From NCBI RefSeq assembly GCF_000280925.3, contig NZ_CP012109.1:3492501-3556500 (forward strand): a DNA stretch of 64,000 bases, in the 5' to 3' direction. Every line of letters starts with the position of its first letter. Position 1 is the first letter of the stretch. Shown here piece after piece: positions 1 to 64,000 of this stretch. A program made the translations under genes and the position numbers. The notes under the pieces were generated by a model. It saw only the letters and a program-made list of their open reading frames with translations. It made no database searches and was not told the origin of the DNA. The DNA is from Myxococcus hansupus. GTDB taxonomy: Bacteria; Myxococcota; Myxococcia; Myxococcales; Myxococcaceae.

Positions 1-263
1 ATGGCTGAAAACCTACGTCAGTAGCGGATTATCCGTAAAGAGATGGAATGATTCTCAATACTCAAGACAGGTTGTGAATGAATGGGTTACAGCCGGTGTC
101 ACAACCACGTGCCCTCGGAGGCGCAACGTTTCAGGTAGGTGAAGGGACGTTCAACTCCGGGTTTCTTGTGTCAGGCCTTGATAAGGATGGCGCCGGGGGC
201 CCCTTCGGATTCAGCGCCCGGAAGCATCCTTGCAATCCTGTCTGACACCGGTGAGGTCGCTCC
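1..263. other. Gene-free, relatively AT-rich leader region
   Basis: No convincing coding frame is seen here. The first 120 bases are visibly richer in A and T than the rest of the window, as is usual for intergenic DNA in high-GC myxobacteria. Any regulatory content cannot be assigned. Confidence 0.5.
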
Positions 264-803
264 GTGTCCAGTCCCGCTCCAGCGCTCCGAGTCATCCGTC
301 ACGCCTCGGAGGAGGGGCGCTGGGAGATGGTGGCGCGCACGCCGGATGCTCGGCTCCGCGCGCTCGTCCGAGGACCCTACTGGGGATACGACGAATGGAC
401 GCCGGGTCCCATGCGCCGCCGCGAGCTGCCCTCGCCGCAGGTGGTGCTCATCATCGACTTTGGCCCGCCCATCCGGATTCTCGATTCCCGAGACAGATGT
501 CACGCAGCTCGACACACGGAGGGCTTTGTCTCAGGGCTGGATGATACATTCTCAATCACTGAGACTTCGGGATCGATGCATGGCATTCAGGTGAATTTCA
601 CGCCCATGGGCGCGCGCCTGTTCTTGGAAATGCCGTTGCGTGAGCTGGCCCGGCGGGTCGTGGGATTGCGTGATGTGTTGGGACCCGCGGCGTCGTGTCC
701 GGTGGACCCACTCCAGGGGGCTGACGCCGGACGTTGGCGAGTCAATGTCCGCGAACACGCTGACTTTCCCGGAAGGATTGACTCCCCTAGGGTGCCGCGC
801 CAC
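264..803 (+). pseudogene. Truncated AraC-type regulator (N-terminal sensor part only)
   Basis: Reading from the GTG at 264, about 140 residues resemble the N-terminal DUF6597-like domain of AraC-family regulators. Recognisable blocks are WGYDEW, RRELPSPQVVLIIDFGPP, a GFVSGLDD segment and the hallmark GIQVNFTPMGARLF. Similarity fades after about residue 145 and no C-terminal AraC helix-turn-helix follows, because the next gene starts at 806 in another frame. A complete member would be about 270 residues, so the DNA-binding half is missing. The same frame stays open to 1085, but that part only shadows the next gene. This is most likely a decaying remnant. A short stand-alone sensor protein is less likely. 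Confidence 0.5.
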
Positions 804-805
804 CG

Positions 806-1342
806 ATGCCGACCGAAGTCACCGTCCAGTCCACGTTGTTCGAATCGTTGGTCCGCCTGTCGAAGCCCGACGCAGCCCTCCAGGCCGAGTTCCTCGCCGC
901 GGGCTTCGACCTGGACAAGCCGCGCGCCGTCTATCCCGCCGCCGTGTTCATCGGGTGCCAGGACGCGGTGGTGCGACTGCGATACGCGGCCATGGACAGG
1001 AGGGCCGCGTACCGAGAGCTGGGGCGGGGCCTGGTGCGCAGCTACTTCGACACCCTGGTGGGCAAGGTCGTGGCCATGGCACTGAAGGTGGCCGGCCCCG
1101 AGCGCGCGATGAAGCGCGTGTCGCTCAGCTTCAGCTCGGTGTTCTCGCCCGTGGACATCCACGTCGAGTCCCTGGGCCCCGCGGACTGGCGCGTGCGCTT
1201 CCGCGGCTACCCGTTCCCCGCGGAGGCCGCCGCGGGCACCTGTGAGGGTGCGCTGCGGCAGGCCGGCGCCAGCGAGCCCCTGGTCGATGTCGAGCGCTAC
1301 GAGCCGCCCGACGGGTTCGACCTGCGCATCCGCTGGCGCTGA
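806..1342 (+). CDS. DUF2378 (TIGR02265) family protein, myxobacteria-restricted
   Basis: This 178-residue protein has the features of the DUF2378/TIGR02265 family, a paralogous family almost confined to myxobacteria and of unknown function. An N-terminal segment (TLFESLVRL) is followed by helical blocks with YRELGRGLVRSYFDT and a C-terminal strand-rich half (VHVESLGPADWRVRFRGYP-like). Its length is normal for the family. The ATG at 806 is the first in-frame start. It converges on the ABC permease gene with only five bases between the stops. No catalytic residues can be named. The family call is a useful taxonomic marker. Confidence 0.8.
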   Translation: MPTEVTVQSTLFESLVRLSKPDAALQAEFLAAGFDLDKPRAVYPAAVFIGCQDAVVRLRYAAMDRRAAYRELGRGLVRSYFDTLVGKVVAMALKVAGPERAMKRVSLSFSSVFSPVDIHVESLGPADWRVRFRGYPFPAEAAAGTCEGALRQAGASEPLVDVERYEPPDGFDLRIRWR

Positions 1343-1347
1343 CGCCC

Positions 1348-4300
1348 TCAGGGCGTGGCGGGGCTCCCCATGGACAGTGCCGTGCCCAGGGTGGGCTCCG
1401 TCACGTTGTCCGTGGACGTGCGGTCAATGAGCACGTTGAGCGGATCGATGCCGACCTGGAAGGGCTTCACGGGGACTGTGAAGACAATCTCCGACTCGCC
1501 CTTGAGGACCTTGCGCTTCTCCAGGAAGACGGCCTCGCCGCGCTCGTCGAGCGCGCCCACGTCCATCCAGTCCTCGAAATCCACCTCGGTCTGCTCACCC
1601 GTCTCGTTCGCCCGGAACTTCTTCGCCACCACCTTGAGGGTGACGTCCCACGTGCCCTGGCTGTTCGGCCGAATCTGGGCGGACACCGCGCGGTTGTCGT
1701 AGAGGGTGATGTTCTCGAACAGGTCCTCGAGGAGGTACTGGAACTCCGGCGGCGTCTCCTCGCGGAGGAAGCCGAGCAGCTCGGTGGAGCCCGTGTACGG
1801 CGGCCCCTGGAAGCGGACCTTCTCCACGTACCGGCGCAGCGCCCGGTTCACCCGCTCCTCGCCGATGAAGTCTTGCAGCGCGTACATGACGAGGCTGCCC
1901 TTCTGGTAGTGGATGTACGCTTGGTTCTCCACGCGTGACAGCGGCACCTCCTTCTTGGATTCGAACGCGCGGCCGGAGAGGTAGCGGTCCAGTTCGAACT
2001 TGAGGAAGCGCTTCATCTTCTTCACGCCGTAGCGGTGCTTCATCACCATCAGCGCGGAGTACTGCGCCATCGTCTCCGACGTCATCGTCGCACCCTGGGC
2101 CCGAGCGCCCACCACCTGATGGGCCCACCACTGGTGCGCGATTTCGTGGGCGGTGACGTAGTACGGGTAGTCCACGTCGTCGGCGCGTCCGTCGTCCACG
2201 CGCGCGATGAATCCAATCGCCTCGGAGTACGGTATGGTGTTGGGGAAGGCCTGGGCGAAGCTGCCGTAGCGGGGGAACTCCAGGATGCGCGCCTGGCGGT
2301 GCTGGTAGGGGCCGAACTGCTCGCTGCAGTACGCCAGCGCGTCCTTCATGCCGCGCATCATCCGGTCCAACGCGAAGGTGTGCGTGGGGTGGTGGTAGAT
2401 CTCCAGCTTCACGTCCTTCCACGTGTCGCGCATCACCTCGTAGCGCGCGGACAGCACGGAGAAGAAGTTGAGGATGGGCTGGTCCATCTTGTAGCGGAAG
2501 AAGCGGCGGTCGCCTTCGATCCACTCTTTCTCCAGATAGCCCGGCGCGATGGCGATCTGGTCCTTCGACGTGCTCACCGTGGCCTGGAAGGTGATGAAGT
2601 CCGAGTCCTGGCGGATGTAGTTGTCCTGCTTCGCCTTCGCGTCATCCCGGTCCGGCATGCGCTCGCGAGGAGGCAGGTCGTAGTCCTTGCGGTCCCGGTC
2701 GTCCGACAGCTCCGCGTCCTTCTGGTAGCCCAGCACCGGCAGGTTTCCGTTGTTGAAGAAGGTGCCGTTGCCCACGATGTCGGTGCGCGCTCCGCCGTGC
2801 TTGAAGCCACGGTCGCCGAACTCCAGATCGAAGGTGATGGCGGAGATGTCGCCGGGCGCCATCGGCTGGGGCAGCTCATAGACGAAGAGACCCAGCTCGG
2901 CGTCGTGCGCCGCCGGCCGCGTCACGCCTCCCAGCGACAGGCCGCGCACGTGGGCGTCGTCCGGCAGGCTCAGCAGCACCTTGAAGATGGGCACGTCCGT
3001 CGTGTTGCGGAGGCGGTACGTCCCCAGGGCTTCCAGGCGCAGCGCCTCCGGATGGATGTGGAAGGTGACCTCCGCCGCGGTGATGCGCGGGTGGGGGAGG
3101 GCGGCGTAGGAGGCGTATTCCTTCTCGTACCGGGCCTGCCGCCGCTCACGGTCCTTCTGCGTGACGTACGGGTTGAGCAGGTGCGTGTTGTAGTAGATGA
3201 ACGCGCCCGCGCCCACGAAGGCGCAGAGCGACAGCGCCGCGGCCACGCTCCAGGCCGCCGAGCGCCGGGCCTTCGCCGCGGCCCACCGCTGCTTCCATCG
3301 CGTCTCCCGGCCCCGGACGGTGAGCAGGTAGCCCACCGCCACGAGCAGCGCGGCCAGCCCGTACCAGTACGCGCGGAACCACCCGAGCGCGGGCAGGATG
3401 CTGCCGAACCGGTTCATGTCGGAGAAGCGCAGCACGGGCTCGGAGCCGTAGCGCACCAGGGCGTCCTCCACGCCCATCAGGCTCAGCGCGGCCTGGAGGA
3501 CGAAGTAGAGCACCATCACCAGGTACGCGAGGTACTTCTGGTGGATGAGCACCTGGGCGAAGAACGCCAGCACGCACAAGAGCGCGTCGTGCGGGAAGTC
3601 CAGGAGGAAGAGCTGGGTGGCGTAGAGGCTCCACTCGATGTCGAAGTAGCCGCGCAGCACCTGGGACAGCAGCGCGGAGACCATGGCCACGGCCTTGAGG
3701 GAGAAGGCCACCAGCAGCAGGGCGCTCAGCTTCGCGCCATAGCTCACCCACGAAGGCGCGCGGGTCGCGTCCACGATGTCGGCCAACCCCGCGTCGCGCT
3801 CCTTCCACACCAGCTCACCCGCGTAGAAGGTGATGGTGATGATGAGGAAGGGCTGGAACGTGCGCGAGGCCGTCTCCAACACCTGCCACGTCACCGGCCA
3901 GGTGGCGGTGCCGAACATCGACTTGGAGACGGAGATACCCATCGTGCCCATGGCGAGCCCGGCCACCACGAAGGACCAGAACACGGGCGAGCGGAGCACG
4001 TCCCGGTAGGACAGCCACGCGGTCGACAGCGCCGTGCGCAGCCAGGTTGCCGTCGTGGGCGCCGCCTGGAGGGTGGGGATGGCGACCGGCGCGGGGGCCG
4101 CCGTCTCCCGGTGGGCTCCCCGCCCGCGCTGCTCCTCCACGGTGGTGCGGAAGCGCAGCACGGCCAAGCCGAGGAACACCGCGCCCACCACGCTCCACAG
4201 CACCCGGTTGGCGAGCAGCAGCCCCGAGAGGGGAATGAGGTCCCGGTTGCGCTCGGCGGCGGTCCAGTAGCGGGTCGCGTTCTCGAAGGTGAGGAAGCCG

Positions 4301-4950
4301 AAGGGATCCAGCAGGGACGCCAGGTCCTGGTGCTGCACGTCGGACATGGCGGAGCTGAGCACCAGGTAGCCCATCACCAGCACCACGACGCCCACGTAGA
4401 CAGGGGCCATGCGCCGGGTGACGGCCGCCAGCGTGAAGAAGACGGCGCCCGCGACGAAGAGCGTGGGCCAGACGCCCACGACGTAGGGCCACAGGTACGT
4501 GGCGAGCCGGAACGACGTGAGCCGGTCCGCGTCCACCACCCAGACGCCCGCGGCGCCCACGAGGAGGCCGGGGATGATGGCGAGCATCAACACGGCGCTG
4601 AAGAGATACGCGCCCAGGAACCGGCCGAGCAGGTACGGCGTCTTCTTCACGTTCTTCGTGAAGATGAGCATCCAGGTGTTGTGGCCGAAGTCCTGATAGG
4701 CGGCCTGGCCGAAGACGGCGGCCACCATGAAGAGCCCGAAATAGGCCAGGCTGGTGGTGAAGTTGAAGACGGTGTGCGGGCTGTTGACGCGGACCAGCTC
4801 GGGGCCGGAGGCCACCGAGAAGCCCTTGAACACGGCGCCAATGGCCAGTGTCATCAGCGCGGCGGCGGTGGCCAGCACGGCGGCGTAGACCCAGGTGGAG
4901 ATCATCTTCACCCGGCGCCGCAGCTCGAAGGTCAGGAGGGCGGTGAACAT
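1348..4950 (-). CDS. ABC-2 type permease fused to M1-family aminopeptidase domain
   Basis: A 1,200-residue membrane protein. The N-terminal half contains about a dozen hydrophobic segments in two ABC-2 permease-like sets, starting at MFTALLTFELRRRVKM. The C-terminal third is a gluzincin peptidase domain with the zinc motif HEIAHQWW near residue 934 and the downstream glutamate ligand in MTSETMAQYSALM. The start is placed at 4950 because the longer frame upstream lies inside the ATPase gene and is not hydrophobic. The ATPase gene ends eight bases upstream, so the two form an operon and probably one exporter. Permease/M1 fusions are known in Bacteroidetes and myxobacteria, but their substrate is not established. 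The peptidase domain is predicted to face away from the ATPase. Confidence 0.85.
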   Translation of the reverse strand: MFTALLTFELRRRVKMISTWVYAAVLATAAALMTLAIGAVFKGFSVASGPELVRVNSPHTVFNFTTSLAYFGLFMVAAVFGQAAYQDFGHNTWMLIFTKNVKKTPYLLGRFLGAYLFSAVLMLAIIPGLLVGAAGVWVVDADRLTSFRLATYLWPYVVGVWPTLFVAGAVFFTLAAVTRRMAPVYVGVVVLVMGYLVLSSAMSDVQHQDLASLLDPFGFLTFENATRYWTAAERNRDLIPLSGLLLANRVLWSVVGAVFLGLAVLRFRTTVEEQRGRGAHRETAAPAPVAIPTLQAAPTTATWLRTALSTAWLSYRDVLRSPVFWSFVVAGLAMGTMGISVSKSMFGTATWPVTWQVLETASRTFQPFLIITITFYAGELVWKERDAGLADIVDATRAPSWVSYGAKLSALLLVAFSLKAVAMVSALLSQVLRGYFDIEWSLYATQLFLLDFPHDALLCVLAFFAQVLIHQKYLAYLVMVLYFVLQAALSLMGVEDALVRYGSEPVLRFSDMNRFGSILPALGWFRAYWYGLAALLVAVGYLLTVRGRETRWKQRWAAAKARRSAAWSVAAALSLCAFVGAGAFIYYNTHLLNPYVTQKDRERRQARYEKEYASYAALPHPRITAAEVTFHIHPEALRLEALGTYRLRNTTDVPIFKVLLSLPDDAHVRGLSLGGVTRPAAHDAELGLFVYELPQPMAPGDISAITFDLEFGDRGFKHGGARTDIVGNGTFFNNGNLPVLGYQKDAELSDDRDRKDYDLPPRERMPDRDDAKAKQDNYIRQDSDFITFQATVSTSKDQIAIAPGYLEKEWIEGDRRFFRYKMDQPILNFFSVLSARYEVMRDTWKDVKLEIYHHPTHTFALDRMMRGMKDALAYCSEQFGPYQHRQARILEFPRYGSFAQAFPNTIPYSEAIGFIARVDDGRADDVDYPYYVTAHEIAHQWWAHQVVGARAQGATMTSETMAQYSALMVMKHRYGVKKMKRFLKFELDRYLSGRAFESKKEVPLSRVENQAYIHYQKGSLVMYALQDFIGEERVNRALRRYVEKVRFQGPPYTGSTELLGFLREETPPEFQYLLEDLFENITLYDNRAVSAQIRPNSQGTWDVTLKVVAKKFRANETGEQTEVDFEDWMDVGALDERGEAVFLEKRKVLKGESEIVFTVPVKPFQVGIDPLNVLIDRTSTDNVTEPTLGTALSMGSPATP

Positions 4951-4958
4951 GGCGGCCC

Positions 4959-5840
4959 TCAGGACTGCTTGGAGGCCCTGGCGAGGGCGTGGAAGTACAC
5001 GTCCTCCAGGTCCGGCGTGGCGGGCTCGAAGCCAGCAGGCGCGCTCTCCGCGTGGACGTGGACCAGCCGCTGCCCGGCCACGCGGCGCACGGCGATGACC
5101 TCCAGCTCCTTCATGAGGGCGTCCAGTTCCTCCTGGTGCGTGACGAAGCGCTTCCACACGCGCTGGTGCAGCGACTCCACCAGCTTCAGCGGGTGCCCGG
5201 CGGCCACGACGTTGCCGTGGGCGAGGATGGCCATGTTCTGACAGAGGTCCGCGACGTCCGACACGATGTGCGTGGAGAGCAGCACCACCACGTCCGCGCT
5301 GATTTCGGCCAGCAGGTTGTGGAAGCGGAAGCGCTCGGCGGGGTCGAGCCCGGCGGTGGGCTCGTCCACGATGAGCAGCTTCGGGTTGCCGAGCAGCGCC
5401 TGGGCGATGCCGAAGCGCTGCTTCATGCCGCCGGAGAATCCACCGAGCCGCCGGTCGCGGTGCTCCCAGAGGTTCGTCTTCTGGAGCAGCGCCTTCACCG
5501 CGTCATGGCGGGGGCCTCGCTGGGCCAGCCCCTTGAGCTGCGCGAGGTGGTCCAGCATGTCCCACGCCGTCACCTTGGGGTACACGCCGAAGTCCTGGGG
5601 CAGGTAGCCGAGCACCTCGCGCAGCCGGTCCTTGTCCCGGCGCAGGTCGATGCCGTCGAACGTCATGGCGCCCGCGTCCACGTCCTGCAGCGTCGCGATG
5701 CTGCGCATCAGCGTGGACTTGCCGGCGCCGTTCGGTCCGAGCAGCCCGAACATTCCGCGCGGAATGGTGAGATTGACACCCTGCAAGGCTCGGGTGCCGT
5801 TGGGATAGGTCTTCGACACGCCTTCCAGCTTGAGCTCCAT
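4959..5840 (-). CDS. ABC transporter ATP-binding protein
   Basis: A 293-residue nucleotide-binding subunit with the complete ATPase motif set: Walker A GPNGAGKS, Q-loop in GYLPQDFG, signature FSGGMKQR, Walker B LLIVDEPTAGLDP and the H-loop in LLSTHIVSD. The start at MELKLEGVSKTYPNG (5840) fits the family's usual N-terminus. A longer in-frame ATG at 5885 adds residues without family character. It is transcribed ahead of the permease/peptidase gene, which begins eight bases after its stop, so it very likely powers that permease. Substrate unknown. Confidence 0.92.
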   Translation of the reverse strand: MELKLEGVSKTYPNGTRALQGVNLTIPRGMFGLLGPNGAGKSTLMRSIATLQDVDAGAMTFDGIDLRRDKDRLREVLGYLPQDFGVYPKVTAWDMLDHLAQLKGLAQRGPRHDAVKALLQKTNLWEHRDRRLGGFSGGMKQRFGIAQALLGNPKLLIVDEPTAGLDPAERFRFHNLLAEISADVVVLLSTHIVSDVADLCQNMAILAHGNVVAAGHPLKLVESLHQRVWKRFVTHQEELDALMKELEVIAVRRVAGQRLVHVHAESAPAGFEPATPDLEDVYFHALARASKQS

Positions 5841-5907
5841 GACGGAGCAACCTAGCCCAGACCTCGGGACCGATGCGTGAGGCACGTGGCGTCGTTAGAT
5901 TGCATTC

Positions 5908-7173
5908 ATGCCCCTTCCTCCCCGGAGCTCCGTCGCCGCCGTCGCCTTCCTGCTGGGGGCGTGTGGTGACGGGGATCCGGTCATGCTGGAAGCCGTGGCC
6001 GCGAGCTGCCCGCGGGGGCCGGCGCAGCACCTGGATCGGTTGCCCTCCGGCACCATGGTGCTCAATGCCTACTTCCTCCAGGAGGAGGCCACCCGTGACG
6101 TCCGTCGCGGCGCGTCGGAGTCCCTCGTCCTGGAAGAGGTGCTCGCCAAGGCCTCGGCGATGGGGGTTCGGGCGCTGCGGACCAACGGGCACAACGACGC
6201 GGTGTCGAAGGTGGGCGACACCGCCATGCAGGTGGCGCCGCTGGAGTACGACGAGACGTCCCTCGTGGGGCTGGACTGGGTGCTGGCCCGGGCCCGGGCC
6301 CATGGCATCCGGCTGGTGCTGACCCTGGGGAACTACTGGAACGCCTACGGCGGCACCCGGCAGTACGTGGCGTGGGCGGGCCTGCCCTCGCCGGTGGAAG
6401 GGGACCCGCGCTTCTTCACGGACCCGGCGGTGGTGCGGCACTACAAGGCGCACGTCACGCACCTGCTCAACCGGGTGAACACGGTGGACGGCATCCGCTA
6501 CGGCGACCATCCGTCCGTCCTGGCGTGGGAGCTGCTCAACGAGCCCCGGGGCCGAGGGCTGGACCGGGATGGCGCGCGGCTCCGGACGTGGATTGATGAC
6601 GTGGCCCGCGAGGTGAAGTCCCTGGCGCCCGGCCACCTGGTGGGAACGGGTGAGGAGGGCTTCGAGCCCACCACGGAGGGCTATGACCCGCTCTTCTGGA
6701 CCCGCGCCCGGTCTCCGGTGTTCCACACGCCGGGCTCCAGCTTCACGCGCAACACGGCGTCGCCATACATCGACTTCGCGTCCGTGCACTTCTATCCGGA
6801 GTCCTGGGGCCTGGGCGGCACGGACACGGCGGAGGCGGGCGCCCGGTGGATTCGCGAACACGCCGCCGTCGCGCGGAGCCTGGGCAAGCCCTTGTTCGTG
6901 GGTGAGCTGGGCCTGCGCAACGCGGGGGACTTCGACATCTCACAGCGGCGCGCGTTGTACCGGGGCTGGCTGGAGTGTCTGCGCAACGCGGGCGTGGCCG
7001 CCGGGGCCTTGTGGCTCTTCGCCAACGACTCCCGGCCCGATGCGTGGGACGGGTACACGTTCTACTTCAAGGATGGCACCCATCCGGGTGACCCGGTCAA
7101 CCGCTACGCCGACCTGGTCGTCGAGGCCGCCGCCGCGGAGCGGCCCGGTGCGGCCGTGTCCCGGAGCTACTGA
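5908..7173 (+). CDS. Secreted GH5 glycoside hydrolase, mannan endo-1,4-beta-mannosidase-like lipoprotein
   Basis: A 421-residue predicted lipoprotein with a short hydrophobic N-terminus and lipobox LLGAC (Cys19). The body is a GH5 TIM barrel of the mannanase type. The acid/base is E212 in WELLNEPRG and the nucleophile is E333 in LFVGELGL. Other barrel landmarks are LGNYWNAYGG and ASVHFYPESW. It is expected to hydrolyse beta-1,4-mannan chains at the cell surface, which fits a predatory, polymer-degrading myxobacterium. It stands alone, divergent from the ABC genes and convergent with the response regulator gene. Exact specificity (mannan or another beta-glycan) cannot be settled from sequence alone. 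Confidence 0.82.
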   Translation: MPLPPRSSVAAVAFLLGACGDGDPVMLEAVAASCPRGPAQHLDRLPSGTMVLNAYFLQEEATRDVRRGASESLVLEEVLAKASAMGVRALRTNGHNDAVSKVGDTAMQVAPLEYDETSLVGLDWVLARARAHGIRLVLTLGNYWNAYGGTRQYVAWAGLPSPVEGDPRFFTDPAVVRHYKAHVTHLLNRVNTVDGIRYGDHPSVLAWELLNEPRGRGLDRDGARLRTWIDDVAREVKSLAPGHLVGTGEEGFEPTTEGYDPLFWTRARSPVFHTPGSSFTRNTASPYIDFASVHFYPESWGLGGTDTAEAGARWIREHAAVARSLGKPLFVGELGLRNAGDFDISQRRALYRGWLECLRNAGVAAGALWLFANDSRPDAWDGYTFYFKDGTHPGDPVNRYADLVVEAAAAERPGAAVSRSY

Positions 7174-7203
7174 GCCTGAGCCACCGGGAGCGGCGCGACG
7201 GCG

Positions 7204-7941
7204 TCAGACGGAGATGAGGCCCTTGCGGATGCCCTCGGTGACGGCCTCCACGCGGTTGGTGACCTCGAGCTTCCGGTAGATGTGTTCCAGGTGCGTGCGG
7301 ATGGTCGCCTTGCTGAGGTCGAGCAGCCGCGCGGCCTCGCTGTTGGACACGCCCTTGGCGATGAGCTGGAGGATCTCCCGCTCGCGGTCCGACAGCGGCT
7401 TGAGCAGCGGCTCGAGCAGGGCGTCATTGGCCGCGGGCACGGGCTCGGGCGCGGTGGGCGCGGGGTTGGCGTCCGGCTCCACGCGGAAGTGGCGGAGCAG
7501 CCGGCGGGCGAGGTTGGGCTGGATGACAGTGCCCCCCGCGCGGACCTCCTTGATGGCCTCGATGATTTTGTCCACCGGGGCGCCCTTGAGCAGGTAGCCG
7601 GAGGCCCCCGCCTTCACGGCCTCCAGGACTTTGTCCTCCTCGTCGAAGATGGTGAAGATGAGGATTTCAATCTTGGGGAAGCGCGCCTTCACCTCGCGCG
7701 TGACGTCGATGCCGCTCATGCGCGGCAGCCCCAAATCCAACAGGAGCACGTCCGGCATCAGCTTGGGCACTTCCTCCAGCGCGGCCTCGCCGGAGAGCGC
7801 GGTGCCGATGATGTCCATCTCCGGGTGGTTCTCGAACAGGCGGAGCTGGTTCTTGAGGATCTTCGTCTGATCCTCCACCACGAAGACGCGAATGGGCGGT
7901 GAGGAGGGCGGCTGCGGGGCGTCCACGGGGGCTCCGGTCAT
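7204..7941 (-). CDS. NarL/FixJ-type response regulator
   Basis: A 245-residue regulator. The N-terminal receiver domain has acidic residues VVED near 21-24, phosphoacceptor D69 in LLLDLGLP and lysine K119 in GYLLKGAP. A proline-rich linker (about residues 155-175) leads to a C-terminal LuxR-type helix-turn-helix (LSDREREILQLIAKG through ATIRTHLEHIYRKL). The ATG overlaps the stop of the upstream histidine kinase gene in an ATGA arrangement, so the two are translationally coupled and form a two-component system. The signal and target genes are not evident from the neighbourhood. Confidence 0.93.
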   Translation of the reverse strand: MTGAPVDAPQPPSSPPIRVFVVEDQTKILKNQLRLFENHPEMDIIGTALSGEAALEEVPKLMPDVLLLDLGLPRMSGIDVTREVKARFPKIEILIFTIFDEEDKVLEAVKAGASGYLLKGAPVDKIIEAIKEVRAGGTVIQPNLARRLLRHFRVEPDANPAPTAPEPVPAANDALLEPLLKPLSDREREILQLIAKGVSNSEAARLLDLSKATIRTHLEHIYRKLEVTNRVEAVTEGIRKGLISV

Positions 7942-9221
7942 GACGGGCGACAGGGAAGGGAGAATGCCACCTGCGCGCCCGCGCCGGGTGACGAGTCGAC
8001 AATGAGCTGGCCACCGAGCTTCATGGCGCGCTCTCGCATGTTGAGAAGACCGTAGTGGCCCCGCGGCGTCCGGGAGGGGTCGAAGCCCTTGCCGTCGTCG
8101 CGCACGACGAGGTTGACGCGCTCCTCGCTGAAGTCGAGCCGCACCTGGACGCCCTTGGCCTCCGCGTGTTTCACCGCGTTGGACAGGGACTCCTGGAGGA
8201 TGCGGAACAGCGCCAACTGCGCGTCCGGGCTGAGCTTGCGCTGAAGGCCGGTGCGCTCGAAGCGGATGTCCAGGCCGGTGCGCTCGCGGAACGTCTTCGC
8301 GTAGTCCTCCAGGTCCTGCGCCAGCTCGAAGTCCTCGCGCATCATCCGCAGGTTGCGCCGCAGCTCCTCGATGGACTCCTCCGCCGTGAGCTTCAGCTCG
8401 CGAATCTCCTCGCGCAGCCCGTCCTCGCGCGCGAGGTTCAGGATGTATTCGGACTGGATGATCATCGACGACAGGGACGCGCCCAGTCCGTCATGAATCT
8501 CGCGCGCCAGCCGGTTGCGCTCCTCCACCACCGCCAGCTCCTTGAGGTCGCCCTGCAGGGACACCACCTCGCGGTGCGCGGCGGCCTCGCGCTCGTTCAG
8601 GTACACGAGCACGTAGACGATGATGAAGTTGAGCGCGAGGTACCAGAGCAGCGTCAGCAGCTCCACCGCCGTCACGGAGCGGTTGAGGAGCAGGTCCAGC
8701 CGCGTGGTGATGGGCAGCGCTAGCAGCGGCGGAAGAATGGCCAGCGGCTTGGGGTAGAGGATGGCGAAGAGCGTGGTGAAGAGGAGCTGCGTGGCCAGCA
8801 GTGGGCTCTGGAGGCCGCCGCCCACGTGCGGCTTGACGATGAGCACCACGCTGATGGCCACGTCGAGGCACAGGGTGATGTACGTCACCCAGCGGCCCGC
8901 CTTCGGATGGTCGATGACCAGCAGGTTGGCGACGCTGTAGAGCAGCATCGCGAAGTAGCCGACGAAGGAGAACGGGCCGGTGAGGCCGAAGTAGCCACTC
9001 CACGCCGGCACCGCGAGGATGAGCAGACCCAGCGTGAGGAACATCATCCGCGCGTAGAAGAGCGCGCGGGCGCGGGCGACGAAGCGGTCCTGCTCCCACG
9101 AGGCAGTCGCCTGCTCCGCCGACACGCTGTCCGTCAGCTTGCGGCGCTCCAGGACCTTCCGCACGCGAGCGCGCAGGTCGTTGGCAGGGGTCTCCTCGCT
9201 GAGGGCGAGTTGGGAATCCAT
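7938..9221 (-). CDS. Membrane-bound HisKA_3-type sensor histidine kinase
   Basis: A 427-residue kinase. About five to six hydrophobic segments lie between residues 55 and 205, followed by a short helical linker. The HPK7-type H-box is ERNRLAREIHDGLGASL with H243, and a C-terminal HATPase domain has N-box-like SLSNAVKHAEA and G-box VRDDGKGFDPS. No periplasmic sensor domain is seen, so sensing is probably intramembrane. It overlaps the response regulator gene by four bases. NarL-type partners are the usual match for this kinase class, which supports a functional pair. Confidence 0.92.
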   Translation of the reverse strand: MDSQLALSEETPANDLRARVRKVLERRKLTDSVSAEQATASWEQDRFVARARALFYARMMFLTLGLLILAVPAWSGYFGLTGPFSFVGYFAMLLYSVANLLVIDHPKAGRWVTYITLCLDVAISVVLIVKPHVGGGLQSPLLATQLLFTTLFAILYPKPLAILPPLLALPITTRLDLLLNRSVTAVELLTLLWYLALNFIIVYVLVYLNEREAAAHREVVSLQGDLKELAVVEERNRLAREIHDGLGASLSSMIIQSEYILNLAREDGLREEIRELKLTAEESIEELRRNLRMMREDFELAQDLEDYAKTFRERTGLDIRFERTGLQRKLSPDAQLALFRILQESLSNAVKHAEAKGVQVRLDFSEERVNLVVRDDGKGFDPSRTPRGHYGLLNMRERAMKLGGQLIVDSSPGAGAQVAFSLPCRPS

Positions 9222-9270
9222 TCGCCCGGCAGTCTACGGGAGCCGCAGGGGGGCCGGGAATCCCGGAGGT

Positions 9271-9307
9271 GGCCTGCCTTGCTTCCGGGAGGGCGAGGAG
9301 GCAGGCC
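9271..9307 (-). terminator. Inverted repeat, possible terminator
   Basis: Eight-base perfect arms (GGCCTGCC and GGCAGGCC) enclose a 21-base loop just downstream of the small lipoprotein gene. No T-run follows, so termination is only plausible. Confidence 0.35.
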
Positions 9308-9330
9308 CCACGCCCCGTGGAAGCACCGCG

Positions 9331-9723
9331 TCAGTCGGCGGAGGCATCCCCCGAGCACGCCTGACGCACCTCGGGCTTGTTCTTGAAGATGAACTCCAGG
9401 CGGTCCGTGCTCTCGCCGGTCCGCTCGTCGAAGAGCGGCGTGCCCCCCGTGTACATGCTGCCTTCGGGGTTGCCATATGTGTCCAGGCCGTTCTTCTGGA
9501 GCCACGCGTCCACGCAGGCTTCCTGGGCCGCGCGCGCCGTGCCCCCCGCGCCCGAGTCGACTTCAGTGCCCAGCTCGCCCTTGCTGGCCCCCGTCTTGGT
9601 GGACTCGCTGGGGGCGGAGGATGCATCGGTGGGCCCCGGGGCCTCGCCCGTCTTGCGGGAGCAGCCGGGAGCGAGGAGGAGGAGGGCAGCGGAAAAGACG
9701 AGCACGCCGGTCAGGTTTTTCAT
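9331..9723 (-). CDS. Small secreted lipoprotein of unknown function
   Basis: A 130-residue protein starting at 9723 (MKNLTGVLVFSAALLLLAPGC), with a clear signal peptide and lipobox LAPGC (Cys21). A low-complexity Ser/Thr/Pro/Gly linker follows to about residue 65. A short conserved-looking C-terminal segment with two cysteines comes next. No enzymatic motif is seen. A longer in-frame extension upstream lacks protein character and was not used. It is divergent from the ThiF gene. It is likely anchored in the outer membrane, but its role is unknown. Confidence 0.7.
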   Translation of the reverse strand: MKNLTGVLVFSAALLLLAPGCSRKTGEAPGPTDASSAPSESTKTGASKGELGTEVDSGAGGTARAAQEACVDAWLQKNGLDTYGNPEGSMYTGGTPLFDERTGESTDRLEFIFKNKPEVRQACSGDASAD

Positions 9724-9845
9724 ATGTCCTGGCAGGTGAGGTCCGCGCGAAGGCGGGACGGTGGAAGGGTACCTGCGCCTTTCTGCAAGGTGGTACGCAG
9801 GCGGCCCCACCATATTCGTTTCCGACCTCGTGGAGCAGCAAACCG

Positions 9846-10613
9846 ATGCATGGCCACGGCACAGATCACCATCCCCGAATTCCCCATGCATCCCGGTTGG
9901 AGCGCGCGCGCATCCTGCTGGTGGGAGCAGGCGGGCTGGGTTGCCCGGCGTCCCTGGCGCTGGCGCAGGCCGGTGTGGGCCACCTGACGCTCGCGGATCC
10001 CGACCGGGTGGACGTGACGAATCTGCCGCGCCAGCTCTGGCACCGGCCGTCGGACGTGGGCCGGAACAAGGCCGAGTCCGCCGTGGCGGGCCTCGCGCGT
10101 GCCTTCCCCGAGCTGTCCACGGAGGCACTCGGGGAACGGGTGGATGCGAGCAACGCGGAGGGACTCTTCCGCGCGCACGACGCCGTCATCGACGCCACGG
10201 ATGGCGTGGCCACCAAGTTCTTCCTGTCCGACGTCGCGGTGTTGACGGGCGTACCGCTGGTCTATGGCGGCGTGCTGCGCATGCAGGGGCAGGCGATGCG
10301 CGTCGACCCGGGCGGGCCCTGTCTGCGCTGCCTCTATGAAGCGCCGCCGCCTCCGGATTCGGTCCCCACGTGCGCGCAGGCGGGCGTGCTCGGCTCGCTT
10401 GCGGGGTTGGTGGGCGCGGTGCAGGCCCTGTTGACGCTGGAGTTGCTGTCCGGCGCGGCGCAAGGGCCCCGGGGGGAGTCCACGTTACATGTCCTGGACG
10501 CGGTGTCGCTGCTGGGGCGGCGGACGCGCGTGACGCAGGCCCCGGAGTGCGAGGGCTGCCGCGTCACGGCCGTGCCGGTGTACCCGGAGTCCGCGGAGGC
10601 GTGCACGCCATGA
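9846..10613 (+). CDS. ThiF/MoeB/HesA-family E1-like adenylyltransferase (N-terminus possibly frameshifted)
   Basis: About 255 residues. The enzyme adenylates, and possibly thiolates, the C-terminal glycine of a ubiquitin-like sulfur carrier. The nucleotide site is G27AGGLG, followed by ADPDRVDVTNLPRQ, a GRNKAES lysine and DATDG. Two zinc CxxC pairs (CLRC, CEGC) and the conserved cysteine in TCAQAGVLG are all present, so it looks active. The N-terminus is suspect: the frame starting at the ATG at 9850 begins MATAQITIPEFPMHP, which resembles genuine family N-termini. It would join the main frame at RLERARILLVG if one C were added to the CCC run at 9892-9894. It overlaps the tusA-like gene by four bases (ATGA) and heads a five-gene operon. 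Confidence 0.85.
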   Translation: MHGHGTDHHPRIPHASRLERARILLVGAGGLGCPASLALAQAGVGHLTLADPDRVDVTNLPRQLWHRPSDVGRNKAESAVAGLARAFPELSTEALGERVDASNAEGLFRAHDAVIDATDGVATKFFLSDVAVLTGVPLVYGGVLRMQGQAMRVDPGGPCLRCLYEAPPPPDSVPTCAQAGVLGSLAGLVGAVQALLTLELLSGAAQGPRGESTLHVLDAVSLLGRRTRVTQAPECEGCRVTAVPVYPESAEACTP

Positions 10614-10840
10614 CGGCGACCTTGGACATCACCCGCGAGGTCTGCCCGATGACCTACGTGCGGACGAAGCTGAAGCTGGAGGCGCTGGAGCCGGGCACGC
10701 TCCTGGAGGTGCTGCTCCGGGGCGCCGAGCCGCTGAAGAACGTGCCTCGCAACGCGCGTGACGAGGGCCACGAGGTGGTGTCTTTGGACGCGCTCCCGGA
10801 CGGGACGCACCGGCTGGTGCTCCGCAAGCAGGGCAGGTGA
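10610..10840 (+). CDS. TusA/SirA-family sulfurtransferase
   Basis: A 76-residue TusA-type protein. The signature CPMTYVRTK carries the persulfide-bearing Cys12 in the conserved Cys-Pro position near the N-terminus, and the two-layer alpha/beta length is normal. TusA proteins relay persulfide sulfur from cysteine desulfurases to tRNA-thiolation, molybdopterin or other sulfur carriers. Its ATG overlaps the stop of the E1-like gene and it is followed three bases later by the ubiquitin-like carrier, so it may be the sulfur donor for that carrier. That role is inferred from context. Confidence 0.87.
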   Translation: MTATLDITREVCPMTYVRTKLKLEALEPGTLLEVLLRGAEPLKNVPRNARDEGHEVVSLDALPDGTHRLVLRKQGR

Positions 10841-10843
10841 GGC

Positions 10844-11116
10844 ATGGCGACCCTTCGAATTCCCACCCCGATGCGCGCCTTCACGGGCAACCAGGCCGAG
10901 GTCTCCGCCGCTGGCGCCACCGTGCGCGAGGTGCTGCAGGACCTGGACGCGCGCCACCCGGGCATTGGCGGCCGGGTCCTGGACGAGCGCGGCGCGGTCC
11001 GCCGCTACGTCAATGTGTTCCTCAATGACGAGGACATCCGCGCGTTGAGCGGGTTGGACACGCCGGTGAAGGACTCCGACCGAATCACCCTCATCCCCGC
11101 CATGGCGGGAGGCTGA
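10844..11116 (+). CDS. MoaD/ThiS/CysO-like ubiquitin-fold sulfur carrier ending in Gly-Gly
   Basis: A 90-residue beta-grasp protein. It has the MoaD-like pattern ATVREVLQDLDARHPGI, RRYVNVFLNDEDI and a C-terminal DRITLIPAMAGG ending exactly in Gly-Gly. The terminal glycine is the site that E1-like enzymes adenylate and convert to thiocarboxylate. Because nothing follows the GG, no proteolytic maturation is needed. The neighbouring JAMM protein may therefore release a finished product from the carrier, as Mec does with CysO-cysteine in actinobacteria. It overlaps the next gene by one base (TGATG). Confidence 0.88.
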   Translation: MATLRIPTPMRAFTGNQAEVSAAGATVREVLQDLDARHPGIGGRVLDERGAVRRYVNVFLNDEDIRALSGLDTPVKDSDRITLIPAMAGG

Positions 11117-11763
11117 TGGGCATGGCGCTGCGGGAAGATCAGATCCTCCGGTACTCGCGGCAGATCCTCCTGCGCGAGGTGGGCGGGCGCGGCCAGGAGG
11201 CGCTGCTCGCGGGGCGGGTGCGGGTGGATGGCATCGGCGCCGCGGGGCTGACGGCGGCGGCGTATCTGGCGGGCGGTGGCACTCCGGTGGCGGGCGCGGG
11301 CTCGCTGACGTTGGGACCCTGGGCCCCGGGCTTCCTGATGAGCGCCTCCGACGTGGGGCTGCCCGTGACGGAGGCGCTGGCGCGCGAGGTGCCGGCGCTG
11401 AACCCGGATGCGGAGCCCGTGGGGCAGGGCGGGGGGCTGGTGGCGGAGCTGCCCGCCGCGTGGAGCGGTGACGCACCTTGGGTGGCGTTAGGTGGAGACG
11501 GCGTGCGCGCCGCGGTGGTGTTCCGGAGCGCCGAGGGCTGCCTCTGGTGCTTTGGCGAGACGGTGCGACAGCTCGGCTCGCCGCCGGATGGCGCGCTGGG
11601 CGTGGCGGTGGGGACGCTGGGGGCGCTCGTCTTTCAGCGGCTTCGTCTGGGCCTGGGGCCGTCGTTCGGTGGCCGTTGGCTGGCGGCGCCGGGGCTGGTG
11701 GAGGACATGGCGCCACCGCGCTGTTCCCGCTGCGCCAGCCGCGAGGACCCCGCCGCGCCGTGA
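11116..11763 (+). CDS. Degenerate E1-like (ThiF/MoeB) homologue, probably non-catalytic
   Basis: A 215-residue protein. The N-terminus REDQILRYSRQILLREVGGRGQEAL is that of MoeB/HesA enzymes, and the C-terminus retains a CSRC zinc pair. The nucleotide-binding loop is altered to VDGIGAAGLT, and the usual acidic loop, Arg and Lys adenylation residues are not recognisable. The protein is also shorter than active relatives (about 250-380 residues). It is probably a scaffolding or regulatory paralogue of the active E1 three genes upstream. It starts within the carrier gene's stop and overlaps the JAMM gene's GTG start, so it is co-translated with both. Confidence 0.72.
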   Translation: MGMALREDQILRYSRQILLREVGGRGQEALLAGRVRVDGIGAAGLTAAAYLAGGGTPVAGAGSLTLGPWAPGFLMSASDVGLPVTEALAREVPALNPDAEPVGQGGGLVAELPAAWSGDAPWVALGGDGVRAAVVFRSAEGCLWCFGETVRQLGSPPDGALGVAVGTLGALVFQRLRLGLGPSFGGRWLAAPGLVEDMAPPRCSRCASREDPAAP

Positions 11764-12173
11764 GCCCGTGGCCCGAGCACGTCCGCGCCGCCGTGGCGCG
11801 ACACCTGGAGGCCGCGTATCCCCTCGAAGGCTGTGGGGTGATTCTCCGCGATGCGGCCGGTGACGGCTTCCGCGTCCGTCCCCTGCGCAATGCCGCCCCC
11901 AATCCGCGGGAGGCGTACGCCTTCGCACCCGAGGAGTGGTTGGCGGTGTGCATCGAGGCGGATGTGCGCGCGGAGCGGGTTGTCTGCGTCTTCCACTCGC
12001 ATGTCGATGCACCTGCGACCTTCTCGCGAGAAGACCTGCTACGGGCGGCGCCGGAGGGGCATCCGCTGCTGCCCGACGTTTCCTATCTCATCGGATCCGT
12101 ACGGCGCGGCTGTGTTCACTGCGTGTCGGAGTATGAGTGGGGTGCGGGGGGCTTTGTGATCAGAACGCTCTGA
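11760..12173 (+). CDS. JAMM/Mov34/MPN-family metallopeptidase (Mec-like)
   Basis: A 137-residue JAB domain starting at a GTG that overlaps the previous stop. The complete JAMM site is visible: E23 in PLEGCGVIL and the H79-S-H81-x7-S89-x2-D92 motif. Bacterial stand-alone JAMM proteins next to ubiquitin-like carriers either trim the carrier's C-terminus or release an amino-acid product from it. The adjacent carrier already ends in GG, so product release is the better guess. It is the last gene of the five-gene overlapping operon. Confidence 0.87.
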   Translation: MSPWPEHVRAAVARHLEAAYPLEGCGVILRDAAGDGFRVRPLRNAAPNPREAYAFAPEEWLAVCIEADVRAERVVCVFHSHVDAPATFSREDLLRAAPEGHPLLPDVSYLIGSVRRGCVHCVSEYEWGAGGFVIRTL

Positions 12174-12211
12174 AACATGCGTTGCAAAAACGAAAAAACC
12201 GTGTGTCAGCA

Positions 12212-12270
12212 GGCACTTGAACGCCCGTCACCCCCACCTGCGGAAAGGTGGGCGCGAATTGTCAAGTGCC
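12212..12270. promoter_or_regulatory. Nested inverted repeats downstream of the JAMM gene and upstream of the APS-kinase-like gene
   Basis: An outer perfect nine-base inverted repeat (GGCACTTGA at 12212-12220, TCAAGTGCC at 12262-12270) encloses a seven-base hairpin (CCCACCT at 12233-12239, AGGTGGG at 12246-12252). The right outer arm overlaps the putative -35 box of the downstream gene. It could be a two-stem transcription terminator for the upstream operon, followed by CGGGTTTTC, or an operator. The sequence alone does not decide. Confidence 0.5.
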
Positions 12271-12288
12271 CGGGTTTTCGTCTATAAC
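12259..12288 (+). promoter_or_regulatory. Sigma-70-type promoter candidate for the APS-kinase-like gene
   Basis: TTGTCA at 12259-12264 and TATAAC at 12283-12288 are separated by 18 bases, a good match to housekeeping promoters. A start near 12295 would leave a leader of about 70 bases before the ATG at 12367. Confidence 0.5.
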
Positions 12289-12366
12289 CGCGTCCATCTT
12301 TTGGATCTGCGGCGTTCTGAAGCAGCTTGCAAGAAGCGCTCCGGACGCAGGGAGTAGACGACCCTT

Positions 12367-13149
12367 ATGGCCTCCAACACTGGTTTCACCCTCTGGCTGA
12401 CCGGCATGTCCGGTACCGGGAAGAGCACCATCGCTGCCTACATCGCGGCGCGCCTGCGGCAGGTGGGCCGCAACGTCGAGATTCTCGACGAGGGTGAAGT
12501 GGGCGAGGCGCTCTGGTCGGGTTTGGGGGATGCCAAGGAGGACCGCATCACGTCCGTCCGCCGGCTGGGCTACGTGGCGAACCTGCTGACGCGCAACGGC
12601 GTCGCGGCGCTGGTGCCCTGCGTCAGCCCCTACAAGCCGGGCCGCGAGGAGAACCGTCGCGCCATCGGTCGGTACGTGGAGGTCTACGTGGACTGCCCGA
12701 CCGAGAAGCTCATCGAGCGCGACAGCACGGGCCGCTACAAGAAGGCGCTCAACGGGGAGATCCCCAACTTCATCGGCATCACCGAGCCGTACGAGCCGCC
12801 CAACTCGCCGGAGGTCACCATCCACTCCGACGTCGAGGAGGTGGAGGACGGCGCGGCGAAGATCTTCCAGTCGCTCCTGGACCTTGGCTACATGTCCACG
12901 GAGGAGCTGAAGATCATCACCGGCAAGAAGATGAAGGCCAACCCGCTGCCGGCCAAGGGTGAGAAGGCGGAGAAGCCCGAGAAGGCGGAGAAGGGTGGCG
13001 CCAAGGCGCGCCGGGCCGAAGAGGCCAAGCCGGCCGCCAAGGCCGCGAAGTCGGACAAGGGCACCAAGGCCCGTCCGGCCACGCGCGCGGCCCGGGTGGC
13101 CAAGCCGGCTCCCGCGGCGAAGAAGGCCGTGAAGCGGAAGGCTCGCTAG
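12367..13149 (+). CDS. APS-kinase-like P-loop kinase with a lysine/alanine-rich tail
   Basis: A 260-residue protein. Residues 1-190 have the adenylylsulfate kinase fold: P-loop GMSGTGKST, SPYKPGREENR, GRYKKALNGEIPNFIGI and EPYEPP. Known CysC enzymes have a DGDxxR substrate motif. Here it reads LDEGEVGEAL, so the second Asp and the Arg are replaced, and the usual ENIRR motif reads TSVRR. Residues from about 197 form an extended Lys/Ala/Pro/Glu tail resembling histone H1-like C-termini. Substrate specificity may therefore not be APS. It lies downstream of the sulfur-carrier operon with its own promoter and is followed by a strong terminator. Confidence 0.72.
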   Translation: MASNTGFTLWLTGMSGTGKSTIAAYIAARLRQVGRNVEILDEGEVGEALWSGLGDAKEDRITSVRRLGYVANLLTRNGVAALVPCVSPYKPGREENRRAIGRYVEVYVDCPTEKLIERDSTGRYKKALNGEIPNFIGITEPYEPPNSPEVTIHSDVEEVEDGAAKIFQSLLDLGYMSTEELKIITGKKMKANPLPAKGEKAEKPEKAEKGGAKARRAEEAKPAAKAAKSDKGTKARPATRAARVAKPAPAAKKAVKRKAR

Positions 13150-13184
13150 GTCGCTGGGCTTTCGGGCCCGGGTTTCAATTTGAA

Positions 13185-13235
13185 GGGCTCCAGGTTGCAG
13201 CGCGACGCGCATGCAATCCGGGGCCCTTTCGTTTT
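13185..13235 (+). terminator. Strong intrinsic terminator after the APS-kinase-like gene
   Basis: A long stem pairs GGGCTCC (13185-13191) with GGGGCCC (13220-13226) and an inner TTGCA with TGCAA. TTTCGTTTT follows at 13227-13235, so this is a classic rho-independent terminator. It separates larE from the upstream gene. Confidence 0.75.
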
Positions 13236-13246
13236 AGGAAAGCCTC

Positions 13247-14143
13247 ATGCTGAGCACCGAGCGGATCCAGTCACTGTGTGAATCCTCGCGTCCCAAGCTG
13301 GATGCCATGCGTGCGGCGTTGCGTGCCCACGGCAGCGCGCTGGTGGCGTTCTCGGGCGGGGTGGACTCGACGTTCGTGTTGAAGGTGGCGGTGGAGGAGC
13401 TGGGCGAGCGGGCGCTCGCGCTCACCGCGCTGTCCGCGTCCGTGGCGCCGGAGGAGGCGGACGAGGCGCGGGAGTTGGCGCGGAAGCTGGGGGCTCGGCA
13501 CGTGGTGATGGGGAGCAACGAGCTCGCCAATCCCCAGTACGCGGCCAACCCGACGAACCGCTGCTACTTTTGCAAGACGGAGCTGTACGACATCTGCGAG
13601 GCGCAGCGGAAGACGCTGGACCTGGCGGTGGTGCTGGACGGCTTCAACGCGGATGACTTCAAGGACCACCGGCCCGGACACAAGGCGGCGCAGGAGCACA
13701 AGGTGCTCTCGCCGCTGGCGCAGGCGGGGCTGACGAAAGAGGAGATCCGTGCGTGGAGTCAGTCGCTCGGTCTGCCGACCTGGGACAAGCCGCAGATGGC
13801 GTGCCTGGCGTCGCGCATCCCGTACGGCACGGCGGTGACGCGGGACCGGTTGCTGCAGATCGCCGCGGCGGAGTCGGAGCTGCGCAAGCTGGGCTTCCGT
13901 CAGTTCCGGGTGCGGTACCACCAGGACGTGGCGCGGCTGGAGATCGCGGCGGAGGAGTACGATCGATTCCTGGCCGCGGACGTGCGGCAGAAGATCAACG
14001 CCGCGTTCCTGGCGCTGGGGTTCAAGTTCGTCGCGCTGGACCTGGAGCCGTTCCGCTCGGGCCGGATGAATGACGCGGCGGGAATCGCGAAGCCGGGGGC
14101 CTCGGGCAAGCCGGAGGGGTTCTCGCTGCCCGTGGTGAGCTGA
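13247..14143 (+). CDS. larE: LarE-like ATP-dependent sacrificial sulfur transferase
   Basis: A 298-residue PP-loop ATP pyrophosphatase. The nucleotide motif SGGVDS lies at 36-41, NRCYFCKTELY at about 105-113, and the LarE-type motif KPQMACLASRIPYG contains C186 at the position of the conserved LarE cysteine. LarE activates a nicotinic-acid-derived cofactor and donates sulfur to it during assembly of the nickel-pincer cofactor of lactate racemase. LarB and LarC, its usual partners, are not in the window, so the natural acceptor may differ. AGGAA upstream of the ATG serves as ribosome site. It converges on the MarR/AraC-type gene with eight bases between. Confidence 0.85.
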   Translation: MLSTERIQSLCESSRPKLDAMRAALRAHGSALVAFSGGVDSTFVLKVAVEELGERALALTALSASVAPEEADEARELARKLGARHVVMGSNELANPQYAANPTNRCYFCKTELYDICEAQRKTLDLAVVLDGFNADDFKDHRPGHKAAQEHKVLSPLAQAGLTKEEIRAWSQSLGLPTWDKPQMACLASRIPYGTAVTRDRLLQIAAAESELRKLGFRQFRVRYHQDVARLEIAAEEYDRFLAADVRQKINAAFLALGFKFVALDLEPFRSGRMNDAAGIAKPGASGKPEGFSLPVVS

Positions 14144-14151
14144 GGCGTCCG

Positions 14152-14939
14152 TCAGCGTGCATCCCGGCGAATCACGGCGGGCGTCAGGCCGGTGATTCGT
14201 CGGAACACGGTGGTGAAGTGGCTCTGTGAGCCGAAGCCGACCGCGAGTGCGATGTCGCCCAGGGGCAACGAGGATTGGCTCAGCAGGTCGCGCGCTCGCT
14301 CCACGCGCTGCTGCTGCACCCAGGCGTGCGGCGTCATCCCGGTGGACTGCCGGAAGGCGCGGGTGAAGTGAAAGACGCTCAGTCCGGCGCGCCGGGCCAG
14401 CTCCCCCACGGGGATTCGCCGCGCGAGGTGCGCTTCGACGTAGAGCTTCACGCGGTGGAGCGCCGCGGGTGAGAGTCCGCCTCGCTGCCGTGCCGCTCGG
14501 GAACGCCCTGGCTCCTGGAGCAGCTTCGCCACCCGTGCCGCGTGACGGTCCTGAATGGCCCGCGCCGAGGTGAGGAACCCCGCGACGATTCGCAGGTGCT
14601 CCTCCGGCAGTGACGCCATGAGCGCGTGTCCGTCCGACTGCAAGGGCCCCCAGAGGGTCTCGATCCACGCGCGTGCATGCGCGGTGAGCACCAGTCTGCG
14701 CCCCCTCGGGGCCCTTCCTTCTCGACGTAGCCCGCCAACTCCAGCCGTGCCACGTCCGTCCCTGGAGGGATGGCGCTCATGGGGGCAGGGCCACCGAAGT
14801 GAAGTTGTGCGAGGCACGAGAGCTCCGCGCGTCCGAGCGCGAGGACTTCTCCCACGGTGGCGTCGAACGCCGCGGACGCATCCTGGAACTGGACGACGTC
14901 GGTGCCAATCCGTTCGAGCAGGGAGGGTGGGGGACCCAT
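14152..14939 (-). pseudogene. MarR-like/AraC fusion regulator interrupted by a one-base frameshift
   Basis: From the ATG at 14939 (ribosome site GGAG 7-10 bases upstream), the first part reads as a MarR-like winged-helix segment (LLERIGTDVVQFQDA through LELAGYVEKEGPRG). The remainder continues only in another frame as RRLVLTAHARAW and then a full AraC-type double helix-turn-helix (LARRAGLSVFHFTRAF, DIALAVGFGSQSHFTTVF). Adding one base to the C5 run at 14701-14705 restores a 262-residue protein. It is either a recent pseudogene or a base-calling error. It is divergent from the membrane protein gene at 15018, which it may control. Confidence 0.72.
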
Positions 14940-15017
14940 CGAGAACTCCGCAGGAAGGAGAAAAACGACCCAAGGGTGGGAAAGACGGCCGCGTGCTCCC
15001 GGAGCACCTTGGGCGTC

Positions 15018-15509
15018 ATGATCAACCTGAAGCACTCCCTCGCGGCAATCGTCCTGTGGCTCTTCGTCATCAACCTGGGCATCGCGTTCGGCGCGGGCCT
15101 CTACGAGCACCGCATCTCGCTGCCCCGGTGGCTGGACATCGCCGGCGGCCATTGGTCCGCGGAGGCCGCGCGGCAGGACGACGTGGGCCTGCGATTCTGG
15201 GCGTTCGTCAGCACCGGCCCCATGACGCTGCTCACCCTGGCGAGTCTGTACTTCGCGACGCAGGCCTCCGGGCCGGTGCGCACCTGGTGGCTGGCGGCCG
15301 TGGCGGCGGCGCTCGTCGATCGGCTCCTCACGTTCTCGTACTTCATCCCGACGATGTTCGGGCTGATGCAGGCGCCTGACACCGCTGCGTCCGTGGACAC
15401 CGCGATCACCTGGGGTCGGATGAACCACGTGCGTCACGTGCTCGTGGCCGGGGCTTGGTTCGCGGCGCTCCAGGCGCTGAGTTGGCTCCGTGTCAGAGGG
15501 GGTGGGTGA
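15018..15509 (+). CDS. Four-helix membrane protein, DUF1772/anthrone-oxygenase-like (tentative)
   Basis: A 163-residue protein with four hydrophobic segments (about residues 8-28, 60-80, 88-105 and 138-155). A conserved Asn/Arg/His cluster sits in ITWGRMNHVRHVLV. Size and layout resemble DUF1772 membrane proteins, some of which are anthrone oxygenases, but no decisive motif is visible. The ATG at 15018 is the first start followed by membrane sequence. It is transcribed divergently from the MarR/AraC regulator gene, a typical regulator-target arrangement. Confidence 0.6.
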   Translation: MINLKHSLAAIVLWLFVINLGIAFGAGLYEHRISLPRWLDIAGGHWSAEAARQDDVGLRFWAFVSTGPMTLLTLASLYFATQASGPVRTWWLAAVAAALVDRLLTFSYFIPTMFGLMQAPDTAASVDTAITWGRMNHVRHVLVAGAWFAALQALSWLRVRGGG

Positions 15510-15672
15510 TCCGCCACCATCCCTGGATCATCCCGCCGCGATTCTTTCGATGCACGTGCCCTGGAAGGGTGGGGCCGCCAACACGGGACTCGCCGGGCGT
15601 GGGACCCTGTTAGAAGCGTCATCCGCCGCCATGGTCCATGACCGCTCCGCCACGGCCCGAAAGGGCCCACAC

Positions 15673-16206
15673 ATGATGCGACGCGTCCGCGCGCTGATCA
15701 GCGCGGCGGTCCTCTCAGGGCCCACCGCGGCCAGCGCCGCCGAGTACGTGGACACGCCGTACGCGGATCGCCGGGCCTTCTCGCTGATCCTCGGCCCCGG
15801 CGCGTCCTACGCCGAGTCCATCAACGCATCCGAGTCCAGCGCCGTGGCGGGTGGGGACGTGCACCTGGATCTGGGGGCCAGCCGGACGGTGGGCTACGAC
15901 GGGGACGAACTCTTCGTGCTGATCCGCGGGAGCCTGCGTGGGCCGGATCTCTCGGTGGCGGGGGGCTACCGGAGCTTCTTCGGGGATGGGGCGTGGCAGA
16001 CCTTCTATGATCTGGGCCTGCTGATCAGGCCATTTTCTGGGCCGTGGGTGGGGCCTCGCATAGCGTTGGGCGCGCGACACACCTTCTCCGACCGGCTCGC
16101 GGTGTTCGGGGGGCTCGGGCTTTCGCTCGGGTTCGGCGCGGGCCTGCGGGGAGATGCCGAAGCCTTCACCGGGGTTCAGTGGATCTTCCCGGTCGGATCG
16201 AAGTGA
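15673..16206 (+). CDS. Secreted outer-membrane beta-barrel-like protein
   Basis: A 177-residue protein beginning MMRRVRALISAAVLS with a cleavable signal peptide ending near AASAAEY. The mature part is rich in alternating hydrophobic strands and glycine (LGPGASYAES, GGYRSFFGDG, LGLSLGFGAGL) and ends in FPVGSK, as in small outer-membrane barrels. A longer frame from 15490 has no signal-like start and was rejected. No enzyme motif is seen and no partner is obvious. Confidence 0.62.
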   Translation: MMRRVRALISAAVLSGPTAASAAEYVDTPYADRRAFSLILGPGASYAESINASESSAVAGGDVHLDLGASRTVGYDGDELFVLIRGSLRGPDLSVAGGYRSFFGDGAWQTFYDLGLLIRPFSGPWVGPRIALGARHTFSDRLAVFGGLGLSLGFGAGLRGDAEAFTGVQWIFPVGSK

Positions 16207-16265
16207 ATTTCTTGCGATCAGACCGACCTGTGAGAATGTGTGCGCATCTGTAGGAGGTCGCGCAC

Positions 16266-16430
16266 ATGGACATCAGCCCCCGCCTTACTTCTGTGGTCTT
16301 CCGGCTCAACCGCGAGAAGCTCGACGCCCTCAAGGATCTGTCGCGCTCCACCCGCATCCGCCAGAGCGAGTACCTCCGCGAGGCCATCTCCGATCTGCTC
16401 GCGAAGTACGAGGAGCGGCTGGTCGACTGA
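16266..16430 (+). CDS. Orphan ribbon-helix-helix (CopG/Arc-like) DNA-binding protein
   Basis: A 54-residue protein with an excellent ribosome site (AGGAGG, seven bases before the ATG). A short strand (LTSVVFRLN) is followed by two helices (EKLDALKDLSRST and RQSEYLREAISDLLAKYEERL), the ribbon-helix-helix pattern of antitoxins and metal regulators. No toxin gene adjoins: the neighbours are a barrel protein and convergent truA. It is probably a dimeric transcription regulator. Its target is unknown. Confidence 0.82.
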   Translation: MDISPRLTSVVFRLNREKLDALKDLSRSTRIRQSEYLREAISDLLAKYEERLVD

Positions 16431-16457
16431 CGACCGCCGTCCGGGCCCCACCGCGTG

Positions 16458-17306
16458 TCACCCGAAATGGAAGGGTGGCTCCAGCGGAAGCCCCGGGGGA
16501 TGGAGACGCTCCCCGGCGGTGAAGGGGTCCACGCCAGGAGGGTAGCAAACCTCCCAGAGCACCAGGCCGTGCGCGGGCGCCTTGAAGCCCTCCATGGCCA
16601 ACCCCGTCTCCAACGCCGCGCGCCAAGCCTCTTCGGGCAACAGCCCCGCGGCCACCTTCAACGCGCTCCCGATCAGATACCGGACCTGGTAGCGCGCGAA
16701 GCCCTCGCCACACAGCCGCGCCTCATAGAGGCCACCGCCCAGCGCATGCAGGGTGGCGGACTCCAACGTGCGGGGCTTGCGAGGACTGGACTTCTCGTGG
16801 AACGCGATGAAGTCCCGCGTCCCCTCGGCCGACCGCAGCAGCTCCGTCAGCCGCTCCGGCGTCACCGTGGCTCCTGCCTGGAGCAGCGGCTCCGCCGGAA
16901 CATCCAGCACATAGGGCGCCCACGCGGGATTCGCGATGCCGCCCAAGCGGAGCCGGTAGCGGTACTCCTTCCCAATCGCGCTCCACTGCGCATGGAAGGA
17001 ACCCGGCCGGCGCACCCCGCACAGCCCCAGCCCCGGGGGCAGTCGGGCAGGCAGTCGCTGCTCGAGCGACTCGGCGGAATCCCCCGGCTCCAGCCGGACG
17101 CTCACCACCTGCATGCGGGCGTGGACACCCCGGTCCGTCCGTCCCGACGGCATCAAGGTCGCGGGGACCCCCACGGAGCGGAGCGCCTCTTCCAGCGCGG
17201 ACTGCACGGTGGGTCCTTCCGGTTGCCGCTGGAAGCCCCGAAAGATTCCGCCGCGGTACCAGATCCACAGTGCGACAGGAATCCGCTTGGAAGTCGAGGG
17301 GAGCAC
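16458..17306 (-). CDS. truA: tRNA pseudouridine synthase A (TruA)
   Basis: A 282-residue pseudouridine synthase. TruA converts uridines 38-40 of the tRNA anticodon stem-loop. The catalytic aspartate is D58 in SGRTDRGVHA. Other family blocks are FRGFQRQP near the N-terminus, the Tyr-containing KEYRYRL and GEGFARYQVRYLIG. The start is uncertain: a GTG at 17306 gives a slightly long N-terminus, and initiation at a later codon is possible. It converges on the small ribbon-helix-helix gene and is divergent from the AgmX-like gene. Confidence 0.9.
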   Translation of the reverse strand: MLPSTSKRIPVALWIWYRGGIFRGFQRQPEGPTVQSALEEALRSVGVPATLMPSGRTDRGVHARMQVVSVRLEPGDSAESLEQRLPARLPPGLGLCGVRRPGSFHAQWSAIGKEYRYRLRLGGIANPAWAPYVLDVPAEPLLQAGATVTPERLTELLRSAEGTRDFIAFHEKSSPRKPRTLESATLHALGGGLYEARLCGEGFARYQVRYLIGSALKVAAGLLPEEAWRAALETGLAMEGFKAPAHGLVLWEVCYPPGVDPFTAGERLHPPGLPLEPPFHFG

Positions 17307-17350
17307 GCCGTTGCCTGAGTGTGGGGAAGCACGGGATACTCGCGCGCGGA

Positions 17351-18280
17351 ATGGTGGCCGGACAAGACCCTGCGGCGGACGTGGAAGGACAGTGGCTCTA
17401 CAAGCACGGAGACCTGGTGCTGGGGCCCGTCAGTGGCACCCTCATCGTGGAGAAGCTCACCACGGGTGAGCTGGCGCCCGAGACGTGGGTGGCGCTCGCG
17501 GGCGAACGCGACTTCCACCGGATGACGGAGGTGGATGCGTTCCGCGTCCACATCGCCCGGGCGGAGGCTGCCTCCCGCGTGGCCGCCGCCGTCGTCGTCG
17601 AGCGCGCCAAGTCGGCCAAGCGCCTGAAGGTCCTGGGCGGCGCCGCCGTGGCGGGCGTGCTGGTGCTGGGCGTCGTCGGCGTCCAGGTGGCGCGCAACGC
17701 CGCGGTCCACGGCTGGTTCGGCGGAGACGACCTCCCTCAAGACGACTTCGAGATGGGCGAAATCACCATCCGCGTGGCGCAGGCGCGCGCGGATGACGAG
17801 GAGCTCTTCGAGTACCCGGGGACGGGCGTGCGCCGTCCGGGCACGGGTGAGCCGGGCGCGAAGCCGGCCACGGGCAGCGGCGCTCCCGGCAGGGTGGCCA
17901 TGGCCTCCACCACGCGAGCGCCGGACCGGAAGCCGCCGCGTCCGGGCGGCAGCGTGAGCACGGAGCCGGACGGCATGGAGATGACGCAGCAGTTCGACCA
18001 GGACGCCATCAACAAGGTGGTGGCCAGCAACAAGTCGACGCTGTTCCGCTGCTTCAAGGAAGAGGCGGAGCGCAGCCCTGGCATCTACGCCAAGGTTCCC
18101 ATGGAGTTCGTCATCGGGAACGACGGCCGGGTCAGCAAGCTGTGGGTGGACAACCACCAGTTCAAGAAGGGTCCACTCTACGAGTGCCTTCTGTCCGAAA
18201 TGCAGAAGTGGCCGTTCCGCGCCTACGAGGGTGAGCGGGCCACCGTCGGCCTGTCGTTCACCATCGGCAAGCGGGGGTAG
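17351..18280 (+). CDS. AgmX/PglI C-terminal domain protein with GYF_2-like N-terminus
   Basis: A 309-residue, single-pass protein. Residues about 12-55 resemble a GYF_2 domain (WLYKHGDLVLGPVSG and LTTGELAPETWVA). A transmembrane helix lies near 96-115 (GGAAVAGVLVLGVVGV), then a proline/glycine-rich periplasmic linker. The C-terminal 95 residues are the TonB-like AgmX/PglI domain (NKSTLFRCFKEEAERSPG, MEFVIGNDGRVSKLWVDN, VGLSFTIGKRG). AgmX-type proteins take part in adventurous gliding motility of Myxococcus, and many paralogues exist. This one is not in a recognised glt cluster, so a motility role is only possible. The ATG at 17351 was chosen because upstream residues lack domain character. 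Confidence 0.8.
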   Translation: MVAGQDPAADVEGQWLYKHGDLVLGPVSGTLIVEKLTTGELAPETWVALAGERDFHRMTEVDAFRVHIARAEAASRVAAAVVVERAKSAKRLKVLGGAAVAGVLVLGVVGVQVARNAAVHGWFGGDDLPQDDFEMGEITIRVAQARADDEELFEYPGTGVRRPGTGEPGAKPATGSGAPGRVAMASTTRAPDRKPPRPGGSVSTEPDGMEMTQQFDQDAINKVVASNKSTLFRCFKEEAERSPGIYAKVPMEFVIGNDGRVSKLWVDNHQFKKGPLYECLLSEMQKWPFRAYEGERATVGLSFTIGKRG

Positions 18281-18325
18281 GGTCACTTTCTTGCCGGCAC
18301 CCCGGCCATGCCCGATACCGTGGGC

Positions 18326-18963
18326 ATGTCCGCCGCATCTGTTGCCGAGACCGATATCGCCAAGAAGGCGCTGAGCGTTCCCCCGGGGACCTTCCGTCAC
18401 ACCGTGCTGACGGCCGCCATGCGCTTCAAGTCCACCTGGGCCGAGCTGGGGAAGTTGCTCGTCCAGGTCCGTGACGGAGCCAAGTTCGAGGAGTGGGGCT
18501 ACCCCTCCTTCGAGACCTATTGCCTCAAGGAACTGCACATCAAGAAGCAGACCGCCTTGAAGCTCACGCGTTCCTTCAGCTTCCTCACCAAGCACGAGCC
18601 CGAAGAGGAGCTCTCCGCCCAGGAGTTCCCCAGCGCGCGCCCGCCTTCGAAGTCATTGAAGTGCTGGCGGACGCCGAGGAGCGGGGGCAGCTTTCGCCCA
18701 CGGAGTACAAGTCCCTGCGCGACAGCATCTGGAGCCCGGAGAAGAGCCCGACCGAACTGAAGAAGGAGTTCGCCGAGCGCTTCCCCCGTCCCCCGCCGGA
18801 GCCGCCGCCGGAGAGCGCCCAGGTGCGCAAGCTGGCGCAGATGGCCCGCAAGCTCGCCAGTGAGCTGTCGGGGAGTCGTCGGATTCCGAACGCAGTCGCC
18901 GAGCGGGCAGCCGCCCTGGCCGAAGACCTCGAGGACATCGCCTCGGGCGTGACGGACGCCTGA
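18326..18963 (+). pseudogene. Conserved hypothetical protein interrupted by a one-base frameshift
   Basis: The N-terminal half (about 100 residues) reads well in one frame, with FKSTWAELGKLLVQVRDG and FETYCLKELHIKKQTALKL, an HTH-like helical pattern. The rest continues in another frame as APAFEVIEVLADAEERGQLSP and ends at 18963 in DIASGVTDA. One extra C in or near the CCCC run at 18628-18631 gives a continuous 212-residue protein. The second half is rich in Pro/Glu and then helical. I do not recognise the family. It sits just upstream of clpX on the same strand. The break may be an artefact. Confidence 0.6.
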
Positions 18964-19185
18964 GTCGCTGTTACTGAACGCTGACCCGGGGTCGGGGCTG
19001 TACGCTCGGCAACGGGCCTGTACCGCCGGGCTTCCTGCCCGAAGGGGAGGGCCCTATAGTGGTTCAGGGTCCCAGGTAGGTGGGCCTGACGGCTGTTCGA
19101 GACGTGGGCAGGCCGTGCGGGTAGGGGAGCGGTGGACGGCGTAGGAGGCTCCGGGTTTCCGGAGCCGGCGAACTCGGAGGCGGCA

Positions 19186-20463
19186 GTGAAGAAGGAGCAC
19201 CACGTCAACCTGTCTTGTTCGTTCTGCGGCAAGTCGCAGCGCGAGGTCCGCAAGCTCATCGCGGGCCCGACGGTCTACATCTGCGACGAATGCATCAAGC
19301 TGTGTAACGACATCATCGCGGACGAGAACGAGCGCGAGGAGGGCAAGCCCCAGGTCAGCTTGCCGACGCCCTTGGAAATCAAGGCGTTCCTCGACGACTA
19401 CGTGATCGGACAGGACCAGGCGAAGAAGGTCCTCGCGGTGGCGGTGTACAACCACTACAAGCGCATCTATCAAAAGAAGCCGACCTCTCGGCCGCGTCCG
19501 GGCGTGAAGAGCCCCACCGGCGAGGAAGTGGAGCTGAGCAAGAGCAACATCCTGCTCATCGGTCCCACGGGAAGTGGCAAGACGCTGCTGGCGCAGTCGC
19601 TGGCGCGTTTCCTCAACGTGCCCTTCACCATCGCCGACGCCACCAGCCTCACCGAGGCCGGCTACGTGGGCGAGGACGTGGAGAACATCATCCAGAACCT
19701 CCTCCACAACGCCGACTACGACGTGGAGAAGGCCTCGCGCGGCATCGTCTACATCGACGAGATCGACAAGATCGCCCGCAAGGGTGACATGCCCAGCGCC
19801 ACCCGCGACGTGGGCGGCGAGGGCGTGCAGCAGGCCCTGCTGAAGATCATCGAAGGCACCCGGGCCAACGTCACGCCGCGCGGCGGGAAGAAGTACAACC
19901 AGCAGGAGTACGTCCAGGTCGACACGACGAACATCCTGTTCATCTGCGGCGGTGCCTTCCACGGCATCGACGGCGTCATCAAGCGCCGCGTGGGTGAGAA
20001 GGGCCTCGGCTTCGGCGCGAAGATCACCCACCGCGAGGAGCGCAGCGTGGGCGAGCTGCTGGCGCTGACCGAGCCGGAAGACCTCATGCGCTTCGGCATG
20101 ATTCCGGAGTTCATCGGCCGCCTGCCGATGATCGCCACGCTCAATGACCTGAAGGAAGAGGACCTGGTCATCATCCTCTCGCAGCCGAAGAACGCGCTGG
20201 TGAAGCAGTACCAGAAGCTCTTCGAGATGGAGAAGGTGAAGCTCACCTTCACCAAGGAAGCGCTGCGCGCCATCGCCCGCGAGGCGATGCGCCGTCACTC
20301 CGGAGCGCGCGGCCTGCGCGCCATCCTGGAGGACGCGATGCTGGAGATCATGTACGACGTGCCGTTCCGCGAGGGCGTCAAGGAGTGCAAGATCACCGAG
20401 CAGGTCATCACCAAGCACGAGGCGCCCCAGCTCGTCATGGAGAAGGAGAAGAAGACGGCCTAG
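19186..20463 (+). CDS. clpX: ATP-dependent Clp protease ATP-binding subunit ClpX
   Basis: A 425-residue AAA+ unfoldase that feeds substrates to ClpP. The zinc-binding domain is visible (CSFCGKSQ and CDECIKLC). The core has Walker A GPTGSGKT, Walker [12 protein letters not shown], the pore loop GYVGEDVEN and sensor-2 region SGARGLRAI. The start is taken at the GTG at 19186, with GGAGG five bases upstream and a family-typical [14 protein letters not shown]-terminus. An upstream in-frame GTG at 19132 would add 18 unrelated residues. clpP is not adjacent in this window. A strong terminator follows. Confidence 0.95.
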
Positions 20464-20491
20464 CGGCGTCTCGCTTCTCCAGGTGACTCGA

Positions 20492-20529
20492 GGCCCTGCT
20501 TCCCCCACGGGAGGCGGGGCCTTCGCTTT

Positions 20530-20530
<1 letters not shown>
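20492..20530. terminator. Bidirectional intrinsic terminator between convergent clpX and the kinase gene
   Basis: A 13-base stem (20492-20504 with 20509-20521, with G-U pairs) and a four-base loop CCAC are followed by TTCGCTTTT. It directly follows clpX and abuts the stop of the convergent kinase gene. Confidence 0.8.
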
Positions 20531-25823
<5,293 letters not shown>

Positions 25824-25957
25824 CGCTTCCACCCGTGTGCGAGGCGCGCACTCCCCGTTGAGGCGCAGGAGGGTAGCCGTGGCACACGGGCCTCGCAACA
25901 CAGGGCCCGCCGCGAAAGCCCGGTTGGCGGGAGTGGAGCGCGCCTCCCGGGTGTGCG

Positions 25958-27490
25958 ATGGATCGTGGCACCGTGCTGAGACCCTCGGACGTGACTGGCT
26001 TGGATGCACGAAGTGGCGCCAGTCGCGCGCTCGTCATTGGCAGTGGTTTCGGCGGACTGGCGGCGGCCATCCGGCTGGCGGCGCGAGGCTGGCGCGTTAC
26101 GGTGTTGGAGCGCCGGGACGGACCGGGCGGGCGGGCGAACGCCTTCCAGCAGGACGGCTTCACCTTCGACGCCGGGCCCACGGTGATTACGTGCCCACAT
26201 CTGCTGGAGGAGCTGTGGGCCCTGGCGGGGCAGCGGCTCGCGGACCATGTGGACCTCCGGCCCGTGGTCCCGCTGTACCGGATGCGGTTCTCGGATGGCT
26301 CGACGTTCGACTACCACTCGGACCGGGAGTCGATGCGCGAGTCCGTGCGCCGGCTGTCGCCTCGGGATGAGGCCGGCTTCCTGTCACTGTGTGCCCGCGT
26401 GGAGCGGATGTACGAGGCGGGGATTGGCCCGCTGATGAGCAGGCCGGTGCCGGATGCGCTGAGCCTCGCGTCCTTCACGCCCGCGCTGGTGCGGGACGAA
26501 GCGTTCCGGTCCATGTTCGGGCTGGTGTCGAAGCACATCCGGGACGAACGCCTTCAGCAGGCGCTGAGCTTCCATCCGCTGTTGATTGGCGGCAGCCCCT
26601 TCGCGGCGGCGAGCGCGGTGTACACGTCCATCCAATTCGTGGAGCGCCGCTGGGGCGCGTTCTTCCCGGTAGGCGGCACCGGTGCGCTGGTGCGCGCGAT
26701 GGTGACGCTGCTGGAGGTGCTGGGCGGCGAGGTCCGCTACGGCAGCGAGGTGACGGAGATCACCTTGGAGGGACGGAAGGCGACGGGGGTGCGACTGGGG
26801 GACGGCTCGGGGCTGACAGCGGACGCCGTGGTGTCGAACGCGGACGCGGCGTGGACGTACCGGTATCTGTTGCCGGGGCACGTGCGGAGGCACTGGACGG
26901 ACGAGCGCATCAACCGGGCGCGGTACTCCATGAGCGCGTTCCTCTGGTACTTCGGCACGCGGCGTCAGTACCCGGAGGTCGCGCACCACACGCTGCTGTT
27001 CGGCAAGGACTTCCGAGGCATGTTCTCGGGGCTCGAGGGGGCAGGGCAGCCGCTCGCGGATCCACTGCTGTACCTGCACCGGCCGACGGCGACGGACGCG
27101 GCGCTGGCTCCGCTGGGACACGATGCGTTCTATGTGCTTGCACCGGTGCCGCATCTGGGGACGGGCTCGGAATGGAAGCAGCGCGCCGAGTCTTTCCGGC
27201 GCGCACTGGAGGAGCGGTTGTCCCGGACCGTGCTGCCCGGTTTGAGCGCGGAGTTGGTGACGTCACGGATGGTGACGCCGGAGTACTTCCGCGACGAGCT
27301 GCGGTCCTTCCGAGGCTCCGCGTTCAGCTTCGCGCCGACGTTGATGCAGACGACGTTCCTTCGGGCACAGGCACGGAGCGAGGACGTGGACCGCCTCTAC
27401 ATGGTGGGGGCGGGGACGCACCCTGGCGCCGGTCTGCCCGCGGTGCTGTGCTCCGCGAAGATCGTGGACACGGTGATTCCTCGCGCGTAG
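25958..27490 (+). CDS. CrtI-type phytoene desaturase (CarC-like)
   Basis: A 510-residue FAD-dependent carotenoid desaturase. The dinucleotide-binding motif VIGSGFGGLAAAIRLA, the RDGPGGRANAF segment and the C-terminal signature MVGAGTHPGAGLPAVLCSAK are typical of CrtI enzymes that desaturate phytoene toward lycopene-type products. In Myxococcus xanthus a phytoene dehydrogenase gene, carC, lies apart from the main carotenoid operon and is light-induced. This solitary gene may be its counterpart, but that is inference. The start is uncertain between 25958 and in-frame codons up to about 25991, and no ribosome site decides. An intrinsic terminator follows. Confidence 0.9.
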   Translation: MDRGTVLRPSDVTGLDARSGASRALVIGSGFGGLAAAIRLAARGWRVTVLERRDGPGGRANAFQQDGFTFDAGPTVITCPHLLEELWALAGQRLADHVDLRPVVPLYRMRFSDGSTFDYHSDRESMRESVRRLSPRDEAGFLSLCARVERMYEAGIGPLMSRPVPDALSLASFTPALVRDEAFRSMFGLVSKHIRDERLQQALSFHPLLIGGSPFAAASAVYTSIQFVERRWGAFFPVGGTGALVRAMVTLLEVLGGEVRYGSEVTEITLEGRKATGVRLGDGSGLTADAVVSNADAAWTYRYLLPGHVRRHWTDERINRARYSMSAFLWYFGTRRQYPEVAHHTLLFGKDFRGMFSGLEGAGQPLADPLLYLHRPTATDAALAPLGHDAFYVLAPVPHLGTGSEWKQRAESFRRALEERLSRTVLPGLSAELVTSRMVTPEYFRDELRSFRGSAFSFAPTLMQTTFLRAQARSEDVDRLYMVGAGTHPGAGLPAVLCSAKIVDTVIPRA

Positions 27491-27520
27491 CGCTGTTCAA
27501 AAATACGCGCGGAATGAATG

Positions 27521-27543
27521 GCACAAGGCGTTGTGCTTTTATT
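27521..27543 (+). terminator. Intrinsic terminator after phytoene desaturase
   Basis: Perfect six-base arms GCACAA/TTGTGC around a GGCG loop (27521-27536) are followed by TTTTATT. It ends the desaturase transcript about 30 bases after its stop. Confidence 0.8.
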
Positions 27544-27593
27544 CGTAGGTTCATGCTAATCCTTGCTGCGCCGTGCCCAGCGAAAGGATTGTC

Positions 27594-27794
27594 ATGCGCA
27601 AGGGAATCCAGAAGTGGGTATTCGTCGTGGGAATTGCCGTCGGAGGCGTGTTGGGAACCATCCGCCCGAGCGAGGCCCAGGCCAGTAGCGATCGGTGTCC
27701 AGACATGTGTGCCGATGACAGTTGTACCTGCGTCTATCGGTGTTTCGGATTGGGCGCGCGTTGCATCTGTGAGGATGTTCCAACGTGCTTCTGA
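27594..27794 (+). CDS. Small secreted cysteine-rich peptide
   Basis: A 66-residue protein starting at 27594 after an AAAGGA ribosome site. Residues 1-30 form a signal peptide (KWVFVVGIAVGGVLG, then SEAQA). The mature peptide of about 36 residues contains eight cysteines (segments RCPDMC, CTC, YRC, RCIC and PTC), an even number compatible with four disulfides. It could be a compact disulfide-rich toxin or signal peptide, or a metal binder. No known family is recognised. It lies in an AT-richer island just after the desaturase terminator and is not linked to an obvious maturase. The lanthipeptide genes are 1.4 kb away on the other strand. Confidence 0.7.
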   Translation: MRKGIQKWVFVVGIAVGGVLGTIRPSEAQASSDRCPDMCADDSCTCVYRCFGLGARCICEDVPTCF

Positions 27795-28034
27795 GTCGAC
27801 GTGCACGCAGTGCGCAGTGAAGCACCCTGATTTCATTCGGGCGGGCCTCCCTGGTTGGGCGGCCCGTTCTTCATGGCGCGGTCACTCCCGGAGCCGGGGT
27901 GTGCCTCGACATCACTGTGAGCGCGGCATTCGTTCCCATGAAGGGGCGGGACGCCAGGCGTCCGAAGGTCGGCCGGCGGGCAGCTCGGTGCGGTGATGAG
28001 ACCGCGCGCGGCTCCGGCCGGGTATTCTCCCGGC

Positions 28035-28637
28035 ATGAGCACGAAGCGCCTCTCTGGACTCTGCCTCCTGCTGACGGCCTGCGCGACCACGCCGCGCGAG
28101 CCCACCTCTGTCGCGGAGGCGTACGCCCGTGCGCTCGAGGAGGGCCGCGTCGGGGATGCGTTCGCGCTGACCGTCGGTGGCCCCGAGGAGGAATCGGCGT
28201 TCCTGGAGCGCTACTCGGATGCTGAGGCCCGGACCGCGCGTGCGGCGGATGTTCGCGCGGGAGCCTCCGCGCTCGAGGCGCGAGCGCCGTCGCTCACGGT
28301 GGCGCAGAGTCCCCAGGGGTGGCGCGTGGTCGAGGCCCGGCCCGCGGACGTGCCGCGTGCCGCGCTCCGGCTCTTTATCGACCGGGTGGAGGCGCGCGAC
28401 TGGAAGTCGGCTTGGAGCCAGCTCGCGGGCACTCTACGGGCACGCTACACGCCGGAGCGGCTGAAGGAGGACTTCGAGCGCGAGCCGCTGGCGAAGGAGC
28501 GCCTCCGCCGCGCACGGCTCGCGCTCAACACCCACGTGCGTGTCGGCGCTGGCGAAGCCGTGTTTCCCCTGGGCGACGACCGCGCTGTCCGCCTGGTGCT
28601 CGAGGATGGTGAGTATCGAATCGCGGCGATCGAGTGA
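28035..28637 (+). CDS. Predicted lipoprotein of unknown function
   Basis: A 200-residue protein starting at 28035 (MSTKRLSGLCLLLTACATT) with lipobox LTAC (Cys17). The rest is alanine/arginine-rich, with two similar halves built around AYARALEEGRVGDAFAL and LFIDRVEARDWKSAW, which suggests a duplicated NTF2-like or DUF4878-like fold (tentative). No catalytic residues are visible. It ends 20 bases before the next gene's ATG, so the two may be co-transcribed. Confidence 0.7.
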   Translation: MSTKRLSGLCLLLTACATTPREPTSVAEAYARALEEGRVGDAFALTVGGPEEESAFLERYSDAEARTARAADVRAGASALEARAPSLTVAQSPQGWRVVEARPADVPRAALRLFIDRVEARDWKSAWSQLAGTLRARYTPERLKEDFEREPLAKERLRRARLALNTHVRVGAGEAVFPLGDDRAVRLVLEDGEYRIAAIE

Positions 28638-28657
28638 CACGAGACGGGGCAGGACAC

Positions 28658-29146
28658 ATGTTGAACTTCGACGATCCAAAGTGGAAAGAACTCAGCGGCG
28701 GTTACCGGATTCCGTACGACGCCTCCGTGGCCTTGCGCGAGTTGGAGGCGGGAGAAGACGCCTGGGATGAGCTCTGGCAGGAGTTGCACCATCAAGGCGA
28801 CGTGGGCGAGGCCTCCTATGCGGCCGTTCCTCACCTCGTGCGAATCGCCAGTGCAGCGCCCCAGATAGACAAGAACCTCTTCAGCCTGGTCGCCACCATT
28901 GAAATCGAGCGTCACCGGGGCTTGAACCCGCCGCTCCCCGACTGGTGTCAGGCGGCGTACGCGAAGGCCTGGGCCGAGCTGATCGAATTGGCGTTGAGGG
29001 ACATCCGGCACGCGACCGAGCCATTCGACGTTCAGTCCTTGCTCGGCGTCATCGCTCTCGCCAGAGGGCAGCGGAACCTGGGGGAGTTGCTTGCGTTGAC
29101 GGAACCCTCTGAACTGGAGGACCTCTTCGCTCGGTTCCGCGAGTAG
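28658..29146 (+). CDS. Conserved hypothetical protein, immunity-like in character (unassigned)
   Basis: A 162-residue soluble protein from the ATG at 28658, with AGGA nine bases upstream. Characteristic stretches are WKELSGGYRIPYDAS, WDELWQELHHQGDVGEASYAAVPHLVRIA and IEIERHRGL. Proteins with this helical, Trp/His-rich look recur in actinobacteria and myxobacteria without known function. Some toxin-immunity proteins look similar, but no toxin is nearby. It converges on the LanC-like gene. Confidence 0.6.
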   Translation: MLNFDDPKWKELSGGYRIPYDASVALRELEAGEDAWDELWQELHHQGDVGEASYAAVPHLVRIASAAPQIDKNLFSLVATIEIERHRGLNPPLPDWCQAAYAKAWAELIELALRDIRHATEPFDVQSLLGVIALARGQRNLGELLALTEPSELEDLFARFRE

Positions 29147-29170
29147 CGTGGCTCGGGCAGCGGCGCGCCC

Positions 29171-30436
29171 TCATTCCAACGCCAGGATACTTGGGAGCGC
29201 CTCGGGCGCCGCGAGGCGGAGCAGCGTGTAGCCCACGCCGCTGATTCCAGGAAAGAATCGCGGGTCGAGGGCCCCCTGGAACTTCGATGCGAAGACGAAG
29301 CCCCGGCGGCCCTCGGCGCGGTCGAGGGCTTCGCTGGCGAGCTGATGTGCCGCTGCTTGCGTTCCTGGGTCGCTCAGGCGGGCCCCCGCGAAGAGCAGCG
29401 CGTCGACGCGGCCGAAGTTCCCACAGCAGACGTCGTCAACGAGGCTCAGCTCGGCGCTGGCCGTTCGCGCAATCGCGAGTGGAAGTTCCGCCCGGACCTC
29501 GGCGGTATCGAACACCGTCAATCCACCACAGCGTGCGATGAGCAGGCCGGGAGCCCCCTTGCACCAACTGTTGAGGAAGCGCGGCTCCTCTGCGTGAAGG
29601 TAGCTCCAGTCCCGCCGCGCGGCATCGAACAGGCGGCGTTCATTCTCCATGGCTTCGACCGCGGCCGTGAGGAACGCTGGTGTGCCGGTACTCGCATGGA
29701 GGCGCAGCAGGGCGTACTCGATGCCCGCCGTACCGTGGCAGAAGCCTCCCATGGGAGAAGCACCCGCGTGCGCCCACGCCCGAAAGCCCTCGGCCACGTC
29801 AACGCGGCGGTCAAGAAGCCGCTGGCCACACAGAATGGCGAGCTCCAAGGGCGTGCGTCCCTGCGCGTTGGCACTGGGGCGCCGCTCATGGAGGGCCAGG
29901 AGGGCGAGCAGTGTCCCCGCGCAGCCGAGCATGACGTCCAGCGCTTCGTCGTTGGCGATCCGCTCCGCCGTGACGAGGCCTGAAATCTGGTGCGCGGTCT
30001 CGTGGAACGAGGGTTCGTCGAGCAAATCCCCGGCGCGGACCAACCCGTAAATCATCGAGCCCAGCCCGGACAGTCCTCCGAGGTCGAGCTGAACACGCGC
30101 AGCCCTCTCGGTATCGGTCACGAGCTGCTCCACCTCGCGTTGCAGGGGGCGCAGGGTTTCTCGACTGAGTTCGCCATACGCGGCGTCCCCGGTCACCCGC
30201 GCGAGGCCCGCGAGGAACAGGGCCACCCCGAGCGAGCCCGCGAACATCGTCGTCGGAAGGGGCGTCCATACGAGCTGGCCGGCCCGCTCGGCGGGCCCTC
30301 GCCAATAGACGGACCCGTCCTTGGCCCGGGCCGCCATCTTGAGGAGCGCCTGACCCAGGGTTTCGGCCGTCTCGCGGAAGTCCTCGGGCGGCCGGCAACC
30401 GCGCTGCTGCCGATGTGCGGCTTCGTCGGGCGACAT
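29171..30436 (-). CDS. Stand-alone LanC-like lanthionine cyclase with Cys-Cys-Gly zinc motif
   Basis: A 421-residue alpha-toroid protein of the LanC/LanM-cyclase family. The barrel motifs are SLGVALFLAGL, GGLSGLGSMIYGL, GGFCHGTAGIEYALL (H234), SWCKGAPG (C292) and VCCGNFG (C337, C338). In NisC the zinc ligands are Cys, Cys and His. Here the Cys-His-Gly motif is Cys-Cys-Gly, giving three Cys ligands, as reported for the promiscuous cyclase domain of ProcM. No dehydratase domain is attached. Its ATG lies one base after the lanM stop, so translation is coupled. It probably cyclises, or assists cyclisation of, the same precursor. Confidence 0.85.
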   Translation of the reverse strand: MSPDEAAHRQQRGCRPPEDFRETAETLGQALLKMAARAKDGSVYWRGPAERAGQLVWTPLPTTMFAGSLGVALFLAGLARVTGDAAYGELSRETLRPLQREVEQLVTDTERAARVQLDLGGLSGLGSMIYGLVRAGDLLDEPSFHETAHQISGLVTAERIANDEALDVMLGCAGTLLALLALHERRPSANAQGRTPLELAILCGQRLLDRRVDVAEGFRAWAHAGASPMGGFCHGTAGIEYALLRLHASTGTPAFLTAAVEAMENERRLFDAARRDWSYLHAEEPRFLNSWCKGAPGLLIARCGGLTVFDTAEVRAELPLAIARTASAELSLVDDVCCGNFGRVDALLFAGARLSDPGTQAAAHQLASEALDRAEGRRGFVFASKFQGALDPRFFPGISGVGYTLLRLAAPEALPSILALE

Positions 30437-30437
30437 G

Positions 30438-33400
30438 TCAGGGCACCACGGATGCCGTTGAACCCGAGCCCGCGGACGCTGTTGCCACGGGAGGATCCAG
30501 CGTCAGGACGGAGGGCACCTGGTCGGGCGCGGCAAGCCGCAACAGGCCCAGTCCAATCCCTGCCAATCCGTCCATCAACCCCGGGGTCTCGACCTTCAGC
30601 GGAACGCCTCCCTGGAACCCCTGTTCCTGGATGCTGGCGATGACCATGTTCGTCGTGCGCTGAAGCGTGGGACGCCACCGCTCCGGGTCGAGCTCGCGGC
30701 TGGCTGCCGCGAGCAGCTCGAGCACGGACAAGTCGCCATGGCACAGGCAGTGGTTGAGCCGCAGCCCATCATGGACGGCGGTGTGGAGCGCGGCCTGGGT
30801 GTCCTCGCGCAGCACCGGCGACTCGATGTGCCGCATCATGCGAAGGCGGGCCAGCCCGATGCCCACGGCGCCGTGGCACCAGGTCGACATGAACTGAGGG
30901 GGCTCCGGCAAGTGCTCGGGCCGCAGATCAATCCAGTTCCGCCGCGCCGGCACGTAGTGGTCGTTCTCGAAGGCGACCGCTTGCAGCGCCATGTCGCGAT
31001 ATCGCGCGTCTCGCGTGGCGCCATGGAGCTCGGCGAGGGCCCAGGCCATCCCCGCCGCGCCATGGGAGAAGCCGGTGAGTGCCCTGGTGGGGGACGCCGC
31101 GATCAACCATGCCTTTCCCTTGCCGATATCCCGCGCGGTCTCGAGCAGGCGGTCTCCGGCCTTTCGTGCCAGCTCCAACGCCTGGGGCTCGCCGCTCGCT
31201 CGATGGAGCCCCAGGAGCGGGGCAATGGCGCCCGTCGAGCCGCGAAGCAGATCCAGCTCCTTGTCCTGCGTCACCATGGCGCCGATGGCCGGCAGCAGGC
31301 CCACGGCGGCACGCATCAGCTCCGAGTCGTTCCACAGCGTCGCCAGATGCGTCCACGCGTAAAGGATGCCCGTCCAGCCGTCGTAGCCACCGAGATACTG
31401 CACCATGCGTGGGCGGCGCTCGAGCTGCCTGCGCAGCGTGTGCATGGCCCCGCGCGCCAGCTCCGTGAACTCCGGGCGGTCTGTCACCGCTCCAAGGTAC
31501 CCCAGGAAAAGCGCGACGCCGGGCAGCCCGCTGTACAGGTCGTATTCGAGGGGGCGCAGCCACCATCCCTTGGTACTGGTCCAGGCCAGGCCAATCCAGG
31601 AGACCCCATGGGGACCGTGACGAGCGCTTCGCACGAGCCGCTCGCCCACGCGAAGCGCGGCGTCGAGAACCTGCTCACGCGTCACGTCCATCACGTTCCG
31701 GGGCATCGGATACTGTTGCGTCTGTTGTTCGAGCCCCGAAGCCAGGGCCGTCAACGACGCGCGCACGAACCAGAGCTGGTGTTGGAGGTCCTCGTCACCC
31801 AGCGCACCCAGCCGGGCCTGGACCGTCTCGAAACCCGAGCGCGAGAAGAAGTCCGGCACCGCGCGTCCCAGGCTCGAGACGAGCTCCCGAGATTCAAATT
31901 GGTTCCGGAAGACAGGGATGTCGCCGTGCCAGAGCTCCTCGACCTCGTGGGGAATGAGCCGGAGCGACTGCTCCGCGAACTTGCTCCGCTGGATGCCGAA
32001 CCACATCCGGTCTTGATGGGCATCCCGATCCAGCGCGTCCCGGAGCAGGTCCGGGTGGGCGCTGTCGCGGAGGATGAACGCGTAGAACTGACTCGCCCTG
32101 AGGATGGTGCGGACCTCGGTGCCTCGCATCCTCAGCAGGGGGGAGCCTTCCGTCAGGAGGTCCTGCCGGGAGTCGAGGAGGAGCTTGTACATCCCGACGA
32201 AGCCCTCCTCGAGGTCCTGCGCGAACTGAAGCGGGTTGATGTCGTCGCCGTTGATGGACGGCCGGTTGGTGGCGGCGGGCATCTCGTGCCGCTGGTACAC
32301 GAGGTGCATTTCATCCGTGCCCCAGTTCTTCCAGGTCGCGGTCGGATGAACAGACGTCTGGCTCGCATCCCCGCCGATGCCACTCATGTCCGTGAACTGG
32401 CGTTCGAGCCCCTCGTGAAAGAACGGGAGCAACATCACCCGCATCACCGAATTGTCGATCTCATACTCCGCCGTCGAGTCGTACGTGTCCGGTGTGGAGT
32501 GTCCGTAGTCCGCGCCACACAGCGACTCCAGGTCGACGAGAACGGGATGCTCACCCGCGGCGATCAGGTTCTCGCGATGGATGTCGTTCCCGTTGAGCGC
32601 ATAGAGCAACGCCAGGAAGCTGCCCTGACGCTGATAGAACCGGGCCACTTCGTCGCGCGTCGTGCAAGGCCTGGCGGCGACGAACTCCGCCCAACCATGA
32701 TGCTGCCGCTGGATGACCCGGACCGCTCGGAGCTGAGGCGCCCCGCGGGCGTTCAACCACTCGAGGAGTTCTCCGAAGCGGGCATCAATGCCCATGGCCC
32801 TCGGCTTGTAGACGACGCGGAACCCCGACTCGAAGCGAAGGACCCTGACCGTGCGGCCGCGTTCATGGGAGTCACCCAGGCCGCTGGTGACCTCCACCAG
32901 CCGGCCAGGAGCCTGCTGGGGAGAGAACGCTTCACGAATCGCTGGGAAGTCCGCGGCCAATCGCCCCAGGAACTCCAAGGAGGTCTCTTCCCAGAAGTCG
33001 AGCTGCTGGATGACGAGGCGTGCGAGGACGGGGTAGTCGCACAGCAGCTCGAGCGCGCGCTTGGGCTGCGAGAGTCCGGCGACGAAGCGAGAGAAGCGCT
33101 CCTGGGGGGTGGCACCCTCGAGCGGCGCTTGCGACCGCGCGCGGTGCATCTCGAGAACCACCGTTCGGTCCAGGAGCCGGTCTACCTGGGCGCCCAGATG
33201 GGCGGTCACGAACCGGATGGCGCCGTCCGCGTCGAACGGGGCCTGGGGATGCGCTCGGGTGAGGGCTTCTGCTCCTTGCCGAACGCGGGCGACGGATGCG
33301 CGGATCAGGGGAGATACGATGGGGGCGAAGGTCCCCCCGAAGGCGTCTTTGAGCGGCTCCGCACCCGAGCGCGCATACGCCTCGGCGAGCCGGCTGAGCC

Positions 33401-33713
33401 AGTCGGGCGGGGTGGGGCACCGCGACTTCAGGGACTCCGCCGGCTCCGCGAGCAATGACAGGAGCGTCGCCTCGTCCATGCCCGCGTGCGTCAACCTGCG
33501 CGTCCACCAATCATTGTCCTGGAATGGAATCCGCCCGCGCCATCGGGTCAGACGCGCTCGGGCCGCCTCGATGCGTGTCTGGGATGGCGCCTCCGCTGAT
33601 GTGTGAGCAGGCCGGGGCAGTGCGAGGCGTTCAGCCAGGTTCAGCGCCAGGTACCAGCGTGCGTCGTCAAGGATGGGCGAGAGGGAGGCCCAAGACTCAG
33701 CGGATACGTCCAT
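30438..33713 (-). CDS. lanM: Class II lanthipeptide synthetase LanM
   Basis: A 1,091-residue bifunctional synthetase. The N-terminal dehydratase domain carries VVYKPRAMG (K303), GNDIHRENL (375-383) and LVDLESLCG, residues used to phosphorylate and eliminate Ser/Thr in the precursor. The C-terminal LanC-like cyclase has GFSHGAAGMAWAL, TWCHGAVGIG and the zinc motif CLCHGDLS (Cys-His-Gly type). Length is normal for LanM. The start at 33713 (MDVSAESWASL) is preferred because the 24 residues upstream lie in the intergenic hairpin and lack family character. No strong ribosome site is seen. It lies 111 bases downstream of the precursor gene, with a hairpin between. Confidence 0.93.
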   Translation of the reverse strand: MDVSAESWASLSPILDDARWYLALNLAERLALPRPAHTSAEAPSQTRIEAARARLTRWRGRIPFQDNDWWTRRLTHAGMDEATLLSLLAEPAESLKSRCPTPPDWLSRLAEAYARSGAEPLKDAFGGTFAPIVSPLIRASVARVRQGAEALTRAHPQAPFDADGAIRFVTAHLGAQVDRLLDRTVVLEMHRARSQAPLEGATPQERFSRFVAGLSQPKRALELLCDYPVLARLVIQQLDFWEETSLEFLGRLAADFPAIREAFSPQQAPGRLVEVTSGLGDSHERGRTVRVLRFESGFRVVYKPRAMGIDARFGELLEWLNARGAPQLRAVRVIQRQHHGWAEFVAARPCTTRDEVARFYQRQGSFLALLYALNGNDIHRENLIAAGEHPVLVDLESLCGADYGHSTPDTYDSTAEYEIDNSVMRVMLLPFFHEGLERQFTDMSGIGGDASQTSVHPTATWKNWGTDEMHLVYQRHEMPAATNRPSINGDDINPLQFAQDLEEGFVGMYKLLLDSRQDLLTEGSPLLRMRGTEVRTILRASQFYAFILRDSAHPDLLRDALDRDAHQDRMWFGIQRSKFAEQSLRLIPHEVEELWHGDIPVFRNQFESRELVSSLGRAVPDFFSRSGFETVQARLGALGDEDLQHQLWFVRASLTALASGLEQQTQQYPMPRNVMDVTREQVLDAALRVGERLVRSARHGPHGVSWIGLAWTSTKGWWLRPLEYDLYSGLPGVALFLGYLGAVTDRPEFTELARGAMHTLRRQLERRPRMVQYLGGYDGWTGILYAWTHLATLWNDSELMRAAVGLLPAIGAMVTQDKELDLLRGSTGAIAPLLGLHRASGEPQALELARKAGDRLLETARDIGKGKAWLIAASPTRALTGFSHGAAGMAWALAELHGATRDARYRDMALQAVAFENDHYVPARRNWIDLRPEHLPEPPQFMSTWCHGAVGIGLARLRMMRHIESPVLREDTQAALHTAVHDGLRLNHCLCHGDLSVLELLAAASRELDPERWRPTLQRTTNMVIASIQEQGFQGGVPLKVETPGLMDGLAGIGLGLLRLAAPDQVPSVLTLDPPVATASAGSGSTASVVP

Positions 33714-33752
33714 GGAAGATGACAAGCAGAAGGCTCCCAGGTGGATGAAACG

Positions 33753-33795
33753 ACTCTGGCGACGCGGGTGAAAGTCGACCCGCAATCGCCAGAGT
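33753..33795 (-). terminator. Strong hairpin between lanA and lanM (attenuator or partial terminator)
   Basis: A perfect ten-base stem (33753-33762 with 33786-33795) continues into a six-base stem (33764-33769 with 33778-33783) around an eight-base loop. It begins about 30 bases after the lanA stop. Only a weak T-run follows on the transcript, so partial read-through or mRNA stabilisation is likely. Confidence 0.7.
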
Positions 33796-33824
33796 TTGAA
33801 TCACATCTTTCGCAATGCGTCAGC

Positions 33825-34013
33825 TCAGCAGGAGCAGGCGCAGCCGTTGTGGGCCGTATCCGAGGTGGCCGGACAGAGGCAGCTCGTCTGGGTCGAGGTC
33901 GTGGTGGCCAGCATCGTGCTGCCACCCTCGAGACCGCCCGTCACCGTCTCCAGCTCTTCATCGGCAAGGACAGACGAACCCACGAGGCTGGTCAGATCGA
34001 ACTTGGTGCTCAT
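33825..34013 (-). CDS. lanA: Class II lanthipeptide precursor peptide (LanA)
   Basis: A 62-residue precursor with AGGAG nine bases upstream of the ATG. The leader (residues 1-27) has the class II signature [13 protein letters not shown] second Gly-Gly (LEGG, 30-31) follows at once. The core from residue 28 or 32 contains five cysteines (45, 47, 58, 60, 62), clustered as SCLCP and GCACSC. It also has 13 Ser/Thr residues, including a TTTSTQTS run, enough to form up to five (methyl)lanthionine rings. The closely spaced Cys-x-Cys pairs imply overlapping small rings. It lies between the C39 exporter gene and lanM on the same strand. Confidence 0.9.
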
Positions 34014-34057
34014 TGGGGGTGACTCCTGAGTAACGACGAAGACGTGAGTGTCTTCTG

Positions 34058-34083
34058 TCGTAAATAGAAGCCTATCTTTACGA
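34058..34083. promoter_or_regulatory. Inverted repeat upstream of lanA, overlapping its putative -10
   Basis: TCGTAAATAG and CTATCTTTACGA flank a four-base centre (AAGC), a near-perfect dyad with two unpaired bases. Its position over the putative -10 element suggests a repressor or activator site. It is too AT-rich to be a strong RNA hairpin. Confidence 0.45.
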
Positions 34084-34098
34084 AAGGTTTACTTTCAA
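34069..34098 (-). promoter_or_regulatory. Candidate sigma-70 promoter for lanA
   Basis: On the minus strand TTGAAA (34098-34093) and TAGGCT (34074-34069) are 18 bases apart, in the low-GC gap between the exporter gene and lanA. This would allow precursor transcription independent of the upstream operon. The -10 match is moderate. Confidence 0.35.
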
Positions 34099-34195
34099 CC
34101 GGTGCAAGCTGATTTTCTTGAAAGCGCTGGCGCTGTAAACGTTTAGCTTTGCGGGGATTGGGTGCTGCGTGTGTGCGTTGTGTATTGGGTCGAAG

Positions 34196-36418
34196 TCAAC
34201 CCAGACGCGAAACGCCATGGTCTGGTTCGACCTGGGCTTGCACCAGCGCGAAATAGGTGCCGTTGCGTGAGAGCAGTTCCTGGTGGCTGCCCGTCTCCAC
34301 GACGCGCCCGCCCTCCATGACGAGAATGACATCCGCCGTGCGAATCGTACTGAGCCGATGCGCGATGACGACGCGGGTGCAAGAGAGCGTTCCGAGCGCG
34401 CGCTGTACCTGGACCTCGGTGACGGCATCGAGCGCGCTCGTGGCCTCATCCAGAAGCAGCACGCTGGGGTTGCGTGCGAGTGCGCGTGCCAGTGCGAGTC
34501 GTTGCCGCTGGCCGCCCGACAAGGAGAGCCCGCGGTCCACCATGGGCGTGGCGTACTGCAGCGGCATGGCCATGATGTCATCGTGAATCTGCGCGAGCGT
34601 GGCCGCCTCTTTCACCTGGTCGAGGCTCATCTCGGGGTCATTGAGGGAGATGTTGTCCCGGATGGACGCGCCGAAGAAGGCGGGCTCCTGGAGCACGCAA
34701 CCCATCTGTCCACGCACCGCGCGAAGGTCCAGATCGGAGAGGTCCATCTCGTCGTAACGCACCCTGCCCGAGGTGGGGAGGTAGAGGCCGAGGAGGAGAT
34801 TGGCCAGCGTGGATTTGCCGGCGCCGGAACGCCCGACGATCGCCACCATCTGCCCGGGGTGGATGCGGACCGAGACGTCATGGACGACCGGCGCCGAGTT
34901 GGGGTGGTACCGGAACGAGACGCCCTCCAGCGTGATGCCTCCCTTGAGTTGGGCCTGGGTGCTCGCGGTGCTCGGCGTGCGTTCAGGGGGAGCGTCGAGC
35001 ACGTCGTTGATGCGCTCGAGGTAGCTGCCGAGCAACTGGAATTGACCGACCGTTCCCACCAGGTTGGAGAGTGGAACCAGCAGTGCGCCCGCGAGCGCGT
35101 TGATGCTCAGCATCTCTCCCAGCGTGAGGGATTTGTTCAAGACGAGGTAGGTGCCCACGCTCAGCAGGAGGAGGGGCGCCGCGAGCTGGAGTGTCTTCGT
35201 CAGCGAGTCCACCCACAGATTCAGGCGTCCGCGCTTCAACCCGATGTTGAGGATGTCGACGAAGAGGTTCGAGTAGCCCTGGACGGCGCGGTCCTCGCCA
35301 CCAAAGGCTTTCAGGGTCTGCATGCCCGAAAGCATGGCGATCTGATAGGTCTGCGCCTTGGCGTCCAGCTCCAGGTTTTGAGAGAGCAGCATGCTGCGCT
35401 GCTTCCCCGAATAGATGATGACGAAGACCTGCAGCCCGCCCAGAAGCAGGACCAGCAGGCCCATCAACGGGGCGGCGATGAAGAGCAGCAGGAGGTAGAG
35501 CAGCACGAGCGCGCCATCCAGCAGGCTGGAGATGGCGGTCGCGGAGATGGTCTCCCGCACGGTCGACTGCATGCCCATTCGCATCATCAGGTCGCCAGAG
35601 GGGCGGAGCTGAAAGAATGGGTAGGCCAGGCTCACCAGGTGCTCGAGAAAGCCCAGCGTCATTCCCGCGTCGACGCGGGTGCGAAGCTCCAGCAGCAGGT
35701 GCCCTCGCAGGAGGGAGGCGAGCAGTTGGAAGACCACCAGGGTCATCAAGGCGGAGCTCAGCACGAGCAGCAGGTGCACGTCCCCGCGGGGGACGACCCG
35801 GTCCACGACCATGCCGGTGAGCATGGGAACCGCCAGCGCGAACAGTTGCAGCGCGAGCGACACCACCACGATGCGAGTCAGCGTGCCGTGCTGCCGCAGG
35901 AGCGGCATCAGGTAGCGATAGGCGCCGCGACGGGTCGAGCCCGGCTGGAAGTCTTCCCGGGGTTCGAAGACCAACGCCACGCCCGTGAAGTACTGCCGGA
36001 ACTGCTCCATCGAGACCTGGCGCCGCCCGACGGCGGGGTCCACGACGTGAACGCTGTTCTTGTCCAGCCGTTCGAAGACGACGTAGTGGGAGAAGTTCCA
36101 GTGGAGGACTGACGCGGGCGGCAGGTAGGCCAGTTTGTCCACGTCAATGGAGACGCCGCGGCCCCTCAGGCCCAGCTTGGAGGCGGAGGCAATGAGGGAC
36201 TTCGCGGTGGTGCCATCACGCGAGGCGCCCGTGAATTCGCGCACCTGGTCCAGGCTCATGTCGCGGCCGTGGTAGGCCAGCACCATGGCGAGGCACGCAG
36301 GACCGCAGTCCGTGAGCGTCATCTGGCGCACGTCCGGGATGCGGGCACGGCCCCCCGGTTTGAGGCGCTTGAGCGCGGGGAATCGCTGGAGGAGTCCGGG
36401 CTTGGGGTCAGCGCTCAT
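34196..36418 (-). CDS. lanT: C39 peptidase-containing ABC exporter (LanT)
   Basis: A 740-residue peptidase-containing ATP-binding transporter. The N-terminal C39 Cys-protease domain has C38 in TLTDCGPACLAM, H111 in HWNFSHYVVF and D127 in VVDPAVG, and cleaves after double-glycine leaders. A six-helix transmembrane domain follows (about residues 165-460). The C-terminal ATPase has GRSGAGKST, LSGGQRQRLALARA and LLLDEATSALD. It should cut LanA after Gly-Gly and export the core. It overlaps the upstream HlyD-like gene by 11 bases and is followed by the precursor gene. Confidence 0.94.
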   Translation of the reverse strand: MSADPKPGLLQRFPALKRLKPGGRARIPDVRQMTLTDCGPACLAMVLAYHGRDMSLDQVREFTGASRDGTTAKSLIASASKLGLRGRGVSIDVDKLAYLPPASVLHWNFSHYVVFERLDKNSVHVVDPAVGRRQVSMEQFRQYFTGVALVFEPREDFQPGSTRRGAYRYLMPLLRQHGTLTRIVVVSLALQLFALAVPMLTGMVVDRVVPRGDVHLLLVLSSALMTLVVFQLLASLLRGHLLLELRTRVDAGMTLGFLEHLVSLAYPFFQLRPSGDLMMRMGMQSTVRETISATAISSLLDGALVLLYLLLLFIAAPLMGLLVLLLGGLQVFVIIYSGKQRSMLLSQNLELDAKAQTYQIAMLSGMQTLKAFGGEDRAVQGYSNLFVDILNIGLKRGRLNLWVDSLTKTLQLAAPLLLLSVGTYLVLNKSLTLGEMLSINALAGALLVPLSNLVGTVGQFQLLGSYLERINDVLDAPPERTPSTASTQAQLKGGITLEGVSFRYHPNSAPVVHDVSVRIHPGQMVAIVGRSGAGKSTLANLLLGLYLPTSGRVRYDEMDLSDLDLRAVRGQMGCVLQEPAFFGASIRDNISLNDPEMSLDQVKEAATLAQIHDDIMAMPLQYATPMVDRGLSLSGGQRQRLALARALARNPSVLLLDEATSALDAVTEVQVQRALGTLSCTRVVIAHRLSTIRTADVILVMEGGRVVETGSHQELLSRNGTYFALVQAQVEPDHGVSRLG

Positions 36419-37352
36419 CCAGCACGAGTCCTCTCAGGCCGGGAATCAAGGTCATCAAGATGGATTCGGATCGGACACGCGCTTCGACACGCGCGGGCAT
36501 GCCGTCGAAATAGGCGAACTGCCTTCCCCCGTGGACGAACGAGGATGACGGCAGCCGCGCGCGGACCAGGACAATGGGCCCCGTGAGCTCCAGGGTGTCT
36601 GACAGGTCGGGGCCCAGGAAGCGTTTGAATTCGCCCGGGCCGATGATCTGGTCGCCCACCGAGTCGATGAGCAGCTCGTGGTAGTCGTACTGGAAGCCGT
36701 CGAGCTCCGCCCGCAGGGACATCCCAGGGTGCAGGAAGGGGCGGTAACGGCCCGGGAGGAAGGCCAGCAGGTAGGCCGGTGCCTCATCCGCCATCATGGA
36801 CATGACGAGCGCGCCGGGCGTCAGGTATTGGCTGGGCTGGATGCGCACGTCGCCCACCACGCCGGTGAATGGCGCGCGAATGGAGCGCAACTCCAGCCGG
36901 GCGCTGGCGGACTCACGCTCCGCGCGAAGTGACGTCAGGGCCTGACGCGCGGCGGTGTCGGAGGGATTTCGCAGATACCGCACGAGCTGGAGGTCGAACT
37001 CCTGTTGGATCCGGGACAGCGCGGTGCGCTCCTCGTTCGCATCGAAGGTGACCAGCGCTTGTCCTTCTTCGACCCGCTGACCTGGATGAACGAGCACGGC
37101 GGAGACCACGCCCGCGCTCGGCGCCGTCAGGTCGGTGCGGCCCTCGACGCGAACCAGCGCTGGACCCGAGGCGTACTCAAACAGGGTCCCGACGATGCTG
37201 TAGAAAAGCGCCAGCACCACCAGGGCGACCAGCATCACGTAGCCCCAACGCGTCCATTCAGGAGAGAGTTCGAGCAGCTCTCCTTCGACGCGGACCGCGC
37301 GCTGGTAGTGGTCAATGGCTTCCTTTCGGAAGATGGACGGCTTGCCTTCCAC
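36408..37352 (-). CDS. HlyD-family membrane fusion protein (LanT partner)
   Basis: A 314-residue periplasmic adaptor. It has a short cytoplasmic N-terminus, one transmembrane helix (about residues 40-60, YVMLVALVVLALFYSIVGT), a biotinyl-lipoyl-like hairpin (DLTAPSAGVVSAVLVHPGQRVEEGQ), a brief coiled coil and a beta-barrel C-terminus. The GTG at 37352 is preferred, with AGGAG nine bases upstream. An ATG at 37454 would overlap the preceding adaptor gene by 65 bases and add a proline/arginine-rich tail. It overlaps lanT, so the two probably assemble into one envelope-spanning exporter as in bacteriocin type I systems. Confidence 0.85.
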   Translation of the reverse strand: MEGKPSIFRKEAIDHYQRAVRVEGELLELSPEWTRWGYVMLVALVVLALFYSIVGTLFEYASGPALVRVEGRTDLTAPSAGVVSAVLVHPGQRVEEGQALVTFDANEERTALSRIQQEFDLQLVRYLRNPSDTAARQALTSLRAERESASARLELRSIRAPFTGVVGDVRIQPSQYLTPGALVMSMMADEAPAYLLAFLPGRYRPFLHPGMSLRAELDGFQYDYHELLIDSVGDQIIGPGEFKRFLGPDLSDTLELTGPIVLVRARLPSSSFVHGGRQFAYFDGMPARVEARVRSESILMTLIPGLRGLVLDER

Positions 37353-37389
37353 GTCTTCAGACTCCTGTCTCCCGGCGGCGTTTGGGGCG

Positions 37390-38346
37390 CTACCGCCCGG
37401 AGGTCTTGGCGAAGGGCTTCGTCCCGGAGTCGTGGAGCGGTCCAGGCGCGACACGGACGACGCTGCCCGCAGGCGCGCTTCCGTCCTTCGGCGCGTCCTT
37501 CAGTTGGGCAATCACGAGGATCATGCGTGACGCGGCATCCACCTCGGGGGCGATCTGCGTGACGCGTCCTTCCAGCGGGTCTTGTCTCCCAGCGAGGTGG
37601 ACCCAGGCGCTCGCTCCGACGGAGATCTGGCGGGCGTCTTCTTCGGGGAGGGCGAAGCGGACCTGGGGAGCGCCGGAGCTCAGGAGGAGCACGAGGGGCT
37701 CTCCCGCCTGGATTCGCCTTCCCGGGTCCACATATCGGCTGGCGACGACGCCTTCGAAGGGGGCCCGAATCGTCGCATCCGAGAGCCGCTGGCGAACCAG
37801 GGACGCGCGTGCTTCCTGCTCACGGACCCGTGCCTGCGCGGCGTCCTTCTTCGCGACGGCCAGGTCGTTTTCATAGCGGACCGTCATGAGCTCTTCTTCA
37901 GAGATGGCGCCCAGTGACAGTTGGCGAGGATCCTCCCGGCGGTGCAGGCGAGCCGCGGCGTCTTGGACTCCCAGTTCCGCGATGCGCAGGTCGGCGCGCG
38001 CGGAGAGCAGCTCGGCCTCACTGATGGCAAGCTCGCGCTCGAGCGGGCGCAAGTCCAATCGCGCGATGACGTCGCCTTGCTTCAAGGCGTCGCCCACGTG
38101 GACAGGCACCTGCATGAGCAGCCCCTCGGAGGGGGAGGAGATGTCCACGGTCTCTTGCGGCACGATGACGCCGAGATGACCTGTGGGCGACTCGGATTGC
38201 GGGCGCATGGGCACGTGTGCCCGCGTGGGTACGGATTCGACCGCCGGTTCCAACGGATTGCGAGCCTTCAGCCTCGTGACACTCACGACCACCACGGCCG
38301 ATGCGAGTACGATGCCGATTGCAGCGCTCCAGGCTCTGGAAACCAT
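37390..38346 (-). CDS. Second HlyD/RND-type membrane fusion protein
   Basis: A 318-residue adaptor. It has an N-terminal signal anchor (WSAAIGIVLASAVVVVSV), a lipoyl-like segment (VDISSPSEGLLMQVPVHVGDALKQGDVIARLD), a predicted alpha-hairpin of about 90 residues, then IRAPFEGVVASRYVDPGRRI and a beta-barrel tail. Its domain order is closer to efflux adaptors than that of its neighbour. Two different adaptors in one operon with a single ABC protein are unusual. One may partner an outer-membrane factor or another inner-membrane pump encoded elsewhere. It lies 37 bases upstream of the second adaptor gene. Confidence 0.85.
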   Translation of the reverse strand: MVSRAWSAAIGIVLASAVVVVSVTRLKARNPLEPAVESVPTRAHVPMRPQSESPTGHLGVIVPQETVDISSPSEGLLMQVPVHVGDALKQGDVIARLDLRPLERELAISEAELLSARADLRIAELGVQDAAARLHRREDPRQLSLGAISEEELMTVRYENDLAVAKKDAAQARVREQEARASLVRQRLSDATIRAPFEGVVASRYVDPGRRIQAGEPLVLLLSSGAPQVRFALPEEDARQISVGASAWVHLAGRQDPLEGRVTQIAPEVDAASRMILVIAQLKDAPKDGSAPAGSVVRVAPGPLHDSGTKPFAKTSGR

Positions 38347-38356
38347 GAGCGCAGAA

Positions 38357-40045
38357 CTATAGTTTTTCCGTGTCTACCCTGGAAGCGCCCTGGCCCGGGG
38401 GTAGGGCTTGAAGCAGTCGCAGTTGCCTGGACGCTCCCCGAGGGAAGAACTTGATTTGACGCGGGCCGTCTTGGTTATCGACGGTGATTTCCAAGGGAAG
38501 GTCGGCGCGCCAGCCGTTGGCGAAGCGGTTGGAGTTCCGAAGGGACTTCAATTTCATGCCATTTCGAAGCCCAGCCCGAAATGCAGGGCCGGTGCGAAGC
38601 ACGCCCTTGATGGCGCTCTCCTTGAGCGACAGCTCGAGGTCGAATCCGGGGTCGAACGCGGGAACGGCGACGTTCCGGAAAGTGAATCCCGGGCCCAGCA
38701 CGCCAGGTGAGAGGGAGATGGGTTCTCCTCGCACGATGTGGCGTTCGAAGTCCGCGCGCGCATCGATTCCTTGGGCGGCCATGTGCGCGAAGAACGCGGA
38801 TTCACTCAAGGTGCCGCCAGCCCCCGCCACTCGCGCTGCGAGTTCCTTGATGAGCGCCGCCAGGCCTTGGGGGTTCCCTTTCGCCTTGAGCTGGAAGTCC
38901 CACTCGAGCGCGATCAACGCGCCCCGGTAGTAGGCGAGTTTCTTGGCCGCGGCATTGAAAGCGCCTTGCTTCGCGACGGAGACGATGGCGGCGTGGGTCG
39001 CGTCGCGGTGCGGATTGTCCGCCAGGTTGATGAGGTCGCTGTTCACGAGCGCCGCGAAGTCGTTCATCGACATCAGCCCGTCCACGACCAGGAGCTGACG
39101 CGCGAGGTACTCCGTGAACCCCTCACTGAACCACTGATGGCGGAACTGGGCTTCGCTCGGGTCGAGGGCGATGTCGAGCTGGCCCGGCACCCAGGTGTGG
39201 AACATCTCATGCGCCAGGATGAGATGAAGTTCACGCGGGGAGATGTCCTTCTTGGCGAAGCAGATGAAGGCGTTGTCCACGGCCGTTCCCGCGATGACGC
39301 CGCTGCGAGGCCGCAGCACGACGTGGAAGAAGGGCGGTGGGGCTCCGCCGAACGTCTGGCGCTGCGCGGTGACGATGCGTCGAATGGCGGCGAAGATGTC
39401 GTCGACGGGGCGGTCGAACGCGCCATCGATGAACACGGAGACTGGACGCCCCTGGACCTGGAAGGGCTCGAAGCCGCCGGCGCCTCCGCCCATCGCGAAG
39501 CTGGAGAGGGCCTCGTAACTGGCCGTTGCCTCGGTCCGAGTCGCGTCCGACCCCAGCGTCGAGTAGAACCGCCAGGCCTTGGGCGCGTCTTTCAATTCAA
39601 TGACGTGCGGTCTGGCTTGTCGCGGGTCGCCCATTCGCAGCAGCCATTGGCACCCGGCGACGTGGAAGTGACGCGGGCCGACATTGGGGCCGTACGCGAC
39701 TCCATCCATGACTTGCGGATCGAATGACAGGACGTATGTCAGGTTCACGCGGCCATCTGGCCCCGGAGTGACGTGACGCTCGCTGGCATCCGTGCCAGCC
39801 GTGACGACGGTCCCGTGCTCTCCGGAGAGCGTCTTGACGAAGCGTTCGATGTCTGGCGTGCCGTAGCAGTCCTGGGGAAGCCCGAGGGACACCGGCCCCT
39901 CTTTGTCTGGCTTGAACCGCAGGGAGACCTTCAGGTCGGTGCGATCCTGCCCGGGGAGCGGCCTCACCTGGTAATGGAGCGGTGTCGGCACCGAGGGCTG
40001 TGTCGCTCCGAGAAGTGTGAGGGTGAGGAGGAGATTGACGCGCAT
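38357..40045 (-). CDS. Secreted M61-like metallopeptidase of the lanthipeptide operon
   Basis: A 562-residue gluzincin-type peptidase with an N-terminal signal peptide (VNLLLTLTLLGA). The zinc motif is H279-E-M-F-H283-TW and the third ligand is E308 in SEGFTEYLARQ, as in M61 glycyl aminopeptidases. The C-terminal 130 residues look PDZ-like (GVLRTGPAFRAGLRNGMKL), also typical of M61. It is the first gene of the same-strand operon, ten bases before the first HlyD gene. It could trim residual leader residues from the exported peptide, for example the LEGG stretch, or confer resistance. Both ideas are inference. Confidence 0.85.
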   Translation of the reverse strand: MRVNLLLTLTLLGATQPSVPTPLHYQVRPLPGQDRTDLKVSLRFKPDKEGPVSLGLPQDCYGTPDIERFVKTLSGEHGTVVTAGTDASERHVTPGPDGRVNLTYVLSFDPQVMDGVAYGPNVGPRHFHVAGCQWLLRMGDPRQARPHVIELKDAPKAWRFYSTLGSDATRTEATASYEALSSFAMGGGAGGFEPFQVQGRPVSVFIDGAFDRPVDDIFAAIRRIVTAQRQTFGGAPPPFFHVVLRPRSGVIAGTAVDNAFICFAKKDISPRELHLILAHEMFHTWVPGQLDIALDPSEAQFRHQWFSEGFTEYLARQLLVVDGLMSMNDFAALVNSDLINLADNPHRDATHAAIVSVAKQGAFNAAAKKLAYYRGALIALEWDFQLKAKGNPQGLAALIKELAARVAGAGGTLSESAFFAHMAAQGIDARADFERHIVRGEPISLSPGVLGPGFTFRNVAVPAFDPGFDLELSLKESAIKGVLRTGPAFRAGLRNGMKLKSLRNSNRFANGWRADLPLEITVDNQDGPRQIKFFPRGASRQLRLLQALPPGQGASRVDTEKL

Positions 40046-40257
40046 GCGTGCCCGGAGGGGTGTCCAATCGCGGCAATGCTACTCACGGATGAGAGGACTT
40101 GCCACGCGGGACGGGTCGGCGACTGTGGTTTTCTGTGAGGCCAAGGCGCTGTCCTGGGTGACCTACCTCTCCAGGAGGATGTTCAAAGGAGAGGGCTCGC
40201 GAGAACCTCCGCGCCGCCCTGCACCCGCCGGGGCCCATTCGATTGAGAGGAGAGTCC

Positions 40258-41250
40258 ATGCCACTGCCATTCATTCCCGTGGTGATTGGTGTCGCCGCCC
40301 TGCTTGGGTATGGCGGAAAGAAGAGCTACGACGGCGTCCAGGCCATGAGGGAAGCCAAGGCCATTGGTGAAGAGGCCGAAGAGCTTCATCGTGAGTGGAT
40401 TGCCCGCCTGGAAGACGCGCGCTCGCTGCTCCAGCTCAAGTTGGACGCCCTGGAATCACAGCGGAAGACCGTGACGGACACCACGTTCCGGCGCCTCTTC
40501 GACTTTCTGGAGCGGCTGGAACACAAGGCCCGGCTGTCCGCGCTGGAGAGCCTCGGGGCCCTCGGCGTGACGCGCGAGGAGGTGGGCCGTTTCACCGCCC
40601 AGTATCTGGAAGCGGGCGGAGCGCTGTCGGGCGCGGTCGCGGCGAGCCTCACCGGCGCGGGGGCGAGCGCGGTGACCACCAGTCTGGTCACCACCTTCGC
40701 GACCGCGGGGACGGGGACCGCCCTGTCCGGTCTGTCGGGCGCGGCGGCGAACAGCGCGCTGCTCGCGTGGCTCGGCGGAGGCTCGCTCGCGACGGGCGGC
40801 TTCGGCGTGGCGGGGGGCGCCGTCGTCCTGGGTGGAATCGCCCTGGCCCCGGCGGCGGTCGTCGCGGGCTTCGTCATCGCCAGGGAAGGTGAGAAGGCGA
40901 AGACGAAGGCCGAGGAGTTCGCGGCCGAGGTGGAGCGGGTGGTGGCGCAGCTTCAAGCGGCCGTCGAGCTCCTGGGCCGGGCGGGCCTCCGTGTCGACGA
41001 GTTGCGGGAGGTCACCGCGGCGCTCGACCTGCGCGCCAACCGCGCCATCGATGCCCTCTGGGCACTGGACGGCACATTCGACCCGGCCAACGACGAGCAC
41101 CTGCGCCAGTTCGCCACGGCGATGCAGCTCGCCAAGGCGGAGAGTGAGCTGCTCCGCGTGGCCATCTTCACGTCCGAGGGCAACATCAACGAGCAGGCGG
41201 AGGCCCTGCTGTCGCAGCAGCGCCAGTTCCTCCAGGAGTCCTTCGTATGA
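40258..41250 (+). CDS. Glycine-rich membrane protein flanked by coiled coils, unknown function
   Basis: A 330-residue protein from the ATG at 40258 (GGAGAG ribosome site). After a hydrophobic N-terminus (VVIGVAALLGYGG) comes a long helical region (about 25-115). A striking stretch of Gly/Ala/Ser/Thr-rich hydrophobic sequence follows at about 120-210 (SGAVAASLTGAGAS, LLAWLGGGSLATGG, AVVLGGIALAPAAVVAGFV), suggesting membrane hairpins with glycine-zipper packing. Another coiled coil ends the protein. I do not recognise an established family. It overlaps the next gene by four bases (ATGA), so the two act together. A membrane-remodelling or pore-related role is possible. Confidence 0.65.
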   Translation: MPLPFIPVVIGVAALLGYGGKKSYDGVQAMREAKAIGEEAEELHREWIARLEDARSLLQLKLDALESQRKTVTDTTFRRLFDFLERLEHKARLSALESLGALGVTREEVGRFTAQYLEAGGALSGAVAASLTGAGASAVTTSLVTTFATAGTGTALSGLSGAAANSALLAWLGGGSLATGGFGVAGGAVVLGGIALAPAAVVAGFVIAREGEKAKTKAEEFAAEVERVVAQLQAAVELLGRAGLRVDELREVTAALDLRANRAIDALWALDGTFDPANDEHLRQFATAMQLAKAESELLRVAIFTSEGNINEQAEALLSQQRQFLQESFV

Positions 41251-41642
41251 CGGTCGCGACGCTGGCGAAGGGGCAGACGCCCGGGATTGCCGAGGTGCTG
41301 GACGGCCTGAAGACGGTGGCCGACTGCATCCGGGACATCCACAAGGAGAAGACCGAGCAGGTCCGCATCCAGATGGCGGCGCACGTCGACGTGGAGCGCA
41401 TCCACGCCAACCGTGACGTCCTGCTCCACTATCTGGACCGTTCCTTCGACGAGCGGAAGGAGAACTTCCGTCAGCTCTTCGAGCGGCTCGACACCGCCAT
41501 CGCCACGAACAACCCCCAGCTCACGGGGGCCCTCCTGGAGTCGGTGCTGAAGCTCGCGGACTCCTCCCCGTTCAAGGCGCTCGCCGACGTGGCCTCGACG
41601 CGTGAGGTGTTGAGCGAAAAGGGCAAGGAGTGGCAGTTCTAG
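41247..41642 (+). CDS. Helical partner protein of the preceding membrane gene
   Basis: A 131-residue, entirely helical, soluble protein with no cysteine-rich or catalytic motif. Notable segments are LDGLKTVADCIRDIHKEKTEQVRIQMAAH and LDRSFDERKENFRQLFERLD, which look like coiled-coil helices. Its ATG overlaps the stop of the glycine-rich membrane gene, implying strict co-expression. It may bind the coiled coils of that protein. No family recognised. Confidence 0.65.
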   Translation: MTVATLAKGQTPGIAEVLDGLKTVADCIRDIHKEKTEQVRIQMAAHVDVERIHANRDVLLHYLDRSFDERKENFRQLFERLDTAIATNNPQLTGALLESVLKLADSSPFKALADVASTREVLSEKGKEWQF

Positions 41643-41657
41643 CGAGCGCGACGTGTC

Positions 41658-41691
41658 CTGGGGCGGGGCCCATGAGGCCCCGCAATCCCAG
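41658..41691. terminator. Bidirectional terminator hairpin between convergent genes
   Basis: A perfect eight-base stem GCGGGGCC/GGCCCCGC (41663-41670, 41676-41683) with loop CATGA is extended by CTGGG/CCCAG. It lies exactly between two converging stops. Confidence 0.75.
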
Positions 41692-41697
41692 ACACGG

Positions 41698-43848
41698 CTA
41701 CCTGCGCGGAAAGTGTGGATACACGTCCTCGGAGAGGACCTGGCGCAGCTTGGGGAAGTTCAGCGCCCACTTCACGCCCAGCCGCCACGGGGCGAACAGC
41801 ACGGGCGGCACCCGGGGGAGCAGCGTCTGGGGCCACTCGAGGTAGGCCTGTTCGATGGCGTCCATGTCCAGGTCCTTCTCCACGTCCACGCAGTACGGCG
41901 CCTCGTTGCCGGGCGGCAGGCCGTCGAGGATGTCGGGAAGGACGGCGGGCAGGAACGTGGTGTGGAGCGTCATGCCCACGTCGAACTGGGGGCTGCCCAA
42001 CCGGCAGATGGGGCCCTTCTCCAGGTTCTCCGAGTCGAAGATCCACACTTCGGAGCCCGTGGAGGCGGCGGGCAGGTCGGGCGTCGGGTCCGCCACCACG
42101 AGCGCCACCAGGTAGCCCTTCCAGTGTGGGACGGCGGGCATCCGCGCGCTGGGCACGAACTGCGGCGCGAAGCCGAACCAGCCGGTGGGCAGCACGTAGC
42201 CCTCGAAGCGGCCCGAATGGACGAAGAACTTGAAGAAGCTCGCCGCGCGGCCGTCGCGGATGGGCAGGCCGTCCTTGGAGCCCACCACCGGCTTGTAGAG
42301 CTGGTAGATGCGCTCCGGAATCATGTCCGCGGTGAAGCCGTCCGAGTTGAAGTACACCGCGAGCTCCGACAGTGGCACGGAGCCGTTCATCGCGTTGCCG
42401 GCCAGCCGGAGGTGGGTCTCCAGCTCGCCATTCACCAGGCCCGCGTTGGAGAACACCGTCAGGCCCCACGTGAAGTCGTCGTGCGAGTGCAGCCGGGATT
42501 CGATGCGCAGCCGCTTCATGTCGATGCGGTGCACGCCCAACGCGCTGCGGGTGACGGGCACGGCGGTGGGCATGCCCTCCTGCCAGTCCTGCACGTGGTT
42601 GCCATTGATGAGCTTCTCGCCGGCCTCCAGCGTGTGTGACAGGTCCTCGGTGGGGGAGTGCCCCGCGACGAGCGTGATGACGTCGTCCGGGTTCTCGTAG
42701 AGCGCGGCGAAGTGCAGCCCGCCGCCACCGGACGTGAAGCGGTACGCGGGGATGAAGGGCGGCTTGTCCGCGTCCAGGGTGCCCGGCGAGGGCGTGAGGT
42801 CCGCGCGCCGAATCACCCAGAACACCGCCTGCGGCGCGGAGGGCTTCGCCGTCAGCCACTCCACCGCGCGCTGCACGCGGGGCGCCCAGGGCACCGCCGC
42901 CTGCGCGGCGATCTGCCAGAAGTTGATGGGGAAATTCGAATCCAGCAGCACCACGAAGTCGCGCGTGGAGGCAATCTGATGCAGCGACGACGCCACCACC
43001 GGTTCGCCCGTGGATGCGTCCCGCAGCGCCCAGTGGTGCAGCCGGTTCTCCCGCGTGTCCCAGCTCACCAGTTGCGTGAAGCCGGAGCCCAGGGGCCACT
43101 TGGGCGCGTGGTTGGTGAAGAAGAGGCGGGGCCGCTGGCGCTGGGGCTCCTCGGTGGAGAGCGCCTGGGCGGGCTCGGGGTCGAACGCGGGGTGGGCGGT
43201 GCTCTGCAACAGCGGAAAGGCCCACGGCGTGGGGAGAGCGCGCTTCCACTCCCGCAGGTAGCCCAGCGGGGTGTACGCCTTCAGCGTCTTCGGGTGGATG
43301 GCCCAGGGACGTCCCGCGTCCGTGGTGACCAGCAGCATGCGCTCGCCCTCGACGAGGAAGGGCGCGGTGTTGGGCGTCTCCTGGGGCCCCAGCGTGATGG
43401 AGACATCCGCCAGTGTCGTCTCGCGGAAGCGGTTGAGCAGCCGCGTCACCGGGCCTCGAGCGGTGGCGCCCGCGTCCACCTCCTGGCGCGCGTAGTACGA
43501 CGGCGTCCGCATGGTGGCGGAGGTGAACGTCGCGCCTTCCTCCCTGAAGGTCAGCCGCAGCACCAGCCCATCCGAGGCCAGGGCCGGCGAGCCCGAGTGC
43601 ACGCTGGGACCCGCGACATAGATGTGACCTTGCAGGTCTTGCGGCAGCGTGCCGGCGAGCACCTGGAGGGGCGCGTTCGCGTACTCCACCGGGCTGGTGG
43701 TCATCGCCTTGCGCGGCATGCCGGGCCTGAGGCCCGGAGGGACCGCGAGCCCCGGGAGCGCATGGCCATCCGGTTCGGGGCGCGCGGACTGCTGCACTTC
43801 GGGGAGCACGCGTTCGGGATGAAGCGGTGTGGCGACCGTGTCAGGCAT
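41698..43848 (-). CDS. Carotenoid oxygenase (RPE65/CCD family) protein
   Basis: A 716-residue member of the carotenoid cleavage oxygenase family, which cuts carotenoid or stilbene double bonds with a non-haem iron held by four histidines. The seven-bladed propeller blocks include GHIYVAGPSVHSGSPAL, FTNHAPKWPLGSG, GGGLHFAALYENPDDV and DVGMTLHTTFLPA. Four well-spaced candidate His ligands can be seen but not assigned with certainty. It is longer than typical members (about 480-550). The start at 43848 has GGAGG close upstream. It may act on products of the phytoene desaturase pathway, but it is 14 kb away and not co-regulated by any visible feature. Confidence 0.8.
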   Translation of the reverse strand: MPDTVATPLHPERVLPEVQQSARPEPDGHALPGLAVPPGLRPGMPRKAMTTSPVEYANAPLQVLAGTLPQDLQGHIYVAGPSVHSGSPALASDGLVLRLTFREEGATFTSATMRTPSYYARQEVDAGATARGPVTRLLNRFRETTLADVSITLGPQETPNTAPFLVEGERMLLVTTDAGRPWAIHPKTLKAYTPLGYLREWKRALPTPWAFPLLQSTAHPAFDPEPAQALSTEEPQRQRPRLFFTNHAPKWPLGSGFTQLVSWDTRENRLHHWALRDASTGEPVVASSLHQIASTRDFVVLLDSNFPINFWQIAAQAAVPWAPRVQRAVEWLTAKPSAPQAVFWVIRRADLTPSPGTLDADKPPFIPAYRFTSGGGGLHFAALYENPDDVITLVAGHSPTEDLSHTLEAGEKLINGNHVQDWQEGMPTAVPVTRSALGVHRIDMKRLRIESRLHSHDDFTWGLTVFSNAGLVNGELETHLRLAGNAMNGSVPLSELAVYFNSDGFTADMIPERIYQLYKPVVGSKDGLPIRDGRAASFFKFFVHSGRFEGYVLPTGWFGFAPQFVPSARMPAVPHWKGYLVALVVADPTPDLPAASTGSEVWIFDSENLEKGPICRLGSPQFDVGMTLHTTFLPAVLPDILDGLPPGNEAPYCVDVEKDLDMDAIEQAYLEWPQTLLPRVPPVLFAPWRLGVKWALNFPKLRQVLSEDVYPHFPRR

Positions 43849-44041
43849 GACGCCTCCATGGGTTGGGTGAGTGCACGCCGTGTCGAACTCGAGGGCGGGG
43901 GACCGTACCACGCGTGCGGTGCCGCTCGGGCGTGTGCGGAGGGGTTGGCTGCTGTGCGAGGAAGCAGCATGCAGTACACCGGAACAAGACGGCGTGAGAC
44001 ACTCGCGACTTCTCGCGGACGGTGCTCCCGAGGCCCTCACC

Positions 44042-46018
44042 ATGGATGAAAACTCGCACTCCGAGCAGCAGGTGGTTGGCGACCGGTACGTGCTGGAGCG
44101 GCGGCTCGCGGGGGGCGGCATGGGCACCATCTGGGTGGCCCTGGATCCCAAGCTGCAACGGCGCGTGGCCCTCAAGCTGATGGCGTCCCATTGCGCGCCG
44201 GCGCCGCGCGCGCGGCAGCAGTTCGAATGGGAAGCCCAGGCCATCGCCCGGCTCCAGAACCCGCACGTCATCCAGGTCCACGACTGCGACCTCTCCGGCG
44301 AGACGCCCTACATCGTCATGGAGTGGCTGGTGGGCGAGGACCTGGAGGCCCTGCTGCACCGCCGGGGCCGCCTGTCCCTGGCCATGGTGGAGCGGCTGGT
44401 GACGGAGGCGTCCCGCGCGCTCACGGCCGCGCACGCGGCGGGCGTCCTCCACCGCGACCTCAAGCCCGCGAACCTCTTCCTCGCCCGCACGGAGCATGGC
44501 GAGCAGGTGAAGGTGCTCGACTTCGGCCTCGCGCTGCTCATGTCCGGTGGCACGGCCCGGCCGCATCCGGAAGAGGAGATGGCGGGCACGCCGCGCTACA
44601 TGAGCCCCGAGCAGCTCCGGGGCCTGGAGCCCCGGTTGGACCACCGGTGCGATTTGTGGGCGCTCGCGGTGGTGGCCTACCGCGCCGTGACGGGGCAGCA
44701 CCCCTTTCCACTGGAGTCCCTGCGGCAGATGCGCCTGGGCAACGTGCCGCCTCCGCCCGCGGCGCCGTCCAGCCTGTCACCGGAGCTGGGCGCGGAGGTG
44801 GATGCCTTCTTCGCGCGCGCGCTGGACGTGGACCCCGCGCGCCGCTTCCAGTCCGCGCACGAGTTCGCGTCCGGCCTGACGAACGCGGTGGAGGCGGGCC
44901 GGCCCTCGCGTCCAGCCAAGATTCTGGTGGTCGACGACGAGCCGGACATCGTCGTGTTGATGGAGCAGAGCTTCCGCAAGCAGATCCGCCGCAATGTCTA
45001 TCAATTCCTCTTCGCCGCGGATGGTGAGGAGGCCTTGGAGGAGCTGCGCCAGCATCCCGACACCGAGGTCGTGCTCTGCGACATCAACATGCCGCGCATG
45101 GACGGGCTGACCTTCCTCTCCCGCGTGGGAGAGATCAGCTCGCTGACCCGGGTGGTCATCGTCTCGGCGTACGGCGACATGAGCAACATCCGCACGGCGA
45201 TGAACCGGGGCGCGTTCGACTTCATCACCAAGCCCATCGACTTCCCGGACCTCGAGGCCACGCTCGTCAAGACGCTGAAGCACGTGCGCGAGCTGCGCCG
45301 CACGGTGCGCTACACCGAGGAGAACGGCTTGCTGCGCATGTTCGTCCCCGGCGGCGTGCTGGAGCGGCTGCCGCCGTTGCTCCAGGGCTCGGACGCCATG
45401 GCGGGGGAGTGGGTGGACGGCACGGTGGTGTTCATCGACGTGGACGCCTTCACGGCGGTGCTCCACCAGCAGCCCCCGCCGGAGTCGCTGCGCCGCCTCA
45501 ACGCCAACTTCGAGGCCATTGTCCCGGAGCTGCTCGCGCGCGGGGGCACGGTGGACAAGTTCATGGGAGACGCGGTGATGGCCGTCTTCCGAGGGCCGGG
45601 GCACGTGGACCTGGCCCTGGAGGCCTGCCTCGCCATCCGACGGCAATTGGAGGCGCTGACGGCGCGCGGTGGCGACGGCGCGCCCTACGCCCACGGCGTC
45701 TGCATGGGCTTGGACTCGGGGGAGCTGGTGTCCGGCAGCGTGGGGGCCAAGGCCTCGGGCCGGCTGGACTACACCGTGCTGGGCGACGTGGTGAACACGG
45801 CCGCGCGGCTGGCGGTGCGAGCGGGGCGGGGGCAGGTGCTGCTCAGCCCCCGGGCCCGGGAGCGCGTCCGTGACGCCTTCGAGCTCCGGACGCTGGAGGA
45901 CGGCCTCTTCGAGTTGGTGGGCCGGGAGGGTGACGCGTCGTCCTTGCGCCCGGAGGACTCCACGCGCTTCGTGCCCCTGGAGGCCCCGGCGGTGAGCCGG
46001 AGCACCCCGCGGGGCTGA
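44042..46018 (+). CDS. Ser/Thr kinase - receiver - class III nucleotide cyclase fusion
   Basis: A 658-residue soluble signalling protein. The kinase (15-280) is intact: K45 in RVALKLM, HRDLKPANLF with D139 and DFG at 160-162. The receiver (292-410) has VVDDEPD and D347 in VVLCDINMPRMDG. The cyclase (about 455-640) has metal-binding D466 in VVFIDVDAF and D510 in DKFMGDAVMAVF, plus the DYTVLGDVVNTAARL segment typical of bacterial adenylate cyclases. Phosphorylation by a Hanks-type kinase and aspartate phosphorelay could thus both gate second-messenger production within one chain. The start at 44042 fits a kinase N-terminus. Confidence 0.88.
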   Translation: MDENSHSEQQVVGDRYVLERRLAGGGMGTIWVALDPKLQRRVALKLMASHCAPAPRARQQFEWEAQAIARLQNPHVIQVHDCDLSGETPYIVMEWLVGEDLEALLHRRGRLSLAMVERLVTEASRALTAAHAAGVLHRDLKPANLFLARTEHGEQVKVLDFGLALLMSGGTARPHPEEEMAGTPRYMSPEQLRGLEPRLDHRCDLWALAVVAYRAVTGQHPFPLESLRQMRLGNVPPPPAAPSSLSPELGAEVDAFFARALDVDPARRFQSAHEFASGLTNAVEAGRPSRPAKILVVDDEPDIVVLMEQSFRKQIRRNVYQFLFAADGEEALEELRQHPDTEVVLCDINMPRMDGLTFLSRVGEISSLTRVVIVSAYGDMSNIRTAMNRGAFDFITKPIDFPDLEATLVKTLKHVRELRRTVRYTEENGLLRMFVPGGVLERLPPLLQGSDAMAGEWVDGTVVFIDVDAFTAVLHQQPPPESLRRLNANFEAIVPELLARGGTVDKFMGDAVMAVFRGPGHVDLALEACLAIRRQLEALTARGGDGAPYAHGVCMGLDSGELVSGSVGAKASGRLDYTVLGDVVNTAARLAVRAGRGQVLLSPRARERVRDAFELRTLEDGLFELVGREGDASSLRPEDSTRFVPLEAPAVSRSTPRG

Positions 46019-46032
46019 AGCGGGGAGGGCGC

Positions 46033-47553
46033 TCAGGCCTGGGTGACGCGCACGGTGGTCTTCATCTCGCGGCCCGAGGCCGGGTCGCGGGCGCGCATGG
46101 TGAGGATGCCTTCCACGTTCACGTCGAAGGTGATCTCCACCTGTGCGCTGCCGGCGCGGCCGGGCTGGATGCCGGAGAAGGTGAACTCTCCCAGCATGTC
46201 GTTGCGCGCCACCATGTCGTTGTCGCCCTGGAAGATGCGCACGGCGAGCTCGGTCTGGTTGTCCATGCTGGTGGTGGCCAGCAGGGCCTTCGCGTTGGGA
46301 ATGGCCGCGTTGCGCGGGAAGACGACGTGGAAGGCGCCGCCGGCCTTCTCCAGGCCAATGGCCATGGGAATCACATCCAGCAACTGGATGCGCAGGTTGG
46401 TGTCGTCCTGCAGCGAGTGCGCGTAGAGCGCCGCGCCAATGGCCACGGCCTCGTCCGGGTGCACGCCCTTGCTGGGTGGCTTGCCGAAGAACTTCGTCAG
46501 GCGGTCCTGGACGATGGGCATGCGCGTCTGCCCGCCCACCAGCATGACCTCGTCGACGTCCTTGGTGGACAACCCGGAGTCCACCAGCACGCGCGCCACC
46601 ATTTGCAGGGTGCGGTCCACGAGCTGGTTGGTGAGCTGCTCCAGCATCTTTCGGGTGAACTTCATCTCGATGTTCAGGGGCTGGCCCTGGGAGGTCATCG
46701 TGATGAAGGGGATGTTGAAGGGGACTTCCTCGCGCGCGGACAGGTCGATCTTCGTGCGCTCGGCCAGGTCCTTGATGCGCTGCATGGCCACCGGGTCCGT
46801 GGCGAGGTCGATGCCCGTCTTCGCCGCGAAGTCCTTGAGGACGTGGTGGATGATGGCGTTGTCGAAGTCGATGCCGCCCAGGAACACGTCACCGCCGGTG
46901 GACTTCACCTCGAAGACGCGGTCGCGAATCTCGATGATGGAGACGTCGAAGGTGCCGCCGCCCAGGTCGTAGATGACGACCTTCTCCTTGAGGCCCTTGC
47001 CCACGCCGTAGGCCAGCGCGGCCGCGGTGGGCTCGTTGATGATGCGGACGACCTCCAGGTCGATGAGCTTGCCCGCGTCCTTCACCGACTGGCGCTGCCG
47101 GTCGTTGAAGTAGGCCGGCACCGTCACCACCGCCCGCTTGATGGGCATCTTCAGGTAGTTGGAGGCGACCTCGCGAATCTTGCCGAGAATCTTGGCGCTG
47201 ATCTCCTGGAGGGTGAACTCCTTCTTCCCCACATCCAGGGTGACGTCGCTCTTCTTTCCGGGGCGCATGTTGTACGCCACGACCTTCTTCATCGTGTCGA
47301 CGACTTCGCTGCCGAACCCCCGGCCCACCAGCCGCTTCGAACCGTAGACGGTGTTGCGCGGGTTGAGCTGCCACTGGCGCTTGGCCTCGTAGCCGATGAG
47401 CTCGTTCCCCTTGTCGTCGATCGCGAAGATCGAGGGGATGGTGTACTCGCCGCCCTTGTAGGGGATGAGCTTGACGTTCCCGCTGTCCTCGACGATCGCC
47501 GCGCACGAGTTGGTCGTGCCGAGGTCGATGCCGATGATGGGCTCCTTGTGCAT
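46033..47553 (-). CDS. Hsp70/DnaK-family chaperone lacking the C-terminal lid
   Basis: A 506-residue Hsp70. The ATPase domain has the phosphate-1 motif IGIDLGTTNSCAAI, phosphate-2 VVIYDLGGGTFDVS and adenosine motif VMLVGGQTRMP. The beta-sandwich substrate-binding domain is present (ending ILTMRARDPASGREMK), but the chain stops there. The alpha-helical lid and EEVD-like tail of DnaK (about 600-640 residues) are absent. Lidless DnaK paralogues occur in Myxococcus, where some (SglK, StkA) affect social motility. A specific match cannot be claimed. It is divergent from prkA. Confidence 0.88.
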   Translation of the reverse strand: MHKEPIIGIDLGTTNSCAAIVEDSGNVKLIPYKGGEYTIPSIFAIDDKGNELIGYEAKRQWQLNPRNTVYGSKRLVGRGFGSEVVDTMKKVVAYNMRPGKKSDVTLDVGKKEFTLQEISAKILGKIREVASNYLKMPIKRAVVTVPAYFNDRQRQSVKDAGKLIDLEVVRIINEPTAAALAYGVGKGLKEKVVIYDLGGGTFDVSIIEIRDRVFEVKSTGGDVFLGGIDFDNAIIHHVLKDFAAKTGIDLATDPVAMQRIKDLAERTKIDLSAREEVPFNIPFITMTSQGQPLNIEMKFTRKMLEQLTNQLVDRTLQMVARVLVDSGLSTKDVDEVMLVGGQTRMPIVQDRLTKFFGKPPSKGVHPDEAVAIGAALYAHSLQDDTNLRIQLLDVIPMAIGLEKAGGAFHVVFPRNAAIPNAKALLATTSMDNQTELAVRIFQGDNDMVARNDMLGEFTFSGIQPGRAGSAQVEITFDVNVEGILTMRARDPASGREMKTTVRVTQA

Positions 47554-47749
47554 CGTGCTTGGACTCCGGGTGGGTAGGCCGCAGAGGAAGAAAAGACCGT
47601 AGCGCACCCTCGCGTCGCGCGCGAGTTCACACACCGCGACGTTTGCCGCTCCCCGGGAATGCCGGCCAGGGTTACCTGCTTCCCCTGGTGGCCAGCATAT
47701 CGTTCCGTGTGCCCGGCAGGGGGCCGGCGGCGCGTGCCCCAGCCGACAA

Positions 47750-47765
47750 TGGCATCCGGGGCGCT
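47750..47765 (+). promoter_or_regulatory. Weak sigma-54-type promoter candidate for prkA
   Basis: TGGCAT at 47750-47755 and GC at 47763-47764 have the exact GG-to-GC spacing of -24/-12 promoters, but the -12 box lacks the usual TT. PrkA/YeaG genes elsewhere can be under nitrogen/sigma-54 control, which makes it worth noting. Confidence 0.25.
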
Positions 47766-47827
47766 GGACATTGGTGGCGTGGACGGAAAACTTGCTGGTG
47801 GGGAAGCCTGACCACAGGAGAGTCAAC

Positions 47828-50068
47828 TTGGACGCGAAGGGTTATCTGCAGGAGGTGGGCGCGCAGGTGAACGCCGACTTCGTCAAGAACCGGTCGATTC
47901 TGTCCTTCGAGGAATACCTCTCCCTCTTCTTCAACGACCCGATGGGCCAGGCGCGCAACGCCGCCCAGTACCTCCGGGACGTGATGGACCACTTCGGCTC
48001 CATCACCGTGCCACACCCCACGGGCACCATCCGGCGCTTCAAGGTCTTCGACGCGCCGGGCGGGGACCGGGACGACCGGGTGGCGGGCCAGGAAGAGGTC
48101 CAGAACGCCATCTACCGGTTGCTCGGCAACTTCGTCCGGGCCGGGCGCATCAACAAGCTCATCTTGCTGCACGGCCCCAATGGCAGCGCCAAGTCCACGC
48201 TCGTCAATGCCTTGAAGGAGGGCATGGAGGCGTACTCGCGGCAGCCGCAGGGCGCGCTGTACCGCATCGCCTGGGTCTTCCCGTCGGAGAAGCTCATCAA
48301 GGGCTCCATCGGCTTCGGGGAGCGGGAGATCCCCGGCGGCGAGCTGGCCACCTTCGCGCACCTGGACGCGGAATCCATTGACCTGCGCATGCCCTGCGAG
48401 CTGAGGGACCATCCGCTCTTCGCCGTGCCGCCGGGCGAGCGGCGCAAGCTGCTGGAGGGCGCCCTCAAGAAGAAGGGCCTGGGCGACGGCGAGACAGGGG
48501 ACTTCATCCTGTCCGACTACGTGCGGGACGGCGAGCTGTGCTCCAAGTGCCGCCGCATCTACACCGCGCTGCTCAACGCCTACGGCGGGGACTGGCTGAA
48601 GGTGATGCGCCACGTCCAGGTGGAGCGCTTCTACGTGTCGCGCCGCTACCAGGTGGGCACGGTGACGGTGGAGCCGCAGATGAGCGTGGACGCGGTGGTC
48701 CAGCAGCTCACCGCGGACCGCACCCAGCTCAACGTGCCCGCGCCGCTGCACAGCACCGTCCTGTTCGAGCCGCACGGTCCCCTGGTTCATGCCAACCGGG
48801 GCCTCATCGAGTACGCGGACCTGCTCAAGCGCCCGTTGGAGGCCTTCAAGTACCTGCTGGGCTTCAGCGAGACGGGGCAGGTGCCGCTGGAGCCGTTCGT
48901 GCTCCAACTGGACGAGGTGCTCATCGCCTCCGCGAACGAGAAGCACCTCAACGCGTTCAAGGAGCTGCCGGACTTCGCGTCCTTCAAGGGCCGCATCGAG
49001 CTGGTGCGCGTGCCCTACCTGCGCCGCTACGGGACCGAGCAGGAGATCTACGACGCGCAAATCACGTCCACCACCGTGGGCAAACACGTGGCCCCGCACG
49101 CCACGGAGCTGGCGGCGATGTGGGCGGTGCTCACCCGGCTGAAGAAGCCCATTCCGGACCGCTACCCCCTCGACGTGAAGGACCTCATCGACCAGGTGAC
49201 GCCGGTGGAGAAGCTGCACCTCTACGAGGAGGGCGCGCCCCCGGACCGGCTGAGCCTGGCCAACACGAAGGAGCTGCGGAAGCTGCGCGAGGACCTCTTC
49301 ACCGAGTCCGACGCGTATCCCAACTTCGAGGGCCGCTCGGGCGCCAGCGCGCGGGAAATCAAGACAGCGCTCTTCAACGCCGCGCAGAACCCCGACTACA
49401 AGTGCCTCAACGGCCTGGCGGTGCTGGAGGAGCTGTCCGCCATCTGCAAGGACAAGAGCGTCTACGAGTTCCTCCTGCAGGAGGTGCTGGACGGCTACCA
49501 CGACCACGAGAACTTCGTCCGGCTGGTGGAGGCCGAGTACCTGGACCGCGTGGACTCCGAGGTCCGTGAGTCCATGGGGCTGGTGTCGGAAGGGCAGTAC
49601 CGCGAGCTGGTGGAGCGCTACATCCAGACCATCAGCCACTGGGTGCGCGGCGAGAAGATGCGCAACCGCGTCACCGGGGTGAACGAGGTTCCGGACGAGC
49701 AGCGCATGGCGGAGGTGGAAGCCATCATCATGCCGCGCGGCGAGGACGCCTCGGACTTCCGCCGCGGGCTCATTGCCTCCATCGGCGCGCACCGGCTGGA
49801 CAACCCGGACGCGGACATGGATTACGGCCGCATCTTCCCGGACATGTTCAAGCGCCTGCGCGACCACTACTTCGAGGAGCGCAAGCGGGTGCTGCGCAAG
49901 AACAAGGAGAACGTCCTCAAGTACCTGTCCGAGGACCGCAACCAGCTCTCCTCGCGCGAGCAGACGCAGGTGCAGAGCACGCTGAAGGCGATGGCGGAGC
50001 GCTACGGCTACTGCGAGGCGTGCGCGAAGGACGCCATCCTCTTCTTGATGAAGAAGCGCTACGCGTGA
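47828..50068 (+). CDS. prkA: PrkA-family AAA+ serine protein kinase
   Basis: A 746-residue PrkA/YeaG-type protein with an AAA+ N-terminal domain (Walker A HGPNGSAKST near residue 117) and C-terminal kinase-like PrkA domain. A CSKC pair lies at about 238-241 and CEAC near the end. The start is a TTG at 47828, supported by AGGAG seven bases upstream. No ATG gives the family N-terminus. In Bacillus and enterobacteria PrkA/YeaG links nutrient stress, sporulation or nitrogen starvation to protein phosphorylation. YeaH/YhbH and SpoVR partners are not adjacent here. It is divergent from the Hsp70 gene across 274 bases. Confidence 0.9.
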   Translation: MDAKGYLQEVGAQVNADFVKNRSILSFEEYLSLFFNDPMGQARNAAQYLRDVMDHFGSITVPHPTGTIRRFKVFDAPGGDRDDRVAGQEEVQNAIYRLLGNFVRAGRINKLILLHGPNGSAKSTLVNALKEGMEAYSRQPQGALYRIAWVFPSEKLIKGSIGFGEREIPGGELATFAHLDAESIDLRMPCELRDHPLFAVPPGERRKLLEGALKKKGLGDGETGDFILSDYVRDGELCSKCRRIYTALLNAYGGDWLKVMRHVQVERFYVSRRYQVGTVTVEPQMSVDAVVQQLTADRTQLNVPAPLHSTVLFEPHGPLVHANRGLIEYADLLKRPLEAFKYLLGFSETGQVPLEPFVLQLDEVLIASANEKHLNAFKELPDFASFKGRIELVRVPYLRRYGTEQEIYDAQITSTTVGKHVAPHATELAAMWAVLTRLKKPIPDRYPLDVKDLIDQVTPVEKLHLYEEGAPPDRLSLANTKELRKLREDLFTESDAYPNFEGRSGASAREIKTALFNAAQNPDYKCLNGLAVLEELSAICKDKSVYEFLLQEVLDGYHDHENFVRLVEAEYLDRVDSEVRESMGLVSEGQYRELVERYIQTISHWVRGEKMRNRVTGVNEVPDEQRMAEVEAIIMPRGEDASDFRRGLIASIGAHRLDNPDADMDYGRIFPDMFKRLRDHYFEERKRVLRKNKENVLKYLSEDRNQLSSREQTQVQSTLKAMAERYGYCEACAKDAILFLMKKRYA

Positions 50069-50190
50069 CCGGGCAGGCGTCCGGGCCCCGCTTGGACGCC
50101 TGCTTTCAAAGCCGGAAAGGGCTCGGGATGATGGGAGCTGCCAGGGAGTTGTACTGGCTGCAGCCGTCTTCCCCCCGAACCGGAGAGTCG

Positions 50191-51069
50191 ATGACCCGCT
50201 TCCTCCTGGGCGCCCCCGCCCTGTTCGCCCTCGTGGCGTGCGCCGGCGCGCCTTCCCAGCCGGCCGCCACCACCTCAGCGCCCCAGGTGGCTCCTTTCGT
50301 CGAACGTGTCATCGCGGTGAACGACGCGCCTCGCATGACGCGCAAGGAGCAGGTGCGGCGCATCCTTCCGCACAACGTGCGGCTGCAGCTTGCCTCGCAG
50401 GGCAGGGTGCGGAGCACGGCCTCGGGCGTCGTGGTGGGCGCCGAGCGCGGCGCCGACGGGACGGCGGTGGCCTGGGTGGTGACCAACGCGCACGCGGTGG
50501 CGATGGACGGCATGGAAGCCCCCCAACTGCGCGTGCTGGTGGACCGGCGCGCGGAGTCGCTCGAGCACACGGGCGAGGTGGTGGCCATGGGCCAGGTGCC
50601 CGAGCTGGACCTCGCGCTGGTGCGCGTGCGGGGGTTGGAGCTGCCCGCCGTGGAGCTGGCGGACGACGCGGAGCTGGAGCTGGGCGAGGACGTGGTGGTG
50701 GCCGCCTCGCCCTTCGGCCGCGCGCTGTCGCTGTCGGGCGGCATGCTGTCGCAGGTGGAATGGGACAAGGCGTCCCAGCAGCCGAAGATGGTGAAGACGG
50801 ACGCGCCCATTGGCTACGGCGCGTCGGGCGGCGGCATCTTCAGCCTGACGACGGGACGGCTCCTGGCCATCGTCGAGGGCTACCGCACCGCGAAGGTGGA
50901 CTTCGAGGTGCAGCAGGAGAACTACAGCTTCGACGTGCCCATGCCCGGAGAGACGTTCGCCGCACCCAGCGCGAAGGTGCGCCAGTTCCTCCAGGACAAG
51001 GGCTTTGGCCGGCTGCTGGTCCGCAGGCCCTCGACGGAGGGTGGCGTCGCCCAGGCGGCGGGCCGGTAG
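50191..51069 (+). CDS. Trypsin-like serine protease, predicted lipoprotein
   Basis: A 292-residue S1/DegP-like protease with signal peptide and lipobox LVAC (Cys17). The triad is readable: His in TNAHAVAMD, Asp in PELDLALVRV and Ser in GYGASGGGIF. No PDZ domain follows, so it is shorter than HtrA. It presumably acts in the periplasm as a quality-control or processing protease. The start at 50191 directly precedes the signal sequence. It is followed by the dCMP deaminase gene 67 bases downstream. Confidence 0.85.
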   Translation: MTRFLLGAPALFALVACAGAPSQPAATTSAPQVAPFVERVIAVNDAPRMTRKEQVRRILPHNVRLQLASQGRVRSTASGVVVGAERGADGTAVAWVVTNAHAVAMDGMEAPQLRVLVDRRAESLEHTGEVVAMGQVPELDLALVRVRGLELPAVELADDAELELGEDVVVAASPFGRALSLSGGMLSQVEWDKASQQPKMVKTDAPIGYGASGGGIFSLTTGRLLAIVEGYRTAKVDFEVQQENYSFDVPMPGETFAAPSAKVRQFLQDKGFGRLLVRRPSTEGGVAQAAGR

Positions 51070-51136
51070 GCCACGGGCCGGTTTCTCGACAGGGCGCGAG
51101 CGCGCGGTACATCCGGCGGCAATCAGGAGGCGTGGG

Positions 51137-51589
51137 ATGGCCGGACGTGTTTCGTGGGATCAGTACTTCATGGACATCGCGGAGCAGGTGGCCACGCGCG
51201 CCACGTGTGATCGCAAACACGTGGGCGCCGTCATCGTGCGGGGACGGACCATCCTGTCCACCGGCTACAACGGCGCCATCCGAGGGCTGCCGCACTGCGA
51301 TGACGTGGGCCACATGATGGAGAACGGCCACTGCGTGGCCACCGTCCACGCGGAGGCCAACGCCATCATCCAGGCGGCCACCAACGGCGTCAGCATCGAC
51401 GGGGCCACCATCTACACCACCGCCAGCCCCTGCTGGCCGTGCTTCAAGCTCATCGCCAACGCGGGGCTGGTCCGCATCGTGTTCGGCGAGTTCTACCGGG
51501 ACCCGCGCATCTTCGAATACGCCGCGCGGCTCAAGCTGGACCTGGTGGGGCTGGGCGAGGGCGCACGCCCTCCCGCCTCGGGTGCCTGA
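51137..51589 (+). CDS. dCMP deaminase (ComEB/Dcd-type cytidine deaminase family)
   Basis: A 150-residue zinc-dependent deaminase. Motifs are HAEANAI (His ligand and catalytic Glu) and PCWPC (PCxxC ligands). An additional His/Cys pair, GLPHCDDVGH, is typical of dCMP deaminases. It converts dCMP to dUMP for thymidylate synthesis. AGGAGG lies seven bases before the ATG at 51137. Length is normal. It is likely a housekeeping enzyme. Confidence 0.9.
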   Translation: MAGRVSWDQYFMDIAEQVATRATCDRKHVGAVIVRGRTILSTGYNGAIRGLPHCDDVGHMMENGHCVATVHAEANAIIQAATNGVSIDGATIYTTASPCWPCFKLIANAGLVRIVFGEFYRDPRIFEYAARLKLDLVGLGEGARPPASGA

Positions 51590-51703
51590 ACACCCTGCAC
51601 CTCGGGGCAGGGCGCCTGCGTCCTGTCTGATCGCACCCGCTTCCCAATCGTTGCCTTAAAAACACTCGCGCGCGGGCGTAAGTCCGCGCCGTGCATGGGG
51701 AAT

Positions 51704-51719
51704 TTGCCGCTTCCGGCAA
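51704..51719. promoter_or_regulatory. Perfect inverted repeat upstream of the histidine kinase-like gene
   Basis: TTGCCG and CGGCAA are separated by CTTC. The repeat lies just upstream of a -35-like TTGACG with TAACTC 17 bases further (about 51735-51763). It could be an operator or a small hairpin. Confidence 0.35.
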
Positions 51720-51822
51720 GAATTACCGACCCAGGGTTGACGATGTTGGAACGGCTCCCTAACTCTTGGCTCCGGTAGGGCGGCGGCGGGGGTGGATCAG
51801 GGAAAATCCCGAGGAGTTCCAG

Positions 51823-52503
51823 TTGGTTACCTCGACAGCAATGTCAAATAGTGCATCCTCCATGGAGGATGCGCCGAAGCCCGTCGTGGGCGCGGCGCGG
51901 TACCTGGCCGTCCCCACGCTGATGGACAGCCTGCTGCATGACGTCCGCAATCCGCTCAACGCCTTGGCCATCCATCTGGAGGTCTTGTCGGAGAAGCTGA
52001 AGGCGGAGACGGGGCAGGTGCCTCCGTCGCAGGAGAAGAACCTCAAGGCCATGCGCGATCAGATCCAGCGCGTGGACGGCATCCTGAAGCTGTTCAGCGA
52101 CTTCGTCGTCTTCCGCGGCGGCAGCGCGGGCGCGGCGGACCTGTCGGAGACCACCACGCGCGCCCTGGGCGTGCTGGGGCACGAGGGCCGCAAGCGCCGC
52201 GTGCAGGTCCAGTCCGCGGTGGAGGCGGGCGTCCAGGTCCAGATGGAGGACACGACGGAGCTGGGCTTCTTCCTGGTCCAGGCGCTGCTGCGTGCCTTCC
52301 GCCGCGCGGAGAATGGCGGCTCGGTGCGCGTCACGGTGCGCGGCGAGGCCACGAGCGCGGTGCTGGAGGTCGAGGATTCGGCCGGCCCCGGCAACGAGCC
52401 CCTGCCCGAGGCCGTGGAGGCCCTGCGGCTGCGCTGTTCGCAGCTCGGCGTGGACCTGTTCCTCCGAGCGGGCACGTGCCGTCTGAGTTTCAACCGCGCC
52501 TGA
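51823..52503 (+). CDS. Degenerate soluble histidine kinase-like protein
   Basis: A 226-residue protein with an H-box-like segment LLHDVRNPLNALAIHLEVL (invariant His present) and a reduced HATPase-like C-terminus (AVLEVEDSAGPGNEPLP). The N-box and both glycine-rich G boxes are poor or absent. It could be a histidine phosphotransfer or scaffold protein rather than a working kinase. The TTG at 51823 has AGGAG six bases upstream, and the ATG at 51841 is an alternative without a ribosome site. The NtrC-type gene follows 79 bases later, so they are probable partners. Confidence 0.7.
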   Translation: MVTSTAMSNSASSMEDAPKPVVGAARYLAVPTLMDSLLHDVRNPLNALAIHLEVLSEKLKAETGQVPPSQEKNLKAMRDQIQRVDGILKLFSDFVVFRGGSAGAADLSETTTRALGVLGHEGRKRRVQVQSAVEAGVQVQMEDTTELGFFLVQALLRAFRRAENGGSVRVTVRGEATSAVLEVEDSAGPGNEPLPEAVEALRLRCSQLGVDLFLRAGTCRLSFNRA

Positions 52504-52582
52504 GCGCAGCATCCCGCCAGGCCGTTTCCTGATTTCGAGTTCCGACAACTTCGCGTCACGACGCAGTACGGGAGGTCTTCAC

Positions 52583-54040
<1,458 letters not shown>

Positions 54041-54056
54041 CCTCACAGGTAGGAAT

Positions 54057-54095
54057 CCCCTCCGGATTCCGAGGCCTTGGCCAGGCTCGGAGGGG
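54057..54095 (+). terminator. Hairpin downstream of the NtrC-type gene
   Basis: CCCCTCCG (54057-54064) pairs perfectly with CGGAGGGG (54088-54095). An alternative inner pairing CCGAG/CTCGG competes with it. No T-run follows. It is a probable terminator. The 210 bases after it, to the next gene, hold a weak TTGACT-type promoter-like stretch near 54141 and nothing else I can name. Confidence 0.5.
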
Positions 54096-54308
54096 ACGCC
54101 CGTCCAGGCGGCGACCCCGCCGCGAAACCCCCGTCAATTCTTGACTTTTGACCTCTGGACGGGGGATTCTTGGGGTGTCTCCCACCCACAGGGAGTGCCC
54201 GGGCGTACATGTCCACGCCTCGGGCAACTCCGGCGCCGTTGCATCAACTCGGCCGTGCAGGAGTGTGCATCGGGTGCCGCGGGGGGGCACAAGGAAGGCC
54301 ACAACGCA

Positions 54309-56273
54309 ATGAGCGACGCGCGAGTACTTCACTTCTTCGGCGGCAAGGGCGGGGTAGGTAAGACGACGCTCGCGGCAGCATATGCCTTGAGGCTGTCGGA
54401 AGACGCGCCCAAGGAGCGCGTGCTGCTCGTGTCGTTGGATCCGGTCCGCTCCCTGTCGGACCTGGTGAAGAAGAAGCTCGCGGCCAAGCCCACCAAGCTC
54501 GTCCCCGGCAAGGGTGATGGCGGTGTCTACGGCCTGGAAGTGGAGTCGGCGGCGCTGATGAAGCCCTTCCTGGCGTCCTACCTGCCAGCGCTGGCGAAGG
54601 CGGCGGCCAAGGGCACGCACGTCACGGAAGAAGACCTGGGCAAGCTGTATCAGCAGGCGGTGCCGGGGCTGGAGGAACTGGTGGCGCTCTTCCACGTGGT
54701 GGATCTGCTGGAGGATGACTCTTTCGATCGCATCGTCGTCGACGCGGCGCCCACCAGCCACACGCTGCGCCTGTTCGACCTGCCGGTGAGCCTGCGCAAG
54801 TTCCTGGGCCTGGTGAAGGCGGGCGGTGACAAGACGGAAGCGCCGGTGAAGAAGGGCAAGAAGGCCGCGGAGCCCGCGGCGCCCGGCGTGCTGGAGCAGG
54901 TGGGGCAGAAGGCGGAGAAGCTGCTGGCGCTGCTGAAGGACGCCACGCGCACGGCCTTCCACCTGGTGGCGCTGGCGGAGCCGGTGCCGGAGGCGCAGAC
55001 GCGCATGCTCTTCACCCAGCTTCGCGAGCGCGGGCTGCCGGTGACGGAGATCGTCGTCAACCAGATCGAGGACAAGCTCGGCTGTCCCGCCTGTCAGGGC
55101 CGGCGCGGCCTGCAGGCGCCCCACGTCCGCAAGTTCCAGGCGCTGGACAAGACGGTGCCGGTGAACCTGCTGGGCCGGCGCGAGGTGGCCCCGCGCGGGC
55201 TGGACGGCCTGGCGCTGTTCGCCAAGGCGTGGGCCGGTGGCAAGGAGACGAAGGCGCTGGAGTTCGCCGCGGCCGAGGGGCCTCCGGCGCTGGTGCGCGC
55301 GCCGTCCATGCCGCCCATCGCCGCGCCGCCGCTGCCGCCCACGCGGCTGATCTTCTTCGTGGGGCAGGGGGGCGTGGGCAAGAGCTCGTGCGCCGCCGCC
55401 GCCGCGGTGACGCTGACGGAGAAGGAGGGGCCGGTGCTCCTCATCTCCACGGATCCGTCGCACTCGCTGTCGGACGTGCTGCAGAGCCGCCTGACGGACA
55501 CCGAGACGCAGGTGAAGGGCACCAAGGGCCTGTACGCTCGCGAGCTGGACATCGCCGGCTGGTTCAACGCCCTGCGCAAGCGGCTGAAGGAGAAGGCGGA
55601 GAAGGCCTTCGAGGGCGCGCCGCGCTCGGGCAACGACGTGCCGTCGGACCTGCTCTACCTGCGCAACCTGCTGGAGTGCGCGCCGCCGGGCATCGACGAG
55701 CTGGCCGCGCTGTCCTGCCTCACGGACGCGCTGGTGCAGGAGCGCTTCAAGCGCATCGTGGTGGATTCGTCGCCGGTGGTGATGTCCGTCCGCGTGGTGG
55801 AGCTGGCGGAGACGGCCAAGGCGTGGCTGGGCGCGCTGCACACGGTGATCAACAAGCACCGCGCCAAGGGCCTGGGCGAGCTGGCGGATGACCTCGCCGC
55901 GATGATCAAGCACGTGAAGCGCTTCGAGGACGCGCTGGCCACCCCGAGCGAGGCGCGCTTCGTCGTCGTCACGCGCGGCGAGGACCTGGCGGCGGCCCGC
56001 ACGGAGCGGCTGGTGGAGTACCTCAAGGAGAAGAAGCTCCCGGTGGAGCGGGTGCTCGTCAACCGCGTGGGCCCCAAGTCCACCTGCGAGAAGTGCGAGA
56101 ACCGCCGCAAGCTGGAGCTGAACGCGGCCAAGGCCATTGAGAAGAAGCTGGGCCTGCCCGTCACCATGGCGCCGGCGCTCGGCCGTCACCCGGCCGGTCT
56201 GCGCGAGCTGAAGGCCTTCCGCACCGCGTGGTACGCGCTGTCGCCGCCCGCCGCGAAAATCAAGGCAGCCTGA
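54309..56273 (+). CDS. Tandem ArsA/Get3-like anion-transporting ATPase
   Basis: A 654-residue protein of two SIMIBI ATPase halves. Half one (from residue 8) has the deviant Walker A GGKGGVGKTT. Half two (near 350) reads GQGGVGKSS, so the intermonomer signature lysine is replaced by Gln. Each half has a CxxC motif (CPAC, CEKC) as in Get3-type proteins that dimerise through zinc. Arsenite-binding cysteine triads of true ArsA are not evident and no ars genes are nearby. A tail-anchored-protein or motility-linked targeting role is therefore more likely than arsenic export. Start ATG 54309. Confidence 0.85.
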   Translation: MSDARVLHFFGGKGGVGKTTLAAAYALRLSEDAPKERVLLVSLDPVRSLSDLVKKKLAAKPTKLVPGKGDGGVYGLEVESAALMKPFLASYLPALAKAAAKGTHVTEEDLGKLYQQAVPGLEELVALFHVVDLLEDDSFDRIVVDAAPTSHTLRLFDLPVSLRKFLGLVKAGGDKTEAPVKKGKKAAEPAAPGVLEQVGQKAEKLLALLKDATRTAFHLVALAEPVPEAQTRMLFTQLRERGLPVTEIVVNQIEDKLGCPACQGRRGLQAPHVRKFQALDKTVPVNLLGRREVAPRGLDGLALFAKAWAGGKETKALEFAAAEGPPALVRAPSMPPIAAPPLPPTRLIFFVGQGGVGKSSCAAAAAVTLTEKEGPVLLISTDPSHSLSDVLQSRLTDTETQVKGTKGLYARELDIAGWFNALRKRLKEKAEKAFEGAPRSGNDVPSDLLYLRNLLECAPPGIDELAALSCLTDALVQERFKRIVVDSSPVVMSVRVVELAETAKAWLGALHTVINKHRAKGLGELADDLAAMIKHVKRFEDALATPSEARFVVVTRGEDLAAARTERLVEYLKEKKLPVERVLVNRVGPKSTCEKCENRRKLELNAAKAIEKKLGLPVTMAPALGRHPAGLRELKAFRTAWYALSPPAAKIKAA

Positions 56274-56341
56274 GGTTCCTGGAAGTCCCTGGAGATAGAG
56301 TGGTGAGCGCCCTTGCTCACCCGCTGTCTCCCGGGAGTTCC

Positions 56342-56620
56342 ATGTCCTCGATGCGCATCCGTTCCCTGGTTCTGGCTTCGCTGCCCGCGCTGTTCCTGAT
56401 GGCCTGTGGTGGCGAGCCCGTCGCCGAGTCGCCCGCCCCGGAGGCCGAGGGCGCCGTGACGGCGTCCATCGAGCCGCCCGTGTCCTGTTACGACCAGTGC
56501 TACCAGTTCCTGGCGGTGTGCCCGCAGCAGTGCCAGGCGTCGTACTCCGTCTGCTACGACCTCACGCTCGAATGCTACGACTCGTGCGGCCGGGGCGTGG
56601 GGCCGTGGCTGCCGTGCTGA
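56342..56620 (+). CDS. Small cysteine-rich lipoprotein
   Basis: A 92-residue protein with GGGAG upstream of the ATG, a signal peptide and lipobox LMAC (Cys22). A Glu/Ala/Pro spacer leads to a C-terminal domain with ten cysteines, in repeats such as CYDQCYQFLAVC, CQASYSVCYD and ECYDSCGRG, ending in Cys. Spacing suggests a compact disulfide-bonded surface domain. Family unknown. A hairpin follows. Confidence 0.75.
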   Translation: MSSMRIRSLVLASLPALFLMACGGEPVAESPAPEAEGAVTASIEPPVSCYDQCYQFLAVCPQQCQASYSVCYDLTLECYDSCGRGVGPWLPC

Positions 56621-56633
56621 GCTGACACGGCAC

Positions 56634-56664
56634 CTCCTGCCGGGCCCAAGCCGCCCGGCGGGAG
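56634..56664 (+). terminator. Terminator hairpin after the Cys-rich lipoprotein gene
   Basis: A 12-base stem (CTCCTGCCGGGC with GCCCGGCGGGAG, one G-U) and a seven-base loop lie 13 bases after the stop. No T-run follows, as is common in this GC range. The remaining sequence to 56877 shows no gene. Confidence 0.55.
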
Positions 56665-56877
56665 CCGTCCTGTCCGTTGTCACGAAGAAGTGGGGGCCGC
56701 CGCCGCACCGCCTCCCGCCCAGTTACCGCACCCGAAAATCGTCCCTGCCCACCCGCCCCCGCGAGCACCATGACGACGCGCATCATGGGTGCCAAGCGTA
56801 CCTGTGGGGCCCTATCTGAAAACGAGCGTGGGCCGGGCCGGGACTGATGGCTGGCGGGCATGGCGGCCTTGGCGCGC

Positions 56878-57564
56878 TCAGGCTTCGCATTCCGAAGGTG
56901 CGTCGGTGAACGTCTCCCAGCCTGGAAACGTGAGCGCGCCCGTCTCCGTCAGGGTGCCCTTCGTGGGTGGGCGGCCTTCCAGGCGCAGGTCCACCTGACG
57001 GCCGCTCACCGTGTAGCGGCCTCGCACTTGCCTCTCACGCGGCGTTCCCTCCGCGTCCACCTCCTTGACCCGGAGGGTGGCCCTGCCGCCGGGCTCGAAG
57101 CGAAGCCGTTGCAGGGTGCCGTAGACGCCCACGCCGGGGCCGAACCAGGACACGGCGCGCAAGAGCAAGGGCACGTCCTGTTCACGCGCCGGGTCACGGC
57201 CCAGCAGCTTCTGCCAACCCAGGGTGTCGCGGATGGGCTCGAAGTCGGCGTCCTCCCGGGCCCGCGTCAGGCGCCGGGCGTCCAGCGCCACCGCTCGCGT
57301 GAGGTGTTCAACAATCACGTCCCGGTGGGCGCTGTATTCGCAGACCTTTCCCTGCTTGCGGAGCACGCCCAGGGTGGCCGCCAGGTTGTAGTGGGCCAGC
57401 GCGTAGTCCGGGGACGCCTTGGAGGCCTCCTGGAAGCGCTCCAGGGCCTCTGGGTAGCGTCCCGCCTGGTAGAGCCGGAATCCCTGGGTGTTCAATTGGC
57501 GGGCGCCAGGCGTGCTGGCGGCGCCCGAGAGGGCCAGGAGGAGCAGGGGCAGGGCCGGGTGCAT
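56878..57564 (-). CDS. Secreted TPR-containing protein
   Basis: A 228-residue protein with a signal peptide (ALPLLLLALSGAAS). One to two tetratricopeptide repeats follow (NTQGFRLYQAGRYPEALERFQEASKASPDYALAHYNLA). A C-terminal beta-rich domain has LRFEPGGRATLRVKEVDAEG and GRYTVSGRQVDLRLEG, resembling small lipocalin-like or META-type sheets. No enzymatic site is seen. It is divergent from accA. It probably assists envelope assembly, but that is a guess. Confidence 0.72.
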   Translation of the reverse strand: MHPALPLLLLALSGAASTPGARQLNTQGFRLYQAGRYPEALERFQEASKASPDYALAHYNLAATLGVLRKQGKVCEYSAHRDVIVEHLTRAVALDARRLTRAREDADFEPIRDTLGWQKLLGRDPAREQDVPLLLRAVSWFGPGVGVYGTLQRLRFEPGGRATLRVKEVDAEGTPRERQVRGRYTVSGRQVDLRLEGRPPTKGTLTETGALTFPGWETFTDAPSECEA

Positions 57565-57658
57565 GTGCCTCCAGACGGGCGGGACGCCTGGGAATTCGGT
57601 GGGGTGCGTAACCGCTTGCGCGTTGAAAGCCGCCTTACCCTGGTGCTAGTTCCGCGCC

Positions 57659-58627
57659 ATGGCAACCGGTACCAGCTATGTGCTCGAGTTCGAGCGCCCC
57701 CTCATCGAGCTGGAAAAGAAGATCGACGAGCTCAAGGTTCTCTCCACCAGCGGCACGGTGGACTTCTCGTCGGAGATCTCCAAGCTCGAGAAGAAGGCGA
57801 AGAAGCTCCAGTCGGAGATCTTCAGCGACCTGTCGCGGTGGCAGGTGGTGCAGATGTCCCGGCACCCGAACCGCCCCTACTTCCTGGACTACGTCCACCA
57901 CCTCTTCACCGACTTCGTCGAGCTGTGCGGCGACCGGCACTTCGGCGAGGACCCGTCCATCGTCGGCGGCTTCGCGCGCTTCGACGGCAAGCCGGTGATG
58001 GTGATGGGCCACCAGAAGGGCCGCAACACCAAGGAGAACATGGCGCGCAACTTCGGCATGCCCCGCCCGGAGGGCTACCGCAAGGCCCGCCGTCTCATGG
58101 AGCTGGCCGAGCGCTTCGAGAAGCCCATCCTCACCTTCGTCGACACGCCGGGCGCGTACCCGGGCATCGGCGCGGAGGAGCGCGGGCAGGCCGAGGCCAT
58201 CGCCGTCAACCTGGAGGTCATGAGCCGGCTGCGCGTGCCCATCATCTCCACGGTGGTGGGCGAGGGTGGCTCCGGCGGCGCGCTGGCCATTGGCGTGGGC
58301 AACCGCGTGCTGATGCTCCAGAACAGCGTCTACTCCGTCATCTCGCCGGAGGGCTGCGCCTCCATCCTCTTCCGTGACGCCTCCAAGGCGGACAAGGCCG
58401 CGGACGCGATGCGGCTCACGGCGAAGGACCTGCTGGAGATGAAGATCATCGACGAGGCCATCCCCGAGCCCGCCGGTGGCGCGCACCGCGACGCGGCGAA
58501 GATGGCCGAGGCGCTGGGCAAGACGCTGCGCAAGCACCTGGGGCAGCTCGCCGAGCTGTCACCCGATGAACTGGTGCAGGACCGGTACGCGAAGTTCCGC
58601 GCGCTCGGTGTGTTCTCCGGACGCTGA
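57659..58627 (+). CDS. accA: Acetyl-CoA carboxylase carboxyltransferase subunit alpha
   Basis: A 322-residue AccA. It transfers the carboxyl group from biotin to acetyl-CoA, giving malonyl-CoA for fatty-acid synthesis, in complex with AccD. Family blocks are [52 protein letters not shown] and [17 protein letters not shown]. Length is normal. accD is not in the window. It is followed 23 bases later by hisC, so transcription may continue into hisC and cmk. Confidence 0.95.
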
Positions 58628-58650
58628 ATTCACGTACAGGGCCCTTCACC

Positions 58651-59742
58651 ATGCGACCGCTCGTTCCTTCCCACGTCGAGACCCTCAAGCCGTACGTGCC
58701 CGGCAAGCCCATTGAAGAGACGGAGCGCGAGTTCGGGCTGAAGGGCGTCATCAAGCTGGCCTCGAACGAGAATCCGCTGGGCCCCTCGCCGCGCGCGGTG
58801 GAGGCCATGCGGAACGCGTCTGGCGCGACGCACCTGTACCCGGACGCCACGTCCTTCCACCTGGTGCGCAAGGTGGCCGCGCACGTGGGCGTGAAGCCGG
58901 AGCAGGTGGTGCTGGGCAGCGGCTCCAACGAGCTCATCGAGCTGCTCATCCGCACCTTCACCTCGCCGGAGGACGAAATCCTCCTGTGCCAGGGCTCCTT
59001 CTCCGCGTACCGCATCTCCGCGCAGGCCCATGGGCGGCCCTTCGTGGAGGTGCCCATGCGCGAGGGCTACCAGTACGACCTGGACGCCATGGCGAAGGCC
59101 CTCACGCCGCGCACGCGGATGGTGTTCCTGGCCAACCCGGACAACCCCACGGGCACCGCGTTCGGCCGCGAGGCGTTGAAGGCCTTCCTGGCGAAGGTGC
59201 CGCCCGAAGTGCTGGTGGTGCACGACGAGGCCTATTTCGAGTTCGTCGACTGGCCGGAGTACGGCAGCGCGGTGGAGCTGCTCGGTCAGCACCCGAACCT
59301 GGTGGCGCTGCGCACCTTCAGCAAGATTCACGGGCTGGCGGGCGTGCGCCTGGGCTACGGCATCATGGATGCGCGGCTGGCGGCGTATCTGCACCGTACA
59401 CGCATGCCCTTCAACCTGACGGTGCTCGCGCAGGCGGCGGGCATGGCGGCCCTGGACGACACCGAGCACGTGCGGCGCACGCGCGAGGTCAACCAGGCGG
59501 GCCTGCGTTACTTCGCCGCGGAGCTGCCGAAGCTGGGCGGCACGCTCACGCACAGCCACGCCAACTTCGTGTTCGTGGACTTCGGCCGCCCGTCGGTGGC
59601 GCTCTACGAGCAGCTCTTGCGCAAGGGCGTCATCGTCCGTCCCTTCGCGGGGCAGGGCTTCGCCCATCACGTGCGCATCTCCGTGGGGACGCCGGCGGAG
59701 AACGCGCGGTGCGTCCAGGTGCTGAAGGAGATCCTCTCGTGA
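58651..59742 (+). CDS. hisC: Histidinol-phosphate aminotransferase
   Basis: A 363-residue PLP-dependent class I/II aminotransferase of the HisC type. Visible motifs are KLASNENPLGPSP near residues 35-47, GSGSNELIELL, NPDNPTG, the PLP lysine in RTFSKIHGLAGVRLGYG and the C-terminal RPFAGQGFAHHVRISVG with the substrate Arg. It acts in histidine biosynthesis, though HisC relatives may also serve aromatic amino acids. No other his genes adjoin. It overlaps cmk by four bases (GTGA). Confidence 0.93.
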   Translation: MRPLVPSHVETLKPYVPGKPIEETEREFGLKGVIKLASNENPLGPSPRAVEAMRNASGATHLYPDATSFHLVRKVAAHVGVKPEQVVLGSGSNELIELLIRTFTSPEDEILLCQGSFSAYRISAQAHGRPFVEVPMREGYQYDLDAMAKALTPRTRMVFLANPDNPTGTAFGREALKAFLAKVPPEVLVVHDEAYFEFVDWPEYGSAVELLGQHPNLVALRTFSKIHGLAGVRLGYGIMDARLAAYLHRTRMPFNLTVLAQAAGMAALDDTEHVRRTREVNQAGLRYFAAELPKLGGTLTHSHANFVFVDFGRPSVALYEQLLRKGVIVRPFAGQGFAHHVRISVGTPAENARCVQVLKEILS

Positions 59743-60431
59743 GCGTCCGGCCCTTCATCGTCGCCATTGATGGCCCCGCGGGCGCGGGCAAGTCCTCGGT
59801 GTCCAAGCTGCTGGCGCGCCGGCTGGGGTTCTCGCTGGTGGACACCGGCGCCATCTACCGGTGCGTGGCGCTGATGGCCCGCCGCGAGGGCATCGCCTTC
59901 GACGACGACGCGGCGCTCGAGGACTTGCTGGCCCGCGTCCACATCCACTTCCAGGTGGTGGGCGAGGAGAACCACGTGTTCCTCGGCGACCAGGACGTGT
60001 CCGGCGAGATTCGCACGCCGGAGAACTCCATGGCGGCGTCGCAGGTGTCCAGCCGCCCGGTGGTGCGCGCGGGCCTGCTGCAGCTCCAGCGGCGCTTGGC
60101 GCTGGAGTCGGAGAAGGGCGCCATCCTGGAGGGCCGGGACATTGGCACCGTGGTGTTCCCGGACGCGGACGCCAAGTTCTTCCTCGGGGCCAGCCCCGAG
60201 GTGCGGGCCCGGCGCCGGTACGAGGAGCTGTTCCAGAAGGGCGTGGAGAGCTCGCTGGAAGAGGTGCTCGCGGACCAGATGAAGCGGGACCGCGACGACT
60301 CCGCGCGCGCCGTGGCGCCGTTGAAGGCGGCCGAAGACGCCCTCCACGTGGACTCCAGCAGCACCCCGCTGTCCGAGGTGGTGCATGGCCTGGAGTCCGA
60401 AATCCTGCGCCGCATGGCGCGCCGCGCCTAG
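59739..60431 (+). CDS. cmk: Cytidylate kinase
   Basis: A 230-residue CMP kinase with P-loop IDGPAGAGKSS, VDTGAIYRC, the GRDIGTVVFPDADAKFFL block and DRDDSARAVAPLKAAEDA, the typical Cmk set. It phosphorylates CMP and dCMP. It starts at a GTG overlapping the hisC stop. It converges with the Slt gene, the two stops overlapping by four bases. Confidence 0.95.
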   Translation: MSVRPFIVAIDGPAGAGKSSVSKLLARRLGFSLVDTGAIYRCVALMARREGIAFDDDAALEDLLARVHIHFQVVGEENHVFLGDQDVSGEIRTPENSMAASQVSSRPVVRAGLLQLQRRLALESEKGAILEGRDIGTVVFPDADAKFFLGASPEVRARRRYEELFQKGVESSLEEVLADQMKRDRDDSARAVAPLKAAEDALHVDSSSTPLSEVVHGLESEILRRMARRA

Positions 60432-62563
60432 AAGCTGACGCCTTCCTTCGTGGGCGCGGGCACCACCAACTGGAGCTGGGGCGCGCCCGCGCCGTCGCCG
60501 TAGAACGCGTGGTAGAGGAACAGGTCCGCCACCACCTGCTTCACGTAGCCGCGCGTCTCCCGGAAGGGGATGGTCTCCACGAAGAGGTCCAGCGGCAGCG
60601 AACCGCGCTCCTGGGCCCACTTCGCCGCCGAGCTGGGGCCCGCGTTGTAGGCCGCCGCCGCGAGCACCGGGTGCCCGAAGCGCTCCATCAGCCGTGACAG
60701 GTACCAGGCGCCGTAGCGGATGTTGCGCTCGGGCGAGAAGAGGTCCGCGGGCGCGGGGACGGGCTCGGCCAGCTTCTCCGCGATGGCGTTCGCCGTCTTG
60801 GGGATGATCTGCATCAGCCCGCGCGCGTCGGCGACGCTCATCACCTCCGGCCGGAAGGCGCTCTCCCGCCGCATGATGGCCCACACCAGATGGGGGTCCA
60901 CCTGGTGCTGCGTCGCCGCGCCCTCCACGGCGGTGGCGAACGCACGCGGGTAGAAGGCCGCGAGCGCGTCCGGCTCACGCGCGCCGAAGGCCCGGCCCCA
61001 CAGGTGGCGCGCCGCCACGGCGTACGCGTGACCGTATTCGCCCAGGCCCAGGAGCGCGTGCGCGAAGGGCAGGGCCTGGTCCGCGGAGCGAAGGCGTCCG
61101 GCATGTGCTTCGACCTCGTCCGCCGCGTCCCGGAACAGGCCCGCGCGCGTCAGCTCCACGGCCAGCTCCAGCTCCGGCGGGCGCGTCGGCTTCAGCAGCT
61201 TCGGGGGCTGTGGAAAGTGCGCGGGCGGCTTCAGGCCCAGCGACTTGAGTCGCTCGTTCGCCATCAGCGCGTAGAAGGACGCCGGCGCCGACGTGATGAC
61301 CGCCGTGTACGCGGGGCCCAGCGTGTCCTGCCTGGCGCCCTCCAACTCGCGGCTGCGCGCCATCCAGTAGCGCGCCTGCGGGCCCATGTTGCTCTTGGGA
61401 TAGGCCGCCAGGAAGGACTCCAGCGCGTCGCGCGCCTTCGCGTATTCCTCCAGCCGCAGGTGCGCCAGCGCGCGGAACCACATGCCTTCGTCCCGCCGCC
61501 GCGACTTGGGATACCGGGATTCGAAGGACGAAAAAGCCTTCACCGCGTCCGCGAAGCGGCCCGACTGCAGGTCCAGCCAGCCCGCGAAGAACGCGCCTTC
61601 GTCACCCGCGGCCTGGGAGGGGTACTTCTGGTCCAGCGCGGCCATCAGCGCGCGGGCCTTGTCGTTGTTGTCGGAGCGCAGCGCGCGCCGCGCCACCAGC
61701 AGGTCCGCCTGCGCGGCCGTGGCCGCGGGCCCCTTCCGTGCCAGCGCGAGCGCCTTGTCGGCCTCCGCCGACTGCCCCAACGCGAAGTAGGCCCGTGCGC
61801 GCAGCAACGCGACCCGGGCCGCCTGCGCCTTGTCGAGCTTCACGCCGTCCAGCGCCGCCAGCTCGTCGAGCGCTCGCTGCGTCGCGCCCGCGTCCAGGAG
61901 CCGGTCGGCCCGGGTGGTGCGCTCCGTGAAGCCCAGCTTCACGGGGGGCGTGCTCGTCTTCGTGAGCCACGCCATGGCCTCTTCGCCATACGGATGGGTG
62001 GGGAAGCGCAGCGCCACCGTCATCAGGTCCGCGCGCTGGCCCGTGGCGTTCCCCGAGGCGCCGCGCGCCTGGGCCCGCTGGTAGAGCAGCTCCACCGTGG
62101 GCGACGCGTTCGCGGCGGCCTCCAGCACCTTCGCCGCGTCCTTCGCCTTGCCTGCCTTCAGCAGCGACTCACCGAGCCGCGCGCGAGCGCGGGAGGCCAG
62201 CACCGCGGGCGGGTTCGACGCGAGCACGCGCTCGAAGTCCTTGGCGGCGCCCGCCGCGTCATCCGCATAGAAGCGGGCCTGCCCCAGGTAGAAGGCGTGG
62301 TAGGGGGCGAGCAGCGGCGGCGCGGGCCAGGCGGCCAGGAGCTCCCTGGCTTCGGCGGCCTGCCCATCCGACAAGGTGAGCGTCGCCGCCAGCAGCGCCA
62401 GGCGGCCCGTGTCCTCGCACTTCTTCGCGACGCACGCCGTCAACTCCGCGCGAGCGAGGGCCGCCGCGTCGGGCTTGTGGAGGCGCACGGCGTCCAGCGC
62501 CGTGGGGGATTGTCCCAGCGACACCCCCGCAACCACCCCCGCAACCCACCCACTCCAACTCAT
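60428..62563 (-). CDS. Slt-type soluble lytic murein transglycosylase
   Basis: A 711-residue periplasmic enzyme with a short signal-like N-terminus (WSGWVAGVVAGVSLG). A long superhelical TPR-like region covers about residues 30-530. The C-terminal SLT domain has the catalytic Glu in IMRRESAFRPEVMS, then ARGLMQIIPKTA, ERNIRYGAWYLSRL and AAYNAGPSS. It cleaves peptidoglycan glycan strands, producing 1,6-anhydromuramyl ends. Length fits the Slt70 class. Its stop overlaps that of cmk on the opposite strand. Confidence 0.92.
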   Translation of the reverse strand: MSWSGWVAGVVAGVSLGQSPTALDAVRLHKPDAAALARAELTACVAKKCEDTGRLALLAATLTLSDGQAAEARELLAAWPAPPLLAPYHAFYLGQARFYADDAAGAAKDFERVLASNPPAVLASRARARLGESLLKAGKAKDAAKVLEAAANASPTVELLYQRAQARGASGNATGQRADLMTVALRFPTHPYGEEAMAWLTKTSTPPVKLGFTERTTRADRLLDAGATQRALDELAALDGVKLDKAQAARVALLRARAYFALGQSAEADKALALARKGPAATAAQADLLVARRALRSDNNDKARALMAALDQKYPSQAAGDEGAFFAGWLDLQSGRFADAVKAFSSFESRYPKSRRRDEGMWFRALAHLRLEEYAKARDALESFLAAYPKSNMGPQARYWMARSRELEGARQDTLGPAYTAVITSAPASFYALMANERLKSLGLKPPAHFPQPPKLLKPTRPPELELAVELTRAGLFRDAADEVEAHAGRLRSADQALPFAHALLGLGEYGHAYAVAARHLWGRAFGAREPDALAAFYPRAFATAVEGAATQHQVDPHLVWAIMRRESAFRPEVMSVADARGLMQIIPKTANAIAEKLAEPVPAPADLFSPERNIRYGAWYLSRLMERFGHPVLAAAAYNAGPSSAAKWAQERGSLPLDLFVETIPFRETRGYVKQVVADLFLYHAFYGDGAGAPQLQLVVPAPTKEGVSF

Positions 62564-62649
62564 GTGGTCTTCCTTTCACGACGCGGCTTTGCGGCCTGCC
62601 AACGAGACGGACTCACCGATCATTCCCCTTGCACTTTGGGGAGGGTGGT

Positions 62650-62678
62650 TTGACAGCGGGCGCGACAAGTCCTAGATC
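62650..62678 (+). promoter_or_regulatory. Sigma-70-type promoter in a 358-base gene-free stretch
   Basis: TTGACA at 62650-62655 and TAGATC at 62673-62678 are 17 bases apart. It lies in the gap between the Slt gene start and the small gene at 62922, so the leader would be about 235 bases long. Nothing else in 62564-62921 could be named. Confidence 0.5.
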
Positions 62679-62921
62679 CGCGCGGCGTCGGGCCTGTCCT
62701 GACTGTTCAGCACCAGATGTCATTCGCTGAAAGCGTCCAGGCGATTACGTGCACTTGGGTAGGAACAGCCGACCCATTGCGTCACCCGGAGTGAATCACT
62801 ACCTTGCGCCGCCGTTCAGCGCCACTCCGGTCCACCGCCGCAGGGCGGGTTGAGTCGTTGTCGTCAGGTAGCACTGCTCGTTCATAGCGCTCGGGGGGAA
62901 ACAGTTCAGAGGGAGGGCTCC

Positions 62922-63155
62922 ATGAAGCCGTGTCCAGCCGATCTGCCACAAACCATCAACCCCGAAGCCGGGCCGAAGCGTGCCGGCGTCGAGACCCATC
63001 GCAATCTCAACTGTCATCAGTATGACAACTGCCTGGATGAAGCCGTCCGGCGGGGTTGGCAGTCGTTCACCTGCATGAAGTGCCCCATGTATCAGCAGGT
63101 GGCACCGCCGCAGATGGGACTCGAGGCCTACGCCACGCAACGCCGGCCCGTCTAG
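62922..63155 (+). CDS. Small cysteine-containing protein, zinc-ribbon-like
   Basis: A 77-residue protein with a strong GGAGG ribosome site before the ATG at 62922. A cluster NCHQYDNCLDEAVRRG followed by FTCMKCPMY gives a C-x5-C ... C-x2-C arrangement that could bind zinc or an iron-sulfur cluster. No signal peptide. The long leader suggests post-transcriptional control. No family recognised. Confidence 0.72.
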   Translation: MKPCPADLPQTINPEAGPKRAGVETHRNLNCHQYDNCLDEAVRRGWQSFTCMKCPMYQQVAPPQMGLEAYATQRRPV

Positions 63156-63215
63156 ACGGGGCCGCTGTCCCAGCGAAGATGGCGAGGTCGCCCCTGTCGC
63201 ATGTTTCAGGGGCTT

Positions 63216-63239
63216 CCCGCACGGGCCGCGCCGTGCGGG
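63216..63239. terminator. Hairpin between convergent genes
   Basis: Perfect nine-base arms CCCGCACGG/CCGTGCGGG with a six-base loop lie immediately beyond the stop of the CAP-domain gene. They could serve both converging genes. No T-run. Confidence 0.6.
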
Positions 63240-63242
63240 TCA

Positions 63243-64000
63243 TCAAGGGACGGCCGCGTAGATGACGGCCACCCAGTATTGATTGGTCCCGAAGCGGCGG
63301 GAGTCTCCCTTCACCACGCCCACGCCCACGCGGTTGTTGGCGGCGTCGGCCAGGCTGCGGGACTCCGGAATCGCCGTGGGGTCCGACAGGACGAAGAAGT
63401 CCACGGAGGCCGTGCCCGCGTCGGGCAGGGCCTCGAAGACGCGCTCATGCACCGGGGCTTCACCCGGCTGCGCGGAGGGCTGGTCCAGCTCCAGGGCGCG
63501 CCGCGCATGGGCGCTGGCCAGCGAGTCCAGGGCGGTGCTGCGCGTCAGCGGCGGCAGCTTGCGTGACGCACGCAGGCGGCTCAGCGCGTCGTACGCCTCC
63601 TGCAGCGGGTCCGAGAACTCGGGGGTGGCCGGCGGCGCGACGGTGAAGACCTCCGTGAGGATGGCCTCCTGGCGCCCGTTCACCGTGTGGAAGGCCACGC
63701 CCACGCCCATGTGGCGGAAGCCCGGGTCCAGCACGTTGCGCCGGTGGCCGGGGCTGTGCTCGATGCCGAAGTGCGCCGCCAGCGGGCCCGCCGCCAGACC
63801 CAGGTTCTCCCCCGCGCGCACATAGCGCGCCTCGGCGGGCAGCCGCTTCTTCAGCGTGGAGCCGTCCGGGGCGATGTGCGCGAAGAAGCCGTCCCGCGCC
63901 ATGCGCGCGCTGTAGTCCTGGGCCACGGTTTCGAGCAGCGCGTCGGGTTTCAGCTCGGCGACGCCGTGCACGCGGCGCAGGGCGTTGATGCGCTCGTAGA
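63243..64000 (-). CDS. CAP/SCP-domain (PR-1-like) protein, 5' end outside the window
   Basis: The visible 252 residues carry a bacterial CAP domain. YERINALRRVHGVAEL runs in from the window edge, then LLETVAQDYSARMARDGFFAHIAPDG, GENLG, HSPGHRRNVLDPGFRHMGVGV and EVFTV. The paired His/Glu positions of CAP proteins are present. A second part of about 110 residues (LRASRKLPPLTRSTALDSLASAHARRALELDQ) looks like a diverged second CAP-like repeat. The start codon and any signal peptide lie beyond 64000. Such proteins are usually secreted, and their function in bacteria is poorly defined. Confidence 0.85.
   Translation of the reverse strand, partial: YERINALRRVHGVAELKPDALLETVAQDYSARMARDGFFAHIAPDGSTLKKRLPAEARYVRAGENLGLAAGPLAAHFGIEHSPGHRRNVLDPGFRHMGVGVAFHTVNGRQEAILTEVFTVAPPATPEFSDPLQEAYDALSRLRASRKLPPLTRSTALDSLASAHARRALELDQPSAQPGEAPVHERVFEALPDAGTASVDFFVLSDPTAIPESRSLADAANNRVGVGVVKGDSRRFGTNQYWVAVIYAAVP

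Follow-up and report, generated by a model that had tools for sequence, protein, structure and literature searches.

A probable mfu-type class II lanthipeptide cluster with two cyclases, C39 export, and an M61 peptidase in Myxococcus hansupus

Gene content and layout

The window analyzed here is a stretch of 64,000 nucleotides (bases 3492501 to 3556500 of the single-contig, 9,490,432-base genome of Myxococcus hansupus). Between positions 29171 and 40045 of the window, seven genes lie on the minus strand and are arranged, in order of transcription, as M61, HlyD a, HlyD b, C39-ABC, precursor, LanM, and LanC:

38357..40045, minus strand: M61-family metallopeptidase, MfuP-like, 562 amino acids (PF05299, E 1.3e-7)
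37390..38346, minus strand: HlyD-type adaptor a (RND_mfp-like), 318 amino acids (TIGR01730, 112.7 bits against a cut-off of 94.9; PF13437)
36408..37454, minus strand: HlyD-type adaptor b, 348 amino acids as called (PF13437, 43 bits)
34196..36418, minus strand: C39 ABC exporter (PCAT, LanT-like), 740 amino acids (PF03412, PF00664, PF00005)
33825..34013, minus strand: precursor peptide, 62 amino acids (GG leader and Cys-rich core)
30438..33713, minus strand: LanM, bifunctional class II lanthipeptide synthetase (TIGR03897, 922 bits against a cut-off of 304)
29171..30436, minus strand: stand-alone LanC-like cyclase, 421 amino acids (LANC_like PF05147, 153 bits)
28930..40243, no strand: segment without a counterpart in the nearest relative, G024, which has 365 bases there (blastn to stretch L226)

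An earlier note on this DNA had described a seven-gene set on one strand, with overlaps or tiny gaps between most genes and had read it as a class II lanthipeptide locus that brings along a second cyclase and an export set of the Gram-negative type; our analysis bears this description out. All seven genes are present on the minus strand, their families are those assigned by Pfam and NCBIfam, and a family model matches every gene except the precursor. Four of the six junctions are tight (an overlap or a gap of at most 10 bases): a 10-base gap separates M61 from HlyD a, the two HlyD genes overlap by 65 bases as called, HlyD b and the ABC gene overlap by 11 bases, and a single base lies between LanM and LanC. 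The start of HlyD b is uncertain, and the true start is probably further in than called. The precursor is the gene set apart, with 182 bases between it and the ABC gene upstream and about 111 bases between it and LanM downstream, given a LanM start at ATG 33713; this is probably the correct start, rather than TTG 33785, from which the frame is also open. Promoter and terminator scans of the locus gave no clear signal, with results at or below chance.

The synthetase and its substrate

The LanM protein combines a DUF4135-type dehydratase domain (PF13575, 415 bits) with a LanC-like cyclase domain (PF05147, 214 bits), the pairing that marks a class II synthetase. It aligns with LicM2 (422 bits over 184-1100) and with CylM. 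The CylM residue is kept at 12 of the 13 positions mapped from CylM; the sole change is Thr512 to Ser. Of 50 further LanM-type sequences, a set from which duplicates and copies of the window's LanM had been removed, 3 also have Ser at this position. The roles of seven of the 13 positions are taken from part of a published account of CylM (PMC4550811). The same part of that account reports that CylM T512A shows no phosphate elimination (PMC4550811), so the Ser at this position, which reads from the sequence as a conservative change, is worth attention, yet it provides no argument for an inactive LanM. The zinc triad of the LanM cyclase domain is Cys-Cys-His, and the closest LanM that we found, at 45% identity, lies in stretch L143 of genome G154.

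The precursor is composed of a 27-residue leader ending in EELETVTGG, a LEGG stub, and a 31-residue core that contains 5 Cys and 13 Ser/Thr, and such a Ser/Thr/Cys-rich core behind a leader is expected of a class II precursor. Without modification, the calculated monoisotopic mass is 3066.217 Da for the core and 3422.386 Da for the core with LEGG. The EELETVTGG leader end has the shape of C39 substrates, and its VTGG pair shows the E-8/L-7/V-4 pattern of a C39 site. The second GG pair, LEGG, follows directly after VTGG, four residues on, and is without that pattern. The earlier description of the peptide as a two-GG precursor is therefore right as to the two GG pairs, but only VTGG carries the pattern of a C39 site. 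The precursor has no match in Pfam or NCBIfam and no clear homologue in 195 genomes of the phylum; among these, a match in G031 (E 0.0049) is weak, contains an internal stop, and is taken as chance. A motif search of the fetched stretches returned 27 precursor candidates, the window's included, of which 18 have an AWKD- or AWKN-type start and a longer leader that the window's precursor lacks.

A precursor without a homologue, in a locus whose promoter and terminator scans did not clearly exceed chance, could be taken to mean that the locus is non-functional or an artifact of gene calling. We consider this scarcely credible: six frames are long and open, match family models, and have conserved catalytic residues, and amid these frames lies a precursor with a GG leader and a core rich in Cys.

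The locus of the closest LanM (G154, stretch L143) resembles that of the window in having LanM and then HlyD, HlyD, and C39-ABC, together with a GG precursor. It differs in that neither M61 nor a separate LanC was found in its 16.2-kb stretch, and its precursor has an AWKD-type leader and a core with 3 Cys, against 5 Cys in the window core.

An exporter shared among lanthipeptide classes

The export set had been called unusual, and the comparative data do not support this. Matches to HlyD b occur in 45 of the 195 phylum genomes (E ≤ 1e-15, its own genome included), the best non-self match being 65% identical. From 76 match rows we assembled 40 stretches, comprising 39 HlyD b matches and one in the window's own genome; HlyD b is present in 40 of 40 by construction, as it was the selection query. 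C39-ABC accompanies it in all 40 and HlyD a in 38, the two stretches without an HlyD a match above 90 bits being L156 and L158 (84 bits). An export set peculiar to the window locus is ruled out by these 38 trio stretches and by the 45 genomes with HlyD b matches. The C39-ABC protein itself scores 612 bits against TIGR03796 (NHLM), below the cut-off of 853.

The trio keeps diverse company. By tblastn, LanM occurs in at least 10 of the 40 stretches, the closest-LanM stretch L143 among them; this count is a lower bound, as a LanM cut by the edge of a stretch may escape and L147 has a partial match. LanB was found in 2 stretches, LanKC-type enzymes in 4, and a JmjC/PhyH pair in 3, while 21 showed none of these enzymes within their bounds; examples were also checked with Pfam. 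The stretches of G056 provide a third class I case with the trio. Because the trio recurs in 38 of 40 stretches, some of them beside class I, II, and III enzymes, the paired-adaptor exporter is a general device of myxobacteria that serves three lanthipeptide classes or more, and it can guide the search for myxobacterial lanthipeptides of several classes. No outer-membrane channel is encoded in the locus; elsewhere in the genome there are 33 OEP-domain matches.

A stand-alone cyclase of a separate lineage

The oddest part of the locus is the stand-alone cyclase with a Cys-Cys-Cys zinc triad beside a Cys-Cys-His LanM. The triad is complete, the LANC_like match spans nearly the whole domain, and the frame is open throughout. 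Our cyclase tree was built from 58 domains, after duplicates and stretches shorter than 360 amino acids or containing X had been removed, and with the class I LanC of L119 left out. Cys-Cys-Cys is found in 5 of these 58 aligned cyclases, the window's included, and Cys-Cys-His in the other 53. The stand-alone cyclase groups with the other four Cys-Cys-Cys cyclases (support 0.985), whereas the window LanM falls elsewhere in the tree, beside the LanM of L143. We also considered whether the stand-alone LanC arose by recent copying of the C-terminal domain of the neighboring LanM and rejected this: the two share 31% identity, and since the LanM cyclase domain belongs to another clade, the stand-alone cyclase is no recent duplicate of its neighbor.

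Separate LanC genes of this kind are scarce in our data. None of the 33 other fetched LanM stretches contains a separate LanC-like frame, leaving the window alone among 34 (frames of at least 200 amino acids, three LanC queries, E ≤ 1e-8). In the 195 phylum genomes, the other LanC matches at E ≤ 1e-40 lie in frames of at least 798 amino acids, except for one of 483 amino acids in G056; this threshold misses more distant separate LanCs, such as those of L119, which are class I enzymes with a Cys-Cys-His triad. A LanC-only pattern scan of a genome-contig collection yielded 135 stretches with the pattern and no relative. A LanB near the LanC would indicate a class I locus, and a search with the L119 LanB between 24001 and 45000 of the window found none at E ≤ 1e-10.

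The nearest stand-alone relative that we found of the window cyclase is the LanC of G056, next to it in the tree, although the pairing is weak (support 0.731). The G056 locus (L088/L073) is a class I locus that shares with the window the HlyD-HlyD-C39 trio and also has a stand-alone LanC with a Cys-Cys-Cys triad; unlike the window, it has a split LanB and three Lant_dehydr_C proteins, and its stretches contain no LanM or M61 match. Apart from the window, this class I locus with the same export trio is the only one in our data where the lineage of the window cyclase occurs as a separate protein.

Mixed cyclase cases are already in print. The LanMs of the ProcM/SyncM type (CCG motif, CCC triad) have three Cys in the triad, as does the window's stand-alone cyclase, but theirs is within LanM, whereas the window LanM is Cys-Cys-His; in the parts of the literature that we draw on, CCG/CCC cyclases are called more promiscuous or more reactive (PMC10027976; PMC11251773). 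According to part of the first of these sources, one cyanobacterial cluster holds CHG plus CCG LanMs (PMC10027976), and part of another groups Bacteroidetes class I LanCs with LanM domains (PMC7268733). In Prevotella multisaccharivorax, LanM-like and LanC-like genes are reported in one area, as in the window; this is a computational report from another bacterial order, and the portion of it available to us mentions no M61 (PMC10352776).

A stand-alone LanC next to a complete synthetase might be a passenger, with LanM closing all rings as in ordinary class II systems. The full Cys-Cys-His triad of the LanM cyclase domain and the absence of a separate LanC from the 33 other fetched LanM stretches agree with this explanation. 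On the other hand, the LanC gene begins only 1 base after lanM, its zinc triad is complete, its LANC_like match covers the whole domain, and its frame is open, and we hold the passenger explanation to be rather unlikely.

The M61 peptidase and the mfu system

A search of solved structures matched the window M61 to PDB 7xyo_A with 689 bits over residues 20-553 and 56% identity. The entry is titled 'Crystal Structure of a M61 aminopeptidase family member from Myxococcus fulvus' (release 2023-06-07), and from title, species, family, and date we infer that 7XYO is MfuP. The window protein has a hydrophobic N-terminus that resembles a signal peptide by eye. Its HExxH...E residues (H279, E280, and H283 with E308) are invariant in a 21-row alignment of the window M61 and 20 of the 24 M61 genes called in related loci. 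A model built from these 21 sequences reached a mean pLDDT of 73.4; a single-sequence fold (mean pLDDT 33.9) was set aside. Foldseek with the model ranked 7XYO first (E 7.2e-61), with a TM-score of only 0.56-0.60, and VIA-align placed it second (Z 25.7, rmsd 8.4, 500 aligned) after 4FGM (Z 26.7).

Within the reach of our searches, the M61 clade of the window and 7XYO is rare. The next M61 matches in the 195 phylum genomes (E ≤ 1e-14) are 27-29% identical. A contig scan of 84,980 species with two short peptide patterns of the window M61 and 7XYO, which misses orthologues without the patterns and near relatives of the window, returned 30 loci, none above 28%, and the gene calls of these 30 stretches label no LanM or LanC genes.

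The mfu cluster belongs to Myxococcus fulvus, a close relative, and was first described in 2023 (Wang et al., JACS, 10.1021/jacs.3c06014). A LanC-like protein may be part of that description as well. We compare mfu and the window through M61, C39, and the number of rings or Cys, as presented in part of a review (PMC10885120). That part deals with MfuT150 and with a class II cluster of M. fulvus encoding a C39 exporter, whose C39 domain takes off the leader at the double glycine. The cluster also encodes MfuP, an endopeptidase of family M61 that has been crystallized, is specific for the pentacyclic MfuA, and cuts inside a ring of the finished peptide (PMC10885120). The window likewise combines a class II synthetase, a C39 exporter (PF03412) with a GG leader for cleavage, and an M61 homologue in the operon, 56% identical to the presumed MfuP structure; the mfu peptide is pentacyclic and the window core has 5 Cys. 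The mfu peptides are called anti-inflammatory in the same part of the review (PMC10885120), which implies nothing about the natural role of the window product. The earlier note knew of no characterized product with exactly these genes; that claim loses weight through the 56% identity to 7XYO and the published C39 and MfuP cluster (PMC10885120).

Two other roles for M61 deserve consideration. As a glycyl aminopeptidase, the Pfam name of its family, it could trim the four residues LEGG, which lie between VTGG and the core and would remain on the peptide once C39 has cut. The reported relative, MfuP, is in part of the review an endopeptidase acting within a core ring and not on the leader (PMC10885120), and we judge trimming decidedly improbable. 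M61 might instead serve self-protection or turnover, as an envelope peptidase that opens rings of leaked-back or accumulated product and replaces LanFEG-type immunity. No immunity family is matched by any of the seven genes, and LanFEG-type genes are absent from the locus; however, a finished product with an opened ring would explain the peptidase too, and the producer may be insensitive anyway, which makes self-protection a possibility that we would not favor.

A proposed pathway

Taken together, these data make it very probable that the locus is an mfu-type class II lanthipeptide cluster with two cyclases, C39 export, and a ring cut by M61 in the envelope. The gene identities, the residues of LanM and of the zinc triads, the HExxH...E of M61, and its kinship with 7XYO are evident at the level of sequence, and from them we infer a pathway. 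LanM would dehydrate Ser/Thr of the precursor core and form thioether rings, at most one for each of the five Cys. The second cyclase, with its Cys-Cys-Cys triad, would act in trans on the same dehydrated peptide, where it may close some rings or correct them. During export, the C39 exporter would cut after VTGG, and the peptide would leave via both adaptors and an outer-membrane channel whose gene lies outside the locus. M61, presumably exported, would then act in the envelope on the finished peptide and cut inside one ring, as reported for MfuP. This last step is proposed by analogy to MfuP, and at 56% identity the role of M61 could differ.

A more specific division of labor is conceivable, although we would bet against it: the Cys-Cys-His LanM would dehydrate and part-cyclize the peptide, the trans-acting Cys-Cys-Cys cyclase would set the remaining rings or their stereochemistry, and the exported M61 would open one ring, in maturation or in self-protection. 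If this reading were true, the locus would be a chimera of class I and class II on an exporter common to three lanthipeptide classes. If the Cys-Cys-Cys cyclase does share the work with the Cys-Cys-His LanM, it would be a tool with which to separate dehydration from cyclization in class II. As an mfu-type cluster, the locus would be a second, independent member of its kind; comparing the two could test both the cut that M61 makes in a ring and the role of the added cyclase, and would indicate which parts of the pathway are essential.

Origin of the segment

On one side of the locus, a kinase gene at 43871-46018 has a match of at least 79% in all 27 genus genomes, its own included; on the other, an oxidase at 25958-27490 has a match of at least 76% in 24 of the 27, the other three (G010, G019, and G022) having only oxidase paralogues below 40%. 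We rejected the idea that the cluster between them is core genome: at the syntenic interval, none of the six fetched genomes has a blastn match above 100 bits to 28930-40243. In G024, the nearest genome, the counterparts of positions 25000-28929 and 40244-46685, 90-93% identical to them, are separated by only 365 bases. The 11.3 kb that the window has between these positions was therefore either inserted in the window genome or deleted in G024. The sharp boundary at 28930/40243 is that of the G024 alignment alone; in G006, G001, and G007 the alignment ends near 27.5-27.8 kb and restarts at 41.7 kb, and in G021 and G018 different DNA, about 19 and 18 kb long, occupies the same interval.

Low third-position GC was considered as a sign of recent gain and discarded. 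It is 0.79-0.87 in the six called locus genes (the precursor is uncalled) and the same in the neighbors shared with G024 (25958-27490, 27993-28637, 28634-29146, and 40243-41250). GC content does not decide between gain and loss, but because M61 and LanC orthologues are rare, the evidence favors a gain of the segment here.

The export trio across lanthipeptide classes

Across the Myxococcaceae, lanthipeptide enzymes of classes I, II and III are adjoined by one export trio, consisting of two HlyD-type adaptors (HlyD a and HlyD b) and a C39-ABC exporter. The trio is seen near lanthipeptide enzymes in the fetched stretches L119, L123, L126, L130, L131, L137, L143 and L158, among others. L158 is a LanB stretch from the window's own genome (M. 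hansupus), in which HlyD b and C39-ABC are present and an ordered HlyD a was not found. A class I locus in another genome, G056, shares the HlyD-HlyD-C39 exporter with the window locus:

L088:17940-19837 and L073:52-11461, class I lanthipeptide locus of G056

Its LanB is split into a Lant_dehydr_N protein and three separate Lant_dehydr_C proteins, its LanC carries a Cys-Cys-Cys (CCC) zinc-ligand triad, and the leader of its candidate precursor (L073:3951-4229) is closed by SGA rather than GG. The window precursor (33825-34013) begins with MSTKFDL, ahead of a C39-type GG end, a start that resembles the class I FNLD-type box of nisin-like leaders; this likeness could be chance.

LanM proteins with a CCC triad are found in L074, in L237 and in a further locus, where the LanM is accompanied by a JmjC-type protein, an S41 peptidase and a B12-binding radical SAM protein:

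L069:6954-15686, class II locus, window's own genome

Chromosomal setting of the locus

The interval at window 27796-41682 may be a variable chromosomal site, because its gene content is not the same in other species: G021 (L230/L231) has chemotaxis, MacB-like and cupin genes there, and G018 (L232/L233) has genes of the Asn synthase, Rieske and aminotransferase types. Two frames lie beyond the locus:

41698-44271, open frame of 857 aa that includes a carotenoid oxygenase domain of the RPE65 type
43871-46018, single protein with protein kinase, receiver and guanylate/adenylate cyclase domains

The latter protein has a match of at least 79% in all 27 genomes of the genus (its own included), and the RPE65-type frame, as called, extends into the beginning of the kinase frame.
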